A DNA stretch of 64,000 nucleotides. It comes from Symbiodinium sp. CCMP2592. Lineage: Eukaryota > Sar > Dinophyceae > Suessiales > Symbiodiniaceae. This document shows positions 1 through 64,000 of the stretch, in pieces. The translations under genes were made by a program, and so were the position numbers. The first letter of the stretch is position 1; the number at the start of each line of letters is the position of its first letter. Under the pieces are notes generated by a model. That model saw only the letters and a list, made by a program, of their open reading frames with translations. It was not told the origin of the DNA and made no database searches. The stretch covers positions 292,501-356,500 of the forward strand of contig CAJNDT010006190.1 of assembly GCA_905221615.1 (NCBI GenBank). The letters run 5' to 3'.

Positions 1-184
1 TGAAGGCGCTGCAGGATGTCTCTGGGTCCGACGGGCTGTCTCGAGCCCTGCCACGGTACATGCAACGGGACATATTTGGTAACAGCAGGTAGATCTTAGA
101 TTCTTAGATGGAAGACATAAGTAGAATGTATTGCACGCTCCTTGTACGGATCCATCCAGCCATCCTTCCTTCCTGGCTTGCAAG

Positions 185-262
185 CTGGCTTTCATACATG
201 CATGCATGCATGTATACATACGTACATAGAACTTCCACACATGTGGGTATGTATCGGGTGCA

Positions 263-320
<58 letters not shown>

Positions 321-331
321 CGTGCGTGTAT
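185..331. repeat. (GT)n microsatellite with ATGC-rich flank
   Basis: A run of about 25 GT units (from about 265) ends in a few GCGT units. It is preceded by CATG/CATA repeats at 190-230. A short (TA)n tract follows at about 416-433. Open frames across it on both strands are only Cys-Val or Thr-His dipeptide repeats, so they are not genes. Confidence 0.95.
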
Positions 332-602
332 AAACGATTTGCATACTGTAGACGAGCAAATGCTGAAAACGATAATGAGTAAAGTGTAAAGATGGATGTA
401 CATCTGTATGTGTGCATATATATATATATATATGTACATTATACGTCTACATCATATGAGTGTGGTGGATGCAGTTGCACTGGGACGCCATCTGTGAGAT
501 GGCATGGCGCCTGAGAGCTGAAGAGAGGAAAGGAAGCTCCAAGTCTCAGGCGAGTAGAGTCAGTAGAGTGCGAGTGCCCGTGCCGTGGCCAGGCTTCTCC
601 AG

Positions 603-1463
603 GGCGGAGTTCGCTTTGCCCAAGGCTGCAGTGGGCCGCTTCATCGGCAAGAGCGGCGCAAACATCCAGGCCGGTCCTCTCAGAAGCGTGGAACTGCCAG
701 AATTTTGCAGGATTCTTTGGGATAGCAAACGAAGACACCTTTCCAGCCCCGCTTCAGGAAACTGCTCCCCGTGCTTGATGTAGCCAAATCTCCAGGGCAC
801 CATTCTGAAAATTGCACAGCTCGTGAATTAAATTCGGAGAAGAAACAGCGGCCACAGCGGAATCTTCAAGCCTACTCCGCCGAAAAAGAACACCGCTGAA
901 AAAGAACAGTTTTCTAGTCTTGGCCTGCAAGGTGCACAGGCAGCCAAGTTGCTGAGGTTTCAATTGTACGTGCGAGATGCGAAAAGCTTGGTTTGCACAG
1001 GAAAGTCCAAGGACCCAAGCGATGCAGTCAGTAGCTGTACTCCTGGCCCTTTGTGGTTTCTCCGTCAGGGCAGTGCCCAGGGCGAAAGCGCAGCCGAGTA
1101 AGAGACAGCAGCGAAGCGGATGCGCAGATAGGTCAACTTTCGATGACGTCATGTAGCGAAGAGTTGGCAGCTGGCCCAGGCCATGCAAAAGGAGCATGGC
1201 GTGAGAATTGTGGTGGAAGAGGCGGAGGCGCGGCGCCTTGGCGGGGTTGCCTCTTTTGCAACGTACATTTGACAACCGCTGAACCACAGACTCCCGGCTT
1301 CAAGCGCGTCCACGTGCTGGGTCAGAACGAGGCAAAGAGCATGCGTCTGTCTTGCATTGGTTGAGCAACCCGTGGAATTCAGGAGGATGTCCATGCAATT
1401 CGAGACATGGCAGAAGTGATCAAGAAGACGATTCTGGTGGAGAAGGGGATGCGTCTCGATTAA
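603..1463 (+). CDS. KH-domain RNA-binding protein, C-terminal exons
   Basis: Four exons join in frame into one type-I KH domain: 603-669, 1180-1227, 1305-1331 and 1383-1463 (stop TAA 1461-1463). Exon 1 carries the strand/helix start and the GxxG loop (AVGRFIGKSGANIQ). Exon 2 gives the helix-strand block (EHGVRIVVEE), exon 3 the strand VHVLGQNE and exon 4 the closing helix (DVHAIRDMAEVIKK). KH domains bind single-stranded RNA or DNA through the GxxG loop, so a role in mRNA handling is likely. All three introns (670-1179, 1228-1304, 1332-1382) start with GC, end with AG, and keep the frame. The 5' exons lie left of 603 or outside the window. It may be one of several KH repeats. The domain call is firm; the exact third exon start is less so. 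Confidence 0.8.
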
Positions 1464-4400
1464 ACTTGGTTACAGAGCCTGTGCGCCGTTGATGAGGCAG
1501 CAAGCCTCCATGCCCTCCAGTGCACATAGTCCAGTTGCTCAAGTATATAAGTTGTAATGCCAAATCAGCAGTGTTGGGGTAGCCTCCAAACAGCAGGAGG
1601 GGTTGTATTTGCAATGCTTGGACCGTGGGTTGGCCCTTGTCGGCTTGGGGACACGAGGTCTCGGCAGTCACTGCTTAGGGCCGCTGTTCCCAAGCCCATG
1701 TAAGAACTTCGCCTGTGTTGATACCGTTTGGGGAGAAGGTGCATAAGGACACTAACTATCTTCGCCTTGGCCTCGGCCGAAGCGGTCAGAACGGATTCCC
1801 TTTATTCCGCATCTTTTTATCACTTTTCCATCCCCCTCCAAACCCGCCTGCTTCCCCACCTCCTTTGTGTGAACCTCTGGATGAGCTCCAAGGTCCTCCC
1901 TGTAGGGTAGTTTCACCTACCTGTCCACCCCTCGTCTTCACCCCTACTTCCCGCCCCCCCGCCCGACCCCTCCGCCCGTTCACACCCCTTCCTCCACACT
2001 TCCAATAATGTCAACTTTTCGGTTGGCGAACCCTGCTTGCTGACCCTCCGGCACCATGGCATGCGAGCTTCACGCTTGCATCAGGGGCTGTGCTTTCTCC
2101 CTATACGCTGCGGGTTGGTTAAGGGTTTCGGGTCTAAGGTTTAAGCTTTAAGGTTTGGGGTTTCGGGTTTCAGGCCTATGGGCCTTGGTGACCTGGTAGG
2201 CTTTCGGGTTGCTGCTTTCCAAAGCAACTCACCACGGCCGGGCCGAGGCAGATGATGCGAAGCGATTGAAATCAAATGGCAGATGACGACATCGTTTATT
2301 TCATAGTTCTCATTGTACGCCACTCGCTGTCGGCTTCGGGACATACAAGAAGACAAAACAATATGCTTGCAGCATATCCATCCACATAAATGACGTAGAT
2401 ACCGTCCAGCGGCATGTACTTATGCAGAATGAGGTGCAACAGTTCGTAGTGTAGTGAAAGTCGTGGGCTTGTCTGTCAACATCTGCTTCTGCAACATGGT
2501 GAACTTGACGCCCCCAAATATCTGCGTTTGAGACTTTTCCGGCTGAGGAAGAGCTGGATCCTGGGACGCAATGGGACTGCCACCAGCCAGCAATTGCCAG
2601 CCGCGGTTATCTTGAGCTGCTGCGATGATTACAAACCGAACCTCAAGATGCTTCGACCGTCCACCCAAAATCCGAACAGCGGGTCCTCAAAGAGATGCAA
2701 AAGGCTTCCATATCAGGCAGAAAGATTTGCCAGTGAAACCTAGCCAAAATTACAGCTCCCCACGTTGCAAGCACAGGGCCAATGCGATCCAGAGTCTCAA
2801 GACAATACTCGACACCGCACCGCGCCCCTCCAAGCACCAGATACAGTGCACCTGCAAGGTGGCTGAGCGGGTGCAGATCGCCAGCGGTGCGAGCAGTGTC
2901 CGGTTCGACGACAAGGACTATGCGCTGGTTTTCGAGGGCACCCGCGCCTGGGAAAGCAACGGTCCTGCCTGTACCGTGTACCGTCTACAGATGCAGAGAG
3001 AAGGGAGAGAGAAGAAGAGGAGGTCTTTGGAACTGAGGCTCTGCTTGTGCCACGGCCCAGCTCCTCTGCGACGCCCACGTCTCCTACTTCGAGACCTTCC
3101 AAGGCGATGCCTTGCACAGGGCGGGGGCTCGAAGACTCGCGAAGTCGCTCCGGCAGGCTTCGATGAGACCATGGAGGACAAGCGGCCAGGTCTAGCTCTG
3201 CCTTTCGAAAGGCCATAGGCAAGTTTCCGAGAGTTTCACCAAGGCCAACACGGGGTTTATCAGAGGCCTTCAGGCGAAAATCTGCCAAGGCGGAACGGTG
3301 ACGAGGGGAATGCTGGTCAGCATGTTTGCTCAAGCCCCAGAAATCGGTTAAGTGGTCACTTGGAATGTCGCAAAGATCCCCAGAGCTTCCCAAGCGCACT
3401 CATGTCATCACCACTGCTCCAAATCCATCGCAGGATCTTGTCAGCCGCTTGAAGATGCAGGGAGAGCTGCGCCACTTGGCCGAACTCGCAAGCAATCGTG
3501 CAGCTGGTTGTGAGCTGTCCAGTTTTGAGGTGAGTGCGTTTGGCCACCGACTCCAGCCTTGATGGGGAAAGGCCAGGCAGGATCGAAGGCACGAGGCTTG
3601 GAGGCTGTGCGGATCTGAGCCCAAGGATGCGGTTGGCAGCCCCAGCCTGAGGGCCCAGGACCTGCGCCTCCTGGGCCTTCTGGGCCTGGAAGGCCTGCTT
3701 CCAGGTCTGCGTCCGCTGGCGGGGCGCCTCCGTCCGGACAAGGCCAAGTAGGCCACGGGCAAGGACGCCGGCGGCCTTTGGAAGTGCGCTCGACCTCACC
3801 GGCCACTTAGCCTCCGATGAGCTTTGGGTAGTACTCACTCGAGCGCTTTCTCGAAGTTAGGGTTCTGGAAGTTTGATGTCGGGGTGTTGACGTTGCTTCG
3901 AGCCCCAAGGCTGCTGAGCGGAGAAGACATCACATGATGGCGTGACGGATCTCCAAAAAGAACGGAGTGCGCTTTCCCACGTCGTTGGCCAAGCATTGCC
4001 CTAGCTTCCGGAGATCCAGAATACATCAGGAGCGGAGTTCTTGGTTCGTGCCATGTTTGCTGTCTGCAGCTGACCACAGAGTTTGCAGTGCCGGGGATGA
4101 CAACAGCAAGCCCAAGCGCCCAAGCCCTTCCTGCTCCGGGGAGCTGAAACAAGCCGCAACCAAAAGACCTGGAGAACTCCTACAGAACTTGGTCCAGTTC
4201 AACTTGGCTCTTCAAAGAGATGGCCGCAGCTTTGCCTTTCCTCGCGGCTCCCGGCCTGAGCGGCAGGACTGCCTAAAGAAAGATCGAAAAAGGGAACGCA
4301 GAGACGCGGAGGTATGGGCGCGTGTTTTGTGCGGGCTTTTCCACGCCGGCAAGGGCGGCGGCGGCGCCGAGCGGCGCTCGAGCGCCGGCGGCGCCGGGAC

Positions 4401-6607
4401 TCTTCGGGGCGCCTCCGCCTCGGCTTACCGCTCCGGCGGCGAAGAGCGGCTTCGTGGCAGGCGGCCGGGAGCTGTTCAGCTGATTCAGCTGTTGAGTTGC
4501 TTTTGGGTGCCTCAAACAAAGAGATTCCCGACAGCTGCGCCGCTGGTGCTCGCCGCCGCGGCAGCGAAATGCGCGCGTCGGGCCACTGCCCGGGAGCCCC
4601 AGGCAGAGGGATCCCTTGGGCTGTTGGTGAAGCGACACTTTCCGGTCCCCACAAGTGCAGGTCTTGCCTTTCGTCGAGCCCTCCAGTGGCAGAGAGGTGG
4701 TCCTTATCGCCTCAGTGCACTTCAATCCGCAGCTTCCCCAGAGATGACGAGCGGCACGGCATGTGTAGTGAAGCCCAGCGATGGTGGATTGAGGCGTTCG
4801 GTGCAGAAGGCGACTGAAGTGACAAGGCCGTCCGGCGGCCGTCCAAGTAGAAACAGAAGCTCGTAAACACAGTCGCAGAGAGGGTACTACGTGCAGGGAG
4901 CAAAGATTGCAAAAGGTGGGGTTTCTGAGTTACAATCCGAACGCCCCCTTCGCGTACCCGCGCTCTGCTGACGGGGCACGCTTGCATAGGAAGCTTGCCG
5001 AGACCAAAGAGCTGGGTGCCGTCGTGCTGGAGACCTGCATCCTGGCAAGAACATCCAAAGTCGGAGTGTTCTTCGCCTGCACTGCATCTGACTGCATCCT
5101 GGCGTTTTGCGTCTGGAGTGAGTTAAGGCAAAACTCGGTGGAAAAGAGTAGAGGAGATCTGTTCTGATGTGACAGGGCTGTTGAGACCTCTGACACGGGC
5201 CTGGAGTGGAAGCCCCATCATTCTTTGATCCTTGGTCCTTTCTTCTGCACTGCCTTCGATACGTCCCGAAACACCGCAACAGCCAGAGCAGGAGTCTCAA
5301 AAGCCCGGAAGTCCTCTCCGGTCTATACTGGACAACGAGATGCAGGCTGTGAATGGTTTAGGGGCCATCCACTGGTGCTTGGCCCATTGGCACAGCACGG
5401 TTCAGAGCATTGCGAGAAAACAGGGCTGCGCCGCCCACTCTTGCCAGGCCGCTTTGGCTTGAAGCTAAGTTGTCTGCAAGTGAGCGCAACTGTCCGAACT
5501 TTAATCACATAGCTCTAACACGTCCTTACAGGCCCCTCGTTACAAGACTTGCAGCAGTTTGTCAGACATTCGGACAAAGCGCTCAGCAGACGGCACGACA
5601 TCTGTAAACTTCTCTCCATGGAAGTCCCCTTGCGGCGCCAATTTGGACTGCCATGTACTCTGCGCTTCAGCATGCTTCTCATGCTTGGCCTCACGCTGCG
5701 GCAAGACGAAGACATTGAGTCGTTGACCGCAGACCAGACTTCAAGCCGCACTTGTGACACCCAGCAATGCATTGCCCCAGCAGTAATTATGTTCAAGCCT
5801 CGCCTGCTTTCAAGGTACGCACTGGAACATCGGAAGAGCCGGAAACAGCATGGAGAGCGAAGTAGCCCGGCTTACCTATTGTAAACGTTCTGCAGCTGTG
5901 GACCATCTACTTCGATGAAGTTTGACCGCGGCACTTTGTGCAGGACTCCTCGATGAAAATTGCAAACAGCCTGCAAAGATGGCCAGCGACAAGGCTCATG
6001 CTCGGAGCTCCAAAATCCAAAGCCCCAGGGGAGAGAATCCAATGCAGCAGACGCACGTGCGTGTTGTGCTTTTTGTTCCCGAAACCTGCCGCGGGTCCAA
6101 CGCCCTGTCCGTCCGGTCAGGAGGAGGAGGCGATCAGAAGCGAGTGCCCCTTTGTCTTCCCTGCTTCTAATTTAGGGTTTCTCTGTTATGAGTCTGCTAC
6201 AGATGTAGTGCACATATATACTTAACATATACGTGCATATATACCTCCTTCATACATACTGTCAGACTTGCAAACAGACACGCAAAGTGGTTAGGCATCC
6301 ATGAGGAATTCCGGCTGGGGATGGACACTATCTAGATGTGCATCCACTCATGCGGTAATCCGGGACGTTCTGGTGCTGATTTGTTTGCAACAAGGTGGCA
6401 GCTGTGCAGCACCTGACTTGGCGTGCATGGCGAACTGTACATTCAACGTTCGAACCTTGCCAGTGCATTTCTCGAGACTGCACCGTGAGATAAGACTTGC
6501 GACGTTTGCATGGAACAGCAGTTGATTGAAATTTGCCTGCCTGTGGTACCCAAGCTCAAGACAGCGTTGAGCATGCGCATGCCTGCCCAGGAGTGCAGCA
6601 CTACAAG
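1464..6607. other. Unresolved stretch, no assignable gene
   Basis: Nothing here matches a family I recognise. Open frames exist, for example about 2.86-3.35 kb, 3.97-4.87 kb (GC-rich, Arg/Ala/Gly biased) and 5.53-5.88 kb. They overlap in several frames on both strands and show no motif. Two pieces at about 3.05-3.35 kb and 5.53-5.80 kb look more protein-like than their surroundings and could be exons. A C-rich tract occupies about 1830-1995. Confidence 0.5.
2111..2173 (+). repeat. Degenerate TTTAGGG-like tract
   Basis: Several imperfect copies of GGGTTTCGGGT / AAGGTTTAAG type heptamers resemble the plant/alveolate telomere repeat TTTAGGG. It is interstitial and strongly decayed. Confidence 0.55.
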
Positions 6608-7064
6608 TCTGGCTTGGAACAGATCGCAACTGGGGAGAGCTTACCTGATCTTGAGAAATGCCTTGTCCAAATCGAGCTCCCCATACAGACCAAGAGCGGG
6701 GAAACAAAGGAGCTGAAACACCACGGTCTTGATCATGCAGTCTGAAGACGGACACGTCTTTGAGTACCGATCCGCATCCCGCAGGAGGTCAGAACGTTCA
6801 GCAGCTTTGTGTTGCAGCTTCGCGGCATTTGACTGACAGAGCCTGCTTTCTGTCTCGCAAGGTTTGAGGCAAAGCCGCCCTGCAACTAAGTAATAGCTAA
6901 GGAAAGCATGCCTTAAAGAGAAAGTCCATGCAGATTTGGAGTTCCATATGGAGGAGGAGATTTGCGACGGGGTGCCCGGGCAGGATGGTGTGGACTTCGA
7001 CTGCTCGGTAATGATCACGCCGAAGCCTGACGAACGGCAATATCAGCGAAAGCCTGGGCTATGA
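6608..7064 (+). CDS. Unassigned coding exons ending a gene
   Basis: Two stretches look like real exons. The first, about 6608-6745, reads a polar segment containing LEQIATGESLPDLEK and KSGETKELKHHGL. The second, 6897-7064, follows an AG acceptor and runs to TGA at 7062-7064. It reads an acidic segment with MEEEICDGVPGQDG and then MITPKPDERQYQRKPG before the stop. Amino-acid usage is balanced and unlike the shadow frames. No family was recognised. The two may belong to one gene with 6897-7064 as its last exon, or to two different genes. Confidence 0.4.
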
Positions 7065-8315
7065 TCCTCGTCGTGAGGAAAAAAGAGCTCGTGCATGCTG
7101 TCTACATTAAAACTGTTTCTCCCATCCTGCCTTTATAAGGGTTGTGTCCCGCCCCTGTTGCACTTGTCTCGCAAATGCAGAGAGCATGCAGCACGCAGTC
7201 ACAAATCAGCAGGCCGCCGCAGAAATTGCGGAGGAGCGCAGCATCGACGTGGCAGGGGAGCCCGTTCTGCACGGGAGCAGTCGCAGTTGCTACAGTACAG
7301 TCACGGCTCAGTAGGGCCTGCACAACATATTTGCCACGACTTCACCGCAGCTGGGACGGCACCGAGGTCTTGGGAGATCAGCGAATCGAGGATTTGACCA
7401 GGGATATCACCACGGCCGGGAGGCTGGGAAGAATTCTCCGCAGCTGTGCATCATGAGATCTCTCAGAGAGGAGCGAGGCCGCTAGCCGCTAACTAAGAGG
7501 GATCCCAGAACTGCACAGATCTGCACAGTTTGTGAGAGATCGTCACCTGCATGCGAGGATCTGTCTGCATGCTTGTACTGGTATCTGTTTCAGGTTCGCC
7601 CATGTTTAGCATCACATGTATGATACGAGCACAGACTGGTTGGGCTCTGGGTGTGCAAAGGGCTGCAGACCCCTGCAGGGCCGCAATCGATGACATGTTG
7701 TCGCCTTTGGAGGGATGGCAGAGAACAGGCACGGTCAGCGTGAGCAGAATGTAGCGCAGGCAGCCTGTCGCTAAGTAGCACAGAGGCGACCTGGGTCCTT
7801 TTGGAAATCATGAAGTGGAGATGCAGTCTCCTGTGGAAGGTGCGGCGTTGGTGAGTGGCATGGTCCTGTCCCTACTTGTGCCCGCATCAGTACGAAACAC
7901 TCCCTTGTTGCAATGCTGCTGGCGGATGCACTTGCTGGATAGAAAAGATACTCTCGAGTCCTTCGCTGGTGTTGGCACAGAAGAACCCTCCGGTGCGATC
8001 ACAGCTTTGCCGTTGGTAATTCTCCAGTCGCGGCTGCTTTGCCGGAATTGCCAGAACTGGCGTCATGCTGCAACCTGCATGATGCATCATCGATGACCTT
8101 CTTGCAGACAACTGGTCCATCCCGCGGCAGCTCCTGAGGCCAACCTCGCAAATCTCAGGAAGAGGCAGATAGCTTGGAGTTGATGCTAGATGCGAGCTCC
8201 AGTCTTCTACCATGTCACCAGTTCTGCATTCGTCTCCTGGGTTCAACTTTGGGACATCGTCACGTCGGACTCTTGCAGGAAAGCCGAAGCCAGCGCAGGC
8301 TCAGAGGAGGCTGAC
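7065..8315. other. No gene recognised
   Basis: Short open frames occur on both strands without recognisable motifs. I see no repeat array or RNA gene here. Confidence 0.5.
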
Positions 8316-8860
8316 ACACCACAAGCGGCCAGAATTCGAAGAATTGGATCTCATCCGACCCTGGTGAAAGCGCTATGTTCAGGGCCTCGGGCTGGCGGAC
8401 TTTGCGGACCCAGAGCTGTCATTGCCTCGCCGTCCTTTCTCTCTCTGTTCCCCCTCTACAAATTCTTAATGATTGTCTTTCATGCAAGGATCCTTGGGTT
8501 TCTGGTCGCTGTGCCACGCTACGTGCTCTCCACGGCGCTAAAGGCGCGAGGTTCGTGCATGGGGGGGTCGTCTTCGGGCCGTCGGGACCGTGCAGGCGCC
8601 GACTCTCTTGGCGGGCCTCGTGGCTTTCTACCTCGCTTGCGCGGTGCGCTTCGCTTTGCTTTTGCAGCCAAGGGCCACAGTTGAGTTGTTTCTGATTGCA
8701 CACATGTTTGCCTGCAGCTTGCGAACATACGGACAGGTATTGCCAAGTGGTATTCTCGGTGATCTCATCATGATAGCAGCCGAGGAGGGGCCGAGGCTTC
8801 GCAGAACCGGACATGTCACGAGACTCCTGGCAGGCCGTGCTCTTCCGCGTCATCTTGCAG

Positions 8861-9505
8861 GTCTTGCTGCGCGATCGGGACTTGATCCTGGCCGAGAACA
8901 TCAAAAAAGTCTGCCAGAAGAAGGAGAGCTGTCAAAGTGTCTTCACATCACGCTGGCAAAATGCGGCAGCCCATCCCAAAGGATAGCGGATCAATCGTTG
9001 CTGTGCTCGGTGCCGCTCACTGCAACGGCGTGCGAAGGCTGGGGGGTGCAAAGTTTCTGCGTTCGCCAAGTTGTATGTGCTCGGCAGCGCCCACACCACA
9101 GCTGAGGTTGATGTTGATTTCTGTACTCGCGGGTACGTCTTTCAGGTGTAGCATATATGCATGCCTGCCTGCATGCATGCATGATGTATACCTACATACG
9201 TATGCATACATACAGACATGCATATGTCTGAGTAGAGAGATGTTAATATGATATGTGTTTTCTGGATTATCCAGTATCTGTGTATGTATCTCGCATTTCA
9301 ACATTATCTAGAGTGTTCGTGGCTCGGCACGACAATGCTCGGCACTTCTTGCATCGATGTCCTTCTTGTAGTTCAAGCCACAGTGTGCTTGTGTGGAGTC
9401 TGTTGTGTCTCGAGAAGGCTGCTGCTGGAGGGCCTGCCGGAGAACCAGCTCGACGATATGAAAGATACGGAAGTCCCCGAAGCCGAGCCTGTAAACGTCT
9501 CCTGA
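8861..9505 (+). CDS. TraB/PrgY-like domain protein, 3' exons (tentative)
   Basis: Exon 8861-8923 reads VLLRDRDLILAENIKK, resembling the TraB-family helix with the ERD..LA pattern. Exon 8970 to about 9044 reads SIVAVLGAAHCNGVRRL, like the family's VVGVVGAGHVPGI block. A third piece, about 9070-9145, reads LYVLGSAHTTAEVDVDF and ends at a CAG|GT donor; it resembles the family's N-terminal LVGTAHVS motif but lies after the C-terminal block. A last exon of about 9415-9505 is acidic (ENQLDDMKDTEVPEAEP) and ends in TGA. TraB-type proteins are putative membrane-associated metalloprotease-like proteins; eukaryotic members act at mitochondria, ER or chloroplast. Upstream pieces at about 8316-8427 and a hydrophobic stretch at about 8594-8665 may belong to the same gene. 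The intron 8924-8969 would be a very short GA-AG intron. Confidence 0.42.
9155..9235. repeat. ATGC/ATAC simple repeat
   Basis: Imperfect CATG, CCTG and CATA tetranucleotide units, inside the presumed intron before the last exon of the TraB-like gene. Confidence 0.8.
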
Positions 9506-10289
9506 CCGCCGCAAAAGCTTTGAGCGGTCGCCGCAGACAGCTACCAATGCAGTCTGTGCCAATCAGAAAAAACCTGCCGTGGTTTCGTGGAGCTGTGTGA
9601 AACAGCACGGTTCCAAACATGCACAAAGGAGGAGAGTGGCAGATTGCCGAGCCGTGTAGAGATTGTGATCAAGTGCCCGGTTTCAAGGGCTTGCAAGCCC
9701 ACGAGGCAGGGGTTTCTGATTCTTCCCACACTCCTCCGGTTGAAGTAGGTTTCAGTTTCTTCGTACAAGGATCTCAGAGGTAGAGAAGTTCAGGGCACTC
9801 GAGCCGGGAAGGGAGGCTTGCTGAAGGCTGAAGGTCCATGCCACGCCAACAGGAGCACTGGCACTGTACACTCCCCCAGAGGATACGCATCAGCACGAAG
9901 AAACGAGCGAGAAGTTTCGGGCGTACCGACAGACCTGCAAGTTACAAGCTTGAAGATTTTCGACCTCGTGTCAGCGCGGGACTTTTCTCAGGCGCTCGAG
10001 TCAGAGCCTGGTCCACGAGAGAAAAAGCAGATGCTCAGGGCCTTTGACTGCATTTCATGGCGGCGCTACGGCGCTTGTGCTTGATGGCCACTACATCTGA
10101 TGACCTCTTTGTGCAGCGTCTCGGTTTCAAGCACCGAGTTGGTCAAGCTGTAACAGTTTGAAATCCTTTACTGTATCCAAGGTGGTACGCATTCCGACCC
10201 GAGCCGGCAAAGGTAGCCGAACCGCATAGAGGAAGCCGTAAATTTGCGAAAGCAGGGCTGATCATTGGGGAAGCAATTAGAGTGCAGTG

Positions 10290-11270
10290 GGACTCCAAAG
10301 CGTGCCATCATGGCCGAGTACTCACCTGTTGGCGCCATCCTCAGCAACTGCCGGGGCAAACCTGAACCTGGAGTCGAGCTCAAAGGCTGATGCTAAGGTC
10401 TGGCTATCATTGCCGGGATCATGGCTTGCGCCATCCCTGGACTTTTGCAAACCGCCATTGCTTGAGAATGACACACATTGCCATCATTGCCACATTGCTT
10501 TGCTTGCCCTTGTCAGGTGTTGTCCTGTTAAATGGTTACTTCTGGAAGCGCTTCGTGGATGCCGAGGATTTGTTCAGCGTCAGGTTTGCATCTTCCGCAA
10601 TGCAGAGCAGTCGCAGCCAGGAAGTCCGGCAACATTTGCAGGATGGGACATGCCGTGTGCCAAGTCGATGCTTTCACGAACAAGGCCCTTGAACTTCCCG
10701 CTTGCCGAGGTGAGATTGTGTCCCCTTCGCATTATAGCTCCGGTTGGAAATCAGGCCGGTCCAGATCCCGACCGTGGCTCATGAGATCAAGAGAGTTAGT
10801 TCGTCCGGATGTCATGGTCATGGAGTATCTGGGTTAGCTTTCCAGCTCGCGCATCACGTGTTTTGCTTTGGGAATGCTCAGAGTTGGGAAGCTTACGATG
10901 CGCCTGTGGCCAGGATGGGAGTTTCCAATCACCGGGTGCGCCCGCACGTTTGAGAAGGGACTGCGCTTTGCACCATCCAGCTTCATTCCAACTGGGAACT
11001 GCCCAGCAGCATACGAGTTCATATGTGCTTTCCCAGCAGTGCCAGTCAGCCGAACTCATCTACACCACATCTTGAAGCCATTCTGGGAAGGCCCTCTTGG
11101 ACTGATGTGCCCTGCAGCCTGAATCTGAAAGTCAAAGCTGGGGACGAAGAGATCGCGGGGAAGCCTGGCCCTCGGGAGTTTGAGTTTCGAAGTCTGGAGA
11201 TTGGCCCTCCGCCTCATTGCATGGCATTTTTAGGACCAGCCTCCACTTCACTTACTGGCAAGGCTTGAGA
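10290..11270 (+). CDS. Cluster of coding-like exons, possible membrane protein
   Basis: Four + strand pieces look coding. At 10311-10388 the frame contains MAEYSPVGAILSNCRG. At about 10469-10580 it gives a clear hydrophobic helix (HIAIIATLLCLPLSGVVLL) followed by YFWKRFVDAEDLF. At about 10895-11030 it contains PGWEFPITGCARTFEKG. At 11119 to about 11216 it contains LKVKAGDEEIAGKPG and FEFRSLEIGPPP after a CTGCAG acceptor. I do not recognise a family. They may be exons of one gene with at least one membrane segment, but their linkage is inference. Confidence 0.3.
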
Positions 11271-14095
11271 CGAGTGGCGGGTCTTCTTAGCAGCTAGAAT
11301 CTAGAATTTGTTGCTTTTGGTGTGTGCAGGGATCGTCTGGGACTATGTGCAGGACGCCGGATCACCTGAGCGCACCAAACTTTACGTCGTAAAGTTTGCA
11401 CCTTCGCGACGGGGTCGCCGACTGAAGCACTGAAACCGCTCTGAAAGGACAGTTGCTCGAAGCTCATCCCCACCAAGGCTGCTTGGGGCTTGGCATGTCA
11501 CGCTCCCCATGGCAGTTCATTCCTCTCAGACTCCCCGTTCTTACCCCACTCAAATCAAACCGTGCTAGCTAAAAGAGATCTAACGTAACTTCCATAGTCA
11601 TTTGAGGACAAGCCTTTTGATTGCGCCTATCTCCTTGGCGAGCATGGTGGCCTCTCCAGGGCATATGCCGGAGGACTCAGAGAAGAAGCAGAAGCGGAGA
11701 GAAGGAAGCCCTTGCTTTTTGCACTCAGGTCGGCAACTTTCGAGACTTGCCCCGCTTGCCGCTGCTCTTTCTCATGAAGGCAAGGTGGATAAGGCGGCCC
11801 ACATAGCGGATCTCCACAGAGCGTCTTTGCATCTCCAAGGCCTGCGGGCTTTCCGCCTTGACTCTCGGCCCCTTTCTGTCGTGGACCCGACTCTTTCAAG
11901 CCGGCTTTCCGACTTCGGTGTCGTGTAGGTTGGATACAGACTGCCTTCGAAGATTCCCGGCTTTGGTTTGATTTTATCCATCTTTGTGATGGCCCAGGCT
12001 GATATGCATTGGAACGGCTCGGGGCGCATCCCGTGCGTCCGGGAGCCCAGTACGGCTGCGGCAGGCAGGGGAAGAAACAAGAACAGCAGAGGAGTCCAGT
12101 AGGCTCGCCCTGGCGACAGCGTGAGAGGATCCAGTAAACCCTGGTGCAAACTCGAGGCTGTGATGTTGGCATGCACTTTTTTCAGCGTTTCCGCTGCGTT
12201 CCAACATATCGCTCGATTTTCGACGGCTTTTTTTGGGCGAGGTAAAGGCGAAGGTTTCATCACTTGGCTTGCTTTCCGACTCCTGGGTGAGCTTTTAGCA
12301 TGCCTGTAGGGACGTTTTTCCCACCCCTCGTCAATGGTCTTCGCGAGGCGAGAGGTCGTTCCAGAAGGCTCGCAGCGAAATAGCCATTGCCATTGTATGC
12401 TCCCGGGGAGGGTGGGAGTTTTTGCCTTCTTCCGTTGGTCGCATACTACAGGCGAGAAAACGGCCTATGCGCCGCTTGACTCTGGAGAGTGATGGCTGAG
12501 CATGGCTCGGAATGTAACCGTAGTTGCCTGAGGTATGCCTTGCCTACGGTCCATGTAGCTACGGCGCCACATAGGTAATGGGTCAACGCACCCAAATCGA
12601 GACACTAGCTCACAATATTGCTCAGCACTGCGTGTGCTAGCTCAACATCGCCTCTATGTCTGCGAGCGCAGCGACGTAGCTTCGTTGAGCAGCCGACTGG
12701 GAAAGAGGTGAAATCTGTGTTGCCCATATCGCAATGTACATGACAGCACAGATAGATTTACAGACGAAAAACTTTGCTTGCTTATTTGTTTACTAAGCGG
12801 ATGATGTCAATCATGACCATGCAACTGACAATAGCACAGATGTCGCCATCGACCAGAAGATTCGACAGCGAGAGGATGGCTCATACACCATACGCATCTG
12901 GGGCTTCGCGTGACCTGCCACCAACTGTGAATGCCAGTGTTTGCACATGTGAGCGTGCCAGAAGCGCGAATGTGCCAGAAACAGATGCCGGTTCAAGTTA
13001 CCTACACGGGTACCAAACACGGACATGTATAAATATCAGATACTAAACCGACCCCAAGTTTGACAAAAAATCCGGTTTAGGCTTGTTGACTCAGACACGA
13101 TCCTTCCAGCCGCCGGCTCGAGCGCTCGGGACTAGACCGCCAATCGTGCAGCACCTGAGTGTGCATCACCACATGTAGAGAACACAGCAGACATGATATC
13201 AACTTCGACGTTAAGAGTATCCGATTCCGTGGCAGTTTTGAAAGGGTTCCTACGACGCCTGAATGAACGTTTACCCTTTAGTGCTGCACCCCTCGGAATC
13301 CGCAAAATACTTCTTCATGAATTAGTGCTTGAAGGCTCAGGACTTGCCTTGTTTGCCATAGCAAGCAAGCACTCCCAAACCGTAAGCCCTGAGCCTTATA
13401 AGGCTTGATTAACCATGTGACATGAGTCTATGAGCCGGTGCGCCCATACTTTCACCCTTCCTGATGGAGCTGCCAGCACCTTGCGCTGGTGAGCTGCAAG
13501 GGTAGCCGGAGGGAGACAGGATCAAGCACATAGATTGAAAAACTGGACGACCGGCCGAAGCAGTCGTTGCCAGTCGAAAGTCCTAAGCAGAAGAATCAGG
13601 GGTTGTCGGGCTTCGGGTCCTGCGGCGGGACGAGCACGCAACCCCGGGCTCGGAAGGGCGCCTGCCATTGGATTCTTGCAGGAGCTTGCCACCGATGGCG
13701 AGTGAATGCAAGAATTCCAGAATTCCAGTGCCTCTGAGCAGCCGATCAAAATTACGGCGCCCGGGGTTGTATTGAACAAAGACATAGTTTCATATTTATG
13801 GGGTCCCACTTAGCAGACGCTTCAGAGATGCCGCGCGAAGTGGCTGGTCTCCCTGAAGCGTGTCACCAGGTTTCAGCTGGAACGCAAGCCCCATGTTTTG
13901 AGGACACTTTTGCACCTGAAAAAGCTATTCACAAAAGCTAACTAGCTCTGTTGACCTTGCCGGAGTTGTCCTTTAGCAATTCACCTTGTATTAAGCCACT
14001 AGGGAAAAAACAGGGTTTGGTTAAGGTCGGGGGTGGGAGGCGAGCCCCCCTTTCACCTCGTTCATGAAGTATCTTGGAAGGATAAGGTGCGGCGC

Positions 14096-14206
14096 GTTCC
14101 CCCCTCCCTCCCCTCCCTCCTTGAAGGTTGCGGCGCGTGGCAGAAGGTAGAGGGGGGGAGGCCCTCCCCCCTACCTTCAGGCCCTCCCCCTCCCCCCCCC
14201 CCCGCA
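14096..14206. repeat. C/G-rich tract with inverted repeat
   Basis: CCCTCCCT-type units are followed by a near-perfect hairpin: GAAGGTAG at 14143-14150 pairs with CTACCTTC at 14171-14178, with flanking G-run and C-run extending the stem. A 12-base C-run closes the tract near 14200. Confidence 0.75.
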
Positions 14207-17200
14207 AGGTCCCTCAGATTGCTTCTGTTTGAAGTCTGTTGCTTGCGCTGCAGCTCTTCCGTCTCTCTCGCAGCGCTTCAGTGTCATGTGCAAGTGAATT
14301 TCGCAACAATTGTCGGCGGCTAGTGCATTTGCTAAAAACTACCCGTCTCTCGAAATCTTTCAGCGCCTTGACATGTTCTGTCTCTAAGCCACCAGAACTC
14401 GGATATAGAATTTGGCTCCACGCCTTTTATTCACTTGTAGTCTTCATGTCAAACGTCCCCCCCGGGCAAGTCGCCTCACTAGTCACCCCGTGTTCCCAGC
14501 TACCCCTAGCTTTCGTCGCCCTCTTCTCAAGTTTCAGTCTTCTGCTCAGGACTCTTGGGCGCATGCTGCCAAGTCGCAAATCTTCCATACGAGAGCCTTT
14601 CGACTAGCAACGAGTGCTTCGCCGCTTCCGATACAGGTTGACGACACTGTCTTTGGACACCCCAGCGCTCAGAAGACCAGGAACTCGGATGCCTCACGTT
14701 CGCATTTTGCAACATGCTGCCCGCTCGACCTGCAGACCGATGCTTGTCCGGCCATGGCTCGAGGCATTTTCGTCGTTTCGCCATGTGCAGGCACGATCCG
14801 GTGTAACAGAGGACTGCAAAGGATGCGTTCACGCTGCCGGCGCCTGATCAGGAGCATGTCCCGACCCGTATCTGTTGTACTGATTGTGCCTTGGGCTTTG
14901 CTCTGTGTTACGTCCCGTTTGTCTTCTCTTGTGCTGCTACTCTTGCGGCCTCTTTTGCTGATTGTTCATGATGTTCGTGAAGATCCTTAGCATCATGGCG
15001 TTGGCGCGCGGACCTCTGGTGACGTACTCTTTGAATTTCACGAAGCAAGAACAAGCTCAAGTCGGGACTCCGAACACAGCTGTCAAAACAAGCTTAGCCG
15101 AGAGACACAGTGTTAATCACTTGTTGAAAACTGTGCTTCCCCCACGCCCCCCCGACGAAGAAACTTTCCGCGGAGGGGGACGCCGTGGGCTCTCATTTTT
15201 CCATCATATTGGCAACACAAGCATGCGTTACATGATTACGTCTTTGATAAGCAGCTGCCATCAAACGTAAGAACAAGACGTTCTTTGCTGCTCTGCTGCA
15301 GGAACTGTCCTGGTTGCATGCTTGGTCCAAATTGCCAAGATTATGCCTGCTGGTTAGTTCGCCGGTGAGCGATGTTCGAAGATATTCAAAGATCTCGTCC
15401 CACAATTTGCTATCTGTCTTGTGCTGCACAGGTTGGGCTTGACGCCACCGATGTTGCCACGAAAGTGGCGGTTCATGATCCTCGTGGGAACACTATGGCC
15501 ACTTTGGTCTTTGTCCCAACGAATATGATATGAGGTTGTGGCTCATTTCTTGAGTGAGCGGTCGTGTCGTGTTTGTTCTTGGTGTTTTTTGGCAGGAGCC
15601 AACTGGCTGACTCGATGTCACACAGACCAGCGCGAGGCAAGACCGCGAAAATACAGCCTTTTCGATTCTGCACGAGTGCTTCCAACACGGTTGTCCTTGG
15701 GTCCTGCATGCATGAATTGTGTGTCGTCCTTGAAGTTGTTGGTTTTTTCTGTCAAGTGGCATGCAGTGGGCTTTCCAGCCACGGCACTGGCTGTGGCGCC
15801 GTTCCGGCTTCGGCTTCTGGTCGAGGCCGCACGGCATTGTGTGGTAAGTTGTCGTATGCCTTCAGCCGCGTTCTTGGCGTGTCCTGCGATTAAATGCTGT
15901 GCATGAAATGTTCCTGCCTTCAAGCATGGCTTTCCTTGAACGCGTACCCCAAGTACTTCATGCTTGGGGGGCAGGATGGTGACAGCAAACTGTGATGCAC
16001 TTTGGTTCTGGGGCCGTTGGTGCTTTGATGTTGGATGATTTAGCGCAGAAAAATCAAAAAAACGCCCTAATGCCTAAGTTTTTAAGTGCCTTAACTTCCC
16101 CTGCTCCGCCCTCTAGCCATAGCCCGGCCTTAGCAGTGTAACCGACTTCACTCTCGTTTGTCCACGCACCTTCACAAGCAGAAATTCGCTTTGGGCCTTG
16201 TGCTATTCCATTGCTGTCACACAGTATGCCTTGACGGTTCGCCGTTGACGTCTCAACACGCTCCGTTCGGTTTCCACAACATCTGCAGGGACAGCACTCG
16301 TCGTTTCTGAAACACTCCGGGACACATACCTTTTCGGACCCGACATGGATCCAAACTCTGAGCATATCGAGTGTCAGCGAAAGCATGACATTTCGTGATC
16401 ACTGAAGTGAGTTACAAGAGGTCGTCATTTCCATTTGTTGTTAAGCATACCCACAACAGCAACGAAGCTCGCGGCTCAAGTTTCAAGCTGCCACGTCAGA
16501 GCGTGTGCATCCCAATAATAACCACACACAGCGAAGGTTCTTCGAACTTGCCCCCAGACAGCACAAAAAGAGACACACCCGGGTGCAGCCCCCATGTGCG
16601 CCTACATGCGATGAGTGAAAATGGAAACACTCCGCATGCGCGGAAGGCCATTGCCCCAGCAAGATTCTGCAAAATGAACTGATTCATGTGATGTGCATCT
16701 GCCGCATGTTTTTCCAGGATAGCAGTCAGTGATCAGAGCATGTCGGAAAGGCCCGTCACAAACATCACCTGGGACCGCTGAGCTGGGAGCTTAGCCGCCT
16801 CTCGGGAACACGCCTGCGCCCATAGCCACACTGTTTGGGGGCGAAGGGCTTTTCCCTGAGGCTACGAGAATTTCCGGAAGGTGCCTGGGCAAGGGAAAGG
16901 ATGCGAGGAGTCATGATGCGCTCCTGTTCGCCGTCTTTGTTGCTCCTTTGTCCATTGAGTATCGTGTTAACGTTTGTTTTTGGTTTCTGTTCTACTGTCA
17001 GTGATCTTGCTTCCTTTCTTGACACTGTTGATCCAGCTACATCGAATACTACCAATACATCCACTACAAGTCCTGCTCCTCCTCACGCTGTTGCTGCTGT
17101 TACCACCACTACAACAACGAGCGCGGCGACCGCGATTTCCTGATGCAGCTTGACGGGTCACTTGTCAGGTGGACTCCTTGCAGCTCCATGCGCCCTTCGA

Positions 17201-17845
17201 CCACAAGGACCCTAGCGAGGTCAATCGAAGCCATCGAATCATCACGTGATGGGTTTTGGCAATCTGCCTGCACTGCCTTGGTGAGGAGCGGCATCTTGCA
17301 GAGACCAGGTCAAAGTGTGACGTTCCCAGTCCGGGACAGCTTTTGACCGCCCTGGGAGTTTCGCAGAGCCCGTTGTACTGGAGGCCTGGAGACCGGCCGG
17401 CGAGAGGAGCAGCTCGCGAAGACGCCCGACCAAAGCTTTTGCTTGAAGTTGTTACACTTTGCTCTTTTCCACCCTCCACATTCCTGTCATCCGTCGCGGC
17501 TCTGGGCGCCCGGAGTCGGCTGCCGGCGGTAGACCCCCAGGGCCGAAGCCGCCCAAGCCCTAGGGCCATAAGGAGCACTCGGTCGCCCCAAGCAGCCGGA
17601 ATTTGTTCAACAACGGGCAAGCATGTAGCTGTTTCATGTGTGAAGATCTCTTCCGCTTTGCCACTGTTCATGTCGTGCTTTGCATCGGTTGCTTCGATAA
17701 ACGGCCAATGCTGCACTTGCGTGAATGTTGTGAACATGTTCCTTGAATGCTGCAAATACCGTTTCGAGATCCATACTGCGTATGAAGCTGCTTAAGCCGT
17801 TAGATAAGGCTGGCAGCAAACAACACCAATGACGAAGCCCTTGTC

Positions 17846-17908
17846 TTAAATCCTAAACCGTGTCCTAGAGCCGTAACCCTAAACATTTCGGGGTCAACCA
17901 AACCCTGC
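17846..17908 (-). repeat. Degenerate telomere-like tract (CCCTAAA sense)
   Basis: Imperfect CCTAAACC, CCCTAAAC and AAACCCTG units, i.e. TTTAGGG-like on the minus strand. Confidence 0.5.
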
Positions 17909-19017
17909 ATTCTTGGCGGGCTACCCGAACTTGGGCCCCTTCAACCCCTGGCGCACTCTTCAACCCCGATTGATCGTTTTTCGCTGTTTGCAGTTCTTGT
18001 CTTGGCTTTTGTCCTTCACGCCAGTGTCTCCGTCCAAAATGGCCGTATGCCCATGACATGCGGTCGAGCACTGAAGTCCAACTTCCGCCATTACTCTGTA
18101 GAACGACAAGAGAAGCAGGCTTGAATCTGGCGTGCATGTGACGAGTGCATCATGGCGCCTGCAAAGTTTCTACTTCCAATCAAGGAGACTCCGGCAGTTC
18201 TTAAACGCCTCTCGGCTTGGATGCATCCAGAATTTGCCGTTGGCATTCATTCTCGAATCCGTTGCAGTGGCCAATGATGCCTGGATGCCTTTGGACCGGA
18301 ACATCTTAGGTTCTGGTCGGGATCAGCGTGGGCATTGCGGCCGTGCTTGTGAGATACGGCTGCGAACTTCTGGGCGGTCTGCGGCCCAGCATGACATCGA
18401 AAGATGCACGATGACACAAGCTTTCCCTTGATGGAGCACAGGTCCCACAGGTAGTGTGAGGTCAAAGCACGCTTCTACTCCGGGAATGTTGCTAATTACT
18501 TGTAGCTCTTCCGGCGGAGGTCGGCGGCGGGAGGCTTTCCTCCATCTCTTGGAAGGCACGGCGATGAGCGTTCAGACGCTGCAGACGGGCAGACGCTTGC
18601 AGGCAAGCGGTCATGGGACTGGGAGTTCGCGGGAGCCGTGTCGGTGGACACAGCCTGAGTTTCTTGATGAAGATGCTTACAGCAGCAATGGCAGCTTCCG
18701 CTATATGCCGGAGCGCGCGTATGTTCCTTTCCGGCTTACCCCGTAATTTTGTTTGCTAAGGCAATGGGTACGACTGCAGGCTTCGCCTTGTTGGCACGAG
18801 CCTCAGACAGTCTGGGAGTTGGGCCTTCGAACTCGGAGGCCGGCGCATCTTGACGGATGGAGTACAGCCACAACCTATGTTTCCTACGAGTAGTGCTAGA
18901 CAAGCCATCCTCAGCACAGTCCTAGACGGGCCCATGCACGCCATACACTTCGTCTTGGAACAAGACACATCAGGTTTTAGGCCCCCCGCCTCTCGCGCTT
19001 CACTCTGCCGCTGGCAG

Positions 19018-22000
19018 GCGACAGTATGCGTCCTCCTCGTGCCACAAAGTTCCGGCTCGGGGATTCCAGGAGCAGGGGCTTCAGATGACGCGAATCCTGA
19101 GGGCTCGACACCATAGTACACTGCAGTCCACATGCTGCAGGTCTTAGCCTTCTTGAACGGCGTTGACCTGCAAAGCGTCCATGCCTCAGATCGTAAGCTC
19201 GTTGTACTCGTAAGGTGTGAGTTGCGCTTGGTGGTGTCGGGTGACACACACACACACACAGACTTGTCACCAGCCGCTGCCCTGTTCCTAGTCCCTGCGT
19301 GGCCCGGTCCTCGTGGCCAAAGCGCTGGGCACCGTCTGGGAACTGAGACGAGATAACACTCCAAGCTGGGGGGCAACAAAGAGAGGAGGTCACCTCGTCG
19401 CTGCTCAGGTCCTTTCCGTAGGTGGTGGGCTGGCAGTGGGGCCAGAAGGTCCGATGGTTCACATAGGCGGGCTGCATTTCCTGTTTGCAGCAAAGGTCAG
19501 AGGATTGATCTGGCGAGTGGTTTGATTTTCGATTTTGCAGTCATGTTTGTGGCTAGTTTGAAACCTGCGGCGGAGAGATCACACTGAGAGGTGCCATCGT
19601 GGGCATGCTGGTTTGTCGACGTATGGTTGCACCGGCACTGCGCCGTTTCGGCCATGATCTCAGTGACGGCGAGCTGGGTTGACGAGCATTTGCAGAAGAG
19701 AAACGGAGCAGCAGTACTAACAAAGTCGGGCTGGTGTGCAGTTCTAATACGTGCAATCTTTTCTCGGACGTTGCTGGAACAGTGCACCTGCCCGCCTGCG
19801 GTAGTGCACCTGCGGTAAGGACCGCTGTCCCGGCGTGTGGAGGATGAGCTCTCACGACAACCCTTGCGCTACCATGTACAGGCTAGCCCAGTGTGAACCC
19901 TTCCGTTGAAATTGCTGCAGCCTCCTAAACTTGCTGGCGAGTTGCGCAGGCGGCCGTTATGGGTGCCGGAGCGGGAATCGCTGCGGCCTTCAACGCGCCA
20001 AAACCTCAGCGTCTCGAGAACTATGCGAAAGGTGAGAAGAGTTACAACGTGACGTTTGCTGGGAGCTGCATATAGCTTAATACAGCTGCATGCTGCAGGC
20101 CGTTAGCAGGAACTGTATTTGCCAGGGCCCCGGGCTGCCCCTTGGACTGTGTCTCATACAAGTAGCTTGGTTCTGCCATCTGCCAGGTCGTGGAGGAGGC
20201 AGCTTCCTTCTTCTCTAAGCGCCTGCACGGCTGGCCTGTAATTTTGATGAGACCGCTACGCCGCCCGCCTCGGCTGTGTAGCGGCAGGGCGATCGATGTT
20301 TCTTTATGCTAGGGCGGTCTGTCAAACCCCAAGCTTTACACGGTTGTTGATACGAAGTGCCAGGAAAACGGGCACAGGAGGGAGGGGGAGGGGGGGGAGG
20401 GGGGGGGGGGGGGGGGGGGGGGTAGGGGGGGGTGGGTGAAGGGGGGGGGAGGGAGGGGGGGAGGGGGGGAGGGTTTGGAGGAGGCCGACAAATCAGGTAA
20501 AATGAGGGGAAGCCGAGCAAGGGGGTGGCAAACGAACGCAAAAACAGGGTGTCACCAATCATTTCGGGTTGCTTAGGTGGAGGGTACCTGAGGTAACCAC
20601 CAAAACGCCTGGCGGATTTTGATGAGACAAAGTTGAAGCGGGTTGCCTAGCAGCTCCCAGGAGCCACAGGCTGGAGCATTTCTGGATGTCTGCTCCGAAT
20701 CTTGTCTTGCGCACAGACACTAGATTCGCCATAAAAAGCGGGTCGCGGCCCGTTCGGAGACTCCTCCGGAGGACCACGAGCAACCATCCTTTCTGCTTGT
20801 TCGCGCTATATGCTGCATACCCTGCAAGCAGTCTGCATCGAGGTAGCATAAGAAGCCATCCGAACGCTGCCAGGTTGCTCCACTCCTTCATCAGCTGCGC
20901 TTTTGCGGTTGCCTCTTGGCTGCAGCAGCACGGATGCAAGCCCGCCCAACTACGGACGCAACAAACCTTCTGAAATTTGAGGTGACCAAACAGTTCGCGA
21001 AATTTCTCGAGTCACCCGGATCTGCTGATAGCTGCTGGCACCCAACCAGCTAAGTTGACGTCGAACGGGCTTTCCGATTTGATGGGCTTGCCCGGTGAGT
21101 GGGCCGCCCAGATTGCGTGGAGGAAACACAGGTTGCTGCTTGCCTGTCGGCAAGCTCTTGGTTGCATAGGACAGAGAGACATGCAGTCTCTCCCTCTCTC
21201 TCTCTCTCTCTCGCTCTCTCTCCCTCTCCTTCCCTCCTGTTCAAGAAGCAGCCCCCTTTAAGGTCTATATACGAGCGGACTGCAGGCAAGATCGATCTGC
21301 ATCCAAGAAGCTTGTTCACTGGCAGAGTTGCATGATGCCCACCATCGCTGTCATGAGCTACCTGCGCGGAGTTCACATACAACTACTGTCGGGTTTTGGC
21401 CTGCCAGCCTGTCTGCGGAAATCGTCATGGCAATCCTGGGTCCGCTACAGCTGGATGCCAGTCCATGTCGCGGTGCGACGCTCAGGGACACTCAAGAGCA
21501 GGATCATCTATGAAGAGCCTGGGAGACGGGCACAACACAGCTCTGTCGTCTCGTCGGGTCCGAGGTAGTTGGAGTGCTTTGCGGATTGCTGGCAATTCTC
21601 TTCAATCGACTGGTGCCTCGACCCGAAAGTGTCTCTTTTGTCAGGCAAGGACTCAAAAACTTGGTGACCTTGTTGTTGTAGCGGGTGGTAGTCGATGCTT
21701 TCTGCATTTTGCACTACTTTACGATGCACCGCGCTGCGCCGCATCACAGCCAGGGGCTGCACGAGCATGGCTCACCGTTCGCTTCGTGATGACACGTAGA
21801 CGACATGACAGCACATTGAGACAGAGTTGCGCATGCTTGCGCGCCAGTGTATGCCGAAGTTGTGTCATCTTAGGTCGTCAAGCTGAGCGTCTACTTCATG
21901 CTTGAGGCATGCCCTGAACTGTGCGCCCATCAACGTGCCCCTGGTGTTTGTCTGAGGCTTTTTACTCTCCTTAGTCGCACAGGCCACATGAAGTTTTTGC

Positions 22001-25000
22001 TTGTGAACAAGAAAGAGGCACAGCGTTTGGGCCGCGGCCGTGCGCTGTTCCTGCGCCGGTTCGTCTTCTCCCTCCTTGCCATGGAGCTCAGTCCCAACGT
22101 TTGCAGATTTCTCCCATGTTGCCGCTCATCCCTGACTGAGGTTGGCGCGTGCTGTGGGGTCTCCTCGGCAAGTTTGCTCGGCAGTTTCAGAGACGTTTTC
22201 GTGGAGATCTGGATGAGTCAAGTCTTCCGTGTGCAAGGCCTTCGCGATCTGCTTACCGCACTCGCAACCTTGCCCGAAGCTCAGTCGCGGAAGTCCGACT
22301 AAAGCGAGCAAACAACGACATTTCGCATTGTGCTGCTTCCTAGACTTTGTAGTCCGTGTGAGCAACAGAGGTAGCTGGAATTGGCTTCCTACCTAGTCCT
22401 AGCCAGTCATGATCAGTGTCGCCCTCTGAATCAGGCACCGAGTCCAGCCTTCAGAATGCTTTCCACGGCAGCAGCGGCTGCATTCTGGAGGACTGCATGC
22501 ACCCATGATGTGGATGCAAATGTGCACGTGCCCATGCCTCCAATGGCATCAGAGAGCAAGTGTGCAGTCTTCTTTGTCACATTGAAGTGTGTTGGCTATG
22601 AAGCTTTTTCGCTTTGCATTAGCTGATGGGTCATGGCTTGCACCACGAGCATGCGCCCACCAGGGCAAGAGTATCGGATCAGACATTTGACCTAATTCCT
22701 CTTCGCAAGGACTGGCTCCACCAGTTGGTCACTGGCTCCCGCACGGTGAATTCCAGCCGCATCAACCCAGAGGTGCGGCTCACGTGGAAGTGGGGCTTCC
22801 ACAGAGAGGTGAGACAGACGCGGAAATAACAAAGGTGCCTTGACATACCTGCCTACTGCCTACCTACCTATCCGAACCTGACCTGACTACCCACCTAGCC
22901 ACATACATGCATGCATACACACACACGCATACGTACACACATACACATCTGCCCGCCGGCAGATGGAGGTCTCCTTCTGGATACAAGTACAATGTGTAGA
23001 GTTCTGGAAGCGTGAGATGAACCGACGAATGCCGGTATTCTTGCCCGTTGATCTGCCTTGGTGGATTGTTTCGTGTGACTGTTTGACGTGCTTCGGTGGT
23101 GTGCATTTGCCGTTGCCGATGTTCTGCATAGCTACACTAGATGCACTGCCCGTGACAAGAAACAGTCTACCTTCGAAGTGGTAGTTGCACAGTTTTGAAC
23201 GCCCACGCATCATTGTCTAAGCTGCCAAGCTGTTTGCAAGCATCCCTCCAACTTTATTGATGAATCAGGGACTGAAGTTGGATATTCTGAGTTGGGAACA
23301 ATCCAGTCAATTCCAGCCGCTGGCTAAGTCATCGGTTCCCTTGGGAGCGCAGTTTGTGTCAACGGGATGCTTTTGCAACGACCTTCGCGAGGGGCAAGCC
23401 ACCATCCAAGGCAGAGAAAGAGCGGCACCTCGCAAGCCTCTGCAGGTGCGCGACGACAATCCGATGAACCGCACCATGAGTTATGTCTGCGGCCTATGAC
23501 TGCAGAACCTTCTTAGAGCCAAGGCACACTACTGCACCCTTTCTGAATCTACGGAGGTGCCACATCCAGGTCTCTTCGGCATCCAATATGATCCGCTGAG
23601 CTGCGCGGTCCCCATCGCATTAGTTTACATCGCCCGCCAGTTGCTCACATTTGACTAAGTTGTAGCTTCGGCAAGGTCCCGATGCGATTCTGCTCAATCC
23701 GAACTGCAGTGTCAAGGGTGCCCTGGCTGGCCTGGTGTTGCGCGGAGCTGCCAAGCCCGGCAGCACACAGCATTGCGAGCATTGCAGCATCTCAGGCATT
23801 GAGGAGATGGTTCACACGAAACGGCTCTCCTTCTCAGCAGCACCAACACTCGAGGACACATGGGTTGTTGCGACCTGCTTTGAAGCTCCCAAGGCCGAAC
23901 GAATACTGTTGCGGATTTCGGACACAAGTGGAGCTGCAAGCAGGAAAGCTTCGACCTCGGTGTGGTCTTGCTTCGCGCAGCTTCCATAGCTAAGTATGAA
24001 CCGGTAGCCCTAGCTTTAAGCGGCTCCCTTGACTCCGACAGCGAGCTGTCCGGAGTCCTATAGTTCACAATGCCCAGAGGTTTTTCAACTCCACTCGGCC
24101 ATGGGCGCCCTTGGATATGGGTCGGGAGCCGAGCCACTTCAGAATTTTCCTGTGTGCAGAGGACTGTCAGCCGTGCCAAGGGCAGAACTGGCCTGCGGCC
24201 TCCTGTGACAGCTTGAGCCAAGGTCTCAGAGCACCCAAGCACCTCTTTGATGATCTTGCTTGCATGTTCCTGGGGAACTTGCTGCTTGCTGAGATTGGAA
24301 CGAAGAGAACAAGATCATGATGAACTACTACAGTCAGCTGCCAGCAAGGGTTTCCAGATGCTTTCGCAAGAGTGGCATGATGCTTTCGGTTTCTCCACAG
24401 GCCCAGGGGCGGCTCTGACGCTTGTGGCGCCGACGCATGTGGTGCGAAATCTGTTGGTGCGTGGTGCGCCACCAGCTTAGCTTGGCGAGCTCGCGGAGCT
24501 TGCAGCCTTCGAAAAGGGTTGTTGAAATCTGGGGTGGCTGAGAATTCGCTGTGGAAGATGTTGTACTCAGGCCCATGGTGCTGCCCCTGTCCACCGTGCT
24601 GTTGTTCTTGGTTTGCTGGGGGCCTCGAATATCATAATATCTTGTCGAATCCACCACACGCAGTCACGAGAGAGTCATGCAATGTTCTTTTATACATGCG
24701 ACCGTCCGAACTGAGTTTTCTTCGTCCTGGCAGCCTGCAGCGCCACCGCCTGGATGCAGTGATCTTACAGAGACTTGTACGGTCCTGCTCACAGAAGGGC
24801 ACATTGGGGCTTAGCAATCTTCAGTCTTTTTCTACGCGCATTGACGGATCGCGATCGGAAGCCGACGTCGCGGGGACTCGTAGGCCTCGCAGAGCTCTGC
24901 AGGCCGGGAGGTCTGCTTGTTCCGATGATGTGCATCGGTGCGGCCGCGGGCCCGAGACTCAGAGGCAACACGGTGCCCGGTGCCGTTTCAGTTGGAAGCT

Positions 25001-25310
25001 TTCAATGGTTTGTTTCTGTTTGAGAGATTGATAACACAAGTCTAAGCTGCAGTCTAGCTACAAGCACATTGGCTTGGCTTTGAAGCCCTCGACAACCTAG
25101 CAATTGACACAGATCATCTGGGATCCAAGCAGCAGTGTATGGATACTGCTTTGGAACAGGATGTTTGCTGCATGTCTAGTGAAGTAAGTATTGCGAGTGC
25201 CGCGACTTGATCTTGGGGCAGCGGGTGAAAGTCGATCTCGATGCCACGAGGTCGACTCTACGGCATGTGCTGGCTTCGACCTCAGCCGGGTTGGTTCTTT
25301 GCGCTTGGTG
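19018..25310 (+). CDS. CLC-family chloride channel / Cl-/H+ exchanger, partial
   Basis: Conserved CLC blocks appear in the right order on small exons. 19018-19071: VLLVPQSSGSGIPG (helix D filter motif GSGIP). 19141-19176: VLAFLNGVDLQS. 19292-19333: LVAKALGT. 19409 to about 19470: GGGLAVGPEGPMVHIGG (helix F, with the gating Glu of the GxEGP motif). 19950-19996: GAGAGIAAAFN. 20099-20120 and 20187 to about 20218 join as APLAGTVF-VVEEAASFFS. After a gap, 24903 to about 24950 gives PGGLLVPMMCIGAAAG (helix N GxFxP region, F to L), and about 25242-25310 gives GRLYG and PGWFFALG. CLC proteins move chloride across plasma or organelle membranes as dimers. The retained gating Glu fits a gated channel or an exchanger. 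Introns are GC-AG or GT-AG. The N-terminus, the helices between 20.2 and 24.9 kb and any CBS domains were not located. Confidence 0.8.
20376..20475 (+). repeat. G-rich polypurine tract (about 100 bp)
   Basis: Almost pure G with scattered A/T, including one uninterrupted run of more than 20 G. It lies in a presumed intron of the CLC gene and is a likely quadruplex-former. Its length may be mis-assembled. Confidence 0.95.
21189..21236. repeat. (TC)n microsatellite
   Basis: CT/TC dinucleotide units with a few interruptions. Confidence 0.9.
22667..22808 (+). CDS. Unassigned coding-like exon inside the CLC interval
   Basis: Reads FDLIPLRKDWLHQLV and then SRINPEVRLTWKWGFHRE up to a good GTGAGA donor at 22809. 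The composition is protein-like and the donor is strong, but the sequence does not resemble CLC helices that I know. It could be a lineage-specific CLC loop or an exon of another gene. Other coding-like pieces lie at about 23255-23490, 23660-23990 (the short GALAGL part could be a CLC helix) and 24310-24479. Confidence 0.35.
22855..22955. repeat. CTAC / CATA / AC simple repeats
   Basis: Imperfect CCTA units followed by ATGC and AC/ACGT units. Confidence 0.8.
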
Positions 25311-26164
25311 ACTTGCGGGACAGCGCACGGAGTCTTGGCAGTGGAATGTCTCTGCTAAGGCACTGGATGCTTGGATTAACGACGGGAGCCGGAGTGTGTG
25401 GCGCTCACGGGCTCACAGTGGGTTCACGAGCATTTTCCAAGACTTCCCTTTCTCGCAGCTTTCTGACTCTGACTCCTGTCGTCAGATGGCCGCCCCCTGC
25501 CATCCCGTGGATCCCCGAGATTCAGCAGCTCCTGGCCGCGCGCCCAGCCTTGCTGTTCCCGGACTGTTGGGAGGTTCCTGCTGAGACGCTCGCTTTAGAC
25601 ATAAAGCTGCACTAATCAGAGGACTTCTGGCATCCCAAGTCCGCAACCGTGGACGTCGAGAGCAGAGCTGAGTTGAAGTCAACACGACGTTCGGATGTTT
25701 GCTGGTTGCCACACATCGTAGTCAGGGCCGGAGACTGCGGAAGCTGCCTTTGATTCACATGCCCTGCATGCTCGAGGCCGGGCATCCTGGCCTTCGCAGG
25801 CATCGGTCCGAGCAGATTGCAGACAGCACTTAAACCGGGTCTCGAAAACATTGATGATTCTTCGATTGAAGTCTCGAAAAACGCGCCGTGCCGTTGAGGT
25901 TGCGCCGCCTTCCTGAGCGGCAGTGGCTCCCTCGTGATGTTTGCCCTCACCTCAGCCGGAGTGGAGTCGCGGATTACGAGGGCAGCCTGGCCGCATCTGG
26001 GCGGCGCGCTCCGCTCCGCGGCGCTCCTCTCCTCCGCAGCGCTTTATTCAAAGTTCACCCGCGGCTGCCACTTAAGCTGCTCACAAGCTATAGCTAGCAA
26101 TCCTCCCTCCTCCCCTTCGACGAGCGACGGCCGCGACACCTCCCACATGTGAGACTGAGACGCG
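25311..26164. other. Region between CLC exons and the WWE-J gene
   Basis: It may contain the last CLC exons. A + strand frame at about 25480-25612 reads PWIPEIQQLLAARPALLFPD and stops at TAA, but I cannot tie it to a CBS domain. The 150 bp before 26165 is GC-rich. I found no recognisable promoter motif and no intact spliced-leader relic there. Confidence 0.4.
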
Positions 26165-27400
26165 ATGGGCTGCGGCGCCTCCTCGAAGAAGTACGCAGAG
26201 CACGAAGATGCAGCGCTTCATCGTGCTGGTCTGGAGGAAGCAGCGTTTCGCGAGGAGGTCCGCGAGCCTGAGCTGGGCCAAGAAGGTACGGAGGCTGTCT
26301 TCCACAAGGAGCAAGCCACCACGAGCATCCCAGAAGCTCCAGACCTAGACAGGTCTGCCGCCACAGCCCGGGGAGCCTGGCAGATGGAGGTTTCCCCGGG
26401 GCTTTGGGAGACTGTCTCTTCGGATGTGAACATGACTCTGACGGAGGCCTGCCATTCAGGCCAGCTGGTGGTGCTCTATTCCGTGCGTGGTGCCCGGCCC
26501 AGCGAGGACGCGAGCTACGACGTGGACTTCCGCACGTTGCTCCAGACCAACCGCAAGACGGGCAAGGCCCAACAGCTCCGCTGGGATCAGACAGCCTTGG
26601 CACCAGGTCCGGCAGCGGGCTCTCAAGTCGGAGCGGGAGCCCATGACGGAGCTCGGACGAGATATCAGTGGGAGCTGAAGGACGGGCTCTGGGCAGACTT
26701 CGAAGAGGAGGAGGAGCAGCACATCGTGCGAGCTTGGATGCATGGTCAGGACTTCATTCGATACGCAGCTTGGGGTCTCGAGTACGAGATCAACTTCCCA
26801 AGAATGGTTCAGATCAACCTCTCGACAGGGAACAAGCGACATATTCGCGTAAAACCAGTCGGGACCCACTATGCTGAAGTGCCTCAACCGTATGCCGGAC
26901 AGGACGAGCCGGAAAAGCTGAAGGAGCCTGAAAATGCGAGGAAAGAGGAGGCAACATCCAAGGCCACGACGGAACCCCGTCAGGCTCACCCCAAAGCTAG
27001 GAGTGTCCCAGAGAAGAAGCGTTTCAGCCTGGGCAAACAGCCCGGCGACACATCCGAACGCAAGGAACCCAGCGGAGGACCCAGAGCCAGGCCCAGGGGG
27101 CCTACAGGAGCTGACAGAGAGACGAAGCCGGAGCCACCGGAGCCGGGCGCAGCACGCCCTGAAAATTTCGAGCTCCCGGCGGGTGCATCCTGGCCCGCCT
27201 TGCCTACTGCGAAAAGGGAGGCAGGAGTGCTTTTCCAGGATCTCTGTAACACACGCCAGCTTGCGGCTGCAGAGAAGAGGTCGCATTACAAGGCGCAGTG
27301 CTTAGCGTGGCATCCAGACAAGAACCTGGACAATCAGGAGGTGGCAACAGAAGTGTTCAAATTCCTGCAGCTTGTTCGCGATTGGTATCTGTCATCTTGA
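26165..27400 (+). CDS. Intronless WWE-WWE-J-like protein with MGC acylation start
   Basis: A single 411-codon open frame. It starts MGCGASS, a classic site for N-myristoylation at Gly2 and palmitoylation at Cys3, so membrane anchoring is likely. Residues about 72-140 and 168-230 are two WWE-like domains; each has the W...GLW start, and the second ends with YEINFPRMVQINLSTGNKR, matching the WWE closing pattern. WWE domains bind (iso-)ADP-ribose and occur in ubiquitin/ADP-ribose pathways. A charged Pro/Lys/Glu-rich linker follows (about 235-345). The last 55 residues resemble a J-domain core with HPDKN at 383-387 (HPD is the Hsp70-stimulating motif) and helix III-like FLQLVRDWY. Helix I is weak. 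The lack of introns contrasts with the neighbours and could reflect retroposition. The domain combination is inferred by eye. Confidence 0.85.
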   Translation: MGCGASSKKYAEHEDAALHRAGLEEAAFREEVREPELGQEGTEAVFHKEQATTSIPEAPDLDRSAATARGAWQMEVSPGLWETVSSDVNMTLTEACHSGQLVVLYSVRGARPSEDASYDVDFRTLLQTNRKTGKAQQLRWDQTALAPGPAAGSQVGAGAHDGARTRYQWELKDGLWADFEEEEEQHIVRAWMHGQDFIRYAAWGLEYEINFPRMVQINLSTGNKRHIRVKPVGTHYAEVPQPYAGQDEPEKLKEPENARKEEATSKATTEPRQAHPKARSVPEKKRFSLGKQPGDTSERKEPSGGPRARPRGPTGADRETKPEPPEPGAARPENFELPAGASWPALPTAKREAGVLFQDLCNTRQLAAAEKRSHYKAQCLAWHPDKNLDNQEVATEVFKFLQLVRDWYLSS

Positions 27401-27711
27401 TGGTCGGAAGTCGGACTCTTTGATGTCCCCTTCCAGTACAGCTACGCCATGTGCGGTTTCCAACGGCATGGGCTCGGAGGCGAACGGGAGTCCTTGTTAT
27501 GCATGGTCGCGACGGAGGGCATGCCTTGGCATGGCAGATCATGCCAGGGGCTGGCAACGGGATTCATGAGCTGCAGCGCGCAGCATCCAGGGTGTTCTGT
27601 TAAGTGTTAACGTCAAGCACGACCGTGCCTGGGCCTAAGTCTGGCCCGTGACCGCGGCAAGACCGCACGACTTGAATCGAAAAGATCGACCTTCCTGAGT
27701 TTGCCGTGCAA

Positions 27712-27905
27712 GTCCTCCTCCTCCCCCTGCTACTACTACTGCTACTACTGCTGCTGCTGCTACTACTACTACTTCTTCTTCTTCTTCACTTATTCCACTT
27801 CCTTCTTCCTCCTTGTCGTGCAGTCTTGGTGGTGGTGGGTGTTGGTGCTTCTGCTGCTTGCTGGGGGTGCTGCTGCTGGTGCTGCTGCTGGTACTGCTGC
27901 GCACA
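27712..27905. repeat. CTA/CTG/CTT trinucleotide repeat
   Basis: Pyrimidine-rich triplet array (CTA, CTG, TTC), then after a gap a CTG/TGG-rich part. Translations are homopolymeric Leu, Tyr/Cys or Ser-Thr. Confidence 0.9.
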
Positions 27906-30900
27906 AGCAGTATTTTGATAGTCGTCGTCTACATCATAGCAAGCCAAGCATTGGTGAAAACTCGCTGTGCATGTGCATACGGTTCTTCATGCATGCAGGT
28001 ACGCGTATGCACACGTGTATGTACGAATGCCTGTATGTAAAAACACGTATACATAGGGACACAGACGGTGCATATTATGTCCATTCGTCCACTGTGGTTG
28101 GTGTCGTATTGTGTGTGTGTGTATGTGAAAACTATGCACATAAGTTCAAGACAGCATGCACCACAACTTCACGAAGCTCTGCTTGATTGCACGAAGGTCT
28201 TGGTGCTGCTGTTGGAGGTGTCCCTAGAGCTGGGTACCAAGCATGCCCGAGCGGTTGACAGAATGCCAAGACAAGCTTCAACAAACCTCGGCTGCATGGT
28301 ATTGATGTTGAGGCCCTTCATGATCCCGGTGATCTTGATCTCGGTCTTGGCAGCACGCAGCACTACATCGCTGCTCGGAGTTAGCGTGTGTCCACCATCA
28401 GTGTTGGCGGTCCAGGGGGTGTTTGGCTTGTGCTTGGTGCAGACGAGTGCAAGTCTGCTCCATTTCAAGTGGTTATCGGTAAGGTGTTGTACCAGGTCAC
28501 TCAGGGATTGGAGTCTGCGCTTGCGGTTTTGGATGGGGGTCATGATTCGACAAAGGGTGCAAGCATTGGGATAGGCAGCGGGAAACAGATGAGGGTATTC
28601 CGGTTTGCGAGTTATGCTCTTTGGGTTTGCTGTTCCCGGGTCTGGGTTGTCTAGATAGCCATAGGGGTACCACTTCCTGCACACGATGTGCGGATGCTCG
28701 TGCCATACCTGTATGGGCCTTTCAATCTGGTCCGGTGAAGAAGAGAAGCCCTTGAGGGCAGCTCAGTGGCTCGTCCCCCGAAGTGGGCCTGTCCTCGTCT
28801 AAGGCTTCTGAAGTCACATGGTGCTGGCCTCAGGGCTTAGGGGCTTGGGGCCTGGGGAGCTGCAGCAAGTTTCTCCACTGTCCTACTTGAGCATCCTGAG
28901 AGCTAGCAGCACCAAAAGAGGCCTCTACCACGAGCTCATGAACGTCCAGTCCTTGCCTTTCCTCGCGGAAGCAGCCCACTGGCGACAAGGCACGGGCCGT
29001 GCACGGCTGCACGGGCCGGCCCTGGCTTCCTGGCTTCGGCTTGCAAGAGCATGGCAAAGGCCACTACACGGTCGAAGCCTTGCTTTGGGAAGAAGCGCGC
29101 CCCGACCCTGGAAGCTACGACACCTCTGCCAGGGCAAATTCGTGTGAACGTCACATCTCGCCTAGCGTCAAAGCAGTTGCTCTGACTGAGGCACACAGCG
29201 GCAGGTTGCAAATGCGCAGTAGCCTCAGCAGAACTATAGGCTGCTCACATGCAGTCCTGATTTTTGGGAGGCCAAGTGCTGGCGGCAGTGAACAGCTCCG
29301 GACCTTCACTCGTGATGCCGACGACCATCCGGAAGTGCGTCAGAGCCTACGAATCAGCGGCATTGCAAATGCACTGTTTGCTCGTCCACCGACCCTGCCA
29401 TACGCCGGGCCTAGGCGAGTTCCCGGAGATCATTTCAATTTCGAGGCCCACTGCTTGAAACCCTGCTCATCACCTGATTTCGGGCCTGAACAAGAAATCA
29501 ACGAAAGCATGAGCGGGTGAATCAAGACTTTTCGTCATTGCATGGCGGAGGACAGCCACAGAGAACGAGATCACAGAAGTGCCCAGAGCTTACGAGAGCA
29601 GCCCCCCGTCAGTAAGGCATCAAACAGTACAAGGGATGATGCCAGCATCTCGAAATGAGCTCAGGGTTCAGCGACGACTGCCTGGAGACGAGACGCGCCT
29701 TAGCTGCATGCAGGGCCTCAGCGTATTTCATGTGTCACTCTAATTGGGCAGACAGGCGTTTTGCAAGCATTGTCCATCTTTACCCTGTCGCCAGAACTCT
29801 GGTGAACGGCTTTCCGGTGACTGGACCTGCTGGGCAGCTTTGCGGCCTCGTCACGCGAGAGGCATTGCACTTTGCGTCTGTCGAGACATGTAGCTGCAAT
29901 GTACACGGCGTAAGGGTGCTGTGCCGCTTGGGATTTCGGCGGATTGATGTGCTCAGGCGCTGATGGGCCTGCTTGCGCAAAACCACCACAGCGTTCGGTT
30001 CCTATTTGGTTTGAGCTTGGTGGTGATTCGACGGACGACCTTCGGCTCTCTCCCGCCCCATGCCAGCATCGGTATGCTGAGGCTTCGACAGAGAGCTCAC
30101 AACGACCACGCTCAGGCGCAACGCTTCTTCGAATTGCTTCCTCACGCCTTCTTTGTGCGTCGTGTGTGTCTTCTGGGCTTTCAGCAAGCCGATTGCGATC
30201 CCCCTGCCATGGAAAACAGAGTAGTGAGAGGCACTTTGGCCCAAAAGGTCCCCACTCCTAATGACGTCACATGCGCCGGTGCAGAGTGAATCGGACCGTT
30301 CCTATGATGTACGTCGTCGTGGAAGTGCGTTGAATATGCTACTCCGCAAATCCCTTGCTTTCTGCCACACAGCTACCGCGTGTTTGATGCAAGTGTGGAG
30401 GCAGCAGCATCCGCGACTCTGCACTGCCCTTGGCGCTGCCTCCAGCCAACACCAACACGGTCTTAGGCCGGGGGGGTTTTAAGTGCTTTCCATTTGACGT
30501 GTTTCACCACTGCAGTGCCGTCTGCAGGCGTCGAAGATGTTATGGATTCCGCACCGTTTGTTCGCAGCCTACGGCCGACAAGCTGATCAGCTACTGTATC
30601 TCCACTCTGCCTGTTGAACTTCTTGCACTGAAGGGCTGCATAGACATATTCATCCATCCTGTACTCAGTCATCGATGGTTTTGAAGCTCTGAGACCTGAG
30701 GTGCTTCAGGCATCCACACCGATCGTTCACGCTCATATGCTGCCGGGAACTCATCTTTGTGCACATTCTCACGTTCTGGAGGACAGTCTGAGGCCGCACC
30801 TGTGCTGGTCCACAACCCCCGCACACGCACGAGTTCACCATTTTTCAGAGACGGCCAAACCCTGCGTTGGAAAGAGTTTCCGACGACGTGCGTGCTCCAA

Positions 30901-32485
30901 TCAGAGCGGCAGAGAAGATCAGAGAGTTGCTCCTGTGCTCCCATATTGAAAAAAACATCCCCCGAAAAGGTTTGCGCGATGTGGCCTCCGTCATGTCGTG
31001 GTCGTCGACAGCGGACCGCCCATGATGGTTTTGACTGACAGCTGGGGTGCATAGCTTTTGCCTTGTGGGGGATCAGAGCCAGCATGTGGCATAGGCTGCA
31101 TAGATGGGGGTGCTCCTGTCAAGCCCTTGGAAGGACACAGACCCATTGGCGCTCGACTCCCGGGCAACGTGTGTGCATGAGATGGTAAAAGTTTGAGCAA
31201 ACTGTCTTTGTCGTTGTCTTTCTGCTTCCTTTGGCTTTGGGAGGGGTTTGCTGCCAAGCGCTCCTCTTGCAGGTCCTGACCCGCAAGAGCCTGATGCCCT
31301 GGCGGACACCTTGGTCCGAGACTCGGAACGCTGTGCGGTCACCGGAAAGATGCCGTCCAATGCGTGCAGAAAAGGTTGGACGAGTCGAACTTGCACCACG
31401 ACACCTTTCTCGAGCAAAGAGCTGCGCACTCGTCGTGGTCCAAGTTCTTCTCGGGCTGAATTCCTCAATCCCACCTCTTGCAGCCAGGGGTCGCGCGTTT
31501 GTTCCCAGGGCACGTGAAATCAAAAGCTAGTGCATGCGAGCTCTTCTGCAAACTGCGCTCTAGGCCGACAGCTTCCGCCATAGCCTCGCGCAACAATTCG
31601 TCGGAGCCCCGGATCGAGATTTCTCACGATGGCCTGCCTAAGCAAATGGAGATCTTGAGCGTTAGGCGCCGTCGCAAGCATCATACCGATCATTCAAGGG
31701 ATATTCAGAGATCCTGCTAGGATATGTCAACTTCGTTTATTACAGCACCAATAGCTTACAGCCTAAGCCGTGGCAATGTGCAGCAAGTTGAGTATGCTTC
31801 CAGGCCGCCCAACACCCCGCCGCTGAGTCGGCAAGGCACCCGCTCTTCGCGACAACTCACAGGGGTGCATGGGTTCGGAGCTGCTTCTGGGAATGCCGGT
31901 AATGCGGAAAATCGCTACAGATACGAGTACAACGCAGAAGATGCAGGAGGTGTCATGGTCGATCTCAGACAGATATGCAGATGCAGGCAACCAGAGACCA
32001 AAACCTCAGAAATCTGATTAGATGGTAGACCTGCGCATCGGTATCCACACAGCCTACGCTGAAGACTATGAAATCTGTATGTCAGTCACAGCGGAACAGG
32101 ACAAGCAATCCTGCTCGAAGGCCCCGAAGTCAGACCAGAATCGGGACAATCATGCTGCAAAGACTCAGCTCACGGGCGGCAAACTTCTTGTACCAAAAGT
32201 ACAACCACCGGCAAATCTCGAACTACACAGCGTTTCCTTGTACACCCGGGCAAACTTGTGGACGTCTTCGTGAATAAAAGGCTTCCGTGGCCTTGTCTCG
32301 CGAGATCTTGCGATCTGTGCTGGGTTCTGTCCAGCATTGGAAGTTTCAGAGCGTTCTCGTGGTGCGTCAGACTGTTTTCAGAAACCGGAGATTGTCATAG
32401 TCACTCTGCAAACGGCCCTTTGACGTTCACGTACAATGCATTGAAATGTGGCGGTGCCGAACACGGAATCTGTCGTGGCGGTTCA

Positions 32486-32588
32486 CTCTCTCTGTGTCTG
32501 TGTGTCTGTCTATTTGTTTGTCTGCGTGTCTGTCTATCTGTCTGTCTGTGTGTCTGTCCGTCCGTCCGTCCGTCTGTCTGTCTGTCTT
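32486..32588. repeat. (TCTG)n tetranucleotide array
   Basis: About 25 tetranucleotide units, mostly TCTG with TGTG, TATC, TTTG and TCCG variants. Frames across it read Cys-Leu-Ser or Asp-Arg-Gln-Thr periodic peptides. Confidence 0.95.
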
Positions 32589-33072
32589 TAGTACAACATG
32601 CCTTCTCGTGTGGGCCAGGCTCCTGGCGCCTCTCCGGTGGACTCGCTGGCAGCAACCCAACAAGGCGAGATCAGGTCACAATGTAGCGCTCCGGGGACAT
32701 GAGGCATCTTTGCACGGCAGAAAAAGCTTGGGCCTATGGCTGCTCCTTGCAGGCTGGAACACCACCAAAGGATCCGGGATGAGAGTGCTCTCAGTAGCCC
32801 TGCTGCAGACAGGAGATGCCACAGGTCGGTCGTATAGTCAACCCGTTCCAAAATCAAGAGGAGGTAGCAGCTTGAATGACTTGCTCACATCCGGAAGCAC
32901 TGTTTGTAGTTAGCTCCGTGGGCGAGGGTGAACCCCAAGGCAGAACAGCACAACAAAGCTCAAACTAGGGTGTCTGCAAAGGCCCCTTGGTGGAATCGCT
33001 GCGCCTCACCAGCCTGGCTGCTTCGCATGCACTAACACGCCACCGCCACTGCTTTGCTGGCATTCTCGACAG

Positions 33073-34111
33073 AAGAACTCGCGGAATCGAAGGATGCGAC
33101 TCCAACGACCGGAGCTGAACCCGGCGAGGAGGAGGGTGCCCACGAGCGCCGTGGTTTGCAAGTATGGTAAGTACGGCTGTGGCTGAAGTCGCTTGTTGCC
33201 TGTGATCCTGCATCGGAATAAAAACTGAGGTTCACAATGGAGGGAGCCTGAACCTCTCCTCATGCGCGCACGCAAAGTTGCGAGACCGCTGCAAGGGATA
33301 TCTACAACTAGATCAAGCCTGGTGCTCGTCGGCAGGTGGCTGAGAGATCGGCCAACACAGTATAGGCACACACCTGTAATCCAATTCCTTCCGAAGCTAG
33401 GCACTGGAGCAAGTCACTCAGCCTCATGCAGCCGCTAAGTCAGTGGCATGTAGCACCAAAGGCTAACAAGTAGCTTTTGGTTCTGTACATAACCGCAGGC
33501 TAGGTTCGTTCATCGCCTATGTACTCGATCAGACTGGATGATCAGGAGAGCTTAGTTGTGTCTCTCTGATCCCGGACGACCTGAACCTGGCAGCGTCGGT
33601 CGCTGGCCTGCTTAAGGGATATCTCAGCCTACTTTTTCACGGCTGGATCCTTAGTTTCACGGAGGTGCCGAGCACTTGGCTCACACCTAGAGAAAAGGTC
33701 GATCCGTGCAGGACTGTCTGAGTCAGCAGGTGCTGAGAAGCTTAAGCTGAAAGCAAGCCTCAACAAATTGCTGCAGGGATTCGAGTTGTTTTTTCAAAGT
33801 GGAAAGCAACACTGCTGCAACGAAGCGATACCTCGAGCAGCACAGCGGTTCAGCACAGTCTTCACCAGCACACAAATCTCGAACCCAAAGACGCTGTGCC
33901 TCTCAGCCAGGCCAAAAACCCAGAAACCCCGCACCCCAACCAAAACTATACTCGAGCAAAATAGTCGCCGAAGGGCGGAGGGCCAAGGGCATCCTGCGGC
34001 CTGTGCCAATGGAGCCGCTGCGCCCAGCCAATCTGCCCCCGCTCTCTGTGGGGACCACTGCAGGCGAGGTCGAACTCCCGAGCCTCCCTGTCCCTGTCCT
34101 GTTTTCATGGA
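33073..34111 (+). CDS. Possible upstream exons of the kinesin gene
   Basis: Exon 33073-33166 follows a CGACAG acceptor, reads an acidic piece (ELAESKDATPTTGAEPGEEE) and ends at a canonical GTAAGT donor. A second piece of about 33910-34111 reads KIVAEGRRAKGILRPVP and LRPANLPPLSVGTTAGEV before a GTAAGG donor. Both look coding. They lie upstream of the kinesin motor on the same strand and could encode an N-terminal extension or a separate gene. The connection to 34634 was not resolved. Confidence 0.4.
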
Positions 34112-34633
34112 GTAAGGGAGGCTCATCGTGTGTGGCGGCAGGTTTAGGCCACACTTTCATGCACACCGGTTCTTACCCGCCAACCCAAATCCGAAGCCAA
34201 ATGCAGTGGCAGAGAACTGCCTGCCTGCAATCACAGGCTTGCGCGGAGACTGCAAATTCAAGCTTGTCGGAAGGAGCATCTCCCCGGACAGGTTCGGCGC
34301 GGCCTGGCGAGGAAGCCGGAAGGCTTCGAGCTAGTTCTGCACGCCTTTGCCCGCTCTGAGCAAGCACTCACGATGTGGAGCAGCATTCACGTGTCTGATG
34401 CACGGACTGAAGTCGTCGTGGTCGTGGGAGAAGCACAACACACCTTCGAACAGCTAATTCCAGGGTCTCAGTAGCATAGTCATAGTCACTTCGTCCTCGA
34501 AAGAGAAAACGATTGCTGTTGTTTTCAGGATTTTCCCTGAACCTCCTCCTGAGCTCCAGCTCCAAGACTTGCAGCACCCGCAGCTTTAGCCACGAAAGCC
34601 AGCGATTTTTTTAGTAGACTCCAATCACTTTGC

Positions 34634-37052
34634 ATGAAGATTTGTGTGCGACGGCGGCCGTGCGCAGCGGGTGAGACGGAATCCAGCAACTGGACCTTGG
34701 AGGATTTGAAGTCCAAAGCTGCTGCAGATACGGTTTTTGGACCTGACACGAGCCAGCAAGAGGTGCTTCAGTCCATCCTGGAGCCTCAATTGGACAGGTT
34801 TCTGCAGGAGCCTGGTTTCAGCGCCGTTTTTCTGGCATATGGCCAGACTGGCAGCGGCAAGACTCATACGATTTTTGGCCCGCCTGGTGTGCTCACGGAG
34901 CATGACTACAACCAAAGCGGAGGCTCTCCTCAGACCTGGGGTTTCTTCCCATACGCGGCGGTGGCAACGCTTGGAGCCCTAGAGCGTCAGGGGCTCCTGA
35001 AAAGAGCGCAGCTGAAGGTCTCGGCAGTGGAGGTGTACTTGGAGCGAATGTTCGATCTTCTCAACGAGCGGCACCACGTAGCGGTTCCTGGGGCATCTGT
35101 GCGTGCTGCCTCCAATCGGCCAGATAATGAATCCGCGAAGTACGATGCGAATGGAAAGTGGCTGCCTCCTGGGAAGTGGCTCGGCGAAAAGACACTGCCT
35201 GGAATCTCAGCGACAGCCAAAGAGACGGTGATTGACTCTGCGATGGATGTAGTCCATGTTGCGCGGCTTGTGGAAGCCACCCGATCGGCTCAGTCGCATG
35301 CCCTGAACCATCGATCCAGCCGGTCGCATTGCATGATCACCTTGACCCTACGCTTGATCGACTCAACGGGTAATCTCTCCGAGGGTCGCCTGGTCTTCGT
35401 GGATCTGGCTGGCTCAGAGCGGGTCGGCAAGAGTGGCGTGAATGCGGACAGCACGGGGGGTGCAAAAGCTTTCAACTTACCCGGAAGGGTAACAGTGGAC
35501 ATCCCGGGAACTCGCTTCGATGAGGCACGGTCGGTGAACTGCTCCTTGAGTGCTCTTGGCAGAGTCATCGCAGCACTGGCCCGCCGGGACAAGTATGTCT
35601 CTTTCCGGGACTCTGCTTTGACTCAGTTGCTGAAAGATCCACTCACTGGCTGTGCTGCACATGTCACCGTGATCTTGGCACTACGTGCTGAGCAATCCAA
35701 CGACTCAGAGACCCAATCCACCATGCGCTTCGGGACCGTGTGCAAAGATGCCGCGGGAAGTAGCAACATGCGAGCGAAATCGGTCCCATCGAAATGCCGC
35801 TCAAACAAAGCTGGAGCTGCAGCCGCGGCTCTCGCAGACCTTCGCAAGCAGCTCCTGGCAACTACGGAGGAAGTGGAGCGAATGACAGCCGAGGGCCAAG
35901 ATGAGCACGTGAACCCCCAAGGCTTCGCGGCTCCGACCATCCAGGGCTTCCTCGATAACAAGGCCAAGTTCGAGGACGCAAAGCGCCTGGCTGCTCGGCA
36001 GACACCTTTCTCGGTGGCGGTGGTGCGAGACTGCGAGACATCCAGGGGGGGGGGGGGGTTGCTTCTAGTCGAAAGGGCGGAGCCGATCACGCAGCAGCCT
36101 GAAGCTGCTTCTCAATGAGGGGTGAGGGGGTTGAGAAGAGCAGTCTATCCTCGGCCGTAAACCGAGTAGCCGAGACAGCAGAAGGGTGTAAATACGGGAC
36201 AGAAGGACAATGCCATATAGCAGTCAACACCCGTCACAGTCATCCGGACCATCAGCATGGCTATAGTTGTATCACGTGCGCTTTCCGTTCCTTTCAGTTC
36301 CTTCCGAGGTCACCCGCTTGAAAGAGCAGATGGCCGAGCGGCGCAGCGAGCTGCGGCTCGCTGGGGGCGCCGAGGAAGGCGACAAGCGACTCCAGGAGCG
36401 TCACCGCACCCCCCCCACCCCCTCCCGCCCCGCCAAAGCTCCTAGGCCAAGGATTCGAGGCCTAGCTGCTATACTGATACGAAGGTTGCTTCGAAAGGTT
36501 TGTGATGGTTCCTTTTTGTTGCTGTTGATGCCGTCGTTTGTCGTCGCCGTCCTCTTGCTGTCGTGTTTGTTGAGATGGGTGTTGTCGTCATCGCCGTTGT
36601 TGTTGCAGTAGCTGGTGTTGCCTTTAACATCGTCCGTGTCGTAACGTCGTTGTCGTGATTTCTTTTGTCGGTCTTCGGCAGAATAATGGTGATGGCATCC
36701 GCGCCTTACTGTTAGTTCTTGCATCCGGACTTGTCTGGTCCTAGGAACCAGTTCTGAGACTGGCAGGATCTGGGCACGTCTCTGACCACTGCCCAGCAGG
36801 CGACATTCGTAGCGTCCGGCATCTTCTACCGTCAGGTTGGCTGCATGCTTAGTACTAACCAGCATCCCCTTGCACCCTTCACAGAAAGTTGCTAAGAAAC
36901 CGCTTGTGCTCATGCTCTAGATGCGCGAGCACTCCTTCCAGGTGACCACGGGCATCTGGACAGGGCGCACACCAGCGCTGCAACAGAAGATGACCCTTCG
37001 TGATCAGCTCACAAAAGAGATAGCCTTCCTGGAGTCCGCAGGGACTGCCTGA
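34634..37052 (+). CDS. Kinesin motor protein
   Basis: An uninterrupted frame from ATG 34634 to about 36050 holds a kinesin motor. The start is KICVRRRP (strand 1), the P-loop GQTGSGKT is at residues 70-77, switch I is NHRSSRSH from about 225, switch II is DLAGSE at 257-262, and VNCSLSALGRVIAAL and a SALTQLLKD helix follow. It hydrolyses ATP and moves on microtubules; the motor is N-terminal. A 14-G run at 36045-36058 makes the frame uncertain from there to the TGA at 36116-36118, and the exon may end before it. Next, about 36298-36390 reads a charged coiled-coil piece (VTRLKEQMAERRSELRL). A last exon, 36921-37052, starts after TCTAG, contains RDQLTKEIAFLESAG and ends in TGA. Subfamily not determined. 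Confidence 0.88.
36045..36058 (+). repeat. 14-G run within or just after the kinesin motor exon
   Basis: Fourteen consecutive G. Read through, it gives four Gly, then about 20 residues and a stop. A 1-2 base length error would change the frame. Confidence 0.95.
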
Positions 37053-37903
37053 CGCGTGAGGTGTTTCGATATTAGTGTTTGCCTTTCGAGGGAGGCCGCT
37101 TCTGTGAGGCATCGGCTTGCCAGAGTGCACCATGTCCAGGAGAAGTGGCTTGTCGAAAGCAGCGGGCACTTCCTTTTCGAAACCAGCTTCGGCTCTTGCC
37201 CAGCTGGGCTAGGGTTTGAAGTGCGTAGAAGTAGATAGTACAGCACGGCTGGTAGAATCTGCGATGTGCACGCCACATGCAGCTTTGACCTGGAAAGGGT
37301 CGTGGATCGGCCTGCAGAAGCACTTGGATTAGTTTTGACATCACAGCGCCCTTGGCGCCGTTCGCTCAGCTTGAGCTTTGCGCTTGGCAAGTTCCCGTAG
37401 ATCGTGCTCTCCCGAAGGGAGCATCGAAGGCTGAGGCTTCCGGCATGCAGCGAGGTACAGAGACTGCACACGGAAAAGGAAAAGACTGGGGCGACTGCGA
37501 TTCGAACGAGATGAAACCCGCGGACTTGGACCGGAGGCGGCCAAGCAAGCCGGCAGCTGTCGCGGAGGCCTCCCATGAAAGCTCGGAACTGGGGAACTCA
37601 AGACACAGCATAAAGTCGATGCTGGGCTGCAGATGCACTGCCATACCTAGCCATGTAGGCGCTGACATGTCGGAAAGAGCTAGAACAACAACAGAATGAC
37701 AGAGCTGATGCAGAGGCGATCTCGGCCGCTCCGCCGGGCCCCCGAACGTCGGGTCTGCGCATCTTTCTGGCAGAGCTTTGAAAGAGCCGCGGGGAGAGTC
37801 GTAGGTCGCAAAGCCTGCTCTCAGCTTCAGAGCTTCTGCCACGGGCTCCAGTCGACTCTGTAGCGAACCGTGTTTCATACAGGCTGGGCTGCCGAGCACC
37901 CCA

Positions 37904-39155
37904 ATGGCACCAGCCTCGCGACTTGCTCTTGCACATATTCTGCGGCTTTTGATTCTGCGCTCAGCTCACGGCCTCATGCGGCCGGAGACGGAAGCCTTGC
38001 TCCAGACGCAAGGAAGAGAGAGGACAGTAGACTCAGTAGACGCAGCCTGCACATCCTATGGTCCAGGTCTGCATTTGGTTCAATTGCCTGATCTTCAGCG
38101 CCAGTTCCTTCTGTCTGTGCCTGAAGACTTTGCACCGGGTGGCGTCCCTTTGGTCCTAGCATTCCACGGCTTCTCAGACTCGCCGTGGTATACGAATGTT
38201 ATGATGGGCCTCTCGAAGAAGCTCGCAAGATATGGTTGGCTAGGCATCTTGCCGTTTGGTACGAATACATCTCGCAGCAATGGCATGAGCGGCGTGGGAG
38301 CGTGTTGTCCTCCCGAATGTCAAGACGAGTGCTGCATGGAAGGTAAGCACCTTAATCAAAAGGACGACTCTGCCTGCGGCTGGCGGGACATGCAGCAAGA
38401 TTTAGGGTTTGTGCAGGCTCTCTTAATGTGGGCGCAGCTGAATACCTGTGCAGACATGAACAAGGTTTTTGCCACTGGCTTCAGCAATGGAGGGCAGTTT
38501 ACCAACTACCTAGCTTGTCATGCCTCGGATCTCTTCCGGGCTTTTGCACCTATCTCTGGGGATCTGGTCGACTTCACGTGCGAAGCAAAGCGCCCCATCT
38601 CCTACATCAGTTCCTGAGCATGGCAAAAGTGTTTTCCTTGTGTTTGCTTTGAGCCTTGAGATGTAGCTTTCGAATTTGACGGGAGAAGTGGCTTGCTCTG
38701 TGTTTTGGTGACAGTGAGGCATGTGCGGCTCTTCGGATGATGAGGCCTTCTGCCAGCCGACCTTCGTAGGCACGGCCGCCAGCTGGAGCTCTCGCAGTAA
38801 ATGTGAGGGTGCAGGTATCGAGGGTGCGAAAATTTTCAACTTCTCTGCCACGACCTCGTGCTTGATGTGGGAATCCTGCGAAGCGCAGAACTTCGTGGAG
38901 GTTTGCTCCACCCAAGGCCTCGGCCACGATGCCAGCGGCCACTTAAGGCCCGATGGCACCAGCATCCTCCGCCCCGAAAGCGATCTTGACATCGTTGGCT
39001 ACACTTTGCAGAAGTTCTCCATGCTCGTGGATGGGAGCATCCTTTTCTGGGGCCACCCGACAGCCGAGGAGTTAGCCTACAAAGAGTCCTCCTGGCCGCC
39101 CCCGACGCATGACGATCACATCGACATCCGCAACGGCTCTTTGAACACGGCCTAA
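37904..39155 (+). CDS. Secreted PHB-depolymerase/feruloyl-esterase-family hydrolase
   Basis: Exon 1 (37904 to about 38609) begins with a hydrophobic signal-like N-terminus (SRLALAHILRLLILR). It continues with an alpha/beta-hydrolase body: PLVLAFHGFSDSPW (oxyanion region), a Cys-rich insertion, GWRDMQQDLGFVQAL, and the nucleophile elbow GFSNGG with Ser at about residue 194. Exon 2 (38719-39155) supplies the rest: GSSDDEAFCQPTF (possible acid), a paired-Cys block (CLMWESCEAQNF) and GLGHDASG with the likely catalytic His. The stop is TAA at 39153-39155. The family cleaves ester bonds in polyesters or feruloylated polysaccharides. A GT-AG intron, about 38610-38718, keeps frame and removes the stop that follows exon 1. 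The paired Cys fit a secreted protein. The substrate cannot be told. Confidence 0.85.
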
Positions 39156-40540
39156 CAGCGCCGTCCCTCCCCCCCAGAGCGATCTGGGCAGAATGTAAAT
39201 GGATGCAGAAAAGGATAGACTTTGAAGTTGGCAGTGGTCCGTCTTCTCCACGGGTGATGCAGCGTGCGCAGAAGTTACACAGTCCTAAAGGCAGCAGGGG
39301 TACATGTAGGAGAGAGAGAAAGGCGCCATGGGCCAAGGGGGATGGCTCTGCGCTCGTTTGTCTCAGAAGCCGAGGCCGAGCTCCGTTGTGGAGCTGAAGG
39401 TTCCGGCGGAGACGGCTCCAGGCCCGGCCCGGCCATTGCCAAGAAGTCGCGGAAGAAGTCGCAGAACCCCAACAAGGAGAGTAGGAACCGGAAGCCGGGA
39501 TCACCCTTCAAATCTTTTGAGGCGACAGTGCACCATCGCCGCCGCACCCCCAGCCTCAGGGACGGCTTGCGTCTTTTCGCTTGTTCCTTCGGCGCTTCGA
39601 AACAGAAGCAAGCCTCATCCTGCCCAAGGTTCGAGTGCACTTTTGGTACACATGGGGCACGGCGCTCAGACAGTAACATTGCCGTTTCAAGACTCGTGAC
39701 CAGGGCTATGTATAGGATTGGTTAGACAGCCTGAGTACATATAGCTCGAGCCTTGAAGCACGATGCCTGCGGAGCCTTCGGGTCGGCTCCAGATCCTACT
39801 TGTGAGGTCACCCAGCTCAGTCCTTGTCCTGGCAAGAAGTCCCTTGCCGACATGGAGGTGCCTGTCTTTTACGGCGATGCAGCCCTAATGCAGTTTGAAC
39901 GTTGGTGTGATGCCTGTTGAAGCATGTCTGCCCAAAGCCGGTCTGGGTAAAGATGCTCTGGATTTCCTTGCTTTACTTGGTGGTGTTGCACAGGAGACGC
40001 TGCGTCTCTGTCTCAGTTGTCACAATGCAGCACGTCCAACAGAAGCTGCAGTGGCCCATTTCTTGACACGATGTGCTTCTCCAGGTCCTGTCTACCACCA
40101 ATAAAGTTGCGCTAGATTCTGATCTCATCCAAATATCCAAATCCGATTCTCACGTCGCGAAGTCCCAGCAGAAGCCTCTTCACAGCCCACCAGCACACAC
40201 TCAGGAACTGGCCATTTCACCGTGATCAAAGGTCCATCGAGCAGGGGGCCCAATCTACCAGTCGGATGGTCAGAAGCAGTACTCAGTACCTTGATGTTAC
40301 AATGAACCGCGAGGTGGCCGGCGTTGGATCCGGGGAGAATCCATCGGCCGCGGCTCCTTAGGCCGGGCTTTACGGAAGAAGGGATTTGTGTCAGAGATTG
40401 TTCTGATTCTAGATGAACCTCAAGGCACGATTGAAAGTACGTCCACGTGCGTCCTTGGCTACTGCTGAATTGCCGAAGGAGTGCTTGTTGTAGGCTTCAG
40501 GAAGAGTCGCCAGCAATTCCTTTGGATGCGCCGCGTTCAG
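39156..40540. other. Gap between hydrolase and MEKK-like kinase
   Basis: Contains a + strand frame, 39264-39725, with a basic Lys/Arg/Ser-rich stretch (IAKKSRKKSQNPNKESRN) that might be an N-terminal exon of the kinase or an unrelated gene. The exon with the kinase glycine-rich loop should lie here but I did not find it. Confidence 0.4.
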
Positions 40541-43500
40541 GCACGGTGTACCAAGCGATGGACCAGCAAACCGGCGAGCTCCTCGCGGTAAAGGAGGCGC
40601 TGGAAGAAGCAAGAGCGAACTTCATACATGATGTCATTCTCCGTAGTCTCCTGCTCTGTCCTGCTGGCATACCCAAAGTTGCGAGTGCAACGATGATGTC
40701 GCGCATTGCAGCCTGCAGGTGGTGATCAACGCTTCCGACTCTGCTGACATGAAATTCAAGGACCAGCTCGAGAACGAGATCCAAATCGTCAAGGACCAGC
40801 CTGCTTCTGCTACGTCGTCGGCTACAGCACGCTAGACGAGAAACCGGAAGTTATGCGGCAAGACTCACCCTTCTTGGCCAAAGGGGTTGCTTTGCCATTT
40901 GCCATTGTCTAGTGACGATCGGCTGCCGGAATCCTGCCTTGGGCTTGAGAACAAATTCCCCGTTCGAGATTCGTAGATGGAAACAGGCTGTCTTACGGAA
41001 CCAGAAGAAGGGGGACAGAACTGCTTGAGGTGAATTCTGCTTGCTCTTGCACGCAGAAACGGATGGGCAGGGAGGGAGATGAACGCTTGAACCCTCCACA
41101 ATGGCTGCAAAAGCTGAAAACATGCAGTCGTGACACTCCAACAGCGGACAGGCTCCGGGCTTTCTAGAACCGAATGTTTGCTCGAAGACAATGGCAGACT
41201 ACTGTAGCACTTTTGAGTCTTTTTGATGAGAGTGACGGCTTCACCAAGCCAAGGCCGGTTTTGGCTGCCCTGTGCAGAAGCAGCCTCTAACCTCTCGGCG
41301 GCAGGAGCTAAAACATCCTCGAATAGTCGCTTACCTCGGCCATGATTACATGGCCAGGTGCTCACATGATGCAGGTAAAAACAAAAGCTATTCGTGCACG
41401 CATGCCGCGATACAGCTCTGCAGCAGCACCTTGCACGGATGCCTGTGCTTAAATGTGCCTGAGTGTCGAGTGCCTAGGGTGACTCCCTGTGCATCTACTT
41501 GGAGTTCATGGCAGGCCAGCGCGGCAGTTGATTCGAATATTCCGCAAACTCACGCAAAGCAGCCGAAGCAAGGGTTCGCAGTTACGACGATTTTGATTCG
41601 CAGCGGCCTACCCCCTGGACACGGGCTTCTTGGCAGGTGGCTCCTTGGCGCAAGCTCTGCGGCAGCGCAAGGCTCAGATGTCACTGCAGCTAATGCTAGC
41701 AGGAAGTTGGAAGCATCCTGTTTCTGGTCCCTGCAAGCATCCGGAGCTTCAAATCATTGAGGTTCGGCTGCTTCGAAGAGTCCTTGCTGCTGGCCCGAGA
41801 ACTCAGGGGGTGTACAGTGTTCAGCAGCGCAGACGCGCACGACATTTGCTCCACGATGGTGCCTGTCACTGATGAGGGCCTCAATGCTCCCAGGCCTACA
41901 CGAGGGAGATGTTGGAAGGGCCAGGAACTAAAACGTTGAAGAGGTGGCTGCCGCGACACAACTACATGTATGTAACCCAATAGATGGACTCAATGTAGGA
42001 GACTTGATGCTAATGGGTCGATGTTCGAGAAGCGGATGTCCAGTCCTCTTTCTTGAGGTTGGAGTACCTGCACACGAGGGAGACCCCTGTCGTGCACCGG
42101 GACATCAAAGGCAAGCCTCAACCGGACTTTCCTCATGGCTGCTCTTGTTGTCAAGGCCAAGGGACGTCAAAGCAACTCTGTGGTAAGGTCCCGTTTAAAC
42201 TTCAATCTGTGAATGCGTAGCATCACGGTTTTGAATCGATTGCCGCATTGACAGTAGTAACTACTGGCATCCAAGCATCCTGCCGACACCAAGGCCCAAC
42301 AAAAAGTCTCTCTGCCAAGGAAACATGCAGACTGTCCACCCATCCTTGTGTCTATCTATCGGTACATCTCCGCTCCATCCACTTGTAAATCTAAGCCTGT
42401 CTTCGTGTGTCTCTGCGTGTCCTTGCATGCATGTATGTGGATCGGTATGTGCATAGGTAACTGAGTATCACGCAGCTAGGCGGGACGGAAGTCGTCCAGT
42501 GCCATACAGTGCCAATTAGCAACACCTAACGTGAATGTCAACAATGAGCACTCGCAGCCTGTAGGCCGATAGTTCAACATACTGTAAATGCTGAGACCCG
42601 CTAAATTGACTTTTGCTGTGGTTACGGAATCATATGTGAGGGATGCAGTTTTGGATTTAGATACATGCCTGACTAGCTAGAGGTGAGTAGCAGTGTACAT
42701 GTATTTCTGCATGTAAGTCTGCACAGACGCCAAGCGCTTAGGTATGCGCAATGCGCACATACTGATGATGTACATGCACAGACTAATCACTTACGATACA
42801 CATACCAATTAACTTGTGCCTACGATGATTGAGTGTGTCATGTGCATGACAAACTGCCCCAAGACCGCACTCTACGTTTGCTTACTTAGCATATGCTGTA
42901 TTATCGGGACGGCTCTCGCTCCCAGTATGGGCTCGTCTGCTATTGCATGAGCTGTCTTCCGCATAGGCACGCAGGGCTCGTGATCCTGCAAGTCGCCCGA
43001 ACAGCATCCGAAGGCGCACTTACGGCCATTTGTCGTGTCTCAGGCGCCAACGTTCTCGTCGATTTGGACTGCCACGCCAAGCTGAGCGATTTCGGTTGCT
43101 CGAAGCGCGACAACGACACGATGCCTCTCGGACTCCGAACTCTCCGAACTCCGAGACGGGACAGAGGAGAAACAGATTCGGTCCGCAGCAGTGTCAAAAA
43201 GCTGAGGTCACACACCATGCGGGGTTCCATTCCCTGGATGGCGCCCGAGGCTCGAAGATCTACTCGACCATCAATGCAATATTCAACAGCACCAGCCCGC
43301 GATCGGACTTTGCAGATCTCTCCACACGGCGACACACCTGGTGCCACCGACGGAAACTGACTTAACAGTTCAAACCCGGGATTTCGTTGCAAGGGTCCCA
43401 AGGCACCGGTTCCAGAATCTGCAAGAAGCGAAGTCCTGCACATGGCGCTTGCCTTGCATGTCGCAGGTCATCAAGAACACGGGCTATGGACGAAAGGCTG

Positions 43501-44302
43501 ACATTTGGAGCTTCGGGTGTGCCTCAAGCCAAGTCCTGCTTTCCTGCTCATGCCGATGTCGCACACCTTGCTGCGATTTGCGAGTTTAAATTGGCGAGAG
43601 CTTATATCGCTTGCCAACTCCTCCAGCTGACGACTGCTGACTCTGCAAGCATGGGTTGATATGGACAGGCCTGAACACTCTGAACGACACGTAAGGTTGT
43701 GATTGAGATGGCCACGGCCAAGAGTCCCTGGGGCTCTTTCGACAATCCCATGGCTTCGACCTCATTCACTGGACTTGTTCTCGTCTGCGCAGCTTTTCAG
43801 CCGACGACGCTTTGAGAAACAGAAAAGCTGTCATGTTGCATCCTGCGCACCCTTCGTCTCGCGGTACGAAACTTGAGGGAAGACACATCAGGATGGGGGG
43901 ATTTCAAGGGAAGGGTGAATCCTGACAATGAGGCCGCCATGTGCAAAATCGCGATGTCGGATGCAACGTTTGCTTCTCAGATAGTCCTGCTTCCAGCGAG
44001 AGGGAAAAGGGAAGCCTGGGAAGACTCGATCTTGCAAGGCCACCCATCCCAGAGGGGGTCTCGCCTGCATGTGGCCGGCTCAGACGGCTTCAGCTTTCTG
44101 ACGGAGGTTCACTGCCGTCCCTTTTCCCAGGCCAGGACTTCATCCGTCTGTGCACACGCAGAGATCCAGCCGACAGGCCAGGCAGTTTGCGATTGCTTCC
44201 GCTTTCGTGCTTTTGCTTACTTGTGCTTGGAATGCAAGGCCAGATGCCACACGGCTGCTGGCGCACGACATCTTGAAAAACGTCATTGTCGAAGACGACT
44301 GA
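40541..44302 (+). CDS. STE11/MEKK-like protein kinase, 15 exons recovered
   Basis: A near-complete Ser/Thr kinase domain is rebuilt in frame from 15 exons: 40541-40596 (TVYQAMDQQTGELLAVKE, with the VAIK-type Lys), 40719-40793 (LENEIQIVK, helix-C Glu), 41305-41352 (ELKHPRIVAYLGHDYM), 41478-41514 (LCIYLEFMAG), 41637-41661 (GSLAQAL), 41762-41792 (FGCFEESLLL), 41894-41919 (YTREMLEG), 42058-42110 (LEYLHTRETPVVHRDIK), 43044-43249 (GANVLVD, LSDFGCSK, GSIPWMAPE), 43467-43520 (YGRKADIWSFGC), 43696-43752 (VVIEMATAKSPW), 43933-43967 (AMCKIAMSD), 44039-44070 (PPIPEGVSPA), 44131-44181 (DFIRLCTRRDPADRP), 44244-44302 (RLLAHDILKNVIVEDD, stop). All catalytic motifs are intact. The motifs match MAPKKKs, which phosphorylate MAPKKs. 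By my reading 11 of 14 introns are GC-AG, two GT-AG and one GA-AG. The domain ends at the C-terminus. Glycine-loop and N-terminal exons are missing. Confidence 0.9.
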
Positions 44303-45729
44303 TGGGCCAAAGGTAGTCTGTCACTCGTGTTCCGGTGTCCTGTTTTCTGCTGAGGATTGACAAGCTGCGAATCAATGTTGCTGGGGTCAAGCTCTGGACT
44401 GGTCCCTCTCACAAAAGGCAGGACCGACGCAAGAGCGAGCGCGAACAGGGCATCGTTTGTGGTCTCACAGCGTCACGGACCGTCCTGCAGAGTCAGGACT
44501 AAGACCCGCCACGGAAGAAGCATCCAAAATCACATTTAACTCAAGGATCTCTTGCACCTAATTAAGGCAATCGGAAAGGTTTCCATCTGGACAGAAGTGC
44601 TTGTGAGCATGTCAACCGCGAGCCGCGAGCGTTCGTGCACGTCGTCGTTCAGTCATGTGACCTGTATGTGGATCCGAGATACCGCCAACTGTGTGCACAC
44701 GTATAGCGGCAGCGTAAACTTAGACACGACCGGATTGAAACTGCACGCTTGCCAGGTGAGCTCCGCAGTTACAGTAGATGATGCAAGCAGATAGATCTGT
44801 TGACCATCCATGACGATGCCTTCATCCAACAAACAAGTGCGATGTAGCGTACCCTGTATTGCTGCCTGGAGCTAGTTTTTTGAGGATCGTTACAAGGTTC
44901 TCCTGTTATCCTCAACACAAGGCCGAACGTCTCAGCTATGCAAAAGATGATTTGCTGATATGCTATTTTACCTCAAGACCAAAAACAAGAGGAATGCATC
45001 TTTGCTGTGTCCGAGCACCAACATGCCATATGCCGTACCGCAGGGCAGACGGTGACAGCAACAATCCCGGCACTTGTGGAGTCCTGGCCGCGCAGTGCAT
45101 GTTGCTGCGCTGCGCGCAGCTCGCACCTCGCTCACTTCCCTGCTGTAGCAGTCCCCAGCAGAACCCGATGACCTGCCTGTGGCACCTGCGGCTGGAAAGA
45201 CACACGGTTCACCAGGAAGTGGGCACACCAAGCCATCACTATCACTGTGCCAGACACTTAACCGAGAGCTGGAACATTCGATGTTTCACGAGCAAGACGT
45301 CAACGAGCTGCAGCCCTGGACTTCCTCTAGATCTGTGCCATGGGATGCTCACGGCCGTTGCTACAGGTGCCAGCTCGGTACGTTGTTGCCTTTTCGGTTG
45401 CGGGTCGTTTGTGAAGGGCTTCGACAGAATCCGACATGGCGGACCTGGAGGCCAGGAGTTTTCTGTTGCTTCGTGCACGGCGCTAGCCGAAGCCGCTCTG
45501 CAATGTTCGTTTCGAACCAACGGTGAGATTCCTGGACTCTTCCGAGCATGCCGTGTATGTTCGAATTTTTTTCAGAGGACATCGACAACTTAGACGGCTC
45601 GCCTAAGGCAGAGTACGTGGCCTGGGCCCTTGGGAACCGGACGAGGGTAATTTTTTGGCCGCGTGGTTGCAATGCGACACCCCGAGGACATGGCTGCTAG
45701 ACACTCCTGGCAAGACCTGGAACTGAGTT
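44303..45729. other. No gene recognised
   Basis: Open frames exist at about 44.86-45.59 kb (+) and on the opposite strand, with no motif. A 17-bp string near 45163 recurs near 51317, too little to define a repeat family. Confidence 0.5.
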
Positions 45730-46310
45730 ATGTCAAGAGCAGCATCCTCAGACCTTAGCGAGATGCGGTTTCGCGATTCGCACTCCGAGCAAGAATCTCT
45801 TGCCTCAGATCCGGCAGCTTCTTCCAATGCAAACTCGGTGAGGCCAGGTAGTGTCGTGCCATGTGTGCCGAGTGCATCTTCACAGCACCGTGCGGATCTG
45901 CCTTTCCTGCAGGGTTCCGCTGGTGGACTCGCAGCCACAGGAGGCTGCCTCGAGCATCACACCTCCGGCTTAGCTGTGCAGCTGGCAAGAAGTAGAGTGC
46001 CGCAGCAGGAGGTCATCGACCTCAGCCACACATGCTACAACCTGATCTTCGTCAGTGGGAGGCATCGCTTTGTTTCGGCCATCCACACCTGCACTCCAAT
46101 CCTTAAACCTTTTTTGTTCTGCCATTTGACTCGGCAACCCCCTTCAACAACCCGCCTTTCTGAAGAAGGAGCTAGTGGCTGGCAGCATTTTTTGAAGCTA
46201 TGCCTCTAGACAAAGATGTTCTGCAGCCGCCCGAGCCTTTCATCAGTGATCTTGCGAGTGCTTCGAGTTTGGAGATTTTGCGCAAACTTAGAGCGATCAG
46301 AAGCGGCTGA
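45730..46310 (+). CDS. Unassigned coding-like exons
   Basis: Exon 45730-45837 starts with ATG, reads a Ser-rich polar piece (SRAASSDLSEMRFRDSHSEQ) and ends at a GTGAGG donor. A second piece, 46200-46310, reads MPLDKDVLQPPEPFISDLAS and then LEILRKLRAIRSG to TGA. They may belong to one small gene with exons between them (about 45950-46020 is also open). No family recognised. Confidence 0.35.
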
Positions 46311-47469
46311 AACATGGTCAGACTTCACCCACATTAGTGGCCTGTGGATCGACATCACTCCGCAAGCTACTCTCGCAAGTATTGTAATGCATGCTGGTCC
46401 TCATTTTGCGCCTGGGGTCATGTCAGCCAGGGCGAGTGTGCTTGCTCCCATGCTCGCAGTCGCTGCTGCTTGGCCGAAGAAGGTGTAGAAGCAGCTTTTG
46501 TCAGCGCTGTTGCAGTCTCTGTCGGTCAGGATGCTAAATTCCTGTTCTTTGCAAACTAAGACGTAGGTCGGGCAATTCGGCATGCTTTGGATCGTGGGCT
46601 GGACATCTCCCGAGTGCCCTGGGGGTGCATGGGCAGTGTGGCATTCTGCGAGACGGCCCCTCCACCCGTTGGATCCAAGTAGCGAGGGCAAGCAAGATGT
46701 GCGAGTAACGCTGCAGGTACTTCTTCGAGAGTGGTCAGTGGGTAGTTCCGATATCGGACTACTGGCGTCATACTGAGCGCAGACATCGGGCACCAGCTCG
46801 AAAGTGGGCGGAACTGTTCCCAGGTCTTAGGTCCTCTATGTAACGGATGCTCACAAGGATGCTGTCTTCGCGAGAATGCGTTGGCATGTCGCAGCCTATG
46901 TCCGGTCTACCTGAGGTCTGTGAATGCGATGAAGTGCTTGCGCCGGCCTCGTGATGATGTGGGAGGGCTGTAGGAGGATGCAGCTTGATATCGCAGCATG
47001 GAAAGCAGACACCGAACCCCATGTGTTCTTGGTGCGAAGCTCTTGAATTTCACTGGCAACAAGTGAGCAGATCATGAGGAATCATGCGTTGAGGTCCATG
47101 CTCCTCACCCTCTTCAGAGTCAGTGGGGAGTTTAAGGCCCGCCCAATCTCTCTGCCAAAATCGCCGCTCATGCAAATTGTGTGGCAAAGCTCCAGGGTGT
47201 CACCGACCTTCCCCGATCTGTCATTGACATAGGAACTGGTACAGCTGTGAGGTATCTGACACACATGCACATGTGCATACACCTCCGCAGTACATGTACA
47301 TGCAAAGCATATGCACATCTGAGCCTTCACAGACTTTGCCTCCGACTTACCTGCACATACATTGCATGTTGTGTGTTGCTGTTTTCTGTGCAGGTGCATG
47401 TGTATGGTTGGGTTTGGTGCAGCCTTGATCTGACTGGAAACTGTCCAGCCCCAAGTGCTCTGCGTGCAG
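46311..47469. other. No gene recognised
   Basis: A Cys-rich frame at 46344-46559 (+) and an alternative hydrophobic frame overlap; neither shows a known motif. About 47190-47240 (+) reads VAKLQGVTDLPRSVID and may be an exon of the membrane protein that follows. Confidence 0.4.
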
Positions 47470-48010
47470 CAGGATGCTGCCAAGCTCTACCGCGTTCTCG
47501 CACACCGGCCAGCTGCCCCAAGCTAAGTCATCGAGTCATAATGGCATTGTGCAGCTTCAGTACAGCTGTAATGCAACATCCCATACGGCATGATCTCTTA
47601 AGTCTTAAGTCTACTGAGTCTACTGTTCCTGTTGGTCGTAATCATCCTGTTTGGGGTGGCTCCGGCTCCGCCCTGCCATGTCCAACTTCCTGCTCCTTCA
47701 GGTCCAAATGACCATGCAGCAGCGATTCCTGGGCTTCGGTGCGTTCATCCTGCAATACCTCGTGGCTGTGGTGCGCAGGGTCTGTCGCAGCATTGTTATG
47801 GCATGTGCATTGTCTTTGCTCTGCACTGCCTGCCTTGAAGCTTGGAGCTTGCTGGGTAAAGATCAGCTGCAATGGACTTGAGCGGCATGCTCTGACATGT
47901 GGCAACTTTCCATTGTCCTTTCCTAGCTGATGGCACAGGTTGTGCTGCTGATGGCAATTCAACTGATTCTGGCTAGCACGTCTGCACCTGAGCAGAAAGC
48001 GAAAGATTGA
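47470..48010 (+). CDS. Membrane protein, C-terminal exons
   Basis: Exon 47702-47779 follows a CTTCAG acceptor and reads FLGFGAFILQYLVAVV, a transmembrane helix, ending at a GT donor. Exon 47927-48010 follows CCTAG in the same phase and reads LMAQVVLLMAIQLILAS, a second helix, then a short polar tail and TGA. A preceding exon, 47470 to about 47517, reads DAAKLYRVLAHRPAAP. The product is an integral membrane protein with at least two C-terminal helices. Family not recognised; the exon before 47702 is not resolved in phase. Confidence 0.5.
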
Positions 48011-48281
48011 GTGAGGTCAGTCGAGGGTCAGTGTCGCTGCAGAGCATCCTTTCGGATTTACCCAGGGCCCCCAAAGTGAGCGAGTCCTGCAACTCTGCAT
48101 CGCAAGCTGCAGTCGGTGACGGCTCGAAAGCCGACCCGGCAGGACGCCCATTGCCACCATCGGCAAATTGTCCTGAGCCCAGAACACGGGAACGCTGAGC
48201 AGCTCGGGTTTCGAGGGGGCATTGGTCCGATGTCAGCAGTGCCCTTCGCTTGCGCTGGTCATTGCGGCGCAATGCCCTGAG

Positions 48282-48368
48282 GTGGGTTGTTTTCACGACA
48301 CTGGACTTCGACAACTACCTTTGCAACTTTATCCTCTTCATCTTTGACTGCGAGCATGCTTTCACTTG
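48282..48368 (+). CDS. Unassigned coding-like exon
   Basis: Between an AG acceptor and a GC donor the frame reads WVVFTTLDFDNYLC and FILFIFDCEHAFTW. It is aromatic-rich and partly hydrophobic. No family recognised. A basic frame follows at about 48390-48720. Confidence 0.35.
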
Positions 48369-49439
48369 GCAGGCCAGGGGCCGAGAAGCCGCAAGTTCCC
48401 GACTCTGAGCGCCATAGCACGGCTCCAGGCAAGGCTCCAGCGCCGCTCGGCGCGACGGCTGGGCGGCGAACCCCTCAGGCACCGCCCCAGGCCAAGGGCA
48501 GATGGGGGGTTCGGGGTTTCGCGGGAGACTTTGCAGGACCTGGCTCCTGATCTACTGGGCTCCCGTCGGCGTAGCGCTCGCTTGCGCCACTCGCATCAGA
48601 GCATGTCAGAGCTTCCCGAGACGTTTTGGCATAGAGCAGCGATTGTCCGACACCGAGGATGCAGGAATGTCTCTGTAGTGGAGAAACCTCATGTGACGGT
48701 TCTTGCTAGACAGCGCCTCCCCACCTCATGACCCAATGGCATGAACTCCGCGTGCTTGATCACCCAGGTCTGTGTGTCGGTTTACTTCAACATTTGCCCC
48801 CTGACGGCCGTGCATTACGGAGCTGTCAGGCGCGATTCAACTCGGAACAGGCTGGCATCTGGTTTACTACGAAGCTTGTTACTGTCATTGTAGACTGACA
48901 TGCATAAGGGGTAGATGCATGATGCCGCTTCCAGCAACTTCTTGTGCCCCGACTCTGCTGCATCTCCTCGAATCGAGTAGACAGCACAACAGAGAGCTCA
49001 AACAGAGTACTGCCTGACAGGAATCAGGAGCCTGTGCTGATGCTCACCTCGAACATGGGCCTCCCTCAGAGCTGCTGCGCACCTCAGGTGCAGAATGCCA
49101 ACCCCGAGCGGAGTTGTTAAAGAGACGCGGTTCGGGCAGGTGATCGTTCCGGAGTCAGATTCTCTGGCACTGGACCAGTCTGCTGGGGTGCAGGTTAGTC
49201 GCGCTCTCGGCTCCAGCAGACTCCAGCAGTGCGCTGAAAGCAATGGCTTTGTGCGAAGGTGTGCCCTGCGTGAGTCCGGGCGAAGTTGGAACAGGCAAGC
49301 CCATGGGCACATGGCTCGTTGACGCTGTTTTGACTAGACCGCGGTGCTCGCTTCGTCACTTCGCTCAACCAGGCAGCCGCCGGCCACCTCGACTCTACTA
49401 CGCTGCGAGCTTGACAGCGGCATGAGCACATCATTGCCA
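48369..49439. other. No gene recognised
   Basis: Contains the basic open frame noted before and short frames near 49095-49320. I see no kinase N-lobe motif that would complete the fragment at 49.84 kb. Confidence 0.45.
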
Positions 49440-49840
49440 AGAGCAGATCATGTGTCCAGACCCACCGTTTTGGGTGGCTCAAGGTGAGCAGCTAGGAGAT
49501 GCATGGATGAACCCCTTTTTCTTCTGCGGTCTCTGACTCCGACATGCTCTGACCGACTGCGATGCACGGAGCTTCGTTTCAGCTTTCCACTTCTCGCACC
49601 TTCCACCGCATTTCGTCGCGATCAACTCACCGTCTCTCTATTGTTGCCAACGGTGCTGGAGGGCCCTGGTCTTTCTCACGCACGCAACACTATGTCACCA
49701 CTGTGTCGCCATTCTCGCGACCTTCTGAAAGGCCGAGGCTTCCACTGCACAAAAGGGGCCCTTCAACAAGCTCGCGACAACTGCAATCGTCTCATCCGGG
49801 CGCCAGCAGACTCGTCGAGTGGCACTGCGCATCTGGCTTT
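49440..49840 (+). repeat. Inverted repeat, left arm (401 bp)
   Basis: Matches the reverse complement of 50314-50713 with only a handful of differences by eye (a G/C change in the CTCGCGAC block, TCCGGGCG versus TCCGAGCG, and small run-length changes). The same peptide frames therefore appear on opposite strands in the two arms. Confidence 0.95.
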
Positions 49841-50130
49841 GACGATCCATCGGGATCTGACACCGGATAATGTTCTCGTCACCACAGATTGTTCGTTGAA
49901 GATCTGTGACGTTCGATAACTACATTCATCACATGATGCTTCTGCAGGTCAAGATGACCTCACCGACGATGTAGTCCACAAATGGTACCGGGCCCCGGAA
50001 ATCGTGTTGTGCCCGTCAAGATACACAGCGCTCATTGACGTGCGGGCCATCTTTGCAAAAATGTTCTCAACTTTGGACCAGCTATGGAAAATCGCTGCGA
50101 TTATTCCACCGGACACGCAGGGGCTGGGTG
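49841..50130 (+). pseudogene. Decayed MAP-kinase catalytic fragment
   Basis: The loop of the inverted repeat holds recognisable MAPK/CMGC kinase sequence: IHRDLTPDNVLV with DCSLKICD (catalytic loop, strand before DFG), then after a CTGCAG acceptor LTDDVVHKWYRAPEIVL, SRYTALIDV, AIFAKMF and LDQLWKI. The DFG region reads DVR and then stops. The residues between IDV and AIFAKM that normally contain W and GC are absent. The Lys of HRDLKP is Thr. No N-lobe is seen, because the kinase similarity begins exactly where the left arm ends. The intron 49911-49947 would be only 37 nt. I read it as a non-functional fragment rather than an active kinase. Confidence 0.75.
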
Positions 50131-50313
50131 GGCTGACAAACAAAAAGCATAACTTCGTGCTGCAGCTGCGGCAAGACACACGAGCAAAAGCCTTTTCAAG
50201 AGCGTTTCCTACAGGCTATGCCGCATGCCTGTTGCTTTGCCTGTCTTCGGCTACATGCTGTGTAAGCCAATTCTGCTCCTTTGGAGGGGGATTGAACGAC
50301 ACATTTCGCACTG

Positions 50314-50713
50314 AAAGCCAGATGCGCAGTGCCACTCGACGAGTCTGCTGGCGCTCGGATGAGACGATTGCAGTTGTCGGGAGCTTGTTGAAGGGCCCCT
50401 TTTGTGCAGTGGAAGCCTCGGCCTTTCAGAAGGTCGCGAGAATGGCGACACAGTGGTGACATAGTGTTGCGTGCGTGAGAAAGACCAGGGCCCTCCAGCA
50501 CCGTTGGCAACAATAGAGAGACGGTGAGTTGATCGCGACGAAATGCGGTGGAAGGTGCGAGAAGTGGAAAGCTGAAACGAAGCTCCGTGCATCGCAGTCG
50601 GTCAGAGCATGTCGGAGTCAGAGACCGCAGAAGAAAAAGGGTTCATCCATGCATCTCCTAGCTGCTCACCTTGAGCCCCCAAAAACGGTGGGTCTGGACA
50701 CATGATCTGCTCT
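50314..50713 (-). repeat. Inverted repeat, right arm (400 bp)
   Basis: Reverse complement of 49440-49840. The arms are separated by 473 bp. Confidence 0.95.
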
Positions 50714-52731
50714 CAAACAAGGCAACCACAGTCATGTCATTGTAGATTTTAGATGACCCGAAGTCTTTTTGCAGAGGCCATAGGCCCTTACAGAATCATG
50801 GAGCAGCTTGGGAAGCCTGGAAACTTGCTGGAAATTGGAGCTGGGTTCAGGCACAAAATGTTTGCAGGAAATCGTGACGACCTCTATGTTGAAACAGCAA
50901 ACTTCGCTGCGAAAATCCACCGGATTTGCGCCGAGGTAGTCGTTCCAGATGGGCGCCCGAGTCCTTCCAGCCTCCAGGCCCTTTCTGGTGACTGACGGCT
51001 GTTTGACGGCATGACTTGCTTGTCCGCAACACACCAGAAAAAATCAACTCTGGACTGTTTTGGTTTCCTGCAGTTCGCACGCATGCTTCGGATTCGTGGG
51101 CTCTGCCAGGCAAGATAAGCGGAATTGATCGACTTCATCCTGCCTGTTTTGGGGACGTAGTCGAGCTCTCCCATGCCATGTCTTTGAAGCACCGCAAGCG
51201 CGTGTGGCTAATCCACCGAAAAAAACGTCACTCCCCGATGCGGATTACTGCTGCATACTGCTGCTCGAGTTGTTCGCGTACGCCATGCGCGAAGTCCATG
51301 CCTCGATGCCGTCAGAACCCGATGACCTGTCGCAGGGACGCCCACCGTGCAAGATGTGCTGATGGATAGGGCAACGTGCTTGGCAGCCAAGCACGGACGT
51401 GGCATCGAAGAACGTCGAGCATAAATCTCGTGAATCGGGCTGCTGCGGCTGCTGCCAGTCAATCAGGCCCATGCTCCAATCACTCCAGTCACAGCGGAAT
51501 GAATGGGAAGCCACCAATTCTGATGCAATTGTGCTGCTGGGCATTGTGGGATATCTTTTGAGCTGCACGTGACTTTCTTCCATGCCCGCATGCCGATGAG
51601 CACAGAGACAGAGATGATTCGAAAGATCTTTGCAGAGTAAGGTACCGTGTTAACTGCTTTCCCCCGCACACATGTTAAGCAGGAGATTCTATGTTACGCA
51701 GCCTCAAAAAGTTGGTTCGGTTACATTCTGCTGCGGACACGCAGAATGTTGACCCCCATGATCATACAGGCATCTGCATGTTTCTTGCAGGTCATGGAAG
51801 GCCGTGGTGGTGATGGCAACCGTGGGCTTCGATACGGTGCGAGCCGGCAAGGGGGCAGCAGACATGTCAAACGGGAAAGATCCGTTGAGCGCACGGGATT
51901 GCACGACGGCTGATGCATGGCAGGTCATGCGGAGGCAACACCCTTGCAGATGTTGGAGCCTCAAAGCCTGTTGGTTGATTCGAGACAAGTTTGCAATTCC
52001 GTTTGTCCAGGCGCTGGTGGCTCACCAGCCACGGCTTCGCCCCAGCCGTCTACGAGGTGCAGCCTGAGACCAGGGGATGCAGCCTGCATTTCGCGCCTCG
52101 TGCGTTCCGGGGCCTCTTGGTGTTGCGCAGAAATCAGGTACAGTGCGTGGCAGAGAGTAGACTGAGTAGATCTCTGAGAAAAGTAGCTGTTCTGGCAGAC
52201 AGGCCATGCGGAAAAGCGGTGCCGGCGGCCTCGGGAGTGCAACTCAGTCTTCTAGCATTCGGGACACAGGTCTTCTCAGAAGGCGCTCTAAATGACCATC
52301 CGTCATCAACTCAGGCTGTACCAGAACACCTTCCCAAACCTTGCAGAGTGGACCATTGGCGACTTTCCATGGATGGCCCGGAGCCCTGAGTCGAAGGGAT
52401 CAGAGAATGGAAAGGGGCTTTCTGCAATCTGGGATCCAGAAGTTCTCCTGCAAAGGCCAGGGCTCGCATTTTCGTCACTGCGGTGAATCAAGACACCGGC
52501 GCGCTCAGTCACGCACTTACACTCCACTTTTGCGTTTGTGTCTTGGCCGCCTTGGCGGCATCGTTCCTAAGAAGCTGTTGTGGCTGTGGGGTTCAGGCCC
52601 GTCACCGGTGCAGTCGGCTGTGATCATGCGCAAAGTCTGCTCCGCCCACTGCCTCAGGCCTCGCCTGCGTTTCGTGCATTCTGCGACCGACCACATGCTT
52701 CTAATCTGGGGGTTCGAAAGAGCGCGTCGAG
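50714..52731. other. No gene recognised
   Basis: Coding-like pieces with no family: about 51258-51360 (+, ELFAYAMREVHASMPSEPDD), about 51555-51625 (+) and 51797-52067 (+). None could be joined. Confidence 0.4.
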
Positions 52732-55700
52732 GTGCGACTCCGAAGGAGCGTGCCTGGCCTGTGACAGTGGCTACGTGCTGGAAGTCGGGCGCCCAGAAGC
52801 ATAGGAGTGCAGAGGCTTCGAGCTGCTTGCAAGCACAGCATGACTATCACTTCTCATGAACCGCCGGCCGTCGCCATCACAGCAGGAGCGCGAGCAAGAC
52901 GAACACCAGGTCGGTCCGACCTGGCTTGGTTCGAGAATGGTTCAGATGCTTGCATTTCCTCCGCGGATGAAGTCGCTGAAGGCGCCTGCGACAGGGCGCA
53001 AGTTCCGGGTTTGCCTGCCTGGGTCCTGGAACCGCTGAAGCTTCGCCTCTGCTTGCGTCGGTTGAGCATGTCTGCACGGGTTGCGGTTGAGGCCCTGTGG
53101 TGAAGGATGTGCACAGTGCCACAAGTCAGGCAATGGTTTCGAGAAGCTGCATGTTTCAAGTGGTCGCGTGTTGCTTTCTACAGGCATGTCGCCACCGAGG
53201 CAGACATGGTGAAAAGATGGCGGAGTACAGTAGTAGAGTAGTAGGTGGTCGCATGATCTGCAAATTCAAAGCAATTTCCGGTGAAGCTCAGGCTCCACAG
53301 CTTTCCGACAACCAGGGTTGAACATTCACAAAGAACGGGTTGCAAAGAGGAACATTAAATATGTTTTCAGTGCAGGCTGTAAGATTGGTTCATCATCGTC
53401 GATCGTCGTCGGGCCCCGACAATTGTGCAATTAGGGACTAATGTGCTCGCACCATGTCACAGAGCGTCGGATCCGTAAGTATTCAATACATGCACACACG
53501 CACATTTCTTCAAAACTTGACACGCAGATCACCCTGAATGAATAAATATTCTCGAGAGAGCCGCTTGCAGGGAGGAGTGCGACAGCTGATCTGAACAGAG
53601 GAGCGATAACGGAGCCTCGAACTCCGCTGAAAACCTCGAGCACTCAGCTTCAATGCTGCCTCAGGTACATTTACTGGCATTGGTATTCGCTTTGCCATTT
53701 CAGCTACTGTATGACGCCCATCGAAGTGCCATCAATGCTGATTGATACGGCTTGTACCATGTTGCAGACATGTGTTTGCTACCTATATTGCTATTATGCG
53801 AACACGAACGGTCCCGTTTTTTTAAACTGTCATTGCCCATACTGGCACGACCAAGATGATGATATTCTGGAGTGTTACTTTTCTCGTCACTCCGTTCCAT
53901 CTTTCTTCTTCATAGTACTGCTGCCATTGCTGCAATCGTTCCATTCTAATTCAAACTCTCTCTCTCTCTCTCTCTCTCTTTTTTGCCGTTCGTGTCATAC
54001 CGTCTACCTGAGTATCTGCAGTAGGCACTTTGTTTTCTGTCGTGATGCCTGCCGTGAAGTACTCGTCTTTGGCGCTCAAGTTTTTGCCAATACAAGCGTA
54101 CAAGTGAGTGCGAAAGCTAAGGCAGCTTGACATGTGTTTCCTGTTGTTGCCAAGAAGAAGAAGTTAGCCTGTGCAGCTGGAGGCCCTGGGCGATGCGATG
54201 AAGGGAAATGCGTTCTAGGCCTGGAAAGCAGTCAGATAAGCAGGGAAGCTCCGCTGTCAGAGTGCCTCCAGCATGAAGTCGAAGCGCCAGGGCGTGGGCT
54301 TTCCTTGACCGGCCAGTGCCATGAAGCTCAGCACAGAAGGTCGCACCGTGCACACTTAAAGCGTACGTACAACAGCCGGTTGGGCATGAGAAGACTTGAG
54401 GGCTTGGTCGGCAATTCCAGGTGATCGAAGTCTTTCTGTTTGCCGGTTTTATCTTCGGGATGCTTGAGGCTTAAAGTCATGGCATTACCAAGCTTCTCCG
54501 TGAAGCACAACAGGTTCAGACCACAATACAGCATTGTGGTTTCAGGCATTTAAAGGAGATTTCCTCTGTGCATCAAGCGATCGTTTCAGAATGAAGTTCG
54601 AACTGATCCAAGTGCTGAGGTCTTCCATGTGCTGGAAGTATCTGCTCGGGCTGCGACGAGGAGGTGCTGTCTGGACATGACAGAACCAATCTCCCCGATA
54701 GACCTGATGACCGATGTATGGCATGCAACCTGACAAGACTCCAGCACAGGCCACAAGCCTGGGCTGGGCGCCCAGGAAAAGCTCTTTTGGGAGGACGCCG
54801 AAACAGAAGCCTCGCAGCATGGAGCTCCTCGTGTCGGATTCGCCCGCCAGTCATGTTGTCGGGCAAGGTTGTATCGTTTACGAGCTGTCTGACACAAGAA
54901 GAGATCATGCAAAGTATCAGCGTGTAGGGTCTAGGGTTTAGGGTGGATGGAGTTTGGGTTTCCCTAGATTTTCGCCCAGGTCGTTCTGCCGACGACAGTG
55001 TTGCAACTCCAACAGAGCTTCCATGCCACTGCCTCGTGGCATGCTTTGTCCCGCTAAGCTTTTCTTCGAAAGGATAGTAATGCTTGGGAACTGATCCCGA
55101 TCCACCACGAGCCACTCTTTACCTTGTGTCAGGTCGTCGCTGCCCCGCCACCTTCGGCCTCACGAAAGACCGCCGAAGTTGCGAGTTCGAGTCCTGGGCT
55201 CCTTGGAGCCTCTCTGCGTCTGCAATGCCTTGAGAAAGTGAGGCCATGTCAAGTTCGCGGCTGCCGGCGATGCGATGCACTCCTGGACTTCTGCCAGGCC
55301 AGCAGTCTCAGCACATCTAGAAGAAGGCTTTACTAGAACCTGGAAGCTCGCTGTGAAAAGGCTGTCACGCTCAATTGACGGCAGGAAACGAAAGAATAGA
55401 CGTGCAATTGTTTGTGACTTTTTGACTGTGATTGAGGAATGCGTGGAAGGCTCGACACTCAAGAACAGGAGCGATGGCACCAGAATTGTACAGGACTGCA
55501 GCTTCGGTGGGGTGGGTTCCCTTTTGAGTTGCAGTCCGTCCTAGATGTGCTCTCATACGGCCAGCTGCGAGGACTGCCTGAGCTGCGCCGATCACTGTTC
55601 CAGGCCCGGCGGGCCGAGCGGAAGAACTCGTCATGCGGCGCTGCAATTCGGAATTCGTGTTCTCAGGTGCGAGCTGCTGGGAGAAGGCCGCTGTGATCCA

Positions 55701-57720
55701 GAGCGCTGCGACCAGGGCTTCAGCCTGACACCCACAGGAGACCGGACGGAGACCGAAATGTGTCTCTCAAGCTCAGCTGTACTGGTAGTGCTCTTGGTTG
55801 AGAGCTCTGAGACCGACACGAGGAGTGTGCGCCCCCTGCTCCATGCACTGCTCCAACTGCAGCCTCTTGAACTGAACAGCTTATGAGGTTGCCGCACTTG
55901 TCTGCATAATCTCGAGTACATCTGACCTGTTTGGTACCTGTTCTTTGTTGGATAAGGAGGGGGGACCAGGACCGTTGAGTTTTGAAAGTATGCAACAGGG
56001 ATCCTGGACGGCCCTCCCGCTTGCGTTTCTAATTCTTGTGCAAAGAAAGGTGCCACTGATGTCGCGCCCGTTTCGAGCACATGTGAGCAGTCACCTGTGT
56101 GTCGCGTTCTGCCTGTGATTCTGCCTTCAGGCAAAGCTGGACCGGGTCACTGCGACTCAGGAGACGACAGTGACACATTTCTGCCCTCGACGAACATATG
56201 TCATTATTCCTCATCTCTTTGACTGGGCACCACCGACGAAGAAGTGTTTTTATCCTGTCAGGCGTCGTCGTCTAATTTTTGCTGGGTTGCACAAGCACGT
56301 GCGGTAGAGCATGGTGAATCTCGCAATTCAACCCATTGCTGAGAGGAAGCTGCCGAGCTGGCTATGGCTTGCAAGGAGGCAGACAAGTGCACTTTCTGCG
56401 GTGTGTCGGGGTCGGGATTCCTGGACGAGCATCGGCAGCACCTTGCATTCAGCTGATATGGGCATGTGTGCGTCTGCAGGCACGGACTGCTCAAAGTGCC
56501 AAGTCGAAGGCTGTGACGTTTGCGCCATTTGTCAGAAAGAGACCTGGTGGGGTGCTTTGTCTTGCAGCTCCGGCTTCTTAGCAGGTTGAATATGGGTTCA
56601 GATGAAAAGTATGGAGACCGGGACGTGTTGCAATGGGCCGAGGACCTATCCCTGGGTCGCTGTGACGTCTGCCGCGAGGGCTTCGGATTAACACCGGATC
56701 GCAGCTGCGAGGCATCCCTTGCACAGCTCTGCACGAGTAAGTCGCATACAGACCAAGACATGTTGACAATTTCCTTTCTTGCAGCAAACAAGCCACGACT
56801 GAAGTCTTCGTCCATGCAGTATCAGTGTCAGGGATACTCGATTCGTTGACGGTACCTTAGAAGGCGTTCGGCGGTGCAACCGTCGTCATTACTTGTTGGG
56901 CGCCGGACAGCTACAGCGAGGTTTGAATTTGCCTCCTTTGGAACCGTGCAAGGCCTGCGCGACCGCCTGCAAACGTTGCACAGGGGCTGGAGCCCTGGAG
57001 GGTGACAACAAAACAAATCCGTGGAGGTAAACTGGCAGGACACCGTTCAGAGGCGCCAATTACACCACGCACGGCGAGTAAGACACACCGCAACCTGGGC
57101 TCAGGCAGGTGTCTCTCCAGGCTGCGCAGATGCTCGGCAGCAATGCTGGTAGGTGAAAGTGCTGTTTCGGACAATGCAATGGCGTGAGATCGATCTTCCA
57201 CCGCGCGTCTCTATGCTCAAGACCCTGTGTCCAGCCAGGAATGCGTTCCAGGATTTGGGCTGGACGCGGGACAATGCTTGGTCCGAAGCTGATTATGCGG
57301 GAAACGCTGATGCTGCAAGCATACCGCACGGTTTGTGCAGAAGTGGCTGTCCAAATGTTTACCTCAAAGCTGAAGTTGTTTCACCGCAACGGAACCCATC
57401 CATTGCTCGCAGAAATATCCCACCAAGCACAGAGGCTTGCGCAGATCAGTGTGAGCGCTGTGCGGTCCGTGGCCCTGGTTTCTGCGACGAGGCGCCGGTT
57501 GATCACAACTTGTTAACAAAGATTTGATACATCCATTCTGACATGTTCTGCATGCTCCAAAAAATGCAGTCCACGAGCAGGACTCTTGCAGTGTTGGCTG
57601 GGTGCGGCCCTCAGCTTTGCAAGGTTTGGCAGCTGTCAGCAGCGGAATCGTAATTTTTTGCCAGCCCAAGCATCGGATTGACTGCAAAGGTTGTTCGAAA
57701 TGTCAGCGGCCGCGTTCTCA
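52732..57720 (+). CDS. Cysteine-rich furin/GF-receptor-like repeat protein, partial
   Basis: Many small + strand exons carry the same Cys spacing: 52732 to about 52798 (CDSEGACLACDSGYVLE), about 54180-54225 (RCDEGKCVLG), 55243-55297 (CQVRGCRRCDALLDFCQ), 55545-55612 (CSHTASCEDCLSCADHC), 55667 to about 55740 (GRCDPERCDQGFSLTPTGD), 56480-56551 (CSKCQVEGCDVCAICQ), 56643-56711 (GRCDVCREGFGLTPDRSCE), 57445-57491 (CERCAVRGPGFCDE) and about 57673-57720 (CKGCSKCQ). C-x2-C pairs and G-[YF]-x-L after a Cys are typical of furin-like and growth-factor-receptor Cys-rich repeats, usually extracellular or luminal and disulphide-bonded. Several donors are GC. Not all exons were found, and both ends of the gene are unknown; it could be more than one gene. 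The Cys frames are chosen over rival frames by repeated motif and splice sites. Confidence 0.65.
53957..53981. repeat. (CT)n tract
   Basis: About twelve CT units. Confidence 0.9.
54924..54962 (+). repeat. Telomere-like tract
   Basis: TAGGGTCTAGGGTTTAGGG followed by decayed units, the best TTTAGGG-like match in the window. It lies within the Cys-rich gene interval. Confidence 0.6.
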
Positions 57721-57840
57721 ACAGATTGCAAGGGTGTGGATCGCACGGTCAGCATTGCATCCTTGCTGTGCAGCTGGAATTGCCACGTTGATGTTGTTCC
57801 GTTGGTGGATGTTTGGTTTATCGCATCGAAGTTCAGGCTC
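56000..57840 (+). repeat. Segmental duplication, copy A
   Basis: Collinear with 61254-63257. From 56000 to about 57180 the copies are clearly related but diverged with indels. From 57181 to 57840 they align without net indel (constant offset 5417) and with about eight differences by eye. Homology stops abruptly after 57840. Confidence 0.93.
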
Positions 57841-58829
57841 GGGCTACATCTGCGTGCGCAACAAGATGCCTCATAGCCACGACTTCGGCTGAAAATGTCG
57901 CGTTGAATTTGCTGTGCTCGGCGGTATGTCTCAAGATGTCCGGTCGGAAATGCAATATCTACATTGCGATGGGACTGTTATGCCACTACAAGAGCCACAA
58001 CCACAACTTCGTCAACGACGCCGCCACCATCACTCCACCAGCAGCATCACTGGGACCGCCCAGAACCGCAGCAGCAACAACAACCACCACATCATCGCCA
58101 CCTCCACAAGCAACAACAGTCAGTTCCTACAGTCGCCACGATTGCGTGATACTCTTGTTGCGTCTGGTTTACTGTACAGAGACTGGACGAGCAAAAACCG
58201 AAGTCACTGGATGTGTGGTTGAAACTCATCAACCAACATGCGACATGTTTTAGAATCATTGTCACTTCACAGTTCCTGGTGTATCCTGCCATATGACGGC
58301 CGGCGAGCGGCAGACCCCAAATCGGTGAATTTGCAAAGGCTGCCAAAGTAAGCCGCGGGCAAGTGATTCGTCATTTCTGTGTAGTCGATACCTGCGCGAC
58401 AGCACCGCGCTGTCTGGAGTCTTGCTCAAGCCATGTGCGAACTATGCTGATCTTTCAGAACCTACAGCGGTAAGTTCTGACATGACCTGACCCAAATGCC
58501 TGAACTCCTAAGACCGGACTTCACATGAGGTAGCTTAGCACATCTGAGCACCAACCAGAGACTTTGCAAGCTACAACAAAGTACGACTCCTGGAGACCCT
58601 GCCAGCGGCGTTTCACATCTGACATCGCGTGACCCCGTTAGCATAGGTAAGATGGGCGCTAGCTGCTGCCCATGCGCAGATTGCCTGCACGAGGAGTCCG
58701 AGGAGCTTTCTGCCACGCGGCAGCCATATGCTGATGCGCTTGGACAGAGCTTGGGTGTCGTGCTAAATGTTTGCTACTCTGCATGTAGATGCTAGTGTAG
58801 GAGGTCAGGTCATGAGGGTTAGTCGCCAT

Positions 58830-59262
58830 GGTAGCAGCAGTAGTAGTCGTCGTCGTAGCAGCAGCAATAGTAGTAATCGTCGTAGTAGTAGTAGTAGTAG
58901 TAGTATTACTATTACTATTACTATTACTATTACTATTCCTATTCCTATTGCGATTACGATTACGATTACGACTACGATTACTATTACTATTACTGTTACT
59001 GTTACTAGTACTAGTACTAGTACTAGTACTAGTACTAGTACTACTACTACTACTAGTACTACTACTACTACTACTGCTACTACTACTACTACTATTACTA
59101 CTACTAGTACTTGTACTAGATGTCGCAATAGCTGTTGCTTACTCTTACTCTTGTTTCTTTTAAATCATGGTTCCTACTGCTGCTACTACTACTTCTTCTA
59201 CGTATACTTATACCACTACGACGGCGAGGACGACGACTACTAGTCCTACTATTACTAGCAAT
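58830..59262. repeat. Long triplet/hexanucleotide array (AGT, ATT, ACT families)
   Basis: About 430 bp of blocks: GTA/GTC, then TATTAC-type hexamers, then ACTAGT and ACT triplets. It reads as poly-Ser/Ile-Thr on one strand and poly-Val/Leu on the other, so the open frames are repeat artefacts. Confidence 0.95.
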
Positions 59263-59648
59263 AGTGCTACTTGAAAAACCCCCTCTACCGCCACCACGAC
59301 GACTCTTACTGTCAGTTCGGGTGCATATGAGTGTTTGTTGTTCTTTACATGGCTTCCTCAGAAAGCACAGTCTGTAACCTGCATGCCAAAGCCTCCAAAA
59401 TCCCGCTCCAGGTGGCCACCCTCCTCACGTCGCGGAGGAAAGAGGACCAAAGGTCAGCGGGGCTGGCTGGTGACCCACAACCACATAGAATAGCGCTCAT
59501 CAGGAGTATTGCATACAGAAGCATACGGGTCACCCGCCAGTCAGCAGCGGCCGGGAAGGGGACGGGTTCAGGAATTTGCGATTGGAGCCACGGAAGGGGA
59601 TACGCGCAACTGAGTATGGATACCGATGTAATACGGTGGTTTAACACG

Positions 59649-59940
59649 AACTCCTAAACCCTGAGCTCCGTACCCTAGACCTCAATGGCCTTAAAGCCGC
59701 GAAAGCTCCAAGCATTTGCCATTCTTTGGAGGACATGGCCAAGAAAGCACCACACTCAGTTGGAACAGCTTGCATGACGCAGCCTATTGCGAGCGCACAC
59801 TGACAGCGGAGATTCACGGCCATGAGTCTCGACGTTTTGGTGGATGCTCAGGAAGCCGTTTCCAGTTACAGTCTGACATATCAGATGGTTCCTACACCCA
59901 AACGCTTAAACCCTAAAGCCTCATGCAAAAAGCCTAAACA
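59649..59940 (-). repeat. Scattered CCCTAAA-like pieces
   Basis: CCTAAACCCTG near 59652, ACCCTAGACC near 59671 and TTAAACCCTAAAG near 59902: decayed telomere-like units. Confidence 0.45.
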
Positions 59941-61275
59941 TCAGCTGCTACGCCCCACACGCGGGAATTTATATCGACACAAGGTGCCTGTCAGTCTTGC
60001 CGCAACCACAAGAGTCGAAACCCAAAATCCTAAAAAGCGCAATTTCGCAAGCCATTCATGATTTCAAGGCAAAGCGCGTTACCTTCTCACCGGCTTCTGT
60101 CTCAGAGAGTTTTCGTACCGTGTACCGGCCTATTGCGTGTTTGGAGACCTAGACAAGTTTCGCAGCCTGACAGCTTCGCGAGTGTCGTCCGACACACCTG
60201 TTTGTTCCTTGCATCATCTCCTTGCGTCGAGCGCGTCCACTTGCAGGAGCGGCAGTTCCTCAGCCTTTGAACCAATGCAGGGGTACATGCTGAGGTAAAT
60301 GCATGGCGGTCAAGCAAGTCACGAAGATAATCATATTTTCAGGCCACCGGCCCTCAGCCCCGCCCCAGCCTGCGTTTGTTCTGCCGTTTTAAGGTCGTGG
60401 AAGTGTACGCGATCGAAGGCCGACGCCCGCTTCAGCTGGGCACCCAGGAAGGGAGGACACTTCATCACTGGCTTGTCAGGCAAGGCTGCAGTGTTGACGA
60501 GCTGTCTCGCACTGCTGGATTCCTCGGGTGTCTCGCCGAGGCATTTTGTCGCTTGCAACGGCGTCCAGATGCCACTGCCTCATGTCATGCTTTGCCCTGA
60601 ATTACAGATTTTGAATCCTTGCGTGTCAGGTCGTCGCTGCCATACCAGCGTTGGTAGCCACAACCTCGGATGAACAGTAAAGATCGAATTGGGCTTAGAT
60701 TGTTTATGAGACTGTTTCACGTTGTCCGCTCGGTTATGCAAATGGATGGGCGAGGTAGGCACATGAGAGAATTGAGTTGGGTTCTGTCCTCATTCGATGT
60801 AAACGCTGGCAGGGGCAGGTGACGGCAACTTACGTTTTGTGTGGCCTGCGTCGGACAAACGGCATGTCAGTTTTGGGAGAACATGCGTTTTGACTTGTTT
60901 TTGACCGAGGTGTTAGGCATGTTGATTTCCGTGGAAAACGGCGGAATTTCCGATATGCGTTTTACGTGACTCGCGCGGGACAAACCCAATTGTGTGCCAA
61001 CTTGGTTTCAGTTACCGTCGCTTTCTTTTTCGTTACGAACTTTTAGACAAGCATGTTTTTGGTTTGCGTTTTGCCATTTCGCTCGGCCTGCGTGGGACAC
61101 AAGGCACTTCCTGCAAGAGAAAGATGAACAGGATGATGATGGCCATCGGCGGAGTAGACTCAGAAGCACACCATCATCATCATCATCATCGCCGCCAATG
61201 CTCTTTTCTCAGAGTGGATTAGACCATATTCGCTGAGTGTTGCACATATGCAAAGGGATCCTGGACGGCCCGTCC

Positions 61276-61465
61276 GCTTGCGTTTCAAACACTTGTGCAA
61301 AGAAAAGGTGTAAAAAATAGTTTTATGCCACTGAGGTGAGGTCGGTCGTACTCGTCTCGAGCATATGTGAGCTTGCGTTTCAAACACTTGTGCAAAGAAA
61401 AGGTGTAAAAAATAGTTTTATGCCACTGAGGTGAGGTCGGTCGTACTCGTCTCGAGCATATGTGA
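61276..61465 (+). repeat. 95-bp tandem duplication
   Basis: The block starting GCTTGCGTTTCAAACACTTG at 61276 recurs at 61371, identical as far as I can see. It is within copy B; copy A has a single, diverged unit. Confidence 0.9.
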
Positions 61466-61793
61466 GCAGTCACAAGTGTGTCGCGTTCTGCTTGTGATGT
61501 GTTGCTTGCGACGAACATGTGCCATGATTTCTCATCTCTTTGACTAGGCACCACGGACGAAGAAGTGTGTTTTGTCTTGTCAGGAGCCGTCGTCTAATTA
61601 TCGCTGAGTTGCACAGGCATGCGAGGTAGAGCATGCTGAATGTCGCAATCCAAGCCTTTGCTGAGAGGAAGCTGCCATGGCCTGCAAGGAGGCAGACAAG
61701 TGCAGTTTCTATGTTATGTCGGGGTCGGGATTCCTGGACGAGCATCGGGCAGCACCTTGTTTTCAGCTGATGTGGGCATGAGTGCGCATGCAG

Positions 61794-63137
61794 GCACGGA
61801 CTGCTCAAAGTGGCAAGTCGGCTGCTGTGACGTCTGCGCCCTTTGTCTGAAAGAGACCTGGTGGCGTGGTTTGACACAGAAGAGGGGTGGTTGCAGATGA
61901 AAGGTGTGGCGACCCAAGCAAGCAACGTTGCCTTCACGTCTTGCGTTGGCCCGAGGACCAATCCCTGGGTCGCTGTGACGTTACGGTGCGAGGCACCCCT
62001 GTGCACTCTGCTCCGTGCCGCTGGCAAGGCTAACACTGTCAGGTGAAGGTGCACTTCTGGGAGTTCGATGCATTGGTGCCTTATGTCACGCAGGGCAGAT
62101 GTTTCCAAGACATGTAAAGACTACCTTGCAGCAACAAGTAAGCCACGACGAAAGCCATCGTCAATATAGCATAGGCGGCATTGGCCTTATGAGGAACCTC
62201 AATTAAACCAGGGTTGGCAATCGTCATGAGATCTCACTTCTTGCTCGACACTGAGTCAATGGCATGACAAAAGGCATCGTGCTTTGCTTGGTGGCAAGGC
62301 CTGCGCGACCGACTGCAAAACGCGGCTCGAGCCCCGGAGCCTGGAGAGCAAGCACATCGGTGGAGGTGAGCTGTGAGCCAGCAGGATACCGTTGAGAGAC
62401 ACCAATTCGACCACACACTGCCATGAAGACACACCGCAACCTTTGCTCAGGCAGGTCCCGCAGGCTACGCAGACTCTCGGCAGCAATGCTGATAGGTGAA
62501 GGGGCTCCTTCGGGCAAAACGCTACTCGTCTTGGTGTGACATCGACCTTTGGCTGCAGATCCCAAGCACTGTTTCGGACAACGCAATGACACTCGTTGGC
62601 GTGAGATCGATCTTCCACCGCGCGTCTCTATGCTCAAGACCCTGTGTCCAGCCAGGAATGCGTTTCAGGATTTGGGCTGGACGCGGGACAATGCTTGGTC
62701 CGAAGCTGATTATGCGGGAAACGCTGATGCTGCAAGCATACCGCACGGTTTGTGCAGAAGTGGCTGTCCAAGTGTTTACCTCAAAGCTAAAGTTGTTTCA
62801 CCGCAACGGAACCCATCCATTGCTCGCAGAAATATCCCACCAAGCACAGAGGCTTGCGCAGATCAGTGTGAGCGCTGTGCGGTCCGTGGCCCTGGTTTCT
62901 GCGACGAGGCGCCGGTTGATCACAACTTGTTAACAAAGATTTGATACATCCATTCTGACATGTTCTGCATGCTCCAAAAAATGCAGTCCACGAGCAGGAC
63001 TCTTGCAGTGTTGGCTGGGTGCGGCCCTCAGCTTTGCAAGGTTTGGCAGCTGTCAGCAGCGGAATCGTAATTTTTTGCCAGCCCAAGCATCGGATTGACT
63101 GCAAAGGTTGTTCGAAATGTCAGCGGCCGCGTTCTCA
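61794..63137 (+). pseudogene. Partial, partly broken copy of the Cys-rich exons
   Basis: The copy of exon 56480-56551 lies at 61794 to about 61865 and has a Cys changed to Trp (CSKWQV) and shifted Cys spacing (GCCDVCALC). The copy of exon 56643-56711 (from about 61951) has lost about 36 bp, including the second Cys and the G-F-x-L motif, so GRCDV runs into a different frame. The exons in the right part, 62862-62908 (CERCAVRGPGFCDE) and about 63090-63137 (CKGCSKCQ), are intact. Either a pseudogene with a converted 3' end, or alternative exons of the same gene of which two are damaged. Confidence 0.55.
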
Positions 63138-63257
63138 ACAGATTGCAAGGGTGTGGATCGCACGGTCAGCATTGCATCCTTGCTGCGCAGCTGGAGTTGC
63201 CACGTTGGTGTTGTTTCGTTGGTGGATGTTTGGTTTATCACATCGAAGTTCAGGCTC

Positions 63258-63777
63258 ATGCCCGATTTCAGGCGCAGCCGCATTTTCCAAATCCGATTCT
63301 GTTGTCAGTTTCGGTGCTTGTTAACATTTTCAGCTCTGCCATGTGCCATGGACGAAGTCCAGCTGCAAAACGTTGCAGACGCTTTCGGTGTGCCATATTG
63401 GCTGAACTTAGGCTGCACCTCCTGCGTGCACCCTCCTCCACCTCCATGAGACAGCGAATCACAACACGATGAAGCAACTAAAGTTGCCAGGTGCCCAGAG
63501 TTCAAAAGTCTCGGTGAATCACCTCCGCAAGCTGTCTTCTCTCAGCAATGCTGGATGAGGCGACGGAAGCTGCTGCAACTCTTGAAGTTCGAGGTGACAT
63601 TCGTGCCAGCGCAGCATGTTATTGCAGCGTGCCGCTTTCTCGACATGCGACCGAGTTGACCATTTGTCGTAAGTCGTACGCTGGCTGTCGCATGCTTTCG
63701 CCACGTGCGGTCGAAGCTGGCCAGTTTGGCAAGCCAAAGTCATACCGCGACTGTGAGAATGGGAACCTTGCCCCCAG
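63258..63777. other. No gene recognised
   Basis: A + strand frame from about 63349 reads MDEVQLQNVADAFGVPYW and could be an exon. A second open frame covers 63548-63886. No motif. Confidence 0.4.
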
Positions 63778-63840
63778 GTGGCAGATCTGTTCTTGGAAGT
63801 GTATGCAGAGAACGAGCACGGGAACCTCACAGTTGACAGG
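63778..63840 (+). CDS. Unassigned coding-like exon
   Basis: After a CCCCCAG acceptor the frame reads VADLFLEVYAENEHGNLTVD, then RLSVEATCVVAL, staying open to about 63979. The composition is protein-like. It is near the window edge, so its gene continues to the right. Exon end not fixed. Confidence 0.35.
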
Positions 63841-64000
63841 CTTTCTGTTGAAGCTACGTGTGTGGTTGCTTTGGAGAAAGAGTTGATCATCCAACCTCTC
63901 GATTCTGTGGAGGTTGTCAGTGTCTGCGAGTCAAGGCCAGGTTCAGACCCGGCCCCAGCTTTTGCTCACATAGGTTGGTGACAATATTGCCTTCGGGCTG

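Follow-up and report, generated by a model that had tools for sequence, protein, structure and literature searches.

A large inverted repeat encloses a dead MAP-kinase fragment in the dinoflagellate Symbiodinium sp. CCMP2592

The inverted repeat at 49440-50713 is best explained as a local inverted duplication around a dead MAP-kinase pseudogene, apparently non-functional and fairly recent, in duplication-rich DNA. We put the probability of this reading at roughly two in three. An inverted copy of one arm would have been placed ∼0.5 kb from the original, and the two copies flank a dead MAP-kinase remnant that is truncated at its N-terminus. The likely route would be fold-back or template-switch DNA synthesis, or break repair, with blunt joining. 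Such a duplication explains arms confined to a single locus, their high identity, the missing target-site duplication and the unlike outer flanks.

Results

The window, the whole 64-kb stretch of DNA analysed here (C5328:292501-356500), belongs to a nuclear contig of 362,893 bases, near its end, and contains no N. Its G+C content, taken together with that of the stretches sampled for comparison, is 52.8%. Rfam and tRNA scans gave no matches anywhere in the window. Searches of the organism's own genome covered an assembly of 1,098,105,373 bases in 5,383 contigs (∼1.1 Gb) and scored first-look candidates, so that diverged copies may escape them. Two protein-coding stretches were seen elsewhere in the window. 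A kinesin motor domain lies in an uninterrupted frame of 521 codons at 34553-36115 (+) (Pfam Kinesin, E 8.4e-54), apparently intronless there, and a 411-aa open frame at 26165-27400 (+) carries WWE-domain similarity in two stretches (E 6.2e-17) as well as a sub-threshold match to DnaJ.

Two near-identical arms

Self-comparison resolved the repeat into three parts:

49440-49840, plus strand: left arm, 401 bp
49841-50313, no strand: spacer, 473 bp
50314-50713, minus strand: right arm, 400 bp, the reverse complement of the left arm at 98.75% identity

The original prediction, which described arms of 401 and 400 bp with few differences enclosing 473 bp, was reproduced in its coordinates and spacer length, and the arms pair end to end over 401 columns with four substitutions and a single one-base indel. 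The inverted repeat is far beyond chance. Within the 5.2 kb around it, the longest other inverted pair, leaving out the repeat's own two pieces, measures 37 nt at 73%, and in self-comparison of the entire window this is the sole inverted pair of at least 80 bp listed apart from a simple-repeat array at ∼58.8-59.1 kb. Beyond their outer ends, the flanks of the two arms are unlike each other.

The five differences fall at arm positions 33, 36, 73 (the indel), 335 and 360, that is, all within the outer 73 or the inner 67 bp of the arm, and the central 262 bp contain none. Under random placement a difference-free middle of this length has a P of 0.03, or 0.07 if the neighbouring pair is taken as one event (four events). 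Gene conversion between the arms could produce such a middle, in which case the repeat would be older. Inspection by eye placed three of the five differences in or beside homopolymer runs of G, T or C.

Arms and spacer at a single locus

In the own-genome search, arm DNA was found at two places, both inside this repeat (diverged copies may escape), and spacer DNA at one. No target-site duplication is present at the outer ends, 49440 and 50713, where CA (2 bp) alone matches in register, and the longest word common to the surroundings of both ends is 6 bp, out of register. Both junctions were also inspected by eye for microhomology, and none was seen.

The arm, translated in register with the kinase, matched no Pfam or PDB family. 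One open frame runs through it:

49503-49919, plus strand: open frame of 138 aa that starts in the left arm and ends in the kinase fragment

Searched against the genome, this frame returned the same two places as the arm. It leaves 117 arm codons open in the kinase frame, and 2.6% of composition shuffles are equally open; the frame is probably a product of chance.

A spliced-leader relic at the start of the left arm was considered and rejected. The sequence there, CCGTTTTGGGTGGCTCAAG, could be taken for a broken DinoSL with GT behind it; within 3 mismatches, the window contains no DinoSL. Words like TTTTGGCTCAAG, on the same spliced-leader reading, are not commoner than chance (4 found against 8.5 expected). 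In the assembly as a whole, the 21-base DinoSL has 217 exact copies in forward and 212 in reverse orientation, and the control has 0.

A decayed MAP-kinase fragment in the spacer

Most of the spacer is occupied by similarity to protein kinases:

49830-50210, plus strand: decayed MAP-kinase fragment with HRDLTPDN, the activation segment, WYRAPE and part of the C-lobe, in one frame with one stop
49917-49919, plus strand: the in-frame stop, TAA, adjoining the lost DFG (now DVR)

With the frame from 49440 read across the one stop, Pfam Pkinase scored 34.7 bits over 49830-50042 (curated cut-off 31.7), and MAP kinases in the PDB matched with E down to 6.6e-14 (4qny, the closest), best over 49827-50051. 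An own-genome search with the fragment gave four matches from 21 scored candidates. One is the fragment itself; the other three are relatives whose frames are open over 384, 435 and 501 aa. The best relative, L035 (C5352:49991-50206, minus strand, without stops; 384 aa), aligns to 49830-50210 with a tblastn E of 1.4e-26 and 42.6% identity, with gaps of 2, 3 and 9 residues.

DFG, TxY and DxWSxG are the kinase motifs by which we graded the remnant. DFG has become DVR, TxY has become TDD, and DxWSxG is missing. A functional MAP kinase has a complete bilobal domain, all three motifs and an open frame; the remnant, with its stop, its lost motifs and no convincing N-lobe, does not qualify, and the description of a dead kinase fragment holds. 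Codon-position identity between the remnant and L035 is 75, 85 and 51 of 125 (60, 68 and 41% at positions 1, 2 and 3). With such a coding pattern, most of the divergence predates the remnant's death, and therefore dates neither that death nor the repeat. At the DNA level, the match between the spacer and its nearest paralogue is limited to 51 bp at 82%.

Kinase similarity had been predicted to begin exactly at the inner edge of the left arm. The coincidence stands to within ∼14 bp; the exactness does not, since the similarity starts at 49827-49830, which is 11-14 bp inside the arm. Its first codons match weakly, and a few codons at the arm's inner edge may be kinase-derived. In the kinase frame of the arm, a few residues look kinase-like by eye. 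In the 1.5 kb upstream, 47901-49441, Pfam found no kinase in any of the three forward frames. We also considered the arm itself as a decayed N-lobe and rejected this: it scored 26, 28 and 36 against the three paralogue N-lobes, with shuffle means of ∼25, whereas the paralogues score 80-118 against one another. A p of 0.017 for the arm against the L036 N-lobe was a lone low value, out of register, and the glycine-loop region of L035 aligned to 49349-49468, which spans the outer edge of the left arm, at chance level (E 0.30, 29.5% identity). Past 50210, a weak, frame-shifted trace at 50228-50260 has a p of 0.034; the right arm gives a comparable value (p 0.036). Nothing convincing was found of a kinase C-terminus in the right flank.

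A separate stretch ∼6 kb upstream, 42890-43357 (+), shows weak protein-kinase similarity below curated cut-offs (LSDFGCSKR; Pkinase E 0.023), and is possibly a second kinase remnant.

Mosaic flanks and a paralogous locus

A genome search with 48400-51800, extended by further comparisons, identified a paralogous locus on another contig, C5216. Window and paralogue are related block by block, and the blocks keep the window order:

49387-49435, plus strand: left-flank block common to C5216, 49 bp at 83%, ending 4 bp before the left arm
49436-51631, no strand: block of 2,196 bp in place of which C5216 has 71 bp; it holds the whole inverted repeat and 918 bp to its right
51632-52224, plus strand: right-flank block matching C5216:105333-105949 at 73%
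52938-53268, plus strand: right-flank block matching C5216:105973-106282 at 78%

Homology to the paralogue thus restarts ∼0.9 kb past the right arm. To the left of 49387, comparison of the window with C5216:102201-107700 gave simple-repeat matches only. The left block is 49 bp long and nothing is common further left, so that a single short block underlies the agreement with the arm edge. The 2.2-kb difference between the two loci fits either a gain in the window or a loss in the paralogue.

We examined the paralogue's 71 bp as a possible piece of arm. They align weakly to two competing stretches, 49443-49491 (p 0.1) and 49557-49590 (p 0.014); both matches are too weak to point to an original arm, and this candidate was dropped. 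Another 18 bp of the 71 align to 51615-51632 (p 0.007), which may be common to both loci.

Judged from these alignments, the region around the repeat is a patchwork of old duplications and rearrangements, with block shuffling. Two further relationships were noted in the right flank. The segment 52199-52687 has a relative near C5216:78095 (78095-78592) at 79%, ∼27 kb from the other common blocks, and 52164-52714 matches C145:156095-156620 at 73%.

How common such repeats are in this genome

Twenty-four 10-kb stretches of this genome served for comparison, in sets of 20 and 4; they were hand-chosen, mostly on contigs known to be long, and one of the 20 holds 7,500 N. Two separate inverted arms of at least 200 bp within 2 kb of each other were found in none of the 24. 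Inverted pairs of 100-136 bp, lying 3.7-5.3 kb apart, occur in three (L015, L039 and L041), one of which, L015, also contains a quasi-palindrome of 340 bp at 72%. Direct repeats of at least 200 bp, tandem arrays included, are present in six (L016, L021, L022, L027, L038 and L040). Within this small sample, the inverted form is unusual compared with direct duplication. Even one inverted pair per few hundred kilobases would amount to thousands per genome.

Short near-palindromes of ∼94-140 bp were seen in 7/24 of the sampled stretches, among them:

L013:3335-3428, near-palindrome
L015:7077-7185, near-palindrome
L018:4163-4275 and 4440-4548, near-palindromes
L021:2246-2359, near-palindrome
L030:3774-3882, near-palindrome

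Among the matches listed, some of the near-palindromes are clearly related to one another (L015 to L030 at 89%, L015 to L018 at 84%), and the one in L013 matches itself only. These similarities suggest families of small, MITE-like palindromic repeats.

Within the window, 55973-57840 and 61231-63257 form a tandem duplication whose period is ∼5.3 kb. Identity between the copies is patchy: 689 bp match at 97%, other segments at 75-85%. Part of the duplication may have undergone gene conversion or been under selection.

Discussion

The original prediction offered three readings of the repeat: a recent inverted duplication, a mobile element that might carry captured kinase exons, and a source of hairpin RNA. 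Of the three, inverted duplication fits best, with arms at one locus and few differences between them. Near-identical inverted copies, one locus and different outer flanks are what a local inverted duplication should present, and all were observed. Its setting lends further support, both through the direct duplications that are common in this genome and through the mosaic flanks. A passage in PMC8045281 gives 183,516 putative pseudogenes for S. tridacnidorum, whose genome is of similar size. A literature search over titles and abstract openings found no report of nuclear inverted duplications like this one in Symbiodiniaceae. Counting against a commonplace duplication, no comparable inverted pair turned up in the sampled stretches. 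Furthermore, a random inverted duplication leaves two coincidences unexplained, the kinase start within ∼14 bp of the left arm's inner edge and the end of paralogue homology 4 bp from its outer one.

These coincidences are among the features that a fold-back or terminal-inverted-repeat transposon would account for, a Pack-MULE-like element with 400-bp terminal repeats that had captured a kinase gene fragment. A host gene fragment does lie between the repeats at 49830-50210, its capture being putative; kinase similarity runs from the left inner edge through most of the spacer, and no convincing N-lobe is found where the arm starts. Target-site duplications of MULEs are ∼9-11 bp long, but none was present here. 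Multiple copies with terminal repeats would be expected of a transposon, yet the 1.1-Gb search placed the arm only within this repeat and found no second spacer, and the frames scanned matched no transposase. The paralogue, read as an empty site, lacks 49436-51631: its left end agrees to within 4 bp, but its right end lies ∼0.9 kb beyond the arm instead of at it. A transposon family of one copy would be indistinguishable from a non-element. Nothing points to mobility of the repeat, the captured-kinase cassette found no backing in these comparisons, and we consider a transposon unlikely. The two edge coincidences nevertheless keep alive an event of capture or template switching that joined the kinase remnant to the arms. 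A one-off cassette, either a fold-back unit belonging to some dinoflagellate element not yet described or the product of a template switch, might have taken up the remnant as the arms formed, so that the edges coincide, with gene conversion since keeping the arms alike; we hold this to be distinctly unlikely. Equally, the repeat might be old and its arms homogenised by arm-to-arm conversion. The clustering of all five differences towards the arm ends would fit this, as would several disabling lesions in ∼380 bp of spacer against five differences over both arms. This case is built on small numbers, however, and the divergence from L035 cannot date the repeat; we see old, homogenised arms as decidedly unlikely.

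One arm might instead be a false inverted copy introduced during assembly, to which the differences at homopolymer runs would lend some colour. Yet the arms differ, the outer flanks differ, the window is free of N, and a simple fold-back chimera should run on into a mirror of the left flank, which the sequence does not do. On these features an assembly error appears unlikely, and we would give a false copy of an arm little credence. Least credible to us is a hairpin RNA locus giving rise to small interfering RNAs against MAP-kinase genes. Any inverted repeat could physically serve as a source of hairpin RNA, and a transcript through this one would fold into a 400-bp stem, with a predicted MFE of -1023 kcal/mol for the whole 1,274 nt. 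A passage in PMC3853145 reports Dicer and Argonaute homologues and siRNA-like hairpins in S. microadriaticum. Here, however, small interfering RNAs against kinases are disfavoured because the kinase sits in the loop, not in the stem, and because the 401-bp stem, searched as a full arm, gave no other match in the genome search, so that no target in trans is visible at that length. Between the spacer and its nearest paralogue, too, the DNA match is short.

If local inverted duplication is the true account, the repeat is another case in which local duplication and pseudogene decay contribute to the extensive intergenic DNA of these algae. More would hang on it if an element that captures genes lay behind the edge coincidence, or if conversion between the arms were demonstrated; to our knowledge, little is known of either in dinoflagellates.

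Comparison with known systems

Template-switch mechanisms are a known route to inverted duplications. Fold-back duplications that arise by template switching or break repair resemble the repeat in that two inverted copies, nearly identical, stand near each other at a single locus, with no target-site duplication and no further copies found. The repeat differs from them in that no junction microhomology is visible and one arm edge meets the start of a kinase remnant; the mechanism we propose here is inferred. Pack-MULE and Mutator-Foldback elements share with it long terminal inverted repeats around a host gene fragment, whereas here no target-site duplication, no family members and no empty site fitting both ends were found.

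The remnant itself is like other gene fragments (pseudogenes) of Symbiodiniaceae in being a truncated, stop-bearing copy from a family with open members, L035 and L036. Unlike them, it is enclosed by inverted arms, and no spliced-leader relic lies within 3 mismatches in the window. With MAP kinases it shares HRDLxPDN, WYRAPE and the order of the C-lobe, 4qny, a MAPK, being its closest PDB match; it departs from them in its unconvincing N-lobe, in DVR for DFG and TDD for TxY, in the absence of DxWSxG and in its stop codon.
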